64,000 nucleotides of DNA from Chalara sp. BL73. Taxonomy: Eukaryota; Ascomycota; Leotiomycetes; Helotiales. A program made the translations under genes and the position numbers. Shown here in pieces: positions 1 through 64,000 of the stretch. The notes under the pieces are model-generated. The model was not told where the DNA came from, ran no database searches, and worked only from the letters and a program-made list of their open reading frames with translations. The stretch covers positions 682,001 to 746,000 of the forward strand of contig CAKJVC010000061.1 of NCBI GenBank assembly GCA_918026815.1. The letters are read 5' to 3'. Position 1 is the first letter of the stretch, and every line of letters starts with the position of its first letter.

Positions 1-343
1 CGATACCGCCGTTTGCTGCACCTACAATAAGATCTTCGATTAAGTTGAATCCGGGATCTATAATCGCTGGTCCTATGTAGACTTAGTCACCAGCCGTGTT
101 TCCGTATAAGCCGTCGCTCATATCCGGGTATGAGGTCCAATATCGGCGAATTTGTATCTCAAATGGATTATGCCGATAGTCAGACTGGCTTAGAGTTCCA
201 CCACTTAAAGGTGCGATGATCTCAGGGGCAACATAGCTGTCATATACTAAAAGTGACTGGTTTTGCCCGGTGGGGTTGTTGAACAGGCTAGGTCTAAGGA
301 TCATACCTAGCCTCTTAGGGAAGTTGTAGGTATGCTTGCGCAA
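1..343 (-). pseudogene. Edge-truncated coding remnant of unknown family
   Basis: On the minus strand an open frame begins with Met at 343 and reaches a TAA at 83-85. The same frame stays open after the stop through the first bases of the window, with plausible protein (IGPAIIDPGFNLIEDL). The stop therefore looks like a nonsense change, plausibly CAA to TAA, inside a longer gene that runs off the window edge. I do not recognise the family. Visible features are a basic N-terminus (MRKHTYNFPKRL) and a Tyr/Asp-rich middle. It could also be an unannotated exon boundary, but no good splice signal was seen at the stop. Confidence 0.35.
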
Positions 344-1800
344 GATGCATACGTATTTTTGCTTTTGATGATGAATCTACTTACGTATGTTACGTATGTG
401 ATACTCACGTCTGAGTATCACAGCTCTATAAGTAGATAGATTCGTTCTGTAGATTAGGTTCTACAACCTTCAGCAATTGACTCGTTTACCCTATACTCTC
501 TGAAGGCGCCGTGACTTTCTATTACAACAAGGGTAATAAGGTATTGTTATGTTCCGGCGATTGCTTCTGTCCTGACCTGGGCACGAGAGATTACCACACG
601 CACAAGGCCTTGAGTCTTGTATTCCTTCTGCTTGGCGTTGCTTAACCAAATATCGACGGATCCCTGGCGTACTGAAAATATGCAGTGGTAACAGGGCCTT
701 GCACAATCGTATCTCCTAATCCAATTGGCGAAATTACCCAGCTGATGCAACAAGAACCACTGCTCTAGTTGATGTATAGGATATGATGACAACGCGGCCG
801 ATTTCCCCTTCTTTGGCGCCCGCAACTGCGTCAGAGTAGAGAATGGTTGAGGGGAATGTTGAATGAAAAAACCAGGCAACTACAGTCCTATCTTAATTGT
901 TATCGGTCTGAGCAGCCGACCGTTTGCCTGCCAAAAGACGCCGCTTACCATGCTGCAGCTGAATTTCGAAGCTCAAGTAGCCCGATAAAAACAACCACTT
1001 GCAAAAGAGAGGTGGTCACTTGGGCTGTGACCCATTTCAGCACCTAACTGCCAATTGTGTAGGTATCCCTTCCTGATCAACAAACCTGTATTAGTCAGGC
1101 CCGCAGCTCGACCTATCGTGAGCTCTAACATAGCCATCTCGCCGGTTGGGTAGTTGAATCTACTGGAGAATGTAAGCTCTACGAGTGCGTTTGCAGAAAG
1201 GGCGGGTTCTAATAACAGTAGAGAGAACCAGTGCGGGACAGGAGAAAAGGCAAGTGCGAGTTTACGATTTAAGATAATTCCATCAGCTAAGGCTTATTGT
1301 TGAAACCCTATAAAGCTGAAATACGGTTCGGATTCTTCTGCACAGCTTTTCTGTTAGTAACATCAAAGCGGGCTATAAATATACAAGTTCATGGCTAGCA
1401 GCAAGTGTGCAGCTGTATGTGCTCTAACCCTTTCGTGCAGAGAGAATTAACTTATTCTGTGCGACGAATTATAACACAAATTTCACTTAGACGAGGCGAC
1501 AAAGAAACGGCGACTGACAGCCGTGGCGAAGTCTTAAATAGTTCTATAGCACACTTTTACGGTAGCACAGTAGCTCAAAAGAGGCATCTGGCGCCACCTG
1601 CCGAGGAATGCTTGAGTATCACAGCCTTGGCAGCTTAAATAAGTGAACAAGAAAGAGTATAAACAACTAAGGTAGTTAAGCTAGGATATGATACCAGTGT
1701 CTCATTGACTGGACCATATGCCACTTAGATTGAAGTTATTGTTTTTGGAACGCAGCATACTGACTGTAGGAAGTAGGGGTTTTACGGATCCGCGTGTCAG
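344..1800. other. Non-coding stretch left of the MULE
   Basis: Only short unsupported ORFs are present on both strands. I see no splice-linked coding series and no recognised domain. The minus-strand frame at 547-879 has Cys/His-containing text but no family I can name. Confidence 0.5.
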
Positions 1801-1950
1801 GGGTTTCAATACGTTTACCACCCTGGTAGGTTTATAATTTTGGCTTAGGTAAGCTCTCAAAACCTACCACCCCCCTGCCACCCCACCAAAAATGATCGCG
1901 CGTCGCGTTCTGCATCCATTTGCACTGTAACTTTGCCTGCAATTGATGCA
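1801..1950 (+). repeat. Left terminal inverted repeat of the MULE
   Basis: It begins GGGTTTCAATACG and ends TTGATGCA. The reverse complement recurs at 5054-5203 with no difference that I could find by eye. Confidence 0.85.
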
Positions 1951-1976
1951 TCACCAGACGCAATTACATTACAACA

Positions 1977-4900
1977 ATGGATATTCGACTTTCACTGTCG
2001 CCGCAGCCTTTGCCAATATCGCAATTGCCCACTACACCTTCTATATCTATGCCACTGCCCCCGGAAGCTACGTACAGCTCTAAAGAAGAGCTATATGCTT
2101 CAATTCAAGCTTGGGCAGCACAGCACTATTATGCTTTTCGTATAGAGCGGTCTACAAAAAAAGGCAACAGTGCACTTACTAGGATCTTATATAGTTGTGA
2201 CCGTGCTGGGCCAGCACCGCCCGAAAACCATTCGCAAAATAGCTTACAAGACCGCAAACGCCGTACAGCTACTCGAAAAACAGGCTGTCAGTTCTCAATA
2301 ATAGCCCGTGAACAAATAGATACACAATGGGAGCTTCGCTATAGGCCTGGCAAAGAATACAGTACACATAATCAACCCCCAAGTCAATCAATTAGCTCTC
2401 ATCCAGCACACCGAAAACTAGCACAAGCAGAAATAAATCAGGCTAAATCTTTACACAATGCAGGTAAGTTTAATACTATATAATACTTTTAAAAACAAAA
2501 GGTTAATATATTTGTAGGAATTAAGCCAGGCCAAGCAATTACGTACCTTCGCGAAATGACTACTATTCCACTTCAACCGTATGATATATACAACTTAAAT
2601 GCTTCTTTTAAAAGAGAGCAAAAGCATGGACTTTCCGCAAATGACGCTTTAATTCAACATTTGAAGAACAATAATACTCACTTCAAAATCAATATTACGC
2701 ATCAAAATCAAACTCGCCATCTTTTTATTGCATATCCACAATCTATTCAGCTTGCACAAGCTAATCAAGATGTTGTATTAGTTGATAATACATATAAAAC
2801 TAATAAGTTTGATATGCCACTTCTTCATATGATTGGTAAGTAAAGCTTTATTGTGTCGTACGATTATATAGCTAAAATTTTACAGGTATTACAAGCTCGG
2901 GAATGACTTTTTCAATTGGTTTTTGCTTTCTTCCGGGCGAAACACAACAAGACTTTGTATGGGCATTTCGTTGTTTCCAAGAGCTTGGAATCAAGCCTGC
3001 AGTTGTAGTTATGGACGGTGACTAAGCTCAAAAAAATGCTTCAGAAGAAGTGTTTCCGTACGCTCCTACACCACTTTGTATTTGGCACGTTAATCAATGT
3101 GTTTTTGCCAAGTGTAAAAAAATAGTTGGGGACGAAAACTGGCCCGCATTTGAAGCTGCTTGGCGTACAGTTATTCAAGCACGTACAATTGAGGAATTTG
3201 ATAAGCACTGGCTTGAATTTCAAATTCAATACTCAACACCTAAAACTCAGCAATGTGTAACGTACTTGCAAAATGAGTGGCTAAAAAAAGGTCAAAAAGA
3301 GCGTCTTGTTGAAGCTTGGACAAGCCAATACTTACACTTTGGAATACGAGTTACTTCTCGAGCTGAAGGTGCTCACGCTTATATTAAGCGTTACCTTGGA
3401 GGCAAAAAAAGTAAAGGAGACTTATATTCGTCATGGCTACATATTGAAGCAGCAGTAATTAATCAAATTACAGCTGTATTTAACCGTACAACTATACAAC
3501 AAGACCGTATACCTATAGATATAGACAAAAAGCTATTTCAGGGTTGTTTAGGAGTTATTACTTGGCATGCATTACGACTTGTACAACGACATTTAAAGCT
3601 TGTTTCTTTGCCTTTACAGCCTTGCACAAGTAGCTTTACACGGTCAATGGGCTTACCTTGTGCACATATATGTGATATAAAAAAAGTCTACAGGTGGCCT
3701 TATTCCGTCAGACTTTCACGAGCACTGGTACTGGGACCGTCGAAGTACTTTACAGCCACTTCTTGACCCACTGCGAGCCGGTAAACAAAATACAGCTAAC
3801 TTGCGAATAGCTCGTACGGGCCGTATTCTTTCTACGAGTGAAAAGCTACTCGTAAAGCAGCCTCCTAAATGTTCAGCATGCCATAGGAAAGGGCATACAA
3901 TGAACAGCTCTAACTGTCCAATAAAGCTACAAGCATCAATTGCCAAACAAAATCAAATTCTTCTTGATATAGACATAGAAGCAAGGCAGCCACTAGCGCT
4001 TACAGCGCCTACAGCGCCCAACATGCCTGTAGCATCCCCTGTGCTTACAGCGCCTACAGCGTCCACCATGCCTGTAGCATCCCCTATGCTTACAGCGCTT
4101 ACAGCGTCGACTATGCCTGTGGCATCTCCTGTCTTTACAGCGCTTACAGCGTCCAACATGCCTGTAGCATCGTCTGTGCTTACAGCGCTTACAGCGTCCA
4201 CCATGCCTGTAGCATCCCCTGTGCTTACAGCGCTTACAGCGTCCACCATGCCTGTAGCATCCCCTGTGCTTACAGAGCATACAGCGTCCACCATGCCTGT
4301 AGCATCTCCTGTCCTTACAGCGCTTACAGCATCCACCATGCCTGTGGCATCTCCTGTCTTTACAGCGCCTACAGCATCCACCATGCCTGTGGCATCTCCT
4401 GTCTTTACAGAGCCTACAGCGTCGACTATGCCTGTGGCATCTCCTGTGCTTACAGAGCTTACAGAATCTACGATAACTGTGGCATTTCCTGTGCTTACAG
4501 AGCCTACAGAATCCATGATAACTGTAGCGTTTCCCGTACTTGCAGAGCCTATAGAGTCCACTATAATTGTAGCTTCTCCTGTATTTACAGCGTCTACAGC
4601 GTCTACAGTGTCTACTGTGCTTAAACAGCTATCCCCAGACAGGCCAGAGGTTTTAATGCAAGCCTATTTAGCTGAAAAAGCAGCCTGGCTAGCTCAGCAT
4701 TCTACTGTACGACTAACAGAGTACCGCAAGGCCAGGAAATGGTCTACTCCGCGACCAAAAGTCTTAAAAGAACAACTATTTTACATGCCTAAAGAACGAC
4801 GCGACCTTATGGGTAATATTATAGCAAATCAGGCTAATTGGACTTCTGAAGAAATTATAGTATGGCTAGATAATGAAGAAAAGAAAGAAGAGGACGAGTA

Positions 4901-5021
4901 TAATAAGCTAGAATCGGAGTTTGTAAGAAATAGCAACAAGCACACGGAAAACAAGCGTAAAGAAGTATGGGGTAGAATTGAGGAAGAGCATGCACGAGAT
5001 TCGGAGCGGTACATTCTATAA
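1977..5021 (+). pseudogene. MULE transposase, interrupted by an in-frame TAA
   Basis: Exons can be joined across clear introns at 2464-2517 and 2836-2885 (GTAAGT donors, TAG or CAG acceptors). The N-terminal part (1977-2463) resembles the FAR1/zinc-binding region of MULE proteins. The catalytic part contains LVDNTYKTNKF, GMTFSIGFCFLPGE and VVVMDGD, the usual DDE neighbourhood. A TAA at 3023-3025 follows MDGD directly, and the frame then continues with LCIWHVNQC. A SWIM-like CxnCxH motif lies near 3630-3670. A frame change follows near 3690, by small indel or an unrecognised intron. A CCHC knuckle (CSACHRKGH then C) lies near 3870-3920, followed by 15-residue tandem repeats and a charged C-terminus. 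This copy is probably non-autonomous unless the stop is bypassed. Confidence 0.75.
3990..4610 (+). repeat. 45-bp coding minisatellite in the MULE transposase
   Basis: About 13 imperfect 45-bp units each encode a 15-residue motif close to ALTASTMPVASPVLT. The last few units drift in sequence. The open minus-strand frame over the same bases is a by-product of the repeat. Confidence 0.85.
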
Positions 5022-5053
5022 AATTGATTATTACAATGCAATTAAGTCCAGCG

Positions 5054-5203
5054 TGCATCAATTGCAGGCAAAGTTACAGTGCAAATGGATGCAGAACGCG
5101 ACGCGCGATCATTTTTGGTGGGGTGGCAGGGGGGTGGTAGGTTTTGAGAGCTTACCTAAGCCAAAATTATAAACCTACCAGGGTGGTAAACGTATTGAAA
5201 CCC
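5054..5203 (-). repeat. Right terminal inverted repeat of the MULE
   Basis: Reverse complement of 1801-1950. It ends with ATTGAAACCC at 5194-5203, followed by GTCAG. Confidence 0.85.
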
Positions 5204-6059
5204 GTCAGGAATTGGCTTACGTAATAGGCCAAGGAACAGGAAAATCTCTTACAGGTCTACAACGTAGATACAGATCATACAATACAAGCACTCAACAACC
5301 CGTATTCTATAGACGTGATACCTCTCTCAATATCATATTTCTGACACCGCGTATGACCCACTAAGGTCACGTGGTCCGCACAACCCCCATTTTGTAGAAT
5401 CTAGAGTAGAATCTAGAGTAGAGCCTAATACAACAACAATGATTACCATATCCATCAAGAGAAGAACGTGGCCTACAAAGTAGAGCTACGCCTTTTGCCC
5501 CGTGGAAGGTAAGACCCGTACCAACAGATGCATACGAGACGCTAATGCATAGGCATTACCTTTAAGAAGAATGTTCTTAAGTATTTCTAAGCATGCCTAC
5601 GTCATTGGCTGGGTTTACTTTGGAAATTCAAAAAGTGAAATTTAGGCGATCTGTAAGCTGTGATTTACCGACGACTATCCACCCGAATATCAACATGCGT
5701 TTGCTAAGAACATCTTTTTCAAGGGAGTGAGAACTTGACCAAAATTGAATCTCGTGTTTATTTATTTACGTGCTTGCTGCTATCATCTCTTGCCCCGCTT
5801 TTCTGGTCTAATTACGTTAATTAAATCGAGGAATCAAGAGTTGGAACACATTTCCGCTGGCCGCATGCTTGGGATGCATCTGCATGACTCGCTTCGCGAA
5901 ATGAGGGACGCATTCGCCGGAATATATATTCCATCTGGAGCAACACCTTATCAACTAATAATTATTGATGGTCCAAAACAGCTACTCTTCTTGAACTACC
6001 TGGACTCAGCTTCAATATTTTCTATATTAGACCTAGTTGCAAATCTATATTCCAAGGCA
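5204..6059. other. Intergenic, promoter side of the RidA-like gene
   Basis: An open frame begins at 5745 and runs into the RidA-like gene, but its early part does not resemble protein of any family I know. It is treated as upstream non-coding sequence. The direct repeat TAGAATCTAGAG occurs near 5396-5420. Confidence 0.4.
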
Positions 6060-6520
6060 ATGTCACATCTTCAGTATTACGCCTACCCTGGAAAGGGCGA
6101 GAGACAACAGAAGCAGTACAGATATTCTCAAGCCGTGCGAGTTGGCGATCGCATCGAGTGTTCTGGTCAGGGTACGGAAGAGCAGCCCATGGTAAGACCA
6201 CAGAGCACTAACTTTCAGTAGGAGGGTGGGATCCAGAGACTGGCACGTTTTACAAGGAAATCAACGCTCAGATCGACCAGGCATTCAAGAACGTCGATTT
6301 AGCCCTTAAGAACGCCAACGGGAAAGGGTGGTCTCAAGTCTTCCGAGTCAATTCTTACCATATTCCTATGAACGATGAAGCCCTCGAGGCTATGGTCCGA
6401 AACTTTGCCAAGTGGATGCCGGATCATCAGCCCCTCTGGACTTGTATTGGTGTTACTCGGTTGGGAGAGGATGATATGCGTGTGGAAATTGAGGTTAGCG
6501 CTCACGACCCTAAGAACTGA
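6060..6520 (+). CDS. RidA/YjgF/YER057c-family protein
   Basis: Two exons (6060-6171 and 6222-6520) flank a 50-bp intron with a GTACGG donor, an ACTAAC branch site and a TAG acceptor. The product is 136 residues, the usual size for this family, and runs MSHLQYYAYPGKG, YSQAVRVGDRIECSGQGGW, IDQAFKNVDLALK, GWSQVFRVNSYHIP, then DHQPLWTCIGVTRLG. RidA proteins form trimers and hydrolyse reactive enamine/imine intermediates made by PLP enzymes. Some fungal members sit in secondary-metabolite clusters, and here it could detoxify or steer imines. The start was chosen because family similarity begins exactly at this Met. Housekeeping or cluster membership cannot be decided from sequence. Confidence 0.85.
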
Positions 6521-8025
6521 TGACAAGGTTGGACAATTTTGTGTCGCGGGATTTAGAGTAAAAAAAGCTATTTATAATTGGATTGTAAACCCATCATTCT
6601 CAATACCATGAATGTTTTGAGCCATGACTCACTTTGTTTTTAGATTGCTTTGAGTGAAGCGATTTTGGGTCGTGCTGCTGGCTACTGTACTTACTAATGA
6701 TTCGCTCTTGGCTACATTCCCGTGATACACTTGTTAAAACAGCCGTACATCGCATTGTTGGCGCGCCTAGTGTCAAAGGAATTATCCTTCTTATGAGTAA
6801 TGCTGACAGAGCATATACGGCGAAATAAAAAGAATGTCACGCTACGGCGTGTTTCTTGTAAAGTCTCTGTAAATGGTCAAGGCAAGGACTTGATCAATGT
6901 TTGACCAAGATTGGGGGTGGGTTGTTGAAGGAGTTGTATTACATTTAACAATGAAAGTGCTATCTATAAATGTATTGATAATTAAAAGAGGTTCATAAAT
7001 TCATCGTATGTTGCCCAGTGTGGTAGGAGATTTATTAGCAGATGCGCTATAGGCAACAAACTTTACAAGCAACTAAGGCGCACAAGTACGCCGGCCATCC
7101 GTACCTAGATGTTACGGACAAGCCCGGCACCAAACTAAGATTAGTGCCAGAATACGGATTATACAACTAGGTCTACTGTACTAGTAAAGAATAAGCGCGG
7201 CAAGAACGATTGTACGAACAGTTGCCGAGAACAACTTAGAGCTTACCACTTTGAAACGTTTACCAGAACACTCGTTGATAAGGTATATACTTCTTTATTA
7301 CTTGAAATATTAAGTGCTTAAGCTTCAATTGAGATCTTATACTAATTTAAGCTCGTTTTACTTATGTGTGAACAACTATCTTTATATCTGCTATATTGCC
7401 TCTTATAAGCCTAAGCAAACCTGCTCTTTGCCTTAGGATATGGCCATATCGATACATGACAAATATCAGACTGTCCACGGAAGTATTGCTGCATATAGTG
7501 TGGCGGGGAACATGCTGAGAGCAAGAACAGCAACAGGATCTAGCACAAAACTCATAGGCGTGATAGCGGTGGCTGTAGCATACTGGGGAGAGCACCGGCG
7601 AGCCTAAGCTCTATATAATAGATAAACGTCAATAGCTTATAAAGGTGTAAAATATAGGAGGGTGGAAAGGTGTGTTGTATTGATGATGACGTGCCTTCAT
7701 ACCGGAGGCGAAGGTTATATACAACTCATGCTCATCAGGTCACATGACTGACCACTCATGAGTATCACGTGACAAAGTGTCAAAGGAAAGAAAATCGTCC
7801 CCACCACAATAGCATAGAAGTGCATATTGGCTACCACTCGAAGACTATCCTAAAGGGTAGCGCCAAGCCTAGCCCGCAGTTGGGACTCCCTTCTTAGCTG
7901 CAGACTTTTAATGGCGCTTCCTAGATTTAATACATAGATTTGTGAATTGATATTCTGACCACCAGATCTAAGTTCACTTTGTATCACCTGGTTACATACA
8001 TCGAAACAAACGCATGTGTCAATCT
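6521..8025. other. Intergenic, no supported gene
   Basis: I see only short unsupported ORFs. Text near 7040-7220 is richer in GC and direct repeats, and could be old transposon sequence, but no domain or terminal repeat was found. Confidence 0.4.
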
Positions 8026-9047
8026 TTAATTCTTCATAGTGTACCTATCAGCCAAGTCCCAATACTCCTCAAATCCAACAGCGGCGCACACGTCTTCGAA
8101 CTTCATTATGGTTCTTGGTGATTTGTTTTTATCTGCTAAATCTTTCAGAGCTCCTCGCATTGGTTCTATGCTTGCTGCAAGGAGTGTGAGCGGATATGCT
8201 ACACTGCAATATCCCATGCCAGCAAGTTCGGTGTATGACAGCGCCGGTGTCTTCCCACCTTCTATGACATTAATGAAGGCAGGAATTTCACGTCCTAAAT
8301 CAATTCGAGATTGCTTCATGGTGGGAAGAGTTGAAATTGCCTCGATGACAACTGCGTCAGCGCCCTCGGCGAAGAAAGCCCTGGCTCTCTTGATGGCTTC
8401 TTCGTACGAAATGATCAAGGAGTCGGTGCGGGCGAGGATGAAGATATCGGTGCCTTCGTTGCGAGCAGCAACAGCGGCTCGGACGCGAGATACAGCTTCA
8501 TCGAAGGTGATAACCTTCTTGTCCTTGGTGTGCCCACAGCCTTTCAATTAATTAGAGACCGTACTTTGAGAGATTTACTCGAGATCTTTCGACGTTTGTA
8601 GTACTCACGCTTCGGGCTGGCCTGATCTTCGATCATGATACCTGCCGCACCAGCCTTGGCATATCCTTGCACAGTTCGACGGACATTTATCTCGTTCCCA
8701 TAACCAGTGTCGCCATCCACCATGACAGGTACATCAACAACTCTGCATACTTCCAGCGTCCGCTGTACCATCTCACCAAAGCCAAGATAGCCAGCGTCAG
8801 CTAGGCCATGGGACGCACTAACGGCGTAGCCACCGAGGAAAACCATAGGAAAACCAGCTTGCTCAACAAGGCGAGCAGTGAGGCCATCCCACGCGATTGG
8901 GTGCTGAACAATTTTCGAATCATCAAAATGTGCCTCTAGCATCATCTTTCGAAGTCTGCTTGCTAACTCATTGTGCTTCGTACCACGTTGTAATGGATAG
9001 GGAGAATGGACGCCATTGCCGTTGCCGAGAGTATTCAATGTGGTCAT
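8026..9047 (-). CDS. Isocitrate lyase/PEP mutase-superfamily enzyme, lyase or hydrolase type
   Basis: Two exons on the minus strand (9047-8609 and 8540-8026) are separated by a 68-bp intron (GTGAGT donor) and give 317 residues. Splicing completes the signature KRCGH at residues 146-150. The metal-binding motif DGDTGYGN lies at 111-118 and the substrate-loop FLGGYAVSASHG at about 70-81. ARTDS and INVIEGGKTP follow. In this superfamily the Cys of KKCGH/KRCGH is the catalytic base of C-C bond lyases and oxaloacetate hydrolases; PEP mutases lack it. I therefore favour a 2-methylisocitrate/dimethylmalate lyase-like or oxaloacetate hydrolase-like role on a small 2- or 3-carboxylate. It is divergent from the fusion gene at 9647 and shares its promoter, suggesting co-expression. 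The exact substrate is unknown. Confidence 0.88.
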
Positions 9048-9646
9048 TGTTGCTAAGAGAAGCTGCGATTGAATTGGACGAGGTGTAGATATTGTAGATA
9101 TTGTGGATATGATTCTTTCTAATTTTATTATTGTCCTGTGAACAAGTGCTTTAGATTTGAGTTCAGGTTATTCAACGGATCATGAAAACGAAGCGACTCT
9201 GTTTTCAAAGCTTCAGTTTGAAAGATCAGCTGAACTTTTGGGTTTGGTGGTCTGGCTGCTTGTGAGGACGGCGGTTGCGATTTTCCCGCCTTCTCCGTTC
9301 CCCGGAAATTTCGCAAATTCGTCAGATTTTGGAGAATATATGAAACTTTCCTAGCTGCTCACCCCGCATCCCGATTCATGCACAGGATCTGCGGAATAAT
9401 TCCGCTGACACTGCTTCGTAAATCCGGTCATGCTTTTACTGTTGTTTTAGATATTGCCGAGATGACGAGCCTGGGTTTTCCGAGAGTCTACTTTATGATC
9501 TTTATATTGGCTTACTTTGGCGGTCACCCTTCGTGTTATCTACCGTTTGATATATGTTATCACGAATACAATTTCTTAAACACCATTTTATATTCTACGT
9601 CCCGCGGGACAATAACTACGTGAAACATATCTCATAATCTGCAATC
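9048..9646. promoter_or_regulatory. Divergent promoter between lyase and decarboxylase-reductase genes
   Basis: This 599-bp region separates the two start codons. Short ORFs here are not supported. A shared promoter fits coordinated expression; no specific operator was identified. Confidence 0.5.
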
Positions 9647-12600
9647 ATGGTCACCCAAGTCCCTCTGGCATTGTATTTATGGACCCGGTAAGGAACCTCG
9701 CAGTTTAAATCTCGAATTCGGAAATTAAAATGGAACCGCCTCTACAGAATCCACCAACAAGGGACCCGAAGCATCATGGGAGTTCCGGGCGACATGAACC
9801 TCGAGCTTCTCGACTACATCAAGGAAGTAGGTGGGCTTAGTTGGGGTATGCCAAAGGATCAAGATGAGATACCACTTGCTTAGAGTCTTGCTGAGAGATA
9901 CTCCTAGTTGGGAATGCGAACGAATTGAATGCTGCATACGCTGCAGATGGATATGCGAGGGTCAAGGATTGCCCAGGCGTCAGTGAGTAGAAAGCACCAG
10001 TATTGGGTTTGTCAAGCTGACATCTAAAGTCACAACGACCATGGGAGTTGGAGAATTGAGCGCGTTGAACGGCATCGGTGGTGCATACACGGAAAAAGTC
10101 AAGGTGATACACATTGTTGGGACGACACCCACAGAGGTTCAATTGAAGCGCCTTATGATTCATCATAATTTGGGCCCTAACCCCGACCACAAGGTAAGTA
10201 TGGAGTCAGGCATTTTGTGAATTGATGCCGACAGCAGCTGTAGGTTTTCGAGAAAATCTCGAGACATGTCCGATGCGCCCATACATGGATAGATAGTGCT
10301 GAGACAGCTCCCTTTGAGATCGATGTTAGCAATCCCAGCGGTACCCTTTGGATTTCATTGTTATTCTAACCCACTTGGTCTTCTCCAGCGAGTCATTCGA
10401 GAATGTAGCGTGAAGTCGTTACCAGTCTACATCTATGTTCCAATGGATTTTGTCCATGTTCCGGTTTCGGCGACACGCCTAGAAAGACCAATTGACTTGT
10501 CGCCGCCCGTCAACGCCTTAAATGAAAGTAAAGCAGTTCAAAGTATGCTATACGCAGTTACCACCGCCCAAAATCCGGTCGTACTGGTTGATTGTCTTGC
10601 TTCGCGCCATATAGCAGTTGAGGAAACAAGGCAACTTGTAGACCTTCTTGAGTTTCCGGTGTTTTGTACCTCAATGGGAAAGTCGATCATAGACGAGACA
10701 CATCATAGATTCTGTGGTGTGTATAATGGCGAAGTGTCATATCCTGGAATCAAGGCTGCTGTAGAATGCAGTGATTGCATTATCAACATCGGACCGCTGC
10801 TCGCGGATAGCAACACCGGAGCTCACACAAGAGAAATACGACCAACCCAGGTCATCATGCTCGAGGCCTCGAGCTGCAATGTGTGTAAACCCGAAATTGC
10901 TGCCGATTCCGCGATATTAAATTATATTTGCAGGTATTCGGCCAGACGTATACTGATGTGTATCTCTCACAGTGTAAGTACTGTCTAATCCCCCCTTTCC
11001 CAAATATATATATGTAACCAGAACATTAAGAAATGATTTACTAACTAAATCAGTGCTCCAAAAGTTCTTGGTTGCATTGAAGGGTGTGGCCATTCCCTCC
11101 GTACCCAACCCCTGCCTTCCACCAGAGCCTGTGCCCGTAGACGCCACTTCAGAAGCAATTGTTCAGTCTTGGATCTGGAAAAGGCTTGGCGACTTTTCTC
11201 AACAAGGTGATACGATTATAGCAGAATCGGGGACTGCACAGTTTGGCTTTCCTGATGCAAGATTTCGTGCAAGGGTCAAATACATCACGCAGGTCTACTA
11301 TGGCAGTATTGGATATTCGGTTGGTTGCTGTCTTGGAGCTGCCATAGCACAAAGGGAGATACAACAGGAAACAGGGGTGCAGGCTGGAAGAACAATATTG
11401 GTTGTTGGTGATGGTAGTCTACAGCTTACCGTGCAAGAAATTGGAACGATGATAAGATTAGACTTGAACCCGATAATGTAAGCTTCCGGAGATTTGCCCT
11501 CTTCAATCGCATCTCTAATATTTGTAGAATCATAATCAATAACAACGGCTACACAATCGAGCGAGCTATTCATGGCGCAGATGAATCCTACAACGATATT
11601 TCAACATGGCGTCACCAAGCTCTCTTGAACTTCTTTGGGGCCCAAAATCCAGATGACTGTAGTCGCGAGGTGAGGACAAAGGTGGAGATGGAAACTGTCC
11701 TCGGGCTCCGCCAGTACATAAATCCTAAGAATATTCAACTTCTGGAGGTCTTCATGGGAGTAATGGATGTACCCTGGCGCTTGAGGAACCAGATCAATAT
11801 CGCCAAGGCAAGAAGTCGAGAAAAGAAAGCGGCCAAAGACTACACTCTCCTGCCTGAGCAAAGTTCTACAAGTGGAAGTTCTATGAGAGGCATAAACGGA
11901 AACGCATTGGCTCCGGAGCTAGCACTGGTCGGTGGAACAGGATATATAGGGGCCATGATAGTTCCTCAAGCCCTTGCTGCTTTGAAATTAGGTCGGCTGA
12001 GCGCAGTTCGGATACTGTCGAGTCGGCCATCTAAACCCCCTCATATTCCTGATGAGTTCTCCTGGTGGACGGTGGATTACAGCGATAAGGATTCAATCAA
12101 GGAAGCTCTTGAGGGAGTCGGGATTCTTATCTCAGCGGCTGGTATGCAGATAGGTGAATCGAGCAACAAAGACAACATCATTGTGGCAGCGGCTTCTGTT
12201 GGCGTCAGAACTTACATGCCCAGCGATTTCGGCACCGACTACACACGGTCCAAATACCTTGACAACAACATGTTCTCTAAAAAGGCTGCTCATACTGCCC
12301 ATTCCAGGGCTTTGGGTCTGAAAACTGTACCATTATTCATTGGGTTGACAATGGAGAGGTCATTCCTTCGCTGGGTTGCGCGAGATGCCAACACATGGCG
12401 GGTGGTTGGTAGTCCGGATGCCACCGTATCTCTGAGCAGTGAGCACGATATTGGCAAGTTTGCTATTGAGGCAGTTCTCCACGCTTACTGGCACCCTGGT
12501 CTTACACCAGATTATGTGAGGGTTTCATCCTGTGATTTCACTATCCGGGATTACGCTATAGCTTACGAGCAAGTCCGTGGCACTAAGATCATATTTGACA

Positions 12601-12836
12601 TTGTGAATCCTGACGATGCCCGCGCTGTGTGGGAGAAGCGCAAAGAGAGCATTCCAGAGGGTATGATTGGGCCTCTTATTGGCATAATGATTTTCGATGG
12701 GACTTTTGATCAGAGCAGAGACTCTTTAACTGATGTTCTGTCGAAACAGGCCGGTGGGATGTCACTTACGTCATTTGAAGTTTATTTATCTCAGAGTGAG
12801 GACTGTCCTTGGGAGGGACGGGTCCTCGAGCTGTAA
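9647..12836 (+). CDS. Pyruvate decarboxylase-like/NmrA-like reductase fusion protein, 907 aa
   Basis: Nine exons: 9647-9687, 9748-9845, 9908-9982, 10030-10193, 10244-10324, 10389-10880, 10934-10973, 11054-11477 and 11528-12836. They splice in frame to 907 residues. Residues 1 to about 580 are a ThDP decarboxylase. VPGDMNLELLDY carries Asp29, NELNAAYAADGYAR carries Glu52, and His116-His117 follow. The ThDP/Mg motif begins GDGS at 449 and ends in NNN at 476-478, and TIER supplies Glu483. All the catalytic residues of yeast-type pyruvate decarboxylase are therefore present. Exon 9 continues without a stop through a Ser/Gly-rich linker (about 583-602) into an NmrA/isoflavone-reductase-like domain. 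That domain has VGGTGYIG at 606-613, LSSRPS after the second strand, and PSDFGTDYT. Predicted role (inference): decarboxylate a 2-keto acid, possibly aromatic, and reduce a product with NADPH in one polypeptide. An artefactual join is possible but would need a missed stop. Confidence 0.85.
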
Positions 12837-13947
12837 TGCGCCTTGGCGAGAATTCTTCATTCTGGGCTAGTATAAGTACAGATAAGTCTGGCTTAGTTTA
12901 ATAACATACTTCCCCTGGTTACGACCAATTTCATGCGACCGATTTTGGCTTATACCTGCATTTAAACTAGTAGAATAGAGATCGCAAGGCTAACACTGAG
13001 CATTACGACATTAAATCTCATGCTAAGCTGGACATCAAGCTATCATAGATAGTGTTAAAATCAGGTGTGTCTATATGTAGAAAATTCTTAAAGCCAGGGA
13101 GAAGTAGTGGTCAACTTAGCTGTTATATTTCTTGACTAAAAAGGTCAGCTACTAGATTGACTCGCTTTCTTGTATATACATCGGAACGCACGAAGAGTTA
13201 GTTCCAGTGATCTTTATCACCGTCCGTTCTGGGATCATGTGACCCAGCCTCGCACTGAGCATCCAATATTTTAGTGATGTTCTAGGACTAAGCCAGAAAT
13301 TAATTACTAGCTAAAGAACAAACATACTAATGAAATATATTTATATTTATGTATTTGAAACAGTACCTATATTGCTAAGCCTGAGAAATACTACGCATTT
13401 TTCATCTAACCTGCGATTAAGAGTACCAAATACTCAAAGTAGTCGAGTGGTGTTCTTTTGCTGATGATGTATATACAGTCTCTGCCTGTAAGTCTCATTC
13501 ACTTTAGAGAGATAGTGCTTGTAACTACTCAACAAGTAATGACTCGTCAAGCTCATAAGCAGGATGGTAGACTCTTTTCGCAAAATCTATTGGTACCGCA
13601 ACACGACGCTATCACCAGAGATGGCCAGAATGAAGGTCTCAATCCGCGTGCACATTTGAAGCATAATTAGTTTAAAGAGAGGGAAGAGTGAAAGAGCTTG
13701 ATTAATAATATAGTAGTAGAATCTTTACATATACCCTTCGTAATAAAGTTTCCGTTAGTTATATCCGGAGAGGGGCATGACTTGTGGCAGCAACCTTCTA
13801 ACAATAATCAACCTGTAATATTTCTCCAAAAAATAAATAAATTGTACAGTAAGGCTATCCTCCTCCTATAGAAATTAGGCACGCTTGGAGCACAGCACCG
13901 CGGAGACTATCATTTATGATGAATATTTGATGTTATGACGAAAAACA
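12837..13947. other. Intergenic between convergent genes
   Basis: AT-rich sequence with short ORFs only (for example 13458-13670). Two oppositely directed genes end here, so it must contain both polyadenylation regions. Nothing else was recognised. Confidence 0.5.
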
Positions 13948-15675
13948 CTAAGGCACATTTCTCCATCTTGACTCGTTATCATCAACAGCCTCCGCACCAA
14001 ACCCGTCCTCACGGCTGAATTTTCGATTTTCCCATCGAAGCACAAGACTATACACCGCTGACATGATAGAGACGTATATCAAGAAGCCGAAGCAAGTCCA
14101 CATCCCTGTGCGATAATAGGGAGCTGCCGAGGCTGGAAAGAGGCGAGTTCCTAGGAAAGAGCCGCACTGTCCTATCACCTGGAGGATGGCGAGTGCAGCT
14201 CCACGTTTTGACTGTTGACGCTGGTTGTTCAACAACCAGGTGACGTTGCATGCTGCAGCGGAAAAAAGGCCTGCAGCAGATAAGTAGACACCAATGTACC
14301 GAGGAGCAATGCCTGTGCTGGTTGCTTGTAGAAGATAACCAATAGAACCAACTAGAGAACACCCAGAGACGAAAATACCACGGCTCCTCATGTGGTCAGA
14401 CATAAAGGTGACAATAAGCACGCATATAGCCGCGAGGATATATGGAGGAGCGGAAAGACCTTGAGCATTGATGGACGAAAAGCCCATCTCTTTGATGATA
14501 ATGGGTGTAAAAACCGATATCGATGAGATTGAGACGTTGGTTGCAAAGTGCATACTCTGAACGTATTATATTAGCATACCCCTGGCGTGTTCGTATTCTA
14601 GGAATATACTTACGGCAACAATGTAATTTTTGTAATCAAGGAAGGCTGAAAAGTAATCCCTAGTATTTAACTTACGTCCTTCGTGTTCAACTTCTGGCCC
14701 TCGAGTGGCAATAGTTGTGCTCTCGATTCGTAGTCTTGCTACTTCCTTGTCTCTTCCAGTGAGAAAATTGGCCTGTAGTGGTCCGTCAACTAATAGAAAG
14801 AACAAAATAGGAACGGCAGCTATTGTAGGAGCACCCTCTACGATGAGAAGCAGCCTCCATGGATGGAGAGAAGTTTTCGCTTTCGTGATGCCATAGGCAA
14901 GCGCCCCTGCCCAGGCAGAACCGAGAGGAGAGCTAGATAAGAGAATACCGATGCGAAGCCCTGTATGAGTAAATCAATATATAAGACCTGGGAGAAACCC
15001 CACCCGGTAGCAGCCCACTAACCTAGTTGATCTCTGAAATAGAAAAATGACATGTACAAAGGAATTCCGCAAGTCATCATTGCCTCGAAGGTTCCGAGGA
15101 AGAAACGGCAAACCATCAACTGAGCCCACGTCTTGCAAGCTCCCTGACCCATGGCGGCTGCTCCCCAACACAGAAGGAGAGAGCAAGCCCAGTATTTAGG
15201 ACGGAAAACTTTCCAGGCAATGGTGGTGAACTCAAAGACCACGTAGCCAATATAGAACATGGTGAGAAGCCACTGGTACTAATCGTTGTCAGGGATATTC
15301 TACTATCGAAAAATTGTGAATTTGATACCTGAGGAGTAGAAAGCCCCATATCTCGGGACAAGCCTGCGGCGTTCGCGTTACCGATATTGGCTCGGTCCAG
15401 ATACGACAAGGTGAAGATGAGAAAGACGCTACAGAGTGTCAGGAAAACAAAATCTGATTCAGTAAAGTACGATGTTTGGGCAGCGAGCAAAACAATGCTA
15501 AAGGGGAGACATACAGAGACATGATGTGCTTGTCGAACTTCCGACGCACGCGTCGTTCTTCTTCATGGGTATAGCCAGGGGCATTTTCGAGAGCGCTCGG
15601 CTCTTTGCTGTTGGCCGACAGATTCTCAAAATGCTCCGTAGCTCCCCTCTTGACGTCACCAAGATGTGCCTCCAT
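13948..15675 (-). CDS. MFS transporter, allantoate permease/anion-cation symporter (Dal5-like) type
   Basis: Five exons on the minus strand (15675-15515, 15428-15329, 15278-15023, 14960-14614 and 14556-13948) join in frame to 490 residues. The N-terminus is hydrophilic, with HEEERRVRRKFDKHIMSL, followed by FTLSYLDRANIGNANAAGL, the hallmark first membrane segment of the anion:cation symporter family. About 12 hydrophobic segments follow, and the family motif FFLGTFEAMMTCGIPLY is visible. These plasma-membrane carriers usually import small organic anions such as carboxylates, vitamins or ureides. Here it may take up a precursor or export an acidic product. It is divergent from the Zn2Cys6 regulator at 16228. 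It lies next to the decarboxylase-reductase fusion. Confidence 0.85.
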
Positions 15676-16227
15676 AGGGACAATGGCACGGAAGAGTGTT
15701 GAATGAGGAGGTTGACTCGTGCGAAAGGGGTGTCAGTTTAGTAATCGAAATGGCCAAAGTTCTTTTCTCGCTCCTTCATCTACCAGAGCATTTATAAACC
15801 AGAGGGGTAACTGAGATATAGGAGAAGGTAAGGAGATCACTAGTGATCTTTATATATTGCAGAGAGAACTTGACTGGCCTCGCTGTGCACGTACAGCTAA
15901 TCATTGTTAGGAAAAGAAAAAAAAGGGAAACGGGGCTCTGCTAGTCCATATGTGGATGTGGAATCTGGGGTTTTGTGGAGCCTGCAGCACTAGCGAGGTG
16001 GGTTGGGGTAATAAGGTTAACTAGCGTCGGCTTCGGAATTTTCGGAAACTTCCATCCCATAGCGTCTGCGTGTTCGGAGGTGCTGGAAGTCGGAATAATT
16101 AAGGACTGGTTTTCCAGTCTCCTTTTCCGCCATGTAAACTTCCCCCCTCCGACCTGACTTGATCCTCCGCATCCTACGTCCGTGAAATCTCCTTAGAGCA
16201 TTTGCATTAACACCCCAACATTTCGAG
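15676..16227. promoter_or_regulatory. Divergent promoter between MFS transporter and Zn2Cys6 regulator
   Basis: This 552-bp interval holds both promoters. A TATATATT-like box lies near 15850 and a purine-rich tract near 15915-15930. No palindromic CGG pair was confirmed by eye. Confidence 0.45.
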
Positions 16228-19059
16228 ATGCCTACTGTCCCTCCAGCCATCCCTTCTGTCATTGTAGGACCTGTGGGCGACAACGGCAGGAGTGGAAGCC
16301 GAGAGAGGGCAACGGCCCCAGACCACAGTACGGTCTACAAGGCGTGTAACGCATGTCGAACCCGCAAAATCCGTTGCGTGGTAACCGGAGGGCACCATAC
16401 TATTTGTCAGCGTTGCCACAGGTGCGTTCTAGAACGACTGATCTTTTCTCTCGTGCTCAACTCTTGTCAGAGAAAACGTTCCGTGTGTCTTTGAGGCGAA
16501 GCGCCGTAAATACAATTCATTCAACCGCCTCAATAAGATCAACTCTAGGCGAATCGGGGAGGGGGCACATCAGCCTTTGGCAGCGGGGCCTGCGTCGCCA
16601 GAAAACATTGTATGTAATCCCGTTGCAATTTCCAAGTTACCTCATCCGTGCGCCTTAAAAGAGTCCGTTTGTATGTACTCATACGCCCGCAGCAAGAGCC
16701 ACTAGAAGACCTAGGTGTCAAGAGTTCGGCGGAGGCGTTGATATTTTTGTCGGGCTCCGTAAGAGGCGACCATTATTCGACGTCACCATTTCAGGCTTCG
16801 CAGGAAACCTCTTCATTCACTGCTTTACCGAACACGACAGGTGGCCGGCGTCAATACGCTGAACAATCTATCCCCTACAGTTTCAGGGTTTCTGCAAGTC
16901 AGAATGATCTAGTCTCAAGCGCTCAGACTACGTTCTCACTACCCCAGTGGGTTGATGAGTCTCTCAGAGAAGCCGTTGGAGCCTTCAAATGCAGTCTGTT
17001 TAGAGAAAGCCACGTTCTCCCAGAAGAAGCCCTAGAATTTGTGTCGTTCTTCTTTCATATCCTGTATCCCTTCTTTCCCTTCCTTCCTACCCCTTACTAC
17101 GAGACCATAACTAGTGGCAAGCCTTCTATCAACTTACTAAAGTCACTATTTGAGGACGATGAGGCCCTTCTTGGGGCCATAATCACCGTCTCAAGCCGGT
17201 ACCACAGTTTGGTCCGTGCCATTGGCGGGCACGAAAGGAGTCAGCAAATTCACATCAGCTGCTGGCTATGGACCCGAGGCCAATTATCAAAGGTGATCTT
17301 TGAAGGTGCGAGGCCATTGTCGCTTCTGCCCATTATCGAGGCACTTATGATACTTGCAGAGTGGGTTCCGAAGAGTATACATGCGTCCATTGAGTATAGC
17401 GAATTCACTGGCTTTCTAGGTGGTGGGAATTACCTTTCCTCAAGAGGCTATTCAAATGAGACGATACTGCAACCTGCCTTTCGAACTGATCATGTAGCCT
17501 GGTTCGTTGTCTGTGTACCTAATACTGGCTTCTACTGACACCTAGAAAGGTCATACATTGGGAATGCCTTCCTTCTCCTCCGATCAATCTCTGCAAACCG
17601 AAGGGAATGCCCTGTCTTCAAAAGCTCAACTCGATACCTGATTACACTATTCGGATGTCTGATCATGTCCCAATCACTTTCACGTCGCCTTGGTCGGTCG
17701 CCAGTAATGGGATTTGAGGATGTAGATTTGGGGCAAATTTCGAATGCATTCAGTAATCATCATCGTAGATCAACAAACCCGACTGATAGTGATTCATACG
17801 TCAATATTCTTAGTCTTGGAAGTTCTCTAGATTTCCATAATGCTTTTGTCGAATTAATGCAGCTTCTTGCACACGCACAAGAGGTGCTCCATCCGCCAGC
17901 CACTTATGATAACACAGAGATCAAAAAACCTTCTACTGAATCAAACAAGAGACTTGTCGTTCTATTGCAGCACTTTGATATTATGAATCGAGACTGGAAA
18001 GCTAAGCACACCGCTCTTTTTTCTGGTTAGGACACGGCCTGTTGGGTTGCTACCTTTATTTTCATTACTAAGATCGTCTTAGCGTCGGCCGAGGGGATGT
18101 CCGAGTTCTCAAGATTGCTGTTGGAATTCGATTATGAATACCTCCGGCTGTACGAATTCTCGACAACTCTAGGATTCTGCTTTCAGGAAGATGGATCCTC
18201 ACAGCTTGCGTCGAAACTCAGATTCGGAAAACCAGGAAGCGGGGGCGACCAAAACACTAGGGCTGGGAATTCAAACTTCCCCCCTGCCTCATTAGAAAAC
18301 TACCTTCGTCAAGCCATTGACGCAGCAGAGAGACTTCTCCATCTTATACTGGGTTTGCAATCGCTAAGAATAGGAAACTTTTTGCGATATGCCAGTTCAA
18401 GGCACTATATGAAGATTATTTTTGCTGCTGTTTTTCTGATCCAGGTTAACACGCCGATTTCCCTTATTTCGACGAGGGAGTCACTACTAATGTGGGCGAT
18501 AGGTGCTCCGAAAGAATATCCCTGATGTAGACCAAGTCTCTCTTGTTGCTACGCTTCGCGATACCATTTTTTCGCTGGAAGGTTGTACTATAGATGACGC
18601 CCATCCTGCATCGCGATATGCTTTCTTGCTCCGGGGATTCTTGGTAAAGGCTGGAGCAATGTCTGGAAATTATACGGATCTACCCAGCCATACACACAGT
18701 CTGGCTATGGATAAACAAAGTACAGCTGATGCTTCATTTCCTTCGGGTACGCTTGGCCCGCAAGATGCGCATTCTATTTATCTTGAGTACGCAGCCAGTA
18801 CATCTTTGTGTGATTTTCTGTTGACACCGCCAATAGGGATAGCAATACAACTGAGCCTGAAGATCCGTCCTATTCTGCTCATGTCAATAACCAGGACAAG
18901 GCAGAGCTTGCGCGACAGAGATATAACTATAATACAGGGCAATCAAATACTTTTCAGTTTCAGAGCATGGATATGAGTCTTGGAACAGATTTAAACATGA
19001 ATCTCTTAGACGAGGAGGGGTTTCTAAACTCAATAGTTAATCCTAGCTATAATTATTAA
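16228..19059 (+). CDS. Zn2Cys6 fungal transcription factor (gene model approximate)
   Basis: Exon 1 (16228-16421) and exon 2 (from 16471) splice through a GTGCGT intron to give the six-cysteine cluster: CNAC, RTRKIRC, then CQRC and a Cys in NVPC. The spacing is C-x2-C-x6-C-x9-C-x2-C-x6-C, followed by a basic linker (KRRKYNSFNRLNK). The middle part (16730-17500) has the fungal regulator text LPEEALEFVSFFFHILYPFFPF and DDEALLGAIITVSSRYHSL. Later exons lie around 17560-18030, 18070-18520 and 18530-19059, with a terminal acidic/Asn-rich segment ending LNSIVNPSYNY at 19057-19059. I could not fix every splice site, particularly near 16650-16800, so a damaged gene cannot be excluded. It is the only regulator seen in the window and is a candidate pathway activator for the neighbouring enzymes. 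Confidence 0.7.
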
Positions 19060-19097
19060 ATCTACTATCTTGATTTTGGTTAACTAATTTTGATTGG

Positions 19098-19472
19098 TGT
19101 AACACGGAGGGCAGCAGGAGGGATTGCAATATAACAGGTAAGAACGCGTGACTGGCGATGTAATTGCAATAGTAATGAATTGGTATCAAAAGTATGCTTG
19201 TAAGTCTGGAAAGAAAACTCAAGCTTGCCCTTCCCCAGAGAGCTCTAGCTTTTCCTTATATCCCTTAACTGTGCGGTATCCTTGACTTACCGAGCTACCG
19301 AGCTCTAGAGGTCGGCATCCCCGAAAAGCATTCTATCAGTCGGAGCCCACAATAGTCCAGACTATACGTTCCTATAGTGGCTGAAGCCTTCGGCGGGCTG
19401 TCGGCCAGGCTTCGTTATTCTGATGGTTCGCTTACAGCCTGTAACCGTCCCTAACCGACTCTGGCTGTTACA
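19098..19472 (-). repeat. Solo LTR-like repeat, copy 1
   Basis: Read on the minus strand it begins TGTAACAGCCAGAGTCGG and ends GTTACA. Much of it matches, in inverted orientation, 23399-23759. It has TG...CA ends as in LTRs, but no internal retrotransposon genes lie between the copies and no target duplication was found. Confidence 0.6.
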
Positions 19473-20203
19473 ACCACATTGAAATAGTCGAACTTTTGCG
19501 CCATTCCTCTTTTAAATGAAACGAACTACTTATATCTTGGGCACTAGGCCGGAGTACAACATGCTGTGTAGATATGATGAAATTCCTTACAAAGTATAGC
19601 CGTTTCGGGCTCAAACTGATTTGAACATAGCCAAGGTAGGCTTTGCGAATCTTCAACAGCTGTGTTTGGGAATCGTTTATCTGCTGTAATATTTATAGAG
19701 GTGTCCGGTGGACGGCCTACAAGGTATGCAGATAAAGCCGCTGCAGAGGCCGCAGATATGCTTAGAACCGCCGAGCAGAAAAAAGCAGAAAAAAAAAGTA
19801 GAAAATAATGGCATAGAGTTGGTGGTATAACTGACGGTAGTAGTGATAGTAGCTATTCGTTTATTCTGAAAAATAGCGTATGTTTAAATATATATTCATA
19901 AAAAGTCCAGTTACTCACCACTAACACTACTTATCAAAGGCAATAAACAACTGCTCGCCTGCTACCACGTGCAGCTGCCAGCCAGTCTTAACCCCTATGG
20001 AGAATCCGCCCCAAGCCTTTCACCGCCCAGCCCGTTATCCTCGGAAGTGTACGGACCGGGCATCCCCAGTCTTGATGCGTTTGCCAATTTAACCTTGAAA
20101 TTTACGACTAGGCCCTTGGTCTAGACGATTCATAAGGCAAAAAACGCGCGCGCCAGGGGCGAGTTGGCAAACCCCAGGGGCTGGGCACACCGCGACCACT
20201 CAA
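19473..20203. other. Intergenic between LTR relic and the dehydrogenase
   Basis: No coding support. It contains the 3' flank of the short-chain dehydrogenase and an A-rich run near 19780-19800. Confidence 0.45.
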
Positions 20204-21197
20204 TTAACCAGCCATATTTAGATAACCCCCATCCACAACCATAGCAGTACCATGTACATAGCTTCCAGCCGGGCTTACCAAAAACAAAATAGCATCCGCA
20301 ACTTCATCGACATCTCCAATACGCTTAAGCGCCGTGATATTTGTGGCCAAAGTCCTAAGTGAAGGGTCCTTGGCGACGGCCCGCTCAAGCAGAGGCGTGT
20401 CGATAGGGCCAGGACACATGGCGTTGATACGGATCTGAGATCCCCCGTACTCGCTGGCTGTGGAGGAATTAGTTAGCACGTTTCATGAGACGCCGAGAGG
20501 TTGTAATTTACCTGCGGTCTTGGTGATTCCGACAGCGGCGAACTTGGACGCGTTGTATTCAACCGTGCCTGGTAGGGGAATGAGGCCATCGACAGAGCAC
20601 ACATTTACAATAGCTCCACGGCCGAGTGTCCGCGATCTGTACGTCCCTTGAATGACGATTGGGTCTTGTTTAAGCATGACCTGGAGAGCAGCCTTGGTGT
20701 GGTACAGAACACCCTTGGCGTTGGTGTTTTGGATGTTGTCATATGCTTCTAAGTCATTTACAGCAATGAGGCCACCGGTGGCGTAGATCTTCAAGAGCTA
20801 TGTTAACAAACGCGTGTATTATTGAGGATGATGATCTCTTACCCCAGCGGTAGTGATGCTGTAGTCGATCCTCTTGAATTTGGCGACGGCGCTTTGGAAG
20901 AAATTCTCAACGCTAGTCCAGCTTCGTACGTCGACGTGGAATGCGGTGACAGAGAATTTGGGGTTTGTGGCTACTTCTTTGGCTTGTTTTGCTGTCTCTT
21001 TGACCCCTGGCTCGTTAAGGTCTCCTAAAGCTAATCCTATGGCCCCGTAGCGGGCAAAAGCTAACGCGGTTGCCCTCCCGATTCCACTGGCTATGATATA
21101 GTTAGCCTCATTGTCTCCTGTCATTTTGACTATTTGGAGAATATTTTTTACCAGAGCCAATGACGACCGCTGTTCCTGTTACGTGTAGCCCAGACAT
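20204..21197 (-). CDS. Short-chain dehydrogenase/reductase (classical SDR)
   Basis: Four exons on the minus strand (21197-21152, 21090-20843, 20797-20512 and 20457-20204) splice in frame to 277 residues. The short first exon, MSGLHVTGTAVVIG, joins to SASGIGRATALAF to complete the nucleotide-binding G-x3-G-x-G motif. ALGDLNE ends strand 2. The catalytic region shows VNVCSVDG, then YNASKFA (Y-x3-K), and PGPIDTPLL follows. The family is NAD(P)-dependent alcohol/ketone oxidoreductases of about 250-280 residues. A usual NNAG motif appears as TTAG, which is unusual but tolerated in some members. It is convergent with the Zn2Cys6 regulator across the LTR relic. The substrate is unknown; it may tailor a hydroxyl or ketone in the pathway. 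Confidence 0.87.
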
Positions 21198-23398
21198 TTC
21201 GAGGTGGTAGATTGGAGGCAGAAATATTCAGAAATATAGTTCAAAATGATAAATAGTGTGTCTGTCTCAAAGTGCGTTCTCTGTAAGATGGTGTTTCTGC
21301 GTATATGATAAATTGTTTTCTTTTCCAACACGAATAATGGAGACCTTTATACTCATGTTAAATCACGTGAACGGCGAAGTGTTCAATAGGGCTGAGCAAC
21401 TATTCTGACAAGTTGGTAAGATTACGTACAAAAGAGTCATGAAGTCGACCCTGCCCTTCTACGAGTCCTACGGAGGTAATATCTGGGGCTGTGCTGAGAT
21501 CACATGGACGCGTGATGGTGCCGAATCTCACATCATCACATCATGTCAGAACCGCACACCCACAACTTGCGGCCAAACCGCGGCAAGACTGTAGGTAACA
21601 GCTTGCGGTGCTCGCGACTCTAAAAGGAGTATCATTTAGCGTAGTAAAAGCGTCAATAACCTACAAAAATTAAGACCTACAGGTCAATAATAGTTAGGTG
21701 CGGCTCAGATATAATTGTGGTGTAGCAGGCTGGTACCAAAAACCGTCGCGGCTCCTTATAGTACCCGCTCGAGGCTCCTTTTTTGTTTTCGACCTAGAGC
21801 AACACAAAATGCAATTTTGAAAGGGAAATGCTCAATTGTTGGGTTCAAAGGCTAAGTCTCAAAATAGAGCTTTGGGTGGGGCTCGGATGCCCTCGTAGGC
21901 ATAGGCGTGAACCTGTCCCCTGAAAACAGATGGCAGGGAGCCAAATATTAGGCTGGCACATCCAGTACTTCCGCTGTAGTACAAGACTCGATTACAGGCT
22001 ATAATATATCTATAGCTTTGCTAATAGAAGCTTTAACTTCAAGAGATTTAGATGACATAGTGGCGAGTTACTGCAATTATGTATTACCAATATTTACGTA
22101 TTGTTGTCCCCACCCTACTTTTCGTAAGTAAAGTGAGCGTGGCCTTGGCCGAACGGATAAGATTATCATAGGGATTTTTGGGACCTGCACTCTTCTTTTT
22201 CGCATGTAGGTAGCTTGCCCAAGATCTATTTATAAAATAGGATGTAAGCCGATAAGCAGGAACTAAAATCTTACAATTTCGAACTGCTTCCTCACTCTCA
22301 GAAGGTTTACCAAAACCCAATTTCCCTCGCTGAAGTAAGCTGGCGCTTTGCAATTACAATCCTTACTACGGGATTTTTGGTGTTCCACTTGCGATATTGG
22401 CGTGTGGATTTTGAAAAGACGAGCAATTCATCATGGTTTTTGTTTGCATGGTATCGGTCATGCTAATCGAAAAACGTGGAAATGGTGGCAGTAACTTCCG
22501 CTTATGCGGTTGTGCTCTCGGTGTTTGTTTCTAATGTTTGTCAGTTCGATAAGCCCTAATAGTGGTGTAAAAACGGAAGGCCAAGAAATGGCTTCTATCC
22601 AGCCTTGTAGTAAACGCTTGTAGTTTAATCAAGAAGTGGGCCTCGAACTTCCAGAACCGAGTGGCGAAGAGAAAGCCAACAAACAATGTCTTTGATAGCT
22701 GCCACAAAAGAGCCAGAAAGCGCTCGTAAACTTATGAATACTACCTGCGAGATATGCCGCTCCGCCATTATTAAATAACGTGAAAAACATAGCAAGGCAT
22801 AAGTAGCTCCTATTATGAAGCCTGGAATGCACCTTCATTATTCTGGGCAAGTAGAGACAAGATTGTCATTCATTTGTTATACGGGACTATTCAATATGCG
22901 TGTTGCTACTCATAGTCTCAACAACCTGTGCTTTATTAAACGTACTTTCAGACCAGGATATTCTATTTATTATTGAACTTTGCTAAGTTCTGCAGAAAAT
23001 ACCGAACGACAGCATTCGCACAAGTATCCACTCATTCTACCAGAGAAACTCTATATTATTAAGCTCGAAGTTCTACTTTTACACAAACTACTAACTATAA
23101 TTTAAAAATGAAGTTCATGCTTGCAGTCTCCAGACTGGCACCAATCGCAAATGTGCAAATGAGATTGAAGGGACGGACGCCTGTCCAGTACAGGAATGCC
23201 ATGTGCTAAGGGGCAATAAGGGTTTTCCGTAGAAGCTCTAGGTGTCGGGACGTAAGGGGCCGCCAGGGGGACGGAGGTATAAGTAGGGACTCGGAACTAG
23301 TAGGAAGGGTAGAGATTAGTCTTCGTATCAATATGAGTTGATTGTGCCACACTACTCCAGCACCTTACAAAAGGCTTTGCGCAAGAATATAAAGAAGC
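21198..23398. other. Long non-coding stretch
   Basis: The first few hundred bases are the promoter of the dehydrogenase. Beyond that only short ORFs occur (such as 22084-22353 minus and 22629-22850 minus), none with a recognised domain. The text looks degraded and may be old repeat sequence. Confidence 0.45.
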
Positions 23399-23759
23399 TG
23401 TAACAGCCAGAGTCGGTTAGGGATGGTTTACAGCAAGCCAGAGGCGGTTACGGACGGTTTACAGCAAACACAGGTCGGTTACGGTCGGTACAGGCTGTAA
23501 GCGAACCACTAAAACAGCCGACAGTCACTATAGGGGAGCCAACCTCTAGAGCTCGGTGGCTCAGTAGGTCAAGAATACAGCACTGTTGAGCATCGTTAGG
23601 GGATATAAGGAAAAGCTAGAACTCTGAAGAAGGGCAAGCTTGAGTTTTCCTGTTAGACTTACAAGCATACTGTTGATATCAATACATTAAACTACATCGC
23701 TAGTCACGTATTATTACTTGTTATATTGCAATCCCTCCTGCTGCCCTCTATTTGTTGCA
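23399..23759 (+). repeat. Solo LTR-like repeat, copy 2
   Basis: It starts TGTAACAGCCAGAGTCGG and ends TTTGTTGCA. It is an imperfect copy of 19098-19472 in opposite orientation. It contains small internal duplications of a GGTTACGG-type segment near 23410-23490. Confidence 0.6.
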
Positions 23760-23784
23760 GAAGCTTACAACGTTAAAACTTTGT

Positions 23785-24014
23785 TTATTCTACACAAAGC
23801 CCTGACTTAAATCCTATTAAAAGTATTTGAGCTATTATTAAGCAACGTTTACGCCGTAGAATCTTGGATTCAAAATTGAAATGAAAAAGCCTTACGAGAA
23901 GAATGGGATATATTACAAATGGAAGAAATACGTGATCGAGCCGCTGATATGCCTAGAAGGTGCGCCGAGCTTGTTAGATCAGGAGGAAAACCTATTAGAG
24001 GTAATAAGTGGTGA
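23785..24014 (+). pseudogene. Tc1/mariner transposase C-terminal scrap
   Basis: The text QSPDLNPIKSI is the conserved SPDLNPIE region around the last catalytic Asp of Tc1/mariner enzymes. A TGA at 23828-23830 takes the place of the usual Trp of that motif. After another stop and a frame change, the typical tail EEWDILQMEEIRDRAADM and the ending VRSGGKPIRGNKW follow. Only the C-terminal third remains and no terminal repeats were found. Confidence 0.75.
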
Positions 24015-24638
24015 TGTTGAATTGTAACATAATTAAATAGTTATTTATATGACTTCCTTAATTTTGATGTTGTGGGCCCGTGCACGAAGAGTAAGTGCTT
24101 TACGTATGCTCACCCCTAGCACGGGTTAAAGCGGCTGCTGTTCACGCTAGTCGACACAACGGAGCTAACGAGCGTCCAGTATAAAGAGGTAAGTACAGCA
24201 GCAGAGAAATCGAACAAATGGAGACCGTCATGTCAAATGCTTGCCACGATAAAAGTCACCGTCACACCAAATTGGAACAAAGACCGAGAAGGGTGATGCT
24301 GTCAAGAATCGGCTTACTTAACGTAGGCCAAGGAGCTAAGTTAGAAAATATCTTCCCCATGTATTTACGGCCATGCACTCTAGATAATAGATTATCCGTA
24401 GCGCTCCTAATAAGCCTGTATTCTATCGCTGTGATACCCTCGCTGATCCTCCAATTGATTCTCTTGTTGAGAGATCCACTTTCTGGCACATGCCTTTGCT
24501 CAGTGAAATCTCGTGATTGGGGCTGTGCAGCCACTGTAGCTCAGTGTCAGCCTCAAGAATCTTCCATCTTTAATTCTTCCTTCAAACGTCTTGTAACAAC
24601 TGGATGGGGCAATAATTCTCTATCGCCTCGCAAGTATA

Positions 24639-27560
24639 ATGCCAGCATCTGGGTTTTCCAGCGGTGACTTTATTGCTACAGCTAGTGAGCAACCCACTCC
24701 ACTCTCTCTTGTTGAACGCATGAGCTGACCCTTCTCGCTAAGCTTGACCAAAAAGAACAGCGACGCCCTGAAGAAGCTGGGGGAGCGTTACTGGACTATC
24801 AACATGTAATCGTTGAGCTCGAAGGGCTTGATAGAGCTCTCAAGGTTGTCGCAGCCCTAGAGCTTGATCAGAGCAATCATTGTCACGTGAATGATATTCG
24901 TGGCCATGGCCTTGACTTGCCAGCTACCTCTCCGCCAATTTCTCGTTAAGATCCAGAAATACGAAGCATCCCTTGGAGCGACCTCTTCAAATAGATCCAT
25001 CCCTCGCAATGCCAGAAAAGCCAAATAGGCCGTGTATGTTGCCAACCAAGTTCGTTCACTTCGAGCTATTGTTGCTGCAAAAGTTGTCAGCATCAGTCTA
25101 TTGTTTAATGTCCAAATATCGTAGGCCTTATCCTCCTTTGCCGCCCAGCAAGTACTAATTATGTATTAGTGGAGCTATATCTAAGATAGAACCAGCGATT
25201 CGCGAAGAAAGAAATCATCTCATTTCTGAAATTTTCAAAGTCCGACAATCCATGTCAGAGATACAGCTTGATTCCCAAAACGCCCATCTTCATGCCAACA
25301 AAGCAGCTGACTGCGCTCAAAAAGCAGCAAATTCCCAAGCCGAGGCATTAGCCTCTTTAGGAAGCAAAGGAGATGGAGCTGTTAAAGACGTCCTTGGTGG
25401 TCTTGACAACTTATCATCCTCCGCACGCTCCGTTGAAACATCCGTTCTGAGCCTCTGAGACATCGGTCAGCAGATTTTACAGTTTATTCACAATTTCCAC
25501 AAGAAATCGAAGAGCTTTTGCAGAAGATTCTGCGAACAAACTTACTGCTCTACTACATGCTTCTTCAATTTCAGAACAACCTCACGAAATCTCCGACAAT
25601 GCTTTTGAAGTCCAACATTATGTTTGAAGACGCACTAGGCCGAACTCAAAACCTTCCGTATGAATGGTTTCGGCATTAGGAGACCTTCGAAGGACTTCTA
25701 AAAGCAGAGTTCAAAAGTATCCCGAGAGAGTCGAAAGTACTCGATGGAAGCTATTATCTGTTGAATAAGAAAAGTCAGGGACAGGTTATTCGAAAAGAAA
25801 ACTCGGTGCATGTGGTAACACCAGGCTCGGCCATTTTGATGTCGATGATTATAGCTCAACTTCGTTTACGTCGTGGCACTTGCCCACGCCTAAGTTGCAA
25901 GAAAGTCATCTCTAGCCCCACGACATCTAGCTTTGCAATTACATGGTACATATCTATCATGGTCCAAATTCTAGGTGTAATCAACTAATGAGTTTTAGTC
26001 CCAAGTGTGGCTTGAAGTATTCTGTAATTAGAAACTCTATGCTAGAAGAACGAAAGATTATGGAAATTAAAGACGATGAAACATATATCTCGCAAATGCA
26101 GATTGAAGAGGATATTCGACTTTTTGGGGACCGACCAACTCCACTTGATCTAGAGGAAGCTGGCATTCTCGCGGTTTTCGATGAACTGACTTCAAATCCT
26201 GCCAACCTCACCAGACTAAGTGGTATAGGCCTATCATACCTAATAGGCTCCGTGGATCCTATGGGTGTAGATGTAACCGAGCAGAAAGAGATCCTGCAGA
26301 ATGATTTTGAAAGCCTAGACATCTTATTCGATGAAAATGAAACGACACACTCTCCTCAGACGAAGAAAGCGACTCCTCTGGATGCGTGGCTCTCACAAGC
26401 CCTTGTGGTGGACACTGCGTCAGATACACCCCGAATGGCTCCTGTTTTAGATTCAAAAGATCCTGAACCTCAAGGAATCGAAAGCTTCCGGAATATTCAC
26501 ATCAACAATGACAAATATCAAATACAAACGGCACTTCCAGGCCAGGCTTGCACGGATCGAATCGAGGAAATTGTATATTCTGCAAGAATATTTTACCGTA
26601 ATATCCGAGATCGATATCCTCAGCTGCCTTAATGCCTGTGTTTGTATCACTCTCTGTGATACTTCGTATTGATGACTTGCAATTGCTTAAGTCGGTTGCC
26701 CACGGGGCACGTAGCACCGCGATCTCAGCGTAGTGCTATATATGCTCGTTGCAGGTGGTTGACTTGTTCTTGATTCATTCTAAGTGCTAATCTACGTACG
26801 AGAGCTATAATACATCCATATGGTCCGTGCGCCGCGGGGTGTGCTATTCAGTCATACGAACAACCTGGCTCGCCGTCTTGCAGAAGCAAATAAAAGACGG
26901 TTAGACAGGCTGGGGTTTTCACGCATCGAGCAAGAGGAGAAGTCGTCCTCGGATGACTGGGATGAAGACTGCCTGGACCTAGATCTTGATGACGGGGAAA
27001 AAGGACTACAAGCTTCTGCAAAGAGGATATACCCTCTAAAAGTCATGAGGGAGACATTGGGTGGTGTCGATAATGCTTTACATGATACCAAGTCAGGCGT
27101 GCCGAGGCCACCCAAACGTAAAGTATCAGGACAAAAGAACGGTGCTGACTCCCCAAGGTTGGCTAAAAGAAAAATCGACAAGGACACCTCTTACTGGTCT
27201 GGCGAAACTCGTTTACCTTCTCCATACTCCTCTGCATTTGGGTCTTCTACAATGAATAGTTCACTCCGTTGACCTGATCAAGTGCCTAGATCATTTTCAA
27301 CAAGCAAACCATCACGGTCTAGGCCAACCAATGATCACCGAAAACCACTTCTTGCACTGCCCCCACCTCCTATTGAACTGGGTACTCAGCAGTCATTCGC
27401 TTGCTATATATGTGGCTGCACCGTAAAGGTTTTGCGTAGGCGAGACTAGAAGTAAGTTAGCTCCTTACAAATGATTTCCATATTTTACATGCTTAATTTA
27501 GTAGAAAACACGTTTTCCAAGATCTTGAACCGTACATGTACGGATACAGGGGCAACGGTG
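24639..27560 (+). pseudogene. Degenerate fungal ubiquitin-like-domain/C2H2 zinc-finger protein gene
   Basis: The start MPASGFSSGDFIATA at 24639 and the following frame fragments match the common fungal N-terminal region of NACHT-like and ubiquitin-like-domain proteins. A ubiquitin-like domain is visible near 25615-25900 (EDALGRTQNLPYEWF, ETFEGLLKAEFKSIP, VLDGSYYLLNKKSQG), broken by TAG at 25677-25679 where Trp is expected. An open frame at 25988-26632 covers the acidic middle region. After the 180-bp repeat at 26638-26818 the protein resumes with PRGVLFSHTNNLARRLAEANK (26820-27272). It ends with a C2H2-type segment (ACYICGCTVKVLRRRD, then KHVFQDLEPY) that carries another TAG at 27446-27448 at a likely Trp. 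Many stops and frame changes make it non-functional. Confidence 0.7.
26638..26818 (+). repeat. 180-bp dispersed repeat, copy 1, with 5' hairpin
   Basis: It closely matches 48622-48801 in the same orientation. It opens with GTATCAC-TCTCT-GTGATAC, a perfect 7-bp stem. It interrupts the degenerate zinc-finger gene between its acidic middle and its C2H2 part. No transposase, poly-A tail or clear target duplication was seen. Confidence 0.75.
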
Positions 27561-27959
27561 GTATATAGCGAGAGAATCTAAAGCTAATGAAGGAAGAGGA
27601 GCTGGAGGGGAATGGCCTCTATATACATGAGAAGCTCTGGGAGCTTAGCTACAGTAAGTCACGTATTCTTCGGACACGGGACGGCTAATAGGAGCAAGAG
27701 ACCGATCTCCTCGCGCTGTGAAGGACTAAAGTCAGGTAAGAGTGAACAAACGGAAAAGGCAGTAGAAGAATAGTAGGAGCTAGGCATATGCCTCGTTACG
27801 GGTGTACTAAGTAGAATTGTTGAGAACTGGTAGTACAGCCTATAAGTAAATCATATGGTGGCCGTAATACGAGCCGTAACCTTGGGTAACAGGCTGAGTT
27901 GTCAGCGGAGAGTTCTTGACCCCTTTATTGATCAAATTCCAAGACAGTTCTACAATTAA

Positions 27960-28750
27960 GTCAACACAACCTTCCTTAACCATTGCGTACAATAAAAGCT
28001 TCCGTTATCACCCGTTTAATACTTAATTTAATTAGGTGGAACTTTCTTTCAAGAACGATTAAATCAATTTTAACTCCACCCATATGTGAAGCTTTTGCCA
28101 AGTTCTACAAAAAGCACCCTACCGCAATTAGGCCACAAAACCGCATCAGTACTAAGAGTTACGCAGAAATGGAACGTATTGTAGAGTTCCTTCAGCCTTC
28201 CGAAGACGCTTACGCTATTTGTGGAGACTTATAGAGGTACGATCGAGAGATAATTTCCTTCTTTAAAGTTTGTAATATATCGTTTTGGGCAAGGTAAAGA
28301 ACGCTATAAAGATGACGCTTTCCTTTCGGTGTCGATCAACTCTAGGTGGCAAAAGCCTAACAAGTACTATCGCTTCACGGATAGTTTGCCAGCGTACGCT
28401 TTAAGAGATGTCCTTGATCCTACGCAAAAATTGGCCTATTTTGAGCAAGCTTAGGGTGATTGCCCTGAGTGATTACCTGCACAGAGAGAAAAGGTGGAGG
28501 ACTATCGGGTCGATGAATACAAAAATAAGGGTAAGTTAATTGCGTATTTTGCTTAAAAAGGCACTTAATCAACAATTGTAGTTCTACGCTCAGCACCTAC
28601 AAATCTAAACTCTCTAGACGTTGAAAAGATCTCTCAAAACGCGTACCCTGCGCACCTTGAGAAGCGCCGACGCTCGAAATTAGTTCAGGATAGATACCAA
28701 GAATATACCTTTTCCCCTACCTTATAGGTGGCAGTTGGTGATGGCTTTGA
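27960..28750 (+). pseudogene. hAT-family transposase remnant
   Basis: Broken frames contain text like the C-terminal half of fungal hAT transposases: WNFLSRTIKSIL, YAEMERIVEFLQP, then KYYRFTDSLPAYALRDVLDPTQKLAYFEQA. Stops and short introns or indels interrupt it repeatedly. Neither terminal repeats nor the dimerisation domain could be seen. The call rests on the combined order of weak motifs. Confidence 0.5.
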
Positions 28751-28899
28751 CCCGCGTACTTGGTGTCAGGTGCCAAACTATCACATGTTGGGATCATGTT
28801 TCCTGCGGTATGTGGTAATACTACGATAAATTACGGGTATTATGTGATATTGCTGATTCAGGCGTAGTACGCATTCACATTAACAATACCATATTGAGC

Positions 28900-30260
28900 G
28901 GTGTATAGTGTGGCGATTTGTAGTCGATATATCATAACAATACTATCGCTTTCGCTGGTCGAATCAGCACAGTGTCGAGACACTCCGTATGGTTCGTCAT
29001 GGTCAGTACCTGTCCTTCCCGCGAACCAACACCATCGAGAACGTTCAGGAGGGCCGATAGAGACATCTTTTCTTGCGATTTCCTTTTATTAAAGAGCTTA
29101 TCTCATCTTGGCCAGTCTTCACCGTTTCGCGCTGTCAAGATTGTATTACGTCCACGGCGTCAATATATTTAAGCAAGATGACGCAATACGCGGGGAGTTC
29201 GGTGAATAGCTCACCCAGCGAGCTGTCGTCCACATTGCAGATATTGAGGATATATATATCCCGGCCGCAAGCCCCAGCAATTGATAATACAACATGTATC
29301 CTTTCCAGTGGGAGATGCCGCGCCGAGAATACCACGATCGTGTTTCAGAGTTCAGGAAAGCCTTGATGTCCTCTAACAGCGACGTCATCTTTTTCTCATC
29401 AAGCATTACGGTGTCGAATGGTCTGACATCGATAGCTCTCGCTTTTTCCTAGTCACCATACCGATGCTTAAAGACAGGCCTCTTATGATTGACTAGCTTC
29501 AGGTGCTCAGCTCGACACTCGCTGGAAATCTCCCTCAGAACACCCGGAGACCTGCTTATGCAGAAGACTGAGATCTTCTTTTGGAGAATTCAGCCCTCTT
29601 TCTGAACGCTATGGGGTGTGAGCAGACGACTCTTATAACGCAAAGAAAAGCTCCGATTCCAAGGCGAATTTTGAAGAGGCTTCTTGTGGTTCCTATCGTG
29701 TTAATGTCGGAGAGCCTTCTTCCTCTCGTACCCACAATAACAAGGGAGGAGTATGCCTTATGGGGAAGTGGTTGAGAGGACACCTAGACGACAAGCATGT
29801 CGTACACTTCGTTGGGAGACATGGGCTCTTGAGGCTTTTGCTTGTCAGAATGTAACATTGGTGATCTGAGTAGTTATAAACTGAAATACGTCGCCAACAA
29901 TGCTCCGAAGAAATCTTTGGCATATCTGCCAAAGAACATGGCCAATCCTCGGATAGAAAGTATACGACCATAGCTTTTTGGGTTGCCGACCAGAAGCTGT
30001 TGGAGGGTGTCAGAGATATTGGTAAGCCAAAGGAATAAGATGTCTACCTTTTGATATCGGGCCTAATGGGTATGGTTGACTTGACAGAGAATAAACATTG
30101 TTGTGTGCAGCAATAGCAGGATGTGTTGTGGGTGTGCAGCGAGGCGAAATGCCGATGGCAGGATAGAATGCTGGTCTACGTCTGGTAAAGCTGAGGTCGG
30201 ATATGGGAGTGAGTCTGTCCTCGAGGAGCTTCCCCATGGACGCTAAGAGAATTGCGAACA
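28900..30260 (-). pseudogene. BCS1-like AAA ATPase pseudogene
   Basis: Read on the minus strand, the pieces follow the order of fungal BCS1-like proteins: EVYDML near 29800, SRSPGVLREISSECRAEHLKL (29475-29550), MLDEKKMTSLLEDIKAFLN, and RSWYSRRGISHWKGYMLY. Next come ILNICNVDDSSLGELFTELP, then LLNVLDGVGSREGQV and LDTVLIRPAK. The Walker A segment that should follow GYMLY is replaced by YQLLGLAAG, so nucleotide binding is lost, and several stops and frame changes are present. Functional relatives are membrane AAA proteins of mitochondria. This copy is dead. Confidence 0.75.
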
Positions 30261-31522
30261 CTTATATCGACACCCCTTCTTGCCCTTTCGCACCGTGGAT
30301 GCCTAACCCTTCCTGTGGTTGCAGCATGATGGGTTGGAGCGATGAAAGAGGCACATCGTAGAGCTGGTATACTTGTGAAAAGGTGCACAGTTGCGATTTG
30401 ATGAAAGTCAAAGTTGATATTTGATAACTGGTATTCGAGAAGAGAAGGATGAACTCTCCTATGAGATATTCTTTTATGCCTATTTATTCCACGCGATTGA
30501 GGTGTCGCTTTTTGGCACTTGTTTCCAGGTTTTCCTCGCTGCAGCTAATAATGGACCTGGAAACTATCCTTACAACTATTTAAACGAGCCTTAATCTAGC
30601 AAACATAAGGACTAGAGCTAAAGGTTAGATCACCAGACAAATTTATACATAGATTCTGTGCTGGCCAGCTATAGGGATCCATTTTAGGACCTGTCGCTTC
30701 TCGCGATTAAAATATCATGGACTCAGACCTCAAATCATATGTCGAAAAGCAATCTCCAATACTGTGAAAAGCCGTCTGCTGAAATTCTGTAGTATCTAAA
30801 CCTGCCCAATTTCTGTTTATCTTGCCAAAAATGGTGGGTTGCGGAATCATGAGAGTAAGGCTAATAAGGCGGCGCAGCAGTGAAACCAAGAGCCAAATGG
30901 TACTCTGGTTTCGGCATTAAGATTCGGCGACCAATATTTATGCGTACAAAGAGAGCGCTTCTTTCAAAGAACTCCTTCCAAGCTATGATGAGAGTGATTC
31001 GGAAGGGTTGCCCGACTAGCCGCGTCATTCGACCCCCATGACTTTAACATACACCGGTTCGTACAACGATTCCGCGTCAGCAGAACCAACTAAAGACCTC
31101 ACGACGGAGGACGACGGAGGACCCAGTGTTTCACCACCAGAACCCCACAAGGGCGCAAAATAATATGAAGATTACGGAATTGTGAAGAAAGAGTCGTGTT
31201 CTTAAAGAGTTTCGGGGTTAAGGCTAATATGTTCTAGGTTGTATGATCAAACAAAGGTTCTTGTATATACTAACTTAGTATTTATTATATATGAATATAC
31301 TGACTCCTGAGTCGGTGTACGAATTGTATATAACAAGTTAGAACTTCCCTGCTCTTTACCTTGTAAATAATCTCTCTATTTCCCTCTATCTTGATCCCAT
31401 GGATCATTGTGCTGAAGACTATCCATATCCTTGATTCAATACCCACCACGACTCCTGTCAAGCTTCTCACCAATATCTCTTGAGCCTATGCTGTAATTGA
31501 TTCCTATGCGGTGGGGGGGTTC
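30261..31522. other. Non-coding, degraded sequence
   Basis: Short ORFs only. A few Pro/Ser-rich phrases near 31060-31160 could be relics, but nothing recognisable is present. The right end is the 3' flank of the MFS exporter. Confidence 0.4.
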
Positions 31523-33250
31523 TTATACAGAAATATTTTCTTGTGCAGTAGTGGGTTCTCCAGGGAACAGTTTTTCCCACCTCATTGCGATAGCGCACAA
31601 CACCTCCAACGCGCCGGCGACAATGACAAGAATAAAAGTCCTCTGCATTGCGCCTGTAACGGCCTCCAGAGCTGCTGTCTTCAAATCCCCACTAAGTTGC
31701 TCGAATAGTACACTCTGAGCTCCTGCAACGGCATTCTGAATATCTGCCTGGCTGAAACCTTGGCCTGCCAGGACTGACGTCAATCTGTTGACTGCGACAG
31801 ACTGGAATACGCGTCCAGCAATGACCAAACAAAGTACCTGAGATCCAATCTGGCTGATATTCTGGAGGCTGAGGCTGTTCACAGCGTCCACTGGGTTGAC
31901 CTTTAGAGAAGCTACCGCATATCCCATTTGCATGGTGGAGCCGACGCCGACCGCCATGATGACACTGAATCCATAGATGTTTGCTACCGGCGTGGATGGT
32001 TTCAGGTAGGCATAGAATAGGGCACCGGATATCGTGAGAAGAATGCCTGAGGCTAAGTAGAAAGTCGCATAGACGTTAATCTTCGGCAGTGCCCAGCCAG
32101 AGCCTAAAGTGAATGCAATCGAAACAAGTAGAAGTGGGAGTAGTCGCACAGCGGCCATCAGCGGCGAATCACCGTTGACAAACTGGAAGTACACAGGGAT
32201 GTAGAATGTCGTTACATACATAGCCGTAATAGTACAAGACGTGGTGATGTATGTTAGAACCTGAGTCCGACGTTTGAGTAGATGACCTGGGAAAGATCTA
32301 TCGGCGGGTGTGGTAAAGATGCAAAAGTACTGCTGCACAGCGTAAAGCACAAACGAGGCAGCGAAGACGACGATGGTGGCGATGGTTCTGCCGTCATCCC
32401 ATGCCCAGATGCCACCAGCTGAGACGAACGCCAATGAGAAAGCAACCCAAATCCCACAGCTCAGTACTGCGCCGACCCAGTCGACATGAAGTAATCTCTG
32501 ACGGATCGATCCGCCTATAGAAGGTCGAATGACAGGTAGGCAGAACAGGTAGACGGGAGCGGAAACGGCGCCGATTACCAGGTTGATGTAAAATCCCCAT
32601 CGCCATGTCGCCGAACTGAGTGAAAAGCCACCTCCCACAACTGGGCCGAGGATAGTACCAACACCCCAGCAAAAGCTGAGGCCTGAGATGTAGGTGCCTC
32701 TCTCCTCTCGTGTGGCCAACGCCGAAAAGTGATTCAAGCCACCGAGGTAGATTCCGGTCCCGCCTGCGCCAGCAATGACCCGCCCAACGATGAGTGCATT
32801 TATGTTCGGTGCTGCTCCGCAGAGGGCGGAACCCGCTTGGAACAGAACGATTCCGGCGATATATAGCCATTTCATGTTGAATTTACCGAATAGAGCATTA
32901 TATGGCAGGATGACAGCCACTGAGCCGAGAGGAAATCCTGCTCCAATCCAAGGGAGCTGAGGTACGTCCTGGAACGTTTCTGTCACGGCTCCTTGGATAT
33001 CGGCCGCGATGGTCGTGTCAAGGCCGTACATCAAGCATGAAACATAAAGCCCAGCGCAGACGAGAATCCATTGAACACCGGTGATTTTGCGTATATTGTC
33101 TTCGAGCGCACTTGCATCGGCATGGGCACGGTTCTTGGCGGGTCTCGGGGAGGGAGGCAGGATGTCTTGCTCGGTTTGAGCCTCACCACTGAGAACGTTC
33201 TTCTCAACGGTGGTATCTGATTCCGACATTGCGACTTCTGGTTTGACCAA
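31523..33250 (-). CDS. 14-TM MFS multidrug/toxin exporter (DHA2 type)
   Basis: A single uninterrupted frame encodes 575 residues, the normal length for DHA2 drug:H+ antiporters. A hydrophilic N-terminus of about 60 residues precedes about 14 hydrophobic segments. Recognisable features are LYVSCLMYGLDTTIAADIQGA, PLGSVAVILPYNALFGKFNMKW (motif A region), and the motif C-like GVGTILGPVVGGGFS. WRWGFYINLVIG follows. Relatives commonly export secondary metabolites made by adjacent clusters, at the plasma membrane or vesicles, and may give self-protection. It is divergent from the methyltransferase at 33927 with a 676-bp shared region holding tandem repeats. The gene is intact, unlike the broken genes just to its left. 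Confidence 0.9.
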   Translation of the reverse strand: MVKPEVAMSESDTTVEKNVLSGEAQTEQDILPPSPRPAKNRAHADASALEDNIRKITGVQWILVCAGLYVSCLMYGLDTTIAADIQGAVTETFQDVPQLPWIGAGFPLGSVAVILPYNALFGKFNMKWLYIAGIVLFQAGSALCGAAPNINALIVGRVIAGAGGTGIYLGGLNHFSALATREERGTYISGLSFCWGVGTILGPVVGGGFSLSSATWRWGFYINLVIGAVSAPVYLFCLPVIRPSIGGSIRQRLLHVDWVGAVLSCGIWVAFSLAFVSAGGIWAWDDGRTIATIVVFAASFVLYAVQQYFCIFTTPADRSFPGHLLKRRTQVLTYITTSCTITAMYVTTFYIPVYFQFVNGDSPLMAAVRLLPLLLVSIAFTLGSGWALPKINVYATFYLASGILLTISGALFYAYLKPSTPVANIYGFSVIMAVGVGSTMQMGYAVASLKVNPVDAVNSLSLQNISQIGSQVLCLVIAGRVFQSVAVNRLTSVLAGQGFSQADIQNAVAGAQSVLFEQLSGDLKTAALEAVTGAMQRTFILVIVAGALEVLCAIAMRWEKLFPGEPTTAQENISV

Positions 33251-33926
33251 TTACGAGGACGAAGGGGTGCTCGCTCTGATTGGTTACGATGATGATGTGG
33301 CGTTTTGTAGAATATAGGCCAACAAAGGTGGGCAAAACCTAGTTACTCATATGAGCTTCGAAATGGATTTGTAATGAAATTTGAGATTGATTTGTAATGA
33401 ATGGATATGTAATGAGCTTTTGAGTTGGATTTGTAATGGCCTTGCGATTTTTAATGAAACCAACATCTATTGGCTCCCCGCCATTCACAGCTTACCTTGT
33501 TATAATTAGGAACAATTATGACCGCCTCAGGCTCTCTTAACCCGGGAATGCAACCAGGTTGCCTTAACCCTGTAATGCGACTGTGTTATCTTAGCCCTGC
33601 AATGCGTGTTGTCTTAGCCCTGCAATGCTACCGCGTCGTCTTAGCCCTGCAATGCTACCGCGTTGTCTTAGCCCTACAATGTAACCAGGTTGAGAGGCGT
33701 TAGTTGTTTCCGGGGCAGGCTCCCCACGTTTCGTATGCATAATTTATAGTAGAGTTTAGACAAATAGCCTTATATAAGGAGGTTGTTGATACCAAAATCA
33801 CACGTCTCTTGCATTTAATCTCTTCCACATAGGTCAGTTCGGCTGCTCCGACAGAAAGAAAATACTTGGAATCTCCTAAATTAGTTCTTTTTCGACTTTT
33901 CTATTCTCTTTAACCACTTATAGACT
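33251..33926. promoter_or_regulatory. Divergent promoter between exporter and methyltransferase
   Basis: The 676-bp region contains two repeat sets. Four imperfect copies of a GATTTGTAATG-like element lie at about 33362-33440, and a 27-bp tandem array at 33536-33693. A position between two start codons makes regulatory function plausible. Confidence 0.5.
33536..33693 (+). repeat. 27-bp tandem repeat, about six copies
   Basis: Units resemble CTTAGCCCTGCAATGCTACC plus seven bases. Five copies are 27 bp and one is 23 bp. The left-hand copies are more diverged than the right-hand ones. An ORF across the array is a by-product. Confidence 0.8.
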
Positions 33927-34997
33927 ATGTCTGCCTCACCAGTCTCTTATCCCAGTTACTCGCTTCCTACAGTAACTGAGGTCAAAGATGGCGTCGGTGC
34001 ATATCCTCTTGCTCGAGATTTCGTTGATTTCAACAGGTATAAGATCCAAAATCTCAACTTCGCATTCGTTAAAACGTACTAAGTCCGAAATGAAGGCTCA
34101 ACCTACAGCACCACCTTTGGAAAGACATCTTTGGGTACACTCTGAATCCTAAGATCCCACGGGACAAAAAGTTTTTGAAGGTTGCTGATATCGCGACTGG
34201 AACCGGGTATGGATATCTACTATAGATTCAGTTGGACTAAATTATTAATAGCTTAAAGTATATGGCTTTTGGATCTGCATTCGCAGTTAGATCCGTCTAC
34301 GAAGACGGAGCTGGTTGGCTTCGATACTGACATTACGCAATCTGGCCCTAAGGAGTGGTTTCCTGAGAACTTTTCTCTCAGAAAGTGGAGTGTTTTCGAT
34401 GATGTACCAGATGATCTTGTAGGAACATTTGATATTGTCAATGTGCGCCTCATCGTTTTTGTTATCGAAGAGGATCCAGCACCCGTGTTGCGGAACTTGA
34501 CCAAATTGTTGAGTGAGTATCCACACTGCTTCCTTGCTACATATAATACCATGTGCGTTATCGCTAATGCACTTGTCTCATATCTAGAGCCCGGTGGGCA
34601 CTTGCAGTGGTGTGAAATCGATCTTGAATCCCAGCACGTTGAAACTATTTCACCTGATGTACCCACGGACTGCCTCCAGGCCGTCCAGAACCTGACAGTC
34701 TTGAAAAATACCCGGCTATTGCCCACATGGGTTAAGACCTTAAAACAAACCTTTGAAGCGGAAGGTCTTGAAGCTGTTGAAGCCGACTGGCAGACAGGAA
34801 AACGTCACACCCGCCTTGCAATGCACTGGTGCAACCTACACATACCCATGATGATCAGTGATAAGATAAGGACAACCAATCCTGAGAAGGCAAAGCACAT
34901 TGATACTTTGATCGAAGGATCTATCGTTGAGACTCACAAGGGGGCCATGTTTGCCCACACCAGGGTTATTGTGATTGGCACAAAGCCCCATGCATAG
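33927..34997 (+). CDS. LaeA-like class I SAM-dependent methyltransferase
   Basis: Four exons (33927-34036, 34096-34206, 34259-34512 and 34588-34997) splice in frame to 294 residues. Joining exons 2 and 3 gives motif I, VADIATGTGIWLLDL (residues 66-80), the SAM-binding loop of this family. Next are VGFDTDITQSGPKEWFPENF (acidic residue after strand 2), FDIVNVRLI (motif II region) and, after exon 4 joins, LLKPGGHLQWCEID. The last of these is the family's motif III. Relatives include LaeA and many small-molecule methyltransferases of fungal clusters. Here O- or N-methylation of the pathway product seems more likely than global regulation. It shares a promoter with the DHA2 exporter, which supports a product-tailoring role. 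The substrate is unknown. Confidence 0.87.
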
Positions 34998-36807
34998 ATG
35001 GTGAAATAAGACCGCGAAATTGGTTGAGAATGGAATCCAAATTCTTCAGTCAGGAATCTGTGATATTAATGGATGGGCGAGATTTTTGTTCATATTGTAG
35101 TTCTCTAGTATCTACATACTCAACTATGGAGGTACCGACGTATGACGGCCGCTATTTAAGCGCTGGAGAGGCTCTGATTTATGGGATCATCTATCTTGTA
35201 TACCCTTTGGGCTGCGCTGTCGAGAGCAACTATACTATGATCTCCCCATCTAAAATAATCAACATGCTCCTTTTTGTGGCTATCTCTTTCATTCATTATT
35301 TTCCAACGATTCCACATAATTCTATTTGCTAAAACCGTAACTGGGCCAAATGCAGCGAGAGTAGAAGGTGGGGGCTGGGTATTAGCAGCAAAATATATAA
35401 AGACTCCTCCATTGAAATTGGGAAACTGCGGTCACGTAAATCGTCGAATATATACAGCGAATGCTCAAGCGTCTAGCTCTTTAGTAAATGTAGGTGTTGA
35501 TTAGAATCTTTTCAATATGTTTCACTCCATTTAAACGAAGTCCATTACAGATTAAGAAGGCTTTAGTTATCAACATTTGAATCCTAGACTTGTTTGTCAC
35601 TTAAGAAGACAATGCAGAAGTTAGCTTGCTACGAAAGATGATGGATCGCCTAGCAACAATGGTGCTCAAGGTCAAATTAGAATATGACAGTGTGCCAGAT
35701 ACCAAGATCGAACACGCTCTCCCAGGCTAGCGAAATGCAAGAGATATGTTCAGTTCCACGTACTGCTCCAAAACAGACGATCGAGGCACAGTACGGGTAC
35801 CTTCGCATGACACACGGTAGAGACGATACCCTAGCGGTATGTTACACCCACTGCTGCTGGTAGGGTGCCATATCTAGCACCCCTGAAATGTTGCATCGGC
35901 GAAGAATCTTGTGGCGTATAGCCCTGACTCTTACCGAAAGCGTTAATTAAAATCATTACCGGGAGCGCTATTGTATTCTACGGAATGAAACAGCTAAGTT
36001 TCGGCAAACATTCGTGTATGCAGTAAGCATTAATCCTTCGTGAGAATGCAGCCCCTTTTTTTTCGCATTCGTTTGCCTAGACAAGTACTATTCAGTCCTC
36101 AGGATAAGAAAGTAACATCGCAGGTCGAGCAGTGGTTCAAGTGGCCGATCCACTTCAGTGCCGTTCTCAGTGCCGCGCAGATCAAACTGGCTGTTTCATT
36201 TCACGAAGGATCTCAATATCGCCCTCCGCTGTAACCATGATTGGATATCAGCCTGCCATCTAAGTAGAGTATCCATGCCCACCTAGGTGCCACGTCTGAC
36301 TGAACCCGGGCCACGCCGCTTTAAGCCAGATCCCAGCCAGGGTTTACCAGGGTTTGGCTCGAGCTTGACCACCAATAAATATATCATAAAGATGAAATCG
36401 TGAATAAAAATTATACATAAATAACTTTGATGTAGCAAACGGCTTCATGGCCAAAAATTATTTTATGGGGTATTTCTGTCAATAAATTTATGGCTTGACA
36501 TATTTCTGGATCTTCGTCTATTATTAGATTCTATTACTCGAAGGTGAATTTATTATTTTTACCTGGTGTCCGGTCGCATGGGAGTCGCGGGTAGCAGTTG
36601 CCAAGCCAAGAGCTTCGGTGTGCCCTGAGTCAACTGTGAAAAGAAGTTACCCAACCATGACTCATGGTTGACGGTGCTAGGATGAGGGTCTGTATTTAGT
36701 GGGGATGGTGGATCTGGAGACCCGCTCAATCATGGATTATCTTAGAAGAAGGTACACTAACCTTGACTAAAAGCATATATCAATCAATAAGGTTTACATA
36801 GCCTATC
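34998..36807. other. Intergenic between convergent genes
   Basis: Only short ORFs. A minor coding-like phrase near 35640-35730 has no recognised relative. Both flanking genes end here. Nothing else supported. Confidence 0.45.
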
Positions 36808-38071
36808 TTATGCAGCTTTAGACGCGTCCCAGCTTGCCCAAATCCCATCCAACTGAGTATGTCTCTTGAGAGCATGCTCAAAGTCTGCATATTTCCCGAT
36901 AGCGCCGGTAGCGTACGCTTCATAAAGAGGACCATAACTTCTCGCCAGATATGGAAGCTCCGGATAAGAACTCCATTTCCACTCCACGCGTTGAACATCG
37001 TCCCTTTTATGATCATCTATGTCGATGGTCACGTCCATTAGTGGACTAACTTGGAGCATGGTGTTGAGGGCGGCGGTGAGACGTATCTCCCCCTTTTCGC
37101 CATAGATCGTCCAAACCAGGGCCGGCTCGCCCAAAAACGCCTGGGATCGTCGGAATCTGAAGTGCATGGTTGCGTCTTTGACGATGTGCTCCGTCCCAGG
37201 CAATGATCCAGTCACATAAATTAGATCTGGTACATCAGATACAACTGTTTCGATAGCCCTTCCATAATATGAATCCTGGACCTTCAAATTAGGTTGCTGA
37301 AGCTGAAGATGTGACTGCACATTCTGGATGTCGCCTAAAGTGTGTTGGACCCAGTCGAATACTATTATTGAGTTAGCCAAATGGGTAATATGAAATTGCT
37401 CCTGGTTACGGGCTCACCATGGCCAAACCCAATAGTGATAAGATTTCCGCCTACTTTTCTATCGGTGAAGTATTTCAATCCACTGGATATTGAAGACCGA
37501 TCAGAGGTCCATCCGGCAGCGCGAAACTCGCTACTTAAGACCTTTCCTATTCGCTCACTCGCAATAAGCTCTTTAAGCTTGAGCGTAGTGGGTATAAACC
37601 ACCCCTATTGACGTTGTTAGCTCGTTCTCGTACTAAATTGAATTTTGCATGGGAAGCACTCGCCTGAAGCCCAACAACAGTCCGTCCACCTCCCTCTTTC
37701 GCAGCTTTCACCAACTCAGCGGCCTTGGCCGCGTTCTCGGCCAGCGGCCATTCGATGAAAACGTCCTTCCCAGCTTTCACACTTGGGAGGCTAGTCTCAT
37801 AGTGCTTGTCAACACGTGTGGAGCAAAGTACCAGCTGGACATCGGGGTCTGCGGCGAGGTCCTCAGGCGACCCGTACGCTCGAGTCTCCGGAGGAAGCTT
37901 AAACACTTTTATTGACTTCTCCGCGGCCGCCACAGAAGAATTTAAAAGCGCGACGATTTGAAATCGGGCTCTCCCTGTTGGTGAAAGGAGATAAGGTAGG
38001 TGTGCGCGGGAAGCCCAGTCCGTAATAGCACTGGCAGAAAGGCCAATGATGGCGACACGGATTGGAGCCAT
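36808..38071 (-). CDS. Gfo/Idh/MocA-family oxidoreductase, Gal80-like
   Basis: Three exons on the minus strand (38071-37634, 37577-37418 and 37361-36808) join in frame to 383 residues. MAPIRVAIIGLSASA is the Rossmann start of the fungal Gal80-like branch. LVLCSTRVDKHYE, GKDVFIEWPLAENA (the EKP-equivalent motif, here EWP) and VVGLQAS follow. The C-terminal domain includes ITIGFGHVFDWVQHTLGD. Members are NAD(P)-dependent dehydrogenases of sugars or small alcohols; Gal80 itself is a catalytically silent repressor. The upstream in-frame Met codons (from 38092) were rejected because family similarity begins at MAPIRVA. In this neighbourhood a tailoring dehydrogenase is the simplest reading. Confidence 0.85.
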
Positions 38072-39162
38072 GACGATAGCAATTCGGCACACAACCGATA
38101 CCAGATATGATACAGATGGGCGTGGTCGAAGAAAGTCTGTATTAAGGTACTGGATGGTCTGCAGAAAGCTGGGCTTTGTTATTAAATAGACAACAGGGGT
38201 AGGTTTTATGACGTAATATGCTTATAAATTCGTTTCCTGAATTAGGAAGCCGTACCAACTGAGCTCTTCGCCGCGATTTGTAATATAGCACAGTACATAA
38301 AGGATATATTAAATATCAATTTGCTCAGCGTCGGTCGACATACATATTTTGGAAGTACGCTGATATCTACTATATGGATTAAGTAGACGCTTCATGAATT
38401 TGGATGACATATCTTTAGGTTAGCAGACTCCTCCTATCTTATTAGACATTGTGGGCGTAATGAAATGCAAGAAAGTATACAGTATTTGAGCAGAGGCTAT
38501 AAGATTACATGATCAATTCTGTTGAAGCAGAAGAATTATTGCTTGCCTCAACCCGCGCGGAAAAGAAACATGAAGCGGCAGGGTAGATTATAGACTAGTC
38601 TCCTATCTAGACACGTGTGTCATCCAAAGCCTTAAAACGACTTGCTAACAGGTTGGTTAAATTTCATTGGTACAAAGGTTTGAAATGCGCGACAGCGATA
38701 GTGGCGTGGCATCGGACTACGTGTGCAAATGGCGCAATCGGTAGGCTGCATGTCTTGGCACCTTAAATGTACTGTGCACGCACCTTTTAGCTACCCAATC
38801 CGACACCCCCCACCCCGAATCTGCTGATGATAATTTAACTGGCACCTTTTGTTCGGCCAGATCATTTCAATGATTTTTTTCTGGGTTTTTATTCTATTTT
38901 CTCCATAATGACTGGCTAGAATTTCAAGTATTGGCACTTTGGTCTCGCAAAGGACGCAAGGTGTGTGCTGCGGTGTCGGCTGTCTCATTCGCACTGCTTT
39001 GTACTAATTCACCTTACCTTGCTTTGCCCCGCTGAACGAAGGAAAGCCCATCGCTTGATTCGATTTTACTTCAAACTAGAGAATCAGGCTTTTCTACCAT
39101 CAATTTGCCAGCCACAAAATCACCAAGACTACCATCCAACAGTCACCCAGGGGCAATACAAC
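38072..39162. promoter_or_regulatory. Upstream region of the Gal80-like gene, AT-rich
   Basis: About 1.1 kb without a supported gene. The right part (38780-39160) is pyrimidine-rich and looks like the 5' flank of the truncated deacetylase fragment that follows. Confidence 0.4.
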
Positions 39163-39225
39163 ATGTGTCAAAATGAAGATTTGGAAACGGCATCGACAAC
39201 TGGCATGAAGAAGCGCGTCTATTAA
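39163..39225 (+). pseudogene. 5' fragment resembling an RPD3-type histone deacetylase gene
   Basis: A 20-residue frame ends STTGMKKRVY then TAA. Fungal RPD3/HosB-type deacetylases begin with a short variable segment followed by STTGMKKRVCYFYD, so the fragment stops exactly inside this conserved start. The sequence before it looks like a pyrimidine-rich promoter and leader. No deacetylase sequence follows. It is most simply a truncated duplicate of the 5' end of a housekeeping gene. The match is short, and chance cannot be excluded. Confidence 0.4.
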
Positions 39226-39343
39226 ATAATTCTAGGATCTTGCCTAGGTTTTTGCTGAGCCGTTTCTATTCTTGCTTCCCAAACTTCGTGAAAAGATTAT
39301 GTCGAATTTTTGGCCATAGGAACACAAGCCAGAACGAAAGTGT

Positions 39344-40650
<1,307 letters not shown>

Positions 40651-43088
40651 AATAGATGTCCGAGTCTGGTCGGCGAATTTAAAATTAAAGGAATTCGAGC
40701 AAGGAAATGAAACTTACAAGCCGACTAGCAATGTCTCAAGAAGATCTCAAATTTTGTTTTGATTGCTATGAAATCTATGTGTCGCATCGAAGCTTCGGGT
40801 TTTTGATTCCCCTAATCCGCTCCACCTGACCCGCCGCTCTAATCAGAATCCTGCCTCTAGGACGGACTTTGTTCCTCGACCTAGCATGCTGACGTTGAGG
40901 TCAACTGCTCCTGACAGAATACTTCTTCACACCTTTTAGACCACACGTGCAGACGGCAGAGATTGGAAACCAGGCATAAACTTGTTTGGCTTGATTTCAG
41001 CCAGGGGTACATTGAAAATGGTGAATACCTTTTCGCATCTAGCAGCAGCCTGTCTGACTGTGCCAAGAAGGCTCAAGGCGGCAGCCTTAAGAGATGCAGT
41101 TCCTGGTCCCTGTACAAAGAACGCGTTCAAAAGTTCCGATAGTACAGGGTATCACAGGCTATATACCCTGGAAATAAGTGCTATAATCATGCATAGGTGC
41201 CCTGAATCAAGGTTAGTACCTTATCAAATATTTAATTAATTTATTTGTAGTTACTTAACCTAAACAGTGTTTATTAGTACCTAATACATTATAGGGATAA
41301 ATACAAAATCATTGTAACGTTCTTTATTGCCTTAGGCTCTAGGAGGCACGTTGGTTGGTCCTGTATATTGAAATGTAGTGGATACTAGTTCCCCCCAGAG
41401 TAAAGACGTTACGAAGCTAGCTAAATAACTTATTCAGATAACTAAAGTATTTAAGCACAAAGTTCTTAATTATGGAAACTTATCTACTTATATAAAGCCC
41501 TCGTCATATTTAGGTCTTTAGAGTTCGCAAGCTCCAGGACTCCTGGAGTTCAAGGGACTCCAAACCGCATTACGTAATTCAAGATCCTAAGTTATCAAGG
41601 TCATCAAGATGTTGCTGCCAAGGCTTCCTTGGAACCATTACGTGTCTTGCAACAGCACGTGGTTGGCAGGTTCGTAACACTTTTGTTTAAGTTTTTAATT
41701 TATGTCTTATAAGCTTGATTAAATTAAGCATATTTAGTTACAGTATACTATAAAAGTTTAAATAAGCACTAAAGAATGGCCCAAGGACCTTCTAATCATG
41801 GTCTTTCTATGAACCTGGGTACGATACATAGTAAAATGCAGCCCCCGGCCGCCAAGACCTCTAATCTGCCGAGGTGAGAATGCTTAACCGCGGCGCCGCT
41901 AAGAAAGTAGGTCCGGGCCATTCCCGGCACTAATGATCCTTTTGTCACCCTGGCTGTGACCCCCGGTCCATACTACCTATGGGCAATAGGACGATGGCAC
42001 TATAGGACATGGGGACTTGAACGCCTCAAGTCCGGCGGCGTCGTTCCAATTGGCTGATTCTCGCAAGCAATGTCTCAAGCCACCGTATGTCTGCCGACAT
42101 TAGTCCCTTGCTGCGCGCTAGAACGCAAACACATAGAATGTCAGGATTTCACACATGAGAGCCTTAGATGTCAGGTGTAAATCAGGATCGGCAGCGCCGT
42201 AGGTTATGAGGGTGCCTACAGTTTCGGGGCCCAGGGACTGTACATACAGCTGTATCGGCTGCTCGATCCAGCTTTGCTCCGACATTGTACAGTCTTCCCA
42301 TGGTTGTACCAATAGGGAAGGTAATCGAGCCTACAAACGACGTAACAAGCTTATTGTTAAAGGTAGCTATTAAGTTCTCGAGTATGTGGATACTTCGCCC
42401 AGTGTCAAATCGTAGCTGTCAAATACTCCACGGGGTCGGCTTATTGCCCCGCGTCCTTCGACGTGCTTGTACAACCAAGGGGCTGGAGATTTGGGGGGGG
42501 GGGTGGCTGCCTGACGTAGACCAGATTATGCATATTTGCGGCGTTTTACTGAGTGCCAGAGGTCAACTACTTAGCGTTTACTGTGGTTGTAGGCCAAAGT
42601 AAAATATCCCCTTTTGTCTGGTATTATTTTCTGCGCTTTACCAATTTAGTGGCCCTCTGACCTATGGGGTACGTGCATCTCTTTTGGAGACGCTATACCA
42701 AATAAATACCCAACAAAATGCTTTCTCCCGTATAGTGCGGTACTTAGGGACATAATTTAATATACCTATATAACCACAATACTATTGCGTACTTAAAAGG
42801 GATAAAACCAGGTATGACATAATATGCGAGATATATGGCTGATGTCAATTACATCCCCTCTCTTAAACTGATCCGCAAAGTAACATTTATTAGAATTCTC
42901 TACCATATAACTCGTTGAAATGTATGTCTAACGTTATTCCCTAATGATTCAACAATCCTCTAGTAGGAAACATCAATAATCACAACTGAAATAAGATGTT
43001 TCCTCCCAAGTCTGACATGAGAAATCCGCCTCTGTCTGAATCTACAAAGAGGAACCCTCTTCACTGCGGTATTCGCATATAAGCTACA
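40651..43088. other. Non-coding and relic sequence upstream of DAHP synthase
   Basis: The left end is the DAHP synthase promoter. A minus-strand open segment at about 40937-41146 (QGPGTASLKAAALSLLGTV, then FNVPLAEIKPNKFMPG) reads like the tail of a real protein but I cannot name it, and no upstream exons were found. The middle (41220-41800) is very AT-rich. A minus-strand ORF at 42118-42312 (SEQSWIEQPIQLYVQSLG) may be another relic. Confidence 0.4.
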
Positions 43089-44927
43089 TTACAAGGAACT
43101 GCGTATTCTGAGTTGAGCGTCTTGTCGGGGTTGCCCGCCACGAGCCTCTTTAACGCAGTCTACTACGACCTCGTAGAGCCTCCCAGAGCGGATTGCGTCG
43201 TAAACGACCGTATTGTACTTTCCCACGCTGGGTGCAACCCCAGCGTATGTTTCTTCTACATCCCCCCCTATTATAGCCTCTGTGATAAATGGGACTTTCA
43301 ACTCGCCCCTGACAAATTGGTACATTTTTCTCGCAGCCAATCCTAAGACGGGGCCGGCATTTGGGATCTCGTTTATAGCTTCTGGAGATCTCACTCGCAA
43401 GTCGAGTGCTTGACATAAAGCCACGAGATGAGCTGCGGCTAGCTGCGAGAATACCTCCACGGCTTGTAACGTATATCTAGCCGAGATCAAGGCCAATGAG
43501 TTGATGCCCTGGTTGCCCATTTCTGCTGTCTGCACATGCGATCCAACAGGATTGGCGAGGAAGCCCAATTCACTGGTAAGTGCGGCGACCATGATGTCTG
43601 TTCCTTTGAAGACAAAGCTACACGACGGGTCATCGGCGACGAGATTCGGTGGAAGTCCACGATTCGTAGCCGGGTTGATGATCTCGGTGCATTGGGAGAA
43701 CAGCATTCGCCCCAAAGACTGCAGCCCAGAACGTAGCTTCTCAACAGCACTGGTAACTGCCTTGGCCTGGAAGTTTCCTCCGTGATAAATGTGCCCAGAT
43801 TCACTATCGATAACGGGATTGTCCGTCACCGAGTTGAGCTCTATCGAGATTTGTTTATACGCAAGCATAATATCTTCCAACACAGGGCCAATCCACTGGC
43901 TCGCAGTGCGGACAGAATACCGGTCCTGGCGAAGCGTGCCGGCGGCGAGATACTGATCACTGTTCACTATCCGGGAGCCGGAGAGGAAGCGGAAAATGCT
44001 CTGCGCGCTATCGATTTGTCCTGGGTGGGGACGTATCTTAGCAATGAACGGATCGAAGCTCTCATCCGTTCCACAGACGGCTTCGACGTTCATAGCTGTG
44101 AGAATCTCAGACAACATCGCTAGGTTTGTGCACTCATAAGCAGCTAGCGCAGCGACGCCTGCGGAGACTGCTGTCCCGTTGACGATGGCAAGTCCCTCTT
44201 TCGCCTGAACGCCCAGTGGCTCTAGATTGGCCTCTTCAAGTACTGCATCAGCGCGCAGCAGCCTGCGTTGCCCCGATTCACCACGAGGCCCGATGAACGC
44301 TGACACGTTTTTCTTGCCCTGTAACACACCGCCAATGTACGAGAGAGGACTCAGATCACCAGATGCCGAAATGCTTCCGCGCAGAGGTACCAAGGGCACA
44401 ATGTCCTTGTTCAGCATGGCGGAGAGTCTGTCTGTGATCTGGACGCGGACCCCGGACGCCCCCGCCGCCAGTGAATTCAATCGTACTAACATAGAGGCGC
44501 GGACCCATGATTCAGGCATACATGTTCCTCCAGCTTGATCTAACAAGAGAGGTCCAACATGGTTGGAACCTCCTTCAGAGCTGGTTATTCCAGCCATCAG
44601 AAGGGTGAACAGGCGCTGCTGAAGGTCATCGACCGCGCCCGTCCTCTGATCCGCGCTGCCACCGAATCCGGTGTTGACGCCATAGATGACTTCACCTTGA
44701 GCAAGCTTCTGCCTAACAATGTCGCTGCACTCATTAATAGCTAAGATAGCTTCTTCAGTGATGTCGACCTTGGCCAAGTAGCGAGACACGGCCACGACAT
44801 CCGGCACTGTGAGAGTGTGGGCGTCAACGCGGATCTGCCGCCTTGATGCTTCCAGTCGTTCTTGCTGGGCCACGACGAGCTCAGAGAATGACATGTCTGA
44901 CTCAGACATGTTTAGTGATCTCGCCAA
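43089..44927 (-). CDS. MIO-dependent aromatic amino acid ammonia-lyase/aminomutase (PAL family)
   Basis: An intron-free 612-residue frame. The catalytic Tyr lies in IYGVNTGFGGSADQRT (Tyr82). The MIO-forming triad Ala-Ser-Gly is at 188-190 within RGSISASGDLSPLSYIGG. SVTDNPVID, HIYHGGNFQAKAVTSA and GSHVQTAEMGNQGINSLALIS are also typical. PAL converts phenylalanine to trans-cinnamate and ammonia; related aminomutases give beta-phenylalanine. The selectivity dyad after DLQQRL is Leu109-Leu110. Plants have Phe-Leu there, fungal PALs usually His-Gln, bacterial TAL His-Leu and Taxus aminomutase Cys-Leu. The protein is about 100 residues shorter than yeast PAL at 716, with the loss at the C-terminal shielding region. 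It is divergent from cytochrome b5 at 45790. Phenylalanine is the likeliest substrate, but the reaction outcome is open. An alternative start is Met7. Confidence 0.9.
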   Translation of the reverse strand: MARSLNMSESDMSFSELVVAQQERLEASRRQIRVDAHTLTVPDVVAVSRYLAKVDITEEAILAINECSDIVRQKLAQGEVIYGVNTGFGGSADQRTGAVDDLQQRLFTLLMAGITSSEGGSNHVGPLLLDQAGGTCMPESWVRASMLVRLNSLAAGASGVRVQITDRLSAMLNKDIVPLVPLRGSISASGDLSPLSYIGGVLQGKKNVSAFIGPRGESGQRRLLRADAVLEEANLEPLGVQAKEGLAIVNGTAVSAGVAALAAYECTNLAMLSEILTAMNVEAVCGTDESFDPFIAKIRPHPGQIDSAQSIFRFLSGSRIVNSDQYLAAGTLRQDRYSVRTASQWIGPVLEDIMLAYKQISIELNSVTDNPVIDSESGHIYHGGNFQAKAVTSAVEKLRSGLQSLGRMLFSQCTEIINPATNRGLPPNLVADDPSCSFVFKGTDIMVAALTSELGFLANPVGSHVQTAEMGNQGINSLALISARYTLQAVEVFSQLAAAHLVALCQALDLRVRSPEAINEIPNAGPVLGLAARKMYQFVRGELKVPFITEAIIGGDVEETYAGVAPSVGKYNTVVYDAIRSGRLYEVVVDCVKEARGGQPRQDAQLRIRSSL

Positions 44928-45789
44928 AGAATAGTAAAGTGCCGATATAAAATAAGAGTGATTGTTTGGTTGGTCGAGTGTAGTATTGTGGTGCTAGGGA
45001 GATACGGAGCAACTTTATCAGAGGCCATTTGCTTGGGATAGTGCTTTATAATATATTAATGGTTGCTTCCTCTTCCAGCCATTGCACAAATCCTTACGAC
45101 CTCCGGGGTATCAGATTGGACCCCATGAAGTTTGTTATCGGCGCTGTGCGTGCTAAATGCTGATTCATAATGATAATCCACTATTGCACTGATTACAAGA
45201 GCGTTACTACTATAGACCGTGTGATTTTTGGCAAATATTATCCAAATCTGTACTTTTGAGAGGGTTAGGTATGCGTTATCCATGATGTTGAGTCTACGCT
45301 TACCTGCAGGAGTCACGCTACCCGTGGCAAGGTTTCGACAATTCCGCGTGCTACTGAGCCATTATAGAACAGACATGAGCCTTGCCCGTACTGGATGCAT
45401 TTAGAAGATCTAATCCTAGTAGCGATTGTAAAAACAAGAATATACATGGTACAATGAAACCAGTCCAGCTTTAGCGAGTTTTTTCTTGCAGTCCCCTGAA
45501 ATAATGATATCGAGGCAGCCACTTATGTCAAGCCTCTAAAGACGGGCTGCATTACCATCCATTGGCGACTGATCATGCGAGAGACACACCGCAAGTACCG
45601 TACTGATTACCTGTTACATGGGAGCGGGGTTTCGGCCCTGGTTCATGAGGGACTTCTAGAAAAATCCCAACAAGATAAATCAAGCAACTGGTTCGCATTC
45701 CATTTCATGTAAACTAATAGTTATCCAATAACGAGAACCTGCTAAGGAAACCTCCTAAACGTCATAGCTTTCCCCGAGGCGATTTTACC
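44928..45789. promoter_or_regulatory. Divergent promoter between PAL-family gene and cytochrome b5
   Basis: This 862-bp region contains no supported gene; the minus-strand ORFs at 45056-45522 are not convincing. It holds both promoters and suggests coordinated expression of the pair. Confidence 0.45.
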
Positions 45790-46397
45790 ATGACGACCTT
45801 CAGCTGGGAGGAGATTCAGAAGCACAACACCGAGGACGACACTTGGGTTGTTTTGCACGGCGCCGGTAAGTTGATTTATAAGCTGGGTTTTCGAGCAATG
45901 GAACTGACATCCGCGAAGTCTACAGCGTCTCAAAGTACCTAGAGGACCACCCAGGGGGGAAAGATCTCCTACTCGAGGTAGCCGGCCAGGATGCCACCAA
46001 GTTCTTCGAGGAGGCTCTCCACTCCGGAGATGCTCGCGACATTCTGCCGAGGCTGAAAGTGGGAAATGTCAAGGAATATCAGAGACTAGACGGAGCGTCC
46101 AGCCCCGTCTCGATCTTGGGGCCGCAGGCGGCCGAGAAACGGGAATCCCGAGCGAATATCGTGATGTCGGTGACTGCGCCGCTCGCTGTGACGACGTTGC
46201 TTGGGTATCATCGCGATAAGCTGTCCAGCATTTGGTCAGCCTCGTTACAAAGTTTGACCGGCGCAGATCCCATATGGTTCTCGGCGGTGGTCGTCCTGGT
46301 GTTATCTTTCTGGGGTCTTTGCATGTGGGCGAGTTACATTATCTATGTCGACTATGGTAACTTGAAAAAGTTCCCGTCTCGCATTCGAATTGAGTAA
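45790..46397 (+). CDS. Membrane-anchored cytochrome b5-like protein
   Basis: Two exons (45790-45865 and 45919-46397) surround a 53-bp intron with a GTAAGT donor and a CTGAC branch. The product has 184 residues. The b5 fold is clear: FSWEEIQKHNTEDDTWVVLHG, then VYSVSKYLEDHPGGKDLLLEVAGQDATKFFEEALHS. The haem ligands are the His of HPGG and the His of EEALHS. A C-terminal hydrophobic helix (WFSAVVVLVLSFWGLCMWASY) near residues 146-170 would anchor it in the ER with its haem domain in the cytosol, next to P450s and their reductase. Neighbouring P450 genes make an electron-donor role to one of them plausible. It could also serve a desaturase encoded elsewhere. Confidence 0.88.
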
Positions 46398-48012
46398 GGA
46401 GAACCGAAGCTCAGGTAGATATAGTCTCACCTGCACGAACATGCATCAAATACATTGGATTTTTTCGGGACTCAGAATCGCCCTTGTAACGGTGTGACGT
46501 GTCGGGCATAGGTTGACGTTGGGGGTCTAAGATTGCACAGGGTGGTCAGACACGCTTTTGAGCAGTGAAAACAACAGTATTGCGGAGTCTTGGCATAGGC
46601 AGCCTAGTGCATATAGCATTGGTTTTTGTAATACTAGCGTCATATAGTGATCTCGTAATAAAAATATATAAATACTCGCAGTGTATAGTACTATACTGTA
46701 CTATAATAGTAGTATACGTCACCATGGTTGGTGTTACAAAAGTTTAATGCATTATCTTTGCGTTGATATAATTATTATTTTATAAAAACTTTACAGGGTC
46801 GTAAAATAAGCATTGTAAAACGCGATGAACAAGGATGTGAACAACCGCCGTGCGCAGTACGTAATATTGCTACAGTGTAGTATAATACGAATGTTAGGTT
46901 GCCAATTTAATCCTGGCAAAGATTATATTGCGCGGTATATGGGACAGGGGTTCAATGGCCGATATACCGCGATATCGTTTTGCTTACACTGCTTTTAAGG
47001 CAGCTATTTAAGCTTAAAAAAAAGCCGCCGAGGAAAGAGGCGAAAAAAAAGCATCCCTGTTTGGCATGTTGCACGCTAGGGTTACATGAACCATCGGGGT
47101 ACTTCAACCAGTCTATTATTAAGCAATATTCGCCATGGTATTTGTTAACACGATCTTGTTAGCGGAGTAAAATGGGGTGCAATTAGCGTCCACTAAGGAT
47201 TGCCTTTAGTAGGGCGTAGTTTCAATGACTGTACTTCAATAATTAACCCTTATCTAACTTCCCCATCAACAACCCTTCATGTTCAGCAGCGAACTCTGGT
47301 AGGATAAATCACTATTGGTGTTTATACGAAAACACCGCATATGCAGGGTTCTGGATCCATCTTTTGCTATCGCTTGTTTCGCACATCTTGTTTCGGTTTT
47401 TGGTTATGGCATATATGCAGTGTAACTGTATGCAGTGTAACAATACGAAATGTGACTGCCATGCTTCAGCTGATTAAATTCACAATTATAGGCTAATCGA
47501 GTTTTGAATGCGCCTTGTTGGCAAATTCCTTGTAGCTGATCAATGCTACCCTATTAAGGAGAGATTTAAGTGGGTTCATAACAAACCAGGGCTTCGGGTA
47601 AGCCCGGCTTTTCTAGCTATTACCCTGGAAATGGAGGTTGTACTCTTTATTATTATTATTATTATTCCTTTTAACGTGCTGTATCAGTCAAGGACTATGT
47701 AGCACGGCCGGGGCACTCGGGCCTAGCAATTCGGTTGGGGTGTTGGCAATATATACAAAGTCTCGAGAGTAAAAAAGAAAGAAGCAGGAGCACAAGTACC
47801 CTACAAGGACTGTACTAGCCAATATTAATAGACTAGTAGCCTTAACACACTTCTTCCAAAAAACCTCTCATATATTCCAGTGAGTGTTGGGGATCGAGTC
47901 CCAATAAAAAAGAGTCCTTCCTTCACGTCCGTCGATCCTTTCGTTCCCTACACGTCTTCCTTCACTATAGCCTTCGCCTTGTCGACTTTTCTCCGCGATC
48001 TTTCCTCCGGCC
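46398..48012. other. Non-coding, AT-rich
   Basis: No supported gene. A TTA/ATT microsatellite lies at about 47647-47667. Sequence at 47860-48010 is pyrimidine-rich and leader-like, immediately before a short exon-like segment. Confidence 0.45.
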
Positions 48013-48033
48013 ATGGGTATATATTTATCGAAG
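48013..48033 (+). pseudogene. Possible first-exon fragment of an ARF-like GTPase gene
   Basis: The 21 bases encode MGIYLSK and end at a plausible GTACGA donor. The seven residues resemble the myristoylated start of fungal ARF-like GTPases, and the preceding 150 bp look like a fungal leader. No second exon with the GTP-binding loop was found downstream. The evidence is very thin. Confidence 0.2.
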
Positions 48034-48621
48034 GTACGAGCCGCCCAAATGCTTGTGTTGTAGTCTTGTCGCACGTGTAACTTCCACCGTTCTTCCAGTT
48101 CACTTCCTCAGCCTTTCCACGTTGTGTGTTCCGAAACTCGTATAGTAAACAGGTACAAACGATCGAAAGCTAGTTCGAAAGCAGCTAAAGTCGTGTTTCA
48201 ACTCGTTTTTCAGTGTTGTAGAGGGTTTATTGTTGAATCGAAGTGATACCTCTCATAGAAAAATCTCTGGCCTTGGCGTGAAAACTCTGCTCTTCCCTTC
48301 ACTTTGGCCCCAGAAATCGTCCTACATCACTGTTTGGGCTGAATCTCGGCTCTGGAATCGTTATTAAACTGCCTCAGGAGAGTAATATTGATTCCAGGTT
48401 CGTAGAGGGCACCGCATACAGGTGTTCAGCCGTCGCCCTCCTGGTTGTACTCTTTACATGCTCTAAAATCTCACTGTTCTTCATCCATACGCTCGCCATA
48501 AAAAAAAATATCATATTTCTTAAACTCAGTATAAAATATATAATGGTATAAAAGCTATAATAATCGACTTTTTTAAGGAGGTGATTAATAATGCATTATA
48601 GTGTTTTAAAAAGATTACTAA
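48034..48621. other. Non-coding
   Basis: Nothing recognised. An A-rich run lies near 48500. Confidence 0.4.
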
Positions 48622-48801
48622 GTGTTTGTATCACTTCTTGTGATACGTCATATTGATAACTTGCAATTGCTTAAGTCGGTTACCCACGGGGCACGTAGCA
48701 CCGCGATCTCAGCCCAGTGCTATATATGCTCGTTGCAGGTGGTTGACTTGTTCTTGATTGTTCTAAGTTCTAAATCTACGAGCGAGAACTTAAATACATT
48801 C
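48622..48801 (+). repeat. 180-bp dispersed repeat, copy 2, with 5' hairpin
   Basis: It matches 26638-26818 with scattered differences. The first stem (GTATCAC-TTCTT-GTGATAC) keeps both arms while the loop differs, so the hairpin is preserved between copies. No flanking duplication was clear. Confidence 0.75.
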
Positions 48802-49129
48802 AGGTGGTGGCCTGTACATCGTCACATGATTTTGACCTTATACCAACACTAAGAAATTCGTAGAAAAAATATGTGGCCAAGCGTTAAAGTGCACAGACGT
48901 AAAATGATGAGATATTTGAGCATGTTCGAAGTAACTTATAAAATAAAATCTACTCACGGGCCAATCTCATGTCAAAACAACCTTGATTGCAAGATTATTG
49001 AAAGGAGAGGAGGATATTAACATCCAAAAGTGCACAGGGGGAAGAGGCGTAGGTCTTTCGACAGTAGTGTGCAAACGACGCAAAGGTCTGATATTAGCGA
49101 GTGACGATGTTACGGGAGATACGAAAAAC
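48802..49129. other. Intergenic, 3' side of the first P450
   Basis: No gene seen. Confidence 0.4.
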
Positions 49130-50904
49130 TCATGAGCTAGTTTCCGTCGGGCTTGGCCACGATGTCCGTTTTCGCGTCTTCATATACAAATTCCTTGGCC
49201 TAATTGTTTGAAACATGGGATCATACTCGATCGTATCATTGCCATGTCGCATGAATTCGTATCGATAAACCAATTGGGCCAACAACATCTTGACCTCCCG
49301 CAACACGAAGTTCATAGCTATACACATCCTTGGGCCCATCGCGAAAGGAATGTAGGCGGCCCTGTGGCGTGACTTGACCTGTTCGGTATCCCATCGCTCA
49401 GGCTCGAACCGCGCGGGGTTCTCCCAGATTCGATCATTATGGTGAAGATGGTGCACCTCAGGAATGACCACAGCTCCTTTCGGCAGCCGAAAGCCGTTTG
49501 GCAAGATCAGGTCTGTCCTGGCTGTTCTCGCGGGTTGGAAAGAGGTTGTGTGATGCCTCTGGGTCTCTTTGATGAAGTTATCAAGAAACGAGAGTCGTCC
49601 GCTGAACTCCCCAGTCATCTCGGTCTCTTCGGTCATGCCATTGTCGACCAGTTCTTGTAAGATTTTGGACTGGCAACCATCATAAGTAGCTAGGCCGTAG
49701 AGAAGCCAGGATAGAAGTGAGCTGGTGGTAACAAACCCGGCCGTAATAGCTACGATCAGTGCTGGCCTGCGAGTTTCAGCTGACATCTTGTTGCCTTTAT
49801 TGTCTGTGGCGCGAATGAAATAGTCTAAAACTAAATGTTAACCTATGAACCATAACGGGTGATTATAAAACTCACCTGTCAAATTCTTGGTCTTGAGGGC
49901 GGCTTCCTGTAAAGGTATATCGCCTTCACCTACCGAGGCTACGGCAACGTGTTTTCCGACACGAGACCCGACCTCATGCCACGTGTCACGAAGACGCTTA
50001 GGGTCACCAAAGGGTAGCCAGGTGTACCAGGTTCCCCAGGATGTCACCTTTTTGTTCAGACCAAGCAGCCTGAAGATAGCGGCGACGGTGTCGTGAATAG
50101 GAGAGTCAACTTTTTCGAAGTGACCAAAGTCTGTATCGATGAACAGTTCTCCCACTATCTGGGAGGCGAGTTTGAGCATGTACTCGTACGCGTTCCAGGA
50201 AAAGTTGTCTTCTTCTAACTTGTCAAATATCGGAAATGTTTTGCGAGCTGTTGCGACAATGGTACTGCTGTATTTGTCAATCGCTTTAGGGCCGAAAGCC
50301 GGGACCATGAACTTGTGGGCTTCTTTCCAGACATCCGTGTGGGTGTCGGTCAAAAAGACACCAGCATGTGGACTTTTGACTCCATATAATGGGTGGGATT
50401 CGTTGATTTCCTTGGTGAAAAATGTGGTCTCCTTGAATACATGTGCTACAATCTCGGGTTCGTTGGTGTGGTAAACAGTCCGGCCCATGACTGTGGTTTT
50501 GAAAATGGAACCGTAGGTCTGGAACAGCCGCTCGTGGTTACCAATGTGATCAGGATACACCTCGCAATGACTTCCGATAAACGGTAGACCTGGAGGCCCA
50601 GGAGGGTCGCTGACAGCGCGTCCGTTGACTAAGACGCCGATGGGCTTTTGAAATTGCTTGAGCAAAGCCAAGTTATCGCACAGAGATCCGTCTACGAGGA
50701 AGGACAATGCTAAAGAAGTATGGTCTAAGCAAGCCGCATATCAAAATGTCAACATCGCGACCTCAGAGACATACCACTTGGATCGATGATTCTGAACTTT
50801 TCTGCCACAGCCTGCTTTAGGCTACGCAGGTGCATCGAGGTGGGCAAGGAGATGGAGACATGTTTGCTCAGCGAGTCGCCGGCCAAAAAGAATTCACACG
50901 ACAT
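49130..50904 (-). CDS. Cytochrome P450 with soluble N-terminal extension
   Basis: Three exons on the minus strand (50904-50775, 50709-49876 and 49824-49130) join in frame to 552 residues. The P450 core starts at DPPGPPGLPFIG, near residue 80. It has an I-helix AGFVTTS, the ExxR motif ETQR at 408-411, FEPERW, and the haem motif FAMGPRMC with Cys489. The first 80 residues (MSCEFFLAGDSL, LPTSMHLRSLKQAVAEKF and so on) are not a membrane anchor. They read like a compact beta-grasp, ubiquitin-like module, as in a fungal P450 subfamily I recall only generally. The I-helix lacks the usual acidic residue before Thr (AGxD/E-T), which may alter proton delivery. It is divergent from the second P450, and a b5 gene lies 2.7 kb away. 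The reaction is unknown. Confidence 0.87.
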
Positions 50905-52063
50905 AATGGGAGTCGAGTCTCGAGAGCTCCCTCAGGCTCAGGACAATTCGCAATGCAAATTGCGAACCGGGTTATCTACGGGAGAGATTGTCAAAAAGAT
51001 GAGGATCTGGGGTTGGATGTTACTGGCCATGCCTCATAGCATATATCGATTGCTTATGTAATTGGTAAAAAATTATAACGATTGAATACCGAGTTAATTC
51101 CTGTATTTAGCTTCTCTTACAAGGTTCCTGAAGGGCCCGAACCCGAACCTGAAACTAGAACTTGAACCCGAACCCAAACCCGTGCCGCAGCGCGGAAGTG
51201 CCCGGCCACATGACGACCTGGCTTTCTCTTACTGTACAAGGGCTCCCTGAAGAACACGTGGCGCGGCGCTAATGTACCCTGCTTCCCTGTTTCCCTGACC
51301 CCTGCTACAAGGCCAAGGTTCTTAGAATCCGATCCCACCCAATCCTTGTATGTGCATGTCTCCGTCTCTCCACAACCGCAGCCCGGCCGCCAAGCAAGAC
51401 GCCATCACCCATGCAGATGGTTGAATAGCGTCAGATAGCCTACGCCTTACGCGCTGTGCCCCCCCAATCACTACCGTGACCGCGTATCTTAAACAACCCC
51501 GTACTCGCAATGGCACGCCGATGTGTCGCATATGCAGTGAATTGTCGGTACTGTATCAGTATCTTGCAGACAACTGGTACCCTACATCGCCTAACATGTA
51601 CTTAGGATTGTATTGTATCATACCATCATCCTACAGTATGCGCCTTCCTTCGGCCAAGCACGAAAGTAATCCCCCGACATCCCCGCCAACGCTTATGGCT
51701 GTATTTGAAAGCGAAGGGTTTGCCGCTTTTACAATTCTCCAGGATGATAACCCTTCCATCCTTGGCGAATTTATGCTAGACCTACTAAGTATTCTTCTTA
51801 TCTATTCCTACGGAATGTGAATACCCGGCCTTACGGTACGCTATATCTTGTAAAGATTGAAGTTATCGATTGCATATAATTGGTGTTGGGAGCGAGCATT
51901 ACTTCCCTTTCTTCATGAGAACGTAACACTTGATCCTCTTTCACTGCCAGTCTATACGATTCGTGTGCTGAAGACGAAATTAAAGGTTATTATTTCTTCG
52001 ATAGAGCGCGTCGCTGTATAACCCTGACGATTTTGCACTGTTTTATTCGACAACGAATTTAAG
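50905..52063. promoter_or_regulatory. Divergent promoter region between two P450 genes
   Basis: 1159 bp without a supported gene. Near 51120-51180 there is a short array of AACCC/GAACCCGAA-type hexamers. The ORFs at 51322-51820 are not supported. Confidence 0.45.
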
Positions 52064-53936
52064 ATGTATTTATTTCTCGGGTCGATATCGCTTGTTTCGG
52101 TATGGGAGTACTCTATGTAGCTATTGATGCGTTGATATTAACTGTTTACAGCTCATCGGCTACTGGGTCGGTTGGTCCTCGTTTACCGAATCATATATAC
52201 TGCTTCCATGTGTATTACTTCTTTTGGTATGGGAGTACTCAATGGAGTTTGAAAAGTCGATACTAACTGTTCACAGCCCATAGTATACTCCACTGTTTGG
52301 ATTGTTTACACAACTTGGTTTCACCCTTTGGCACGCTACCCTGGGCCGAGGCTCGCGGCGATCACAAATGTAAGCTTTTGCAACTTTGCTGTCTTTTAGT
52401 ATTGTGCTGATATCTTGTTTAATAGTTCTGGTATGCGTGGGCATGGACAAGCAGCAATTGGCCGACAATAATGAAGAATGCCCATGATAAATATGGTGGG
52501 CATTACGTCAGACCTCTTGAAGTATATGACAACTAATACCTCTAGGGGACGTTGTCCGAATCGCCCCCAATGACTTGTCGTTCATCAAACCCCAAGCATT
52601 TCGGGATATCTACGGCCACCCTCTGAAAGGACGCAAGCTCTTTCCGAAACCGGAAATCTTTTGGAAAACTTTTAATGCGCCTGGCATGTTTCACATCCTA
52701 GATGTAGAGGAAGCTGCAGCGACCCGTGACTTGCTTTCCCCGGGATTCAGTCCCAGAGCTCTACGAAATCAGGAACGCGTGATCCAGGATTACACGGATC
52801 TGCTGGTGGCAACCCTTCGTCGTCTTAGCGTCGAAGAAAAGAAGACAGTAGATATCAGTGACGCATTCAACTGGATAACATTCGATATCCTTGGTGTGTG
52901 AAATCTTCCCCATTTATCGTATGTGAGGGCTAAAACATTTGGGTAGGTGAACTTGCATTTGGCGAGTCTTTCGATGCAGTCAAAAATGCCAAGACACACT
53001 TCTGGACAAGCGTAAATGCCCCTTTATGCCTTTTCCTCTACTGACTCAAGAGTCATTCTCTCCGAATGAGCAATACTGATCGCTGGTTGCCTTTTCTAGG
53101 TCATTATGACGGCGAACTTCATTCAAATCATTCCCGGTCTCTTGATGCGCCTCCCAATATTAAAACTCGCTAGTCCATGGTTCATGACGAAGGAACAGGC
53201 TGCAATCTACGACATGCACCGACGGCTTACCATGGAGAAGATACAAAAACGGATCAAACTCGGAGATGTCGCCAAGGATGATTTCTTCTCGCATGTCCTG
53301 AAAGGCGAGTTGACCGAAGATCAGCTCGCTTCGCACGCGAGTGTCTTTATGGTTGCGGGAGCAGAGACCATAGCAATTGTCTTGACAGGAACAACCACAT
53401 TCCTGGCACAGAATAAGCATTGCTTCAACAAACTCAAAGACGAAGTCTGTTCCGCCTTCAAGGACAGCGCGGAGATAGACGGCGAATCTACTGCTCGACT
53501 TCCTTACCTGAAGGCCGTGATCGAAGAAGGTCTTCGCCTGTTTCCACCCGTCTCTGGTTTGCCTCGTGTTTCACCCGGAGAAACCATAGATGGAACTTAT
53601 ATCCCGGAAGGCGTAATCGTTATGGCGGAAACACGAACGATAGCTCGAGACCCACGCAACTTCCCTGACCCAGACACGTTTAAGCCTGAGCGGTGGATTG
53701 ATGAGAGGCAGTCAATGGATCGGCGGCTTACTAATCTGGCTTTTGCTATGGGGCCACGAGGCTGCATGGGCCTCCAAATGGCGCAGATTGAGATGCGCAT
53801 TGTGCTGGCAAAGTTGGTGTTCGCCTTTGATTGGGAACTTCTTGATCCGGATGTTGATCTCGTCCGGCAGTGCCGACAGCTTGTACAGACGCAGAGGCCA
53901 CCGGTCAAGGTTCAATTTCACCCACGGCGCGGCTGA
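52064..53936 (+). CDS. Membrane-anchored cytochrome P450 (fungal isotrichodermin-hydroxylase-like type)
   Basis: Seven exons (52064-52099, 52152-52226, 52277-52369, 52426-52495, 52546-52893, 52947-53011 and 53100-53936) splice in frame to 507 residues. The hydrophobic N-terminus ([19 protein letters not shown]) anchors it in the ER, and [15 protein letters not shown] is the proline-rich hinge. The I-helix AGAET is at 315-319, the ExxR motif EGLR at 372-375, FKPERW in the PERF region, and the haem motif FAMGPRGC with Cys451. All catalytic motifs are intact. Family members hydroxylate or epoxidise fungal secondary metabolites using NADPH-P450 reductase. It starts 1.16 kb from the oppositely oriented first P450. 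Introns 1 and 2 are strikingly alike in sequence. Confidence 0.9.
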
Positions 53937-54405
53937 GTTCCAGGGTTGCACCTCAAATGCAACAGAGGTGTGACAGGTCAGGTACTGTGTGGCCGGTGGC
54001 TTGACTGGTGGTATGTAAGGCCATACCCTAGATGGGTGGTTCTGCTATTCTCTCTCTCTTTCTTCATCGATATCGTAGGTAGTACTAGGTATCCAATGTC
54101 ACCAGATTCGAGGCATAGCCTCTCACAGGTGGATTCTGATAATGCATCAAGTATCTGCTTTGATTTGGACTATCGGTAAGAGAGCCTACTTGAGACCAGA
54201 ACATGACATTGTCTCTAGTGAACCCCCGTTTACCCTTGAAAGCGTAATAAATATATAGTATAATGTGGCGGTAAAGCCAATTTATAAATACATAAATTTA
54301 AAACGAGGGTATATCCTGGTTTTTGATCATGTAACAATCTGCAAAAGGAATAACTCCCACCTCTCCCCCCCCCCCCCCTGGAAGAAAAAACAACACAAAA
54401 TAAAT
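53937..54405. other. Intergenic between convergent genes
   Basis: A poly-C run lies at about 54366-54380. No gene seen. Confidence 0.45.
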
Positions 54406-55383
54406 TTATGGCCGCCATAGTCCTTTATTGCCTCGAAGCTCGGCAAGCAGCCTTTTATGTTCCTCCTTCGAAGTGATAATCTTGCCTTGATGCATAGCTT
54501 CGTACAAAAGTTTTGGATGAATCCCAGCATCTCGCGTACAAATTATGCTAATTTCCTTGCTAAGGTCCAGGCTTACTGGCGGGTATGATGGCCATTCTTG
54601 CTGCAGTATTCCTTCCAGGCTAGCTATCTCCGCGTCAAAGATCGCCTGATCTTTTGTGACATGTGAGCTCCCGAAGCCTTGTAGCAACGCATGGCTGTCC
54701 ACCACCAGGAAGCTGCCCTGGTTGAGGGACCCATGAGCAATTCGAAGGCCGTGAAGCTTTGCTAAGGCCGATTTACAGACCTGTAAATCGCTATAGGACG
54801 CGCGACGCGCTTTCACCCTCTCGAGCATGTAACCGCAAATCCGGTCTTTGTTCTCTGTAATATGGGCGAGGAACTTTGGGGCGATGTTGTGGTCGTCGAT
54901 CCGAGCGAAGATTTGAGTCTCGTTGGCCACCCCAAAAACACAGTCTGGATACCATTCCCAGTTGACTACCACGCTCTCCATTCCCAATTGCCTTGGGTAT
55001 ATTGCCGAATACATTTGGCCCCAACGCTGAGGCTCGTCCATGTCAGCAAATCCATCTTCTAACGTCAGCCAGTCAACCGAAACCGAATGCCACGCCTCCC
55101 CCGCCCTTTGCAGAGCCACCTTTTCTGTATGATGCAAATCATACTTGCCGGTGGCTGTGTTACGAATCAAATGGCCAATATTCCAATCGCCGTTTGGTAT
55201 TGTTGTAATACCTAACTCTTCTCCACGAATGTCGGGGAGAGCCGGGTTATGTGTGGGAAAGCCAAGGTATTTGATCACCGACAATGACGTTAAAATTCGG
55301 TAATAGCCATGATCAAATCCAAGCACGCCCGAAACCGCGTCAATAATTGTAAACGAGGTGTTATGTGCAATAGGACTCTCCAT
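54406..55383 (-). CDS. Fungal protein kinase-like (pseudokinase-like) protein
   Basis: An intron-free frame; the preferred start (MESPIAHNTSF) gives 325 residues, and an upstream in-frame Met at 55425 would add 14. The text follows a large fungal family often labelled protein-kinase-like: IPNGDWNIGHLIRN, WHSVSVDWLTLEDGF, then LAKLHGLRIAHGSLNQGSFLV and ALLQGFGSSH. The catalytic loop normally reads HGDLNxxNF and the metal-binding motif DFG/DFE. Here the catalytic Asp is Ser (HGSLNQ) and the metal Asp is replaced (QGFGSS). A phosphotransfer role is thus unlikely unless compensated. Function is unknown. It lies convergent with the second P450 and may simply be a neighbour. Confidence 0.65.
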   Translation of the reverse strand: MESPIAHNTSFTIIDAVSGVLGFDHGYYRILTSLSVIKYLGFPTHNPALPDIRGEELGITTIPNGDWNIGHLIRNTATGKYDLHHTEKVALQRAGEAWHSVSVDWLTLEDGFADMDEPQRWGQMYSAIYPRQLGMESVVVNWEWYPDCVFGVANETQIFARIDDHNIAPKFLAHITENKDRICGYMLERVKARRASYSDLQVCKSALAKLHGLRIAHGSLNQGSFLVVDSHALLQGFGSSHVTKDQAIFDAEIASLEGILQQEWPSYPPVSLDLSKEISIICTRDAGIHPKLLYEAMHQGKIITSKEEHKRLLAELRGNKGLWRP

Positions 55384-57798
55384 TATTACTAAAGAGAATG
55401 CGGGCTCGAGTGGAGTACAAAGCAAAACAGGCTAAGGGCTGAAGGAGATAGCATGGAGAATTGAAAAGGGCCGCGATACAAAAAGATATTTTAACTACAA
55501 AATGCACTGTTGGAGAAAGGATTGGAGGATGGAATTAGTGAAATATATATAAGTAGACGAGGTTGAGCAATAAACAAGCGAAAAGAAGGAGGAATATATT
55601 GCTTTCGCCACATTTGGCTATCTGTGCTGTGTTGTCTATTAAGAAACAAAAAAGGCAGTAAATCACAACAGTCGTAACATAAAACATGAAAAATGACTGT
55701 ATACGCACACTGCGACCCAAGTAAGCTTACATTTGGCAAATCTTTCAGCGCGCCTGCTGGAATGAATAAGTGCATTCGGCAAGTTGCATGATCTTACATA
55801 TGCGACGAGCCATTTCATTTGCGGCCATTTTCAAGCAAGCAGGGCACATCTGCAAAGTGGTAGGCTTGCATATACCCAAGCGATCAGGAGCTTGAGGAGC
55901 ACTTGCTGATTCGCGAAGCGATGTTGGCACTTTGTTGGATTAGAAAAAAGGGTTACGCGATTTATTTCAGTAAAAAGGGGGTCTTTGACGTAGCTTCGGG
56001 GGGGGGGGTGGGGGTTGGGGTAAAAAATCGAGTATGGGATAAAAGGTAAAAACTATATATATCCTGCCCAGCGTTGTACTGCCGCGGGATGCAAAGACCC
56101 TAGAATTGTGACTGCGAGGAAAGATGGGGTTCAAAGCATTACGAGAATACCGTCTTTTCATTGCACTGGTGTCAATTTCCATCGTTGGCAACACGGGAAG
56201 AAAAAGGTAAGAAGAGTTGGACATACAAAGGAAGGTATCTTAATGTTGCGCTGTCAAAGGCAGTTGCAAGCATTTCTATTGGGCTGGTATCTTCACCTAC
56301 TCGTGCCAGCCTGGGCATTTGGATGTTGACACTCATCTAAAGCCCCTGTATCGATGTCATCATTCAGTGTATAGCATAGTCCTCAGTTTCTGCTATGTTC
56401 TTCTCCCAGAAGTCAACCGGTCCATTCTTTGCCAGAGGATTCAATGTCCCTCTTTGTTTCTACCAAGGATCCAGGTCGGCACTAGCTATGCCGAAGGTAT
56501 GTTGCACTCAAAATGCCCATCGCTCATCACAGGGCTTGCGAGTGAGCCGACATCGTCGTCATCTTCTCGTCCATGTGCCGCGACTTCTAACAAATAGTTT
56601 ACGAAGGCATCACAAACACCCAACATCATGTCACGAGAGTCGCCTGATTCGTCGTTTGGACTACCCACCAACCCGTCCGCCTCTGAGTCCGAACTTAGTC
56701 CGAACTCAGTACTCCAACAAGTATGCTCCATGCCAAAAGAGCGATGCCGCCGTTTCCCCAGGAGGCCATACTCAAGATGATGTAATGATATGGCATCGCC
56801 ACGAAGGCTCTCCTCATTGCTCATTGATTTATCATCTGTAGTCCATCTCTTATAGGTTTTCAGTAAGCTTGCTGCTGCTTGATGTCGATTCCCCAAACCC
56901 AATCTAACTGACTGAATATATTGGAGTCTTCCCCGCCATGCACAGCAGCATCCTCTGCCAGAAGATACGCAACTATGTCCAGCTGGCCATGCTCCAAGCA
57001 CCTCCTGGAGGGATTGTTTTATATTGATGGAGAAGCAGAGTGCATCATGAAATCTCCCATACGCTGCACAGCGACTGTTATATAGAAGAGTAAAAAGGCG
57101 GGGCCCGCCATGAAACGTGTTGCTTAAGGCCATTGGAGTGAAGGATTCTAGGTTATTTTCTGCCCAGGAATGGGCTTGGAGCAGGAGGGCAGGCGCAATA
57201 TTGGCTCAGAAACTTACATATGGGGATTACAGGAATCGCAGCGTGTGATGAAAGAAGTAAAATCGAGCTGCACAAGAATATTGGAGTGAGGGCTAGGGGG
57301 AGGTGCTCGGTTTCACTTTGAAGTTTATTATTCTTAACTTATTTGTGTCTGTCATATCGGTCGGCCTGGGTGGACGGCAACTAAAATGAAGATGCCACGT
57401 GGCCCCGTTTAGCGATAATCTTGATGCGAACCCCAATTATCGCGGCTCAACTTAGAGTCGAGGTCAAGAACACAGATAAAAGACACAATTCAAAGAGTCC
57501 ATATCACTACCATCCATTAGATTGTTAGGACCAGACACGAAACCATCTCCACCGCGAACGAAGGTTCTGTAACGACTCAATTATGGATCACGGCAATCGA
57601 ATGGGTGGCTCTGATAGTGTGAAATACAGCTTGAATTGTATGGAGTAGCCAAAGGATTGCAAATCGTCTGAAGAAAGAAGAGAGGGGGAAGGAGAAGCTA
57701 AGTAAGGTGGAGAGGATGTGGGTGCCTGAGGCTCCCAACCGGCTCAGGCACGTAAATATCATTCTCCAACAGGCACGGAGGTTGACGAGCACCACATC
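55384..57798. other. Non-coding or unresolved, 2.4 kb
   Basis: The left end is the promoter of the kinase-like gene. ORFs on both strands (for example 56486-57133 minus and 56395-56841 plus) overlap each other and match nothing I recognise. A G-run lies near 55998-56008. Confidence 0.4.
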
Positions 57799-59460
57799 AT
57801 GAGCCAGCAAAGGATCACCCTCTTCTTCCCCTCCATCACGTCGAGAAAAAGGGCTTCCCCAGATGCAAAATGTCACTTCCTCGCCCTCCCATTCAGCATT
57901 CGGCGTCAGATCTACTATGAAGCCGGCCTGCGCTCCGGGCAGATGATTCACATGAACTATTGGGCGACACGCAGGAGACGGCACATCACCAGCCATCTGG
58001 AAGGCTATGATCACCACAACGATGACCATTTGCCCCCTTTGCCACTCAGTCTGTTTGCTGTCTGCCGTGTGGTCGGCGAGGAATTGACTCGATTGTTCTA
58101 CGGCGAGAATCGCTTTGCTATCACGCGTCGGGCTCCCCGCGGATTGAGAGTATTGGAACAGTTCAGGGAGTCCACTCTGGCCATCATCAACTTCCTCATT
58201 GTCCGAGTAAACCTTGCCTCTTGCCGTGGTCTATGTTACGGTCCTCCGAGCCGTAGATGCGGGGGTAGCCACTTCCCCTGCATCGACCCCTCGCACCACG
58301 ACGCCCCCTTGAGCCATGCATCTGCTTCGCATCAAACTATCATTTCCCATTGGCAACGCATCTGTCGGCGATGGGCGGAAACCGTTCAGCCGGGCCAACT
58401 TTCACTATATGTGATATGCGATTGCGAAGACCGACGAACAGTTGACCTAATTGTCAAGCCATTGCTCTCAGTGCCAATCCTGCAAGATTGTGGGCTGCGT
58501 CTGGCGAGCGATTACGATGATGATCTGCAGAGTGTAGCAAAAGAAACAGCGCTAGGTCTCACTGGCCGCTCAACCCCCGTTATTCTACAACCATTCCGGT
58601 TCTTGGATCTACCCAAAGAGATTCAACTCAATATTCTCCAACAAACAAACTTAGCAAGCAGGAACGAAATTTGTTGCAGAGAGGGCCATATGCGGTATCC
58701 TAGACCATGTCGTGGCAATGGAATGGCCACTAGCAACGAATTTATGGACAGCAGTCTCCTAAGATGTTTCTGTTGCAAGGGTCACTCTGCATTTAACTTT
58801 CGTTGTGGTGATTACTGCGAGAGCCTAGGGTTCCCCTCCGCACTTTTTCTTGTGTGCCGTGAGCTTCGGGAGGCTGCCATGGAAGTGTTCTATGGATGGA
58901 ATGAATTTGCAGTATCCATGGTGCACCCTATGCTCTCGCGAGACAATCCCGCGCCAGGAGATGGCACGTCGACAATCACTCCCAGCCTGAAGCAGTTCCC
59001 GAAAGGCTCTCTACCATTTCTCACCTCTCTGAAACTTGAGTTCGAGCCGGCTGAGCTTAACATGCTGCAGCCCAGCCAAGTGGGTTGGAACAACTGGATG
59101 GACACGATTGATTTACTATCAAAAGAGGTCACTCCAGCGATCCTAACCCTTGAAATTCGGTTCACAGAAAATTTCTATGTTTCAGTCTGGAACCTGCGAG
59201 AAGAGCTAGACCCCTATTACGAAGAACGCATGTGGGGTACATATACGGCTTTTATTCAACCCGTGGCTGCTCTCAGGGGTCTGAAGAACTTCTTCGTTCA
59301 TTTGAATTGGGGTACGAGCTGTGGTATCCCAGGTAAGGGAGTACTGGATGGCAGGCAGGTGCTTGAACAAAAGCTTGAGAGGATGGTCATGAGTGAGGGA
59401 TATGAGGCTTGGCAGTGTGGTAAGGAGGTGAGGATGGATATGACAGGGGCTGAATACTAA
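57799..59460 (+). CDS. F-box-like fungal protein with two tandem modules
   Basis: A single exon encodes 553 residues. Near residue 28 the motif FLALPFSIRRQIYYEAGL is the fungal FLxLPxEIRxxIY F-box-like start, followed by LFAVCRVVGEELTRLFYGENRFAI. The pattern repeats in the second half: FRFLDLPKEIQLNILQQTNL, then LFLVCRELREAAMEVFYGWNEFAV. This suggests an internal duplication. A cysteine-rich insert (CFCCKGHSAFNFRCGDYC) lies in the second module. Such proteins are numerous in ascomycetes. They may be substrate receptors of SCF ubiquitin ligases, but function is rarely known. It is probably unrelated to the metabolic genes. Confidence 0.75.
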   Translation: MSQQRITLFFPSITSRKRASPDAKCHFLALPFSIRRQIYYEAGLRSGQMIHMNYWATRRRRHITSHLEGYDHHNDDHLPPLPLSLFAVCRVVGEELTRLFYGENRFAITRRAPRGLRVLEQFRESTLAIINFLIVRVNLASCRGLCYGPPSRRCGGSHFPCIDPSHHDAPLSHASASHQTIISHWQRICRRWAETVQPGQLSLYVICDCEDRRTVDLIVKPLLSVPILQDCGLRLASDYDDDLQSVAKETALGLTGRSTPVILQPFRFLDLPKEIQLNILQQTNLASRNEICCREGHMRYPRPCRGNGMATSNEFMDSSLLRCFCCKGHSAFNFRCGDYCESLGFPSALFLVCRELREAAMEVFYGWNEFAVSMVHPMLSRDNPAPGDGTSTITPSLKQFPKGSLPFLTSLKLEFEPAELNMLQPSQVGWNNWMDTIDLLSKEVTPAILTLEIRFTENFYVSVWNLREELDPYYEERMWGTYTAFIQPVAALRGLKNFFVHLNWGTSCGIPGKGVLDGRQVLEQKLERMVMSEGYEAWQCGKEVRMDMTGAEY

Positions 59461-62135
59461 GATTTTGAAGTTGGAACTCAAGAGCTCTTTCATTTGTATT
59501 TGCGAACTACTGGACATAGTCGGAGCTGACCTAGATTCATTAATTAAAAGTGCCAGTAGCAGATATCAGTATCCTCGACCATTGTCGCGTTTCTCCTAAG
59601 AACTGCGGATTCTATTATTGTTCCTTGAACTTATTATACGGGCATCACACTTACTTTGTCGCTCTATCTCACTTTCCTACTACATTCTATCTCTGTCTCT
59701 TCTCCATCACCGCATCAATTTCCACCAGAAATCTATATTTTAGCCACAGTCAGAGCCAAACTCTACTAGTACAACAACCTTCCAATAACCCTAATCATCA
59801 ATACGGACTTAACTGTTTAGTTACTGCGAGAGGCGTTACATGAAGATTTTGAGGCTTTCAAACCTGATATCTTCAACAGGCAATAACTCCATCGCAATTA
59901 CAAAAACACAGGATACTTCCTGAAGTTTCAGGGGGGCAGACTATTAGCAAGGGCAAGAATGCTTGGCGCATCTGAACGTCGAGCTTTGTGCTTATAATCT
60001 GTGAGCCTAAATGCTAGACACATTGGTACCGGTGTTTTCGCACAGAGCAAATTTTATGAGTAACAGACTTTCCAGTAGGAAAACGGGTATAATAGTAGTA
60101 CTAATACTATCAAATAGAAAAGGCTTTGTTCTCTATAGCTCAAGCATAACGCAAACAGGAAACTTAGTACAGGAATTTAAAATTCACCCATATAGAAGAA
60201 TTCCGCTGGTTATTCTAAAATTAGATAGGTGCCTATTTTTCAATAGAGAAAGGACATGTTGGTAGGATCTACAATGACATTATTAGCGACACTACAAGTG
60301 CTATTCGCCTACCCGAAAGCGCTGCAAATGTTGCTCAGAAGCATAGCCGGCACGTTTGGTGTGTATAAAAAAACCAGAGAATAGAACTCTAGTTCTTTTA
60401 TTTGATTGTTTAATCGAGTCTTCCACACATATACGGAAGCGGTTAGTTAATTTGGTCCGGTTGTGTTCGGCCGGGAAAATATGGGTTTTCTGAGATCTAG
60501 TCCGGGCAAAATGTCCTATTTATAGACGGTTGATATAATGGTGAAAAGAGTTAAGTTTCACCGTATCGCGTTGCGAATTTCCGGCGCATAAAGAGATCTC
60601 GCTATCTTTCGGTTCAGTATAGCTAGGTCATCCTTTTTAACACGGCGGTACACGTTGTACTTAAGAGGTCCCGAAATACAGGATACTGCGTCTGCCTCAC
60701 CCACTGATCAAAGATGATAACATCCCTGCACTGATTCTAAATAAGACAACCGTTTACACCTTCATTATTACCACTCTTGAGCCCGGATCAGCCGCTTCCG
60801 GGCGCCCTTATATCTCTTATACGTGCCTTCTTGCAGTTTTGATAGAAACTGCCGCATTATAACCAATCTCTCGGGATTGGACAGGACTACTTTGGTCAAG
60901 CTGTAGCGAGACACTTAAATCATTCGCACGATGAAGGTTAAATATAGTGACCTTCTCTTGTATGATAAATGCTCACAACTCCTCAACTGGTCGGGAAAGA
61001 TACTAAGACGGGGTTTCAGCAGCGATTTGAATGCAAGTCCTCTTCTCGGGGTAAGGAACCAGCCCTGCACATATGCGTAAGTCGTGGCCGTGCAGATAGG
61101 TCTCCCATAGCGTCTCGTCTATCCAAGGATCAACGGACCCTATAGCAGCCACTAGGATAAACTGCCTCTGTGCTCTCTGCTACTGCCTATAACTTCTCCG
61201 CTAGGTGCTGCTCTCCAACAGTCGCAAGGAGCGGCGTTTACTGTTCCGTGGTCCAACTACGCAATGAAAAAGCTGAACTGCAACTAATATGACATGTGAC
61301 TTGAGAGAAACGGACAAAGGTAGAAAATCTGACAAAAGACTCGAGCTATAACGACGTTCGTATATGATAGTCTTAACAAGTATAGCTGCTTGCGGAAAGC
61401 GGAAATAAGCTCGCATAGTTTTTCGAAAGCGGCAAGTACACGGCTGCGGCTATTCGGAACATAAGCGGCGCCTAGCTTTATTGTTGCAAAGAGCTAAGTA
61501 CTGGATAGGCGGGCTGGAACAAGATCTGAGGCTGCGAAACTGCCTTGGGCTAGAAGGTTGCTTTTCCCCTTACGCTCGACACAGCCCTTCCCCTCAGCGT
61601 TGGTGATCCGTCGCTATGCGATTCGAACTTGCTAACGGCAGGTGCGGGTAATGGCGGCGGCGTGGATCAGGTTAAAGGAGAGAAGCCTATAACCCTCCAT
61701 AACGTAAGTTGTTAGGGCATTGGTGGGTTGGCTGGCTTTGAAAATTACTCAAATATGCATATAAGTGAATAGAGGAAAGTAAGAAAATGAAAGCTCGGCC
61801 GTCACACTTGTTTGTCTAAATCCGTGGGAGTGAAGGGGTGGCAGAAAACGAGCCAAAAGGAACTCTGCGCGCAGGCGGTGACATGTGGTGTGGGCCGCCA
61901 GCCAATAAGTGGCACGAGAAAGGAAACTGATACAGATTTCCTTTAGGATTACTCTTAGGTTTGGAGTTTAGACACTGGCGTGATGGAAATAAATATATCC
62001 CAGGCCACCTGAAGCCTTTGCACGCTTTAGTCCCAGAACAGCAAAGAAGATGGCGGTGATACTCTTGTAGATACTGCCATACAATGCGTGGCCCATCAGA
62101 GCAATACAGAGCTTCAAGAGGCTGTTATCAAGGCC
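59461..62135. other. Non-coding, 2.7 kb
   Basis: Short ORFs only. Pyrimidine-rich leader-like text at 59650-59780 is not followed by a gene. Nothing else recognised. Confidence 0.45.
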
Positions 62136-62567
62136 TCATTCGTGTTGTTTCCTTGCAGCCGTTGCAGTATTCGAACGCCTGGACTTAGTCCTGTAATGAA
62201 CAACTAGCTGGGCACCCCCTTGAATCGTATCCTCTAGGCTGGTCTTCTGAGCGTCTGTCAGCTGGTATGAAAGCCCCGGCCCTGTATTGCACCACACCCG
62301 CTGATAGATGAAACAAGGCAGCCGTTTCCAGACAGCTTTGCACTTGTTATAGGTCGTCTCTTGCAGCCTGTATTGTAGCGTAAACTCATTGGTTTTGCGT
62401 TTATAAAAGTTGTTGGCAATGTGAAGGTCGAAGACGTTGATCTTGTCTGATTCAATTGACTGGCGCATTGCCTCGATAATCCGATCAAACGATGTCCGAT
62501 GAAGTAGAAGGAGATAGTCGCCTGCATTGGAAAGGTCCGGCAGGTCAAGCAAAGGCAGAAGGTCCAC
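62136..62567 (-). pseudogene. Small fragment resembling a repeated fungal mobile/helicase-associated protein
   Basis: A 143-residue frame contains FTLQYRLQETTYNKCKAVWKR and LPCFIYQRVW. Text of this kind (xVWxRLLCFxYR) is known to me from large repeated fungal proteins linked to mobile or subtelomeric helicase-like genes. Only a short piece is present, without a zinc finger or helicase part. It is called a fragment for that reason. Confidence is low. Confidence 0.35.
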
Positions 62568-63238
62568 ATGGCTGTACGGCTGAAGATAGGATCAAGCCAG
62601 GGAGAGTCCTGCTGGTTATGGAGCTTCACGTTCTGACTTTAGGCTACCTCCTGCATCTTCTGCGCAAGTTCTCTCCTTGCATTGGTCTTGGAGGTCCGGA
62701 GGCGGGAAAGAGACCCCTTGACCAACCTGGAAGTACCGGCAACTATCGCTCGTGTAGAGTGTTTGGCAGGCGATAGGGAAACGTGATCACCTCCATCAGC
62801 CGTCCCTCACTCCTCTCACGGCAAGCCCCCCTGCTGGCTAACACCACAGCAACAAATTATGTACCCACTTACAGTGAGCTCACTTCCTGAATACAAGTGC
62901 GGACCTTCGAAAATGACTAAAGTAGGTGCAACCGGTAAAACCCTTAAAAACAAGCGGTTGAAATAATATTTGGAGAGCTGTATGATATTACTATACGCGC
63001 TTAATAGACGAACTAGGACCCAAGCTTGTCTGCATTATAGCTAAATTAAGGTAACTAAATTACAGCTATGCTAGCAGAAGTCGATAATTGAAATGATCCA
63101 GAATTGTGCTCCTTTCCGTTAAACTAGGTGGCCCAACCAAATAACCGTACAACTCCGAGAATCGCGGGTAATGAGTGAACCGTAAGCTTGGAAATTATTA
63201 GTATGACCAATAGATGACATGTTAATATGACTTACCTT
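62568..63238. other. Intergenic
   Basis: No supported gene. It holds the 3' flank of the secreted-protein gene. Confidence 0.4.
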
Positions 63239-63565
63239 TTATTTCTTGCACCAAAGTCGTTTGTATCCACTCCAGCAACTGGCCCCGTATGAGTTGCAAC
63301 AGTCTGATGAGACCGAGTGGCCATAATTGTGCGGGCGGTCGGCCTGGGCGTCGCAAAAGGTAGCCCAGTCATTATCCTTCGTCCACTGCCACAGAATTCT
63401 GCCCTCATCGTCCGTATCTCCAATGTTGGAGCCCGTTCCGCCACACCCTGGGGAGCTTCCAAACCATTCACAATTCATCTGATTACCCTGATCATCGAAT
63501 TGTAGGCATGACAAGACGCTCGGCACAAGACCTAAGGCGACAGTGGCGACAAGCTTGAATTGCAT
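63239..63565 (-). CDS. Small cysteine-rich secreted protein, 108 aa
   Basis: The start at 63565 was chosen because MQFKLVATVALGLVPSVLS is a textbook signal peptide; the longer frame from 63715 adds a leader that would bury it. The mature protein, beginning near Cys20, has eight cysteines (20, 32, 41, 71, 89, 90, 97 and 106), enough for four disulfides, and is rich in Gly, Asp and Trp. A CC pair and the C-terminal KRLWCKK stand out. The pattern fits fungal small secreted proteins, including effector-like or antimicrobial types, but I recognise no named family. No function is assigned. Confidence 0.7.
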   Translation of the reverse strand: MQFKLVATVALGLVPSVLSCLQFDDQGNQMNCEWFGSSPGCGGTGSNIGDTDDEGRILWQWTKDNDWATFCDAQADRPHNYGHSVSSDCCNSYGASCWSGYKRLWCKK

Positions 63566-64000
63566 GCTTGGAGGTGAGCTGCTAAGATAGTGGATCGTAA
63601 ACTGAAAGGTTGAATTGTAGGATAGCGATAGCGACCAAGAAGGCGTACGGGCAAAAAGCAGGATTATATACTCGACAAATTTACCTCTACGCCTCCCCCA
63701 AAACACAATGCTCATCTGCTAATATAGGAATTCGCATTCGCTATGCAAGGAATCTGTCTTACATTCCATTCAAATGTTCACTAGGAATGCGGTTAGCACA
63801 CGGTTGGTAGTTACATGCCTACGCAAAGGTGGCTTCAAGTAATGCTACTGTAACAAATAAACGTCGCCATGACTGGCCAATAAGACCGGCCCATTGCTGT
63901 GCATGTCTCGGGAGTATCCCCTGGTATAGAGACCCACAACTATGGCTGAAAGTAGGAGACGTGGCTTGTAAACAAATGTTCCCTGGCCGGAGATTGGGCT
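63566..64000. promoter_or_regulatory. Upstream region of the secreted-protein gene
   Basis: No other gene seen up to the window edge. Confidence 0.4.

Follow-up and report, generated by a model that had tools for sequence, protein, structure and literature searches.

A single-frame fusion of a pyruvate decarboxylase-type enzyme with an NmrA-like domain, predicted to act as a bifunctional decarboxylase-reductase

Results

Structure of the fused gene

The window analyzed here, a 64,000-nucleotide stretch of DNA (contig C55, positions 682001-746000 of a 58.7-Mb genome in 199 contigs), carries a forward-strand gene in which a pyruvate decarboxylase (PDC)-type half is followed, in the same polypeptide, by an NmrA-like half. 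A lyase gene lies on the other side of its start, and further candidate metabolic genes lie downstream. The parts of the fused gene are as follows.

9647..12836, + strand: whole fusion gene; nine exons, 907-residue protein (splicing model)
9647-9687, 9748-9845 and 9908-9982, + strand: exons 1-3
10030-10193, 10244-10324 and 10389-10880, + strand: exons 4-6
10934-10973, 11054-11477 and 11528-12836, + strand: exons 7-9
9647..11813, + strand: PDC-type ThDP 2-oxo acid decarboxylase half, residues 1-567; Pfam TPP_enzyme_N, M and C
11407..11561, + strand: GDGS (449-452), INNNG (475-479) and YTIE (480-483), ThDP/Mg and catalytic-Glu motifs, split by intron 8 (11478-11527)
11814..11912, + strand: linker, residues about 568-600 (~33 residues), inside exon 9
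11913..12836, + strand: NmrA / PCBER-isoflavone-reductase-like NADP(H) half, residues 601-907 plus stop (PF05368, 1qyc)
11931-11951, + strand: GGTGYIG (residues 607-613), a GxxGxxG NADP motif
12282..12284, + strand: K724, aligned with Lys134 of PCBER (1qyc)

In the splicing model, the nine exons join in frame to encode 907 residues, followed by a stop codon at 12834-12836, and all introns are of the GT..AG type and 47-80 bases long. Introns this short, together with the fungal names of the closest relatives, point to a filamentous fungus. The end of exon 2 (9845) was picked by homology to PDCs; an earlier donor for this exon, which gave a 902-residue model, was dropped because it left a 5-residue gap relative to yeast PDC, whereas the donor at 9845 supplies the missing residues. 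Retention of intron 6, translated as a control, leads to stop codons. Exon 9 is 1309 bases long, lies within a 472-codon stop-to-stop frame and alone encodes residues 473-907 and the stop; the join between the two domains therefore needs no splicing assumption. Thus, the sequence-only reading of this DNA, which had described nine in-frame exons, a last exon open for more than 400 codons, a full set of PDC-type catalytic residues and a fusion with an NmrA/isoflavone-reductase-like domain in one polypeptide, was borne out on each of these points: exon 9 is open through both parts, Pfam places both domains in one protein, and the catalytic residues are those given below.

The decarboxylase half

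The three Pfam domains TPP_enzyme_N, M and C occur in order in the N-terminal half, all above their Pfam cut-offs, as in PDC and indolepyruvate decarboxylase-type enzymes, and yeast PDC (1qpb) matches this half with E 3.7e-134; both the Pfam run and the yeast match were made with the earlier 902-residue model. The residues D29, E52, H116-H117, GDG 449-451, N476-N477 and E483, which we take to be the catalytic and ThDP/Mg sites of PDC-type enzymes, are all present. Their conservation was read from the query aligned with 120 hits, a set that excludes P0121 (a fused metagenome fragment, described below). D29, E52, H116 and H117 are invariant across the clade, sister and yeast rows, with N477 and E483 falling in a gap in one clade row and D450 in one sister row; in the 74 remaining rows, Glu takes the place of D450 in 7, N477 is replaced in 2 and E483 in 1.

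Residue 393, which aligns with Ala392 of yeast PDC (1qpb alignment) at a position that presumably counts for substrate choice, is Gln in all 19 clade rows (query included), in 20 of 21 sister rows and in 11 of the other 74; none of the seven yeast rows has Gln, and all seven have Ala. Because the residue matching Ala392 is Gln, the substrate of the fusion is perhaps not pyruvate. The scores against TIGR03393 (indolepyruvate decarboxylase; 397.2 bits, cut-off 946) and TIGR03394 (197.9 bits, cut-off 554.5) are both below the cut-off, and the protein is therefore not assigned as an indolepyruvate or phenylpyruvate decarboxylase. Yeast PDC and indolepyruvate decarboxylase resemble the fusion in domain family and catalytic residues but lack a C-terminal reductase, yeast PDC differing further by the Ala noted above.

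The NmrA half

The C-terminal half matches PF05368 (NmrA) with 49.9 bits (cut-off 27; E 4.4e-13; profile positions 6-272 of 298). Nine PDB sequences match it with E <= 0.001, the best being phenylcoumaran benzylic ether reductase (PCBER) 1qyc (29 bits, E 3.6e-6); the other eight are two A622-type isoflavone reductase homologues, GuPTR1, four entries of eugenol synthase 1 and an isoflavone reductase. Two features of PCBER and isoflavone reductase are both present, namely, the GxxGxxG motif and the lysine aligned with Lys134 of PCBER, which we take to be catalytic; this residue is also Lys in P0121. Grouping with the PCBER/isoflavone reductase (IFR) subfamily, as opposed to other NmrA-like proteins, is tentative, the best PDB match reaching 29 bits and the structural model being of low quality except in part of the Rossmann core. 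Unlike this half, the members of the PCBER, isoflavone reductase and eugenol synthase group are separate plant proteins about 310 residues long, and they match it at no more than 29 bits.

An AlphaFold2 model of exon 9 was built from 33 alignment rows; the NmrA half is spanned by the query and P0121 alone. The mean pLDDT of the model is 57.9: the PDC C-terminus is good, model residues 131-200 in the Rossmann core (about 70 residues) are of moderate confidence at 69-83 per block, and most of the remainder is poor. Among the 50 Foldseek matches shown, PLR, pinoresinol reductase and PCBER entries occur amid other Rossmann proteins; the TM-scores, normalized by query length, are 0.17-0.24, and the top match is a respiratory complex subunit. 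The likeness of the model to PLR/PCBER entries would lend at most weak support to the grouping.

The join between the halves

The linker includes the segment SSTSGSS (residues 584-590). A script scan found none of the donor sequences GTAAG, GTGAG, GTATG or GTACG in 11781-11960, and a scan of 11701-13200 for four polyadenylation-like hexamers gave one match, at 13010, past the stop codon. GC3 is 0.50 for residues 1-565, 0.37 for residues 566-600 and 0.49 for residues 601-907, and the GC content of the introns of this gene is 0.41; by GC3, a crude measure, the 35-codon linker stretch looks less coding-like than both domains. Just before the NmrA half, M591 is a possible separate start in the window protein, and P0121 has no Met there.

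A second fused sequence

P0121 is a JGI metagenome fragment of 267 amino acids on a 2371-base contig, 58% identical to the window protein (154 of 267). Its residues 1-68 are a PDC C-terminus, followed in one frame by a linker at the same position, GGTGYIG and more of the NmrA domain. It differs from the window protein in that most of the PDC half is absent from the fragment, the linker is 5 residues shorter and diverged, though still in frame, and the end residues diverge. In a word-based search in which 3815 candidates were scored, P0121 was the sole protein to match the NmrA half with E <= 0.001. Since an independent fragment at 58% identity keeps the same join, the fusion goes beyond chance, and P0121 is the decisive evidence that it is natural; a 42% difference, together with a gap of whole residues in the linker, is hard to reconcile with a sequencing error or the chance loss of a stop codon.

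The PDC part of P0121 is 65% identical to the window protein and 66% identical to the best Fusarium stand-alone proteins. In the tree of the decarboxylase half, both fused sequences fall in an unresolved clade of 20 rows, P0121 filling 13% of the columns. The fusion may have come first and then been lost, or may have arisen within the clade.

Distribution and stand-alone relatives

The whole-protein search gave 487 matches, and none of the 120 listed has an NmrA domain. The best of the listed decarboxylase relatives is P0001 from Fusarium solani (589 amino acids; source name 'Pyruvate decarboxylase 1'), a stand-alone protein that is 71% identical across 63% of the query, the part that corresponds to the decarboxylase half; it shares the catalytic residues and the Gln at 393 but ends 32 residues from the PWRL motif, without an NmrA domain. 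Counted from PWRL, the tails of nine of the ten closest decarboxylases are of 32 residues or fewer and that of the tenth, P0004, is of 64 residues, again without NmrA. The linker of P0121 looks like the tails of some stand-alone relatives (P0003, for instance, has STNGVNGA), although as evidence such short Asn/Gly stretches prove little.

Residues 565-907 were also compared with proteins of 499-1587 residues, a range set to suit a fused protein; among the 7993 candidates scored, no full-length fusion was found at E 0.001. The three protein searches gather candidates by shared short words and may miss distant relatives. For bacterial relatives of exon 9, 31 pattern matches in GTDB contigs gave no confirmed case. 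Within the same genome, further matches to the decarboxylase half lie on contigs C69, C11, C9 and C18, and five weak matches to the NmrA half reach at most 31 bits; none of 97 NmrA matches lies beside any of the four decarboxylase places, the nearest being about 57 kb off on C18, the NmrA counts being lower bounds (107 of 133 candidates scored). Orthologues are not always two separate genes, the finding that the sequence-only reading had named as speaking against it: the metagenomic relative P0121 is fused, while NmrA is absent from the 120 listed decarboxylase relatives. Its statement that no enzyme of this architecture had been described agrees with our literature search, in which no description of a PDC-NmrA fusion was found in sources lying mostly outside subscription journals.

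Among the 120 listed relatives, at least three bear annotations of extra domains other than NmrA: P0034 has PF01494, P0037 has PF01565 and PF02913, and the 1447-residue P0065 has several. These may be real fusions or merged gene models, and they advise caution with annotation taken by itself. The window fusion is unlike them in that its join lies within one exon.

Discussion

Proposed function and alternatives

With both domain families and the catalytic residues observed in a single frame, and with a second natural sequence fused in the same way, the gene probably encodes one bifunctional decarboxylase-reductase that handles its own decarboxylation product. The N-terminal half would bind ThDP and Mg2+ like pyruvate and indolepyruvate decarboxylases and would strip CO2 from a 2-oxo acid; the product would be an aldehyde, or an acyloin if ligation takes place. 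Carried on a flexible linker, the C-terminal half would bind NADPH through GGTGYIG and reduce this aldehyde or acyloin by means of its PCBER-type lysine. A catalytic role of the NmrA half, its action on the decarboxylase product and the hand-over of an aldehyde or acyloin to it, which the sequence-only reading had also put forward, are steps that we infer. In PDC structures, the C-terminus sits near the active-site mouth, and a reductase attached there would therefore be kept close to the released product; by this analogy, a hand-over between the halves may be guessed at. PCBER/IFR-type enzymes are known to reduce benzylic ethers and enones or other conjugated systems rather than simple aldehydes; an aryl acyloin or a conjugated aldehyde would therefore suit the reductase better than acetaldehyde. 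Against the bifunctional reading stand the number of known members (two, one of them a fragment), the lack of NmrA in the 120 listed decarboxylase relatives and of a full-length fusion among the 7993 candidates, the merged models that occur in this family, the weak PDB matches and low-confidence model of the NmrA half, and the dip in GC3 at the linker.

The NmrA half could instead be a non-catalytic NADP(H) sensor that tunes the decarboxylase to the redox state, as Aspergillus NmrA and human HSCARG are NADP(H) sensors. The Pfam family is NmrA itself, which includes such sensors, and the likeness of this half to catalytic members is weak; by name, however, the PDB matches at E <= 0.001 belong to the PCBER, IFR and eugenol synthase group (the name GuPTR1 being unexplained), and both fused sequences have Lys at the position of the catalytic lysine. 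A sensor is considered unlikely. Somewhat more improbable is a fusion of two enzymes that work on unrelated substrates and are joined for co-expression without any hand-over. Nothing links the two substrates, and the preference of PCBER/IFR-type enzymes for benzylic ethers or enones over simple aldehydes would agree with such an arrangement, but the join has been kept despite a difference at 42% of aligned positions, suggesting a benefit from the linkage.

An artefact, in which two neighboring genes are read as one because a stop codon was lost, the sequence contains an error or the gene model is wrong, so that there would be two proteins or one that is decaying, is very improbable. The short tails of the closest decarboxylases (up to 32 residues from PWRL in nine of ten, 64 in P0004), none with NmrA, would be expected of separate genes, and merged models do occur among the relatives; against this, the join lies inside a single open exon, P0121 is an independent fused homologue, and a search of 3815 candidates at E <= 0.001 gave no protein in which the NmrA half stands alone. 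As judged from sequence, the PDC-NmrA fusion looks like a real, very rare gene and not a misread one.

If the bifunctional reading holds, one natural chain would join two kinds of enzyme that each attract interest as biocatalysts, ThDP decarboxylases and PCBER/IFR-type reductases, and would serve as it stands for the two-step production of reduced aldehydes or chiral acyloin-derived products. The architecture also predicts that the substrate of the reductase is the product of the decarboxylase, which opens to direct test the role of an NmrA-like domain that could not otherwise be assigned. With two members found, in the window and in P0121, the family offers a rare case for the origin of enzyme fusions.

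Neighboring genes and other features of the window

The following genes and domains were noted around the fusion and farther along the window.

8026..9047, - strand: isocitrate lyase/PEP mutase-superfamily lyase, two exons (hand-made model), PEP_mutase in both ORFs
about 13948-15732, - strand: MFS-type transporter (by eye)
about 16186-19059, + strand: Zn2Cys6-type regulator (by eye)
20204-21178, - strand: short-chain dehydrogenase (by eye)
39518-40474, - strand: class I DAHP synthase
43089-44993, - strand: aromatic amino acid ammonia-lyase
45882-46397: cytochrome b5 domain
49838-50740 and 53100-53936: P450s

The lyase gene is divergent from the fusion and about 600 bases from its start, and among solved structures its product matches 4iqd (E 1.5e-42) and 2,3-dimethylmalate lyase 3fa3 (E 5.2e-42). 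It is a possible supplier of a 2-oxo acid for the fusion. A lyase-decarboxylase-reductase route, in which this 2,3-dimethylmalate-lyase-like enzyme would supply the 2-oxo acid and the fusion would pass the resulting aldehyde or acyloin from ThDP to the PCBER-like NADPH domain, is put forward as a tentative and rather doubtful proposal; to our knowledge, no fungal example of so compact a route of lyase, decarboxylase and reductase has been described.

The fusion and its neighbors could be a small metabolic cluster. In the MFS-type gene, the one ORF searched (13948-14565) gave no Pfam domain, nor did the two ORFs searched downstream in the Zn2Cys6-type regulator. Downstream of the Zn2Cys6-like motif, seen by eye in 16186-16494, one frame holds three successive open stretches (16618-17538, 17539-18030 and 18031-18525) with single stop codons between them; these stops may lie in short introns, or the regulator gene may be broken. 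Farther along, the genes in 39518-53936 are a possible aromatic-compound cluster. At the other end of the window, the open frame at 3681-5021 consists of many degenerate repeats of a unit like ALTASTMPVASPV, is open on the other strand as well and is minisatellite-like.
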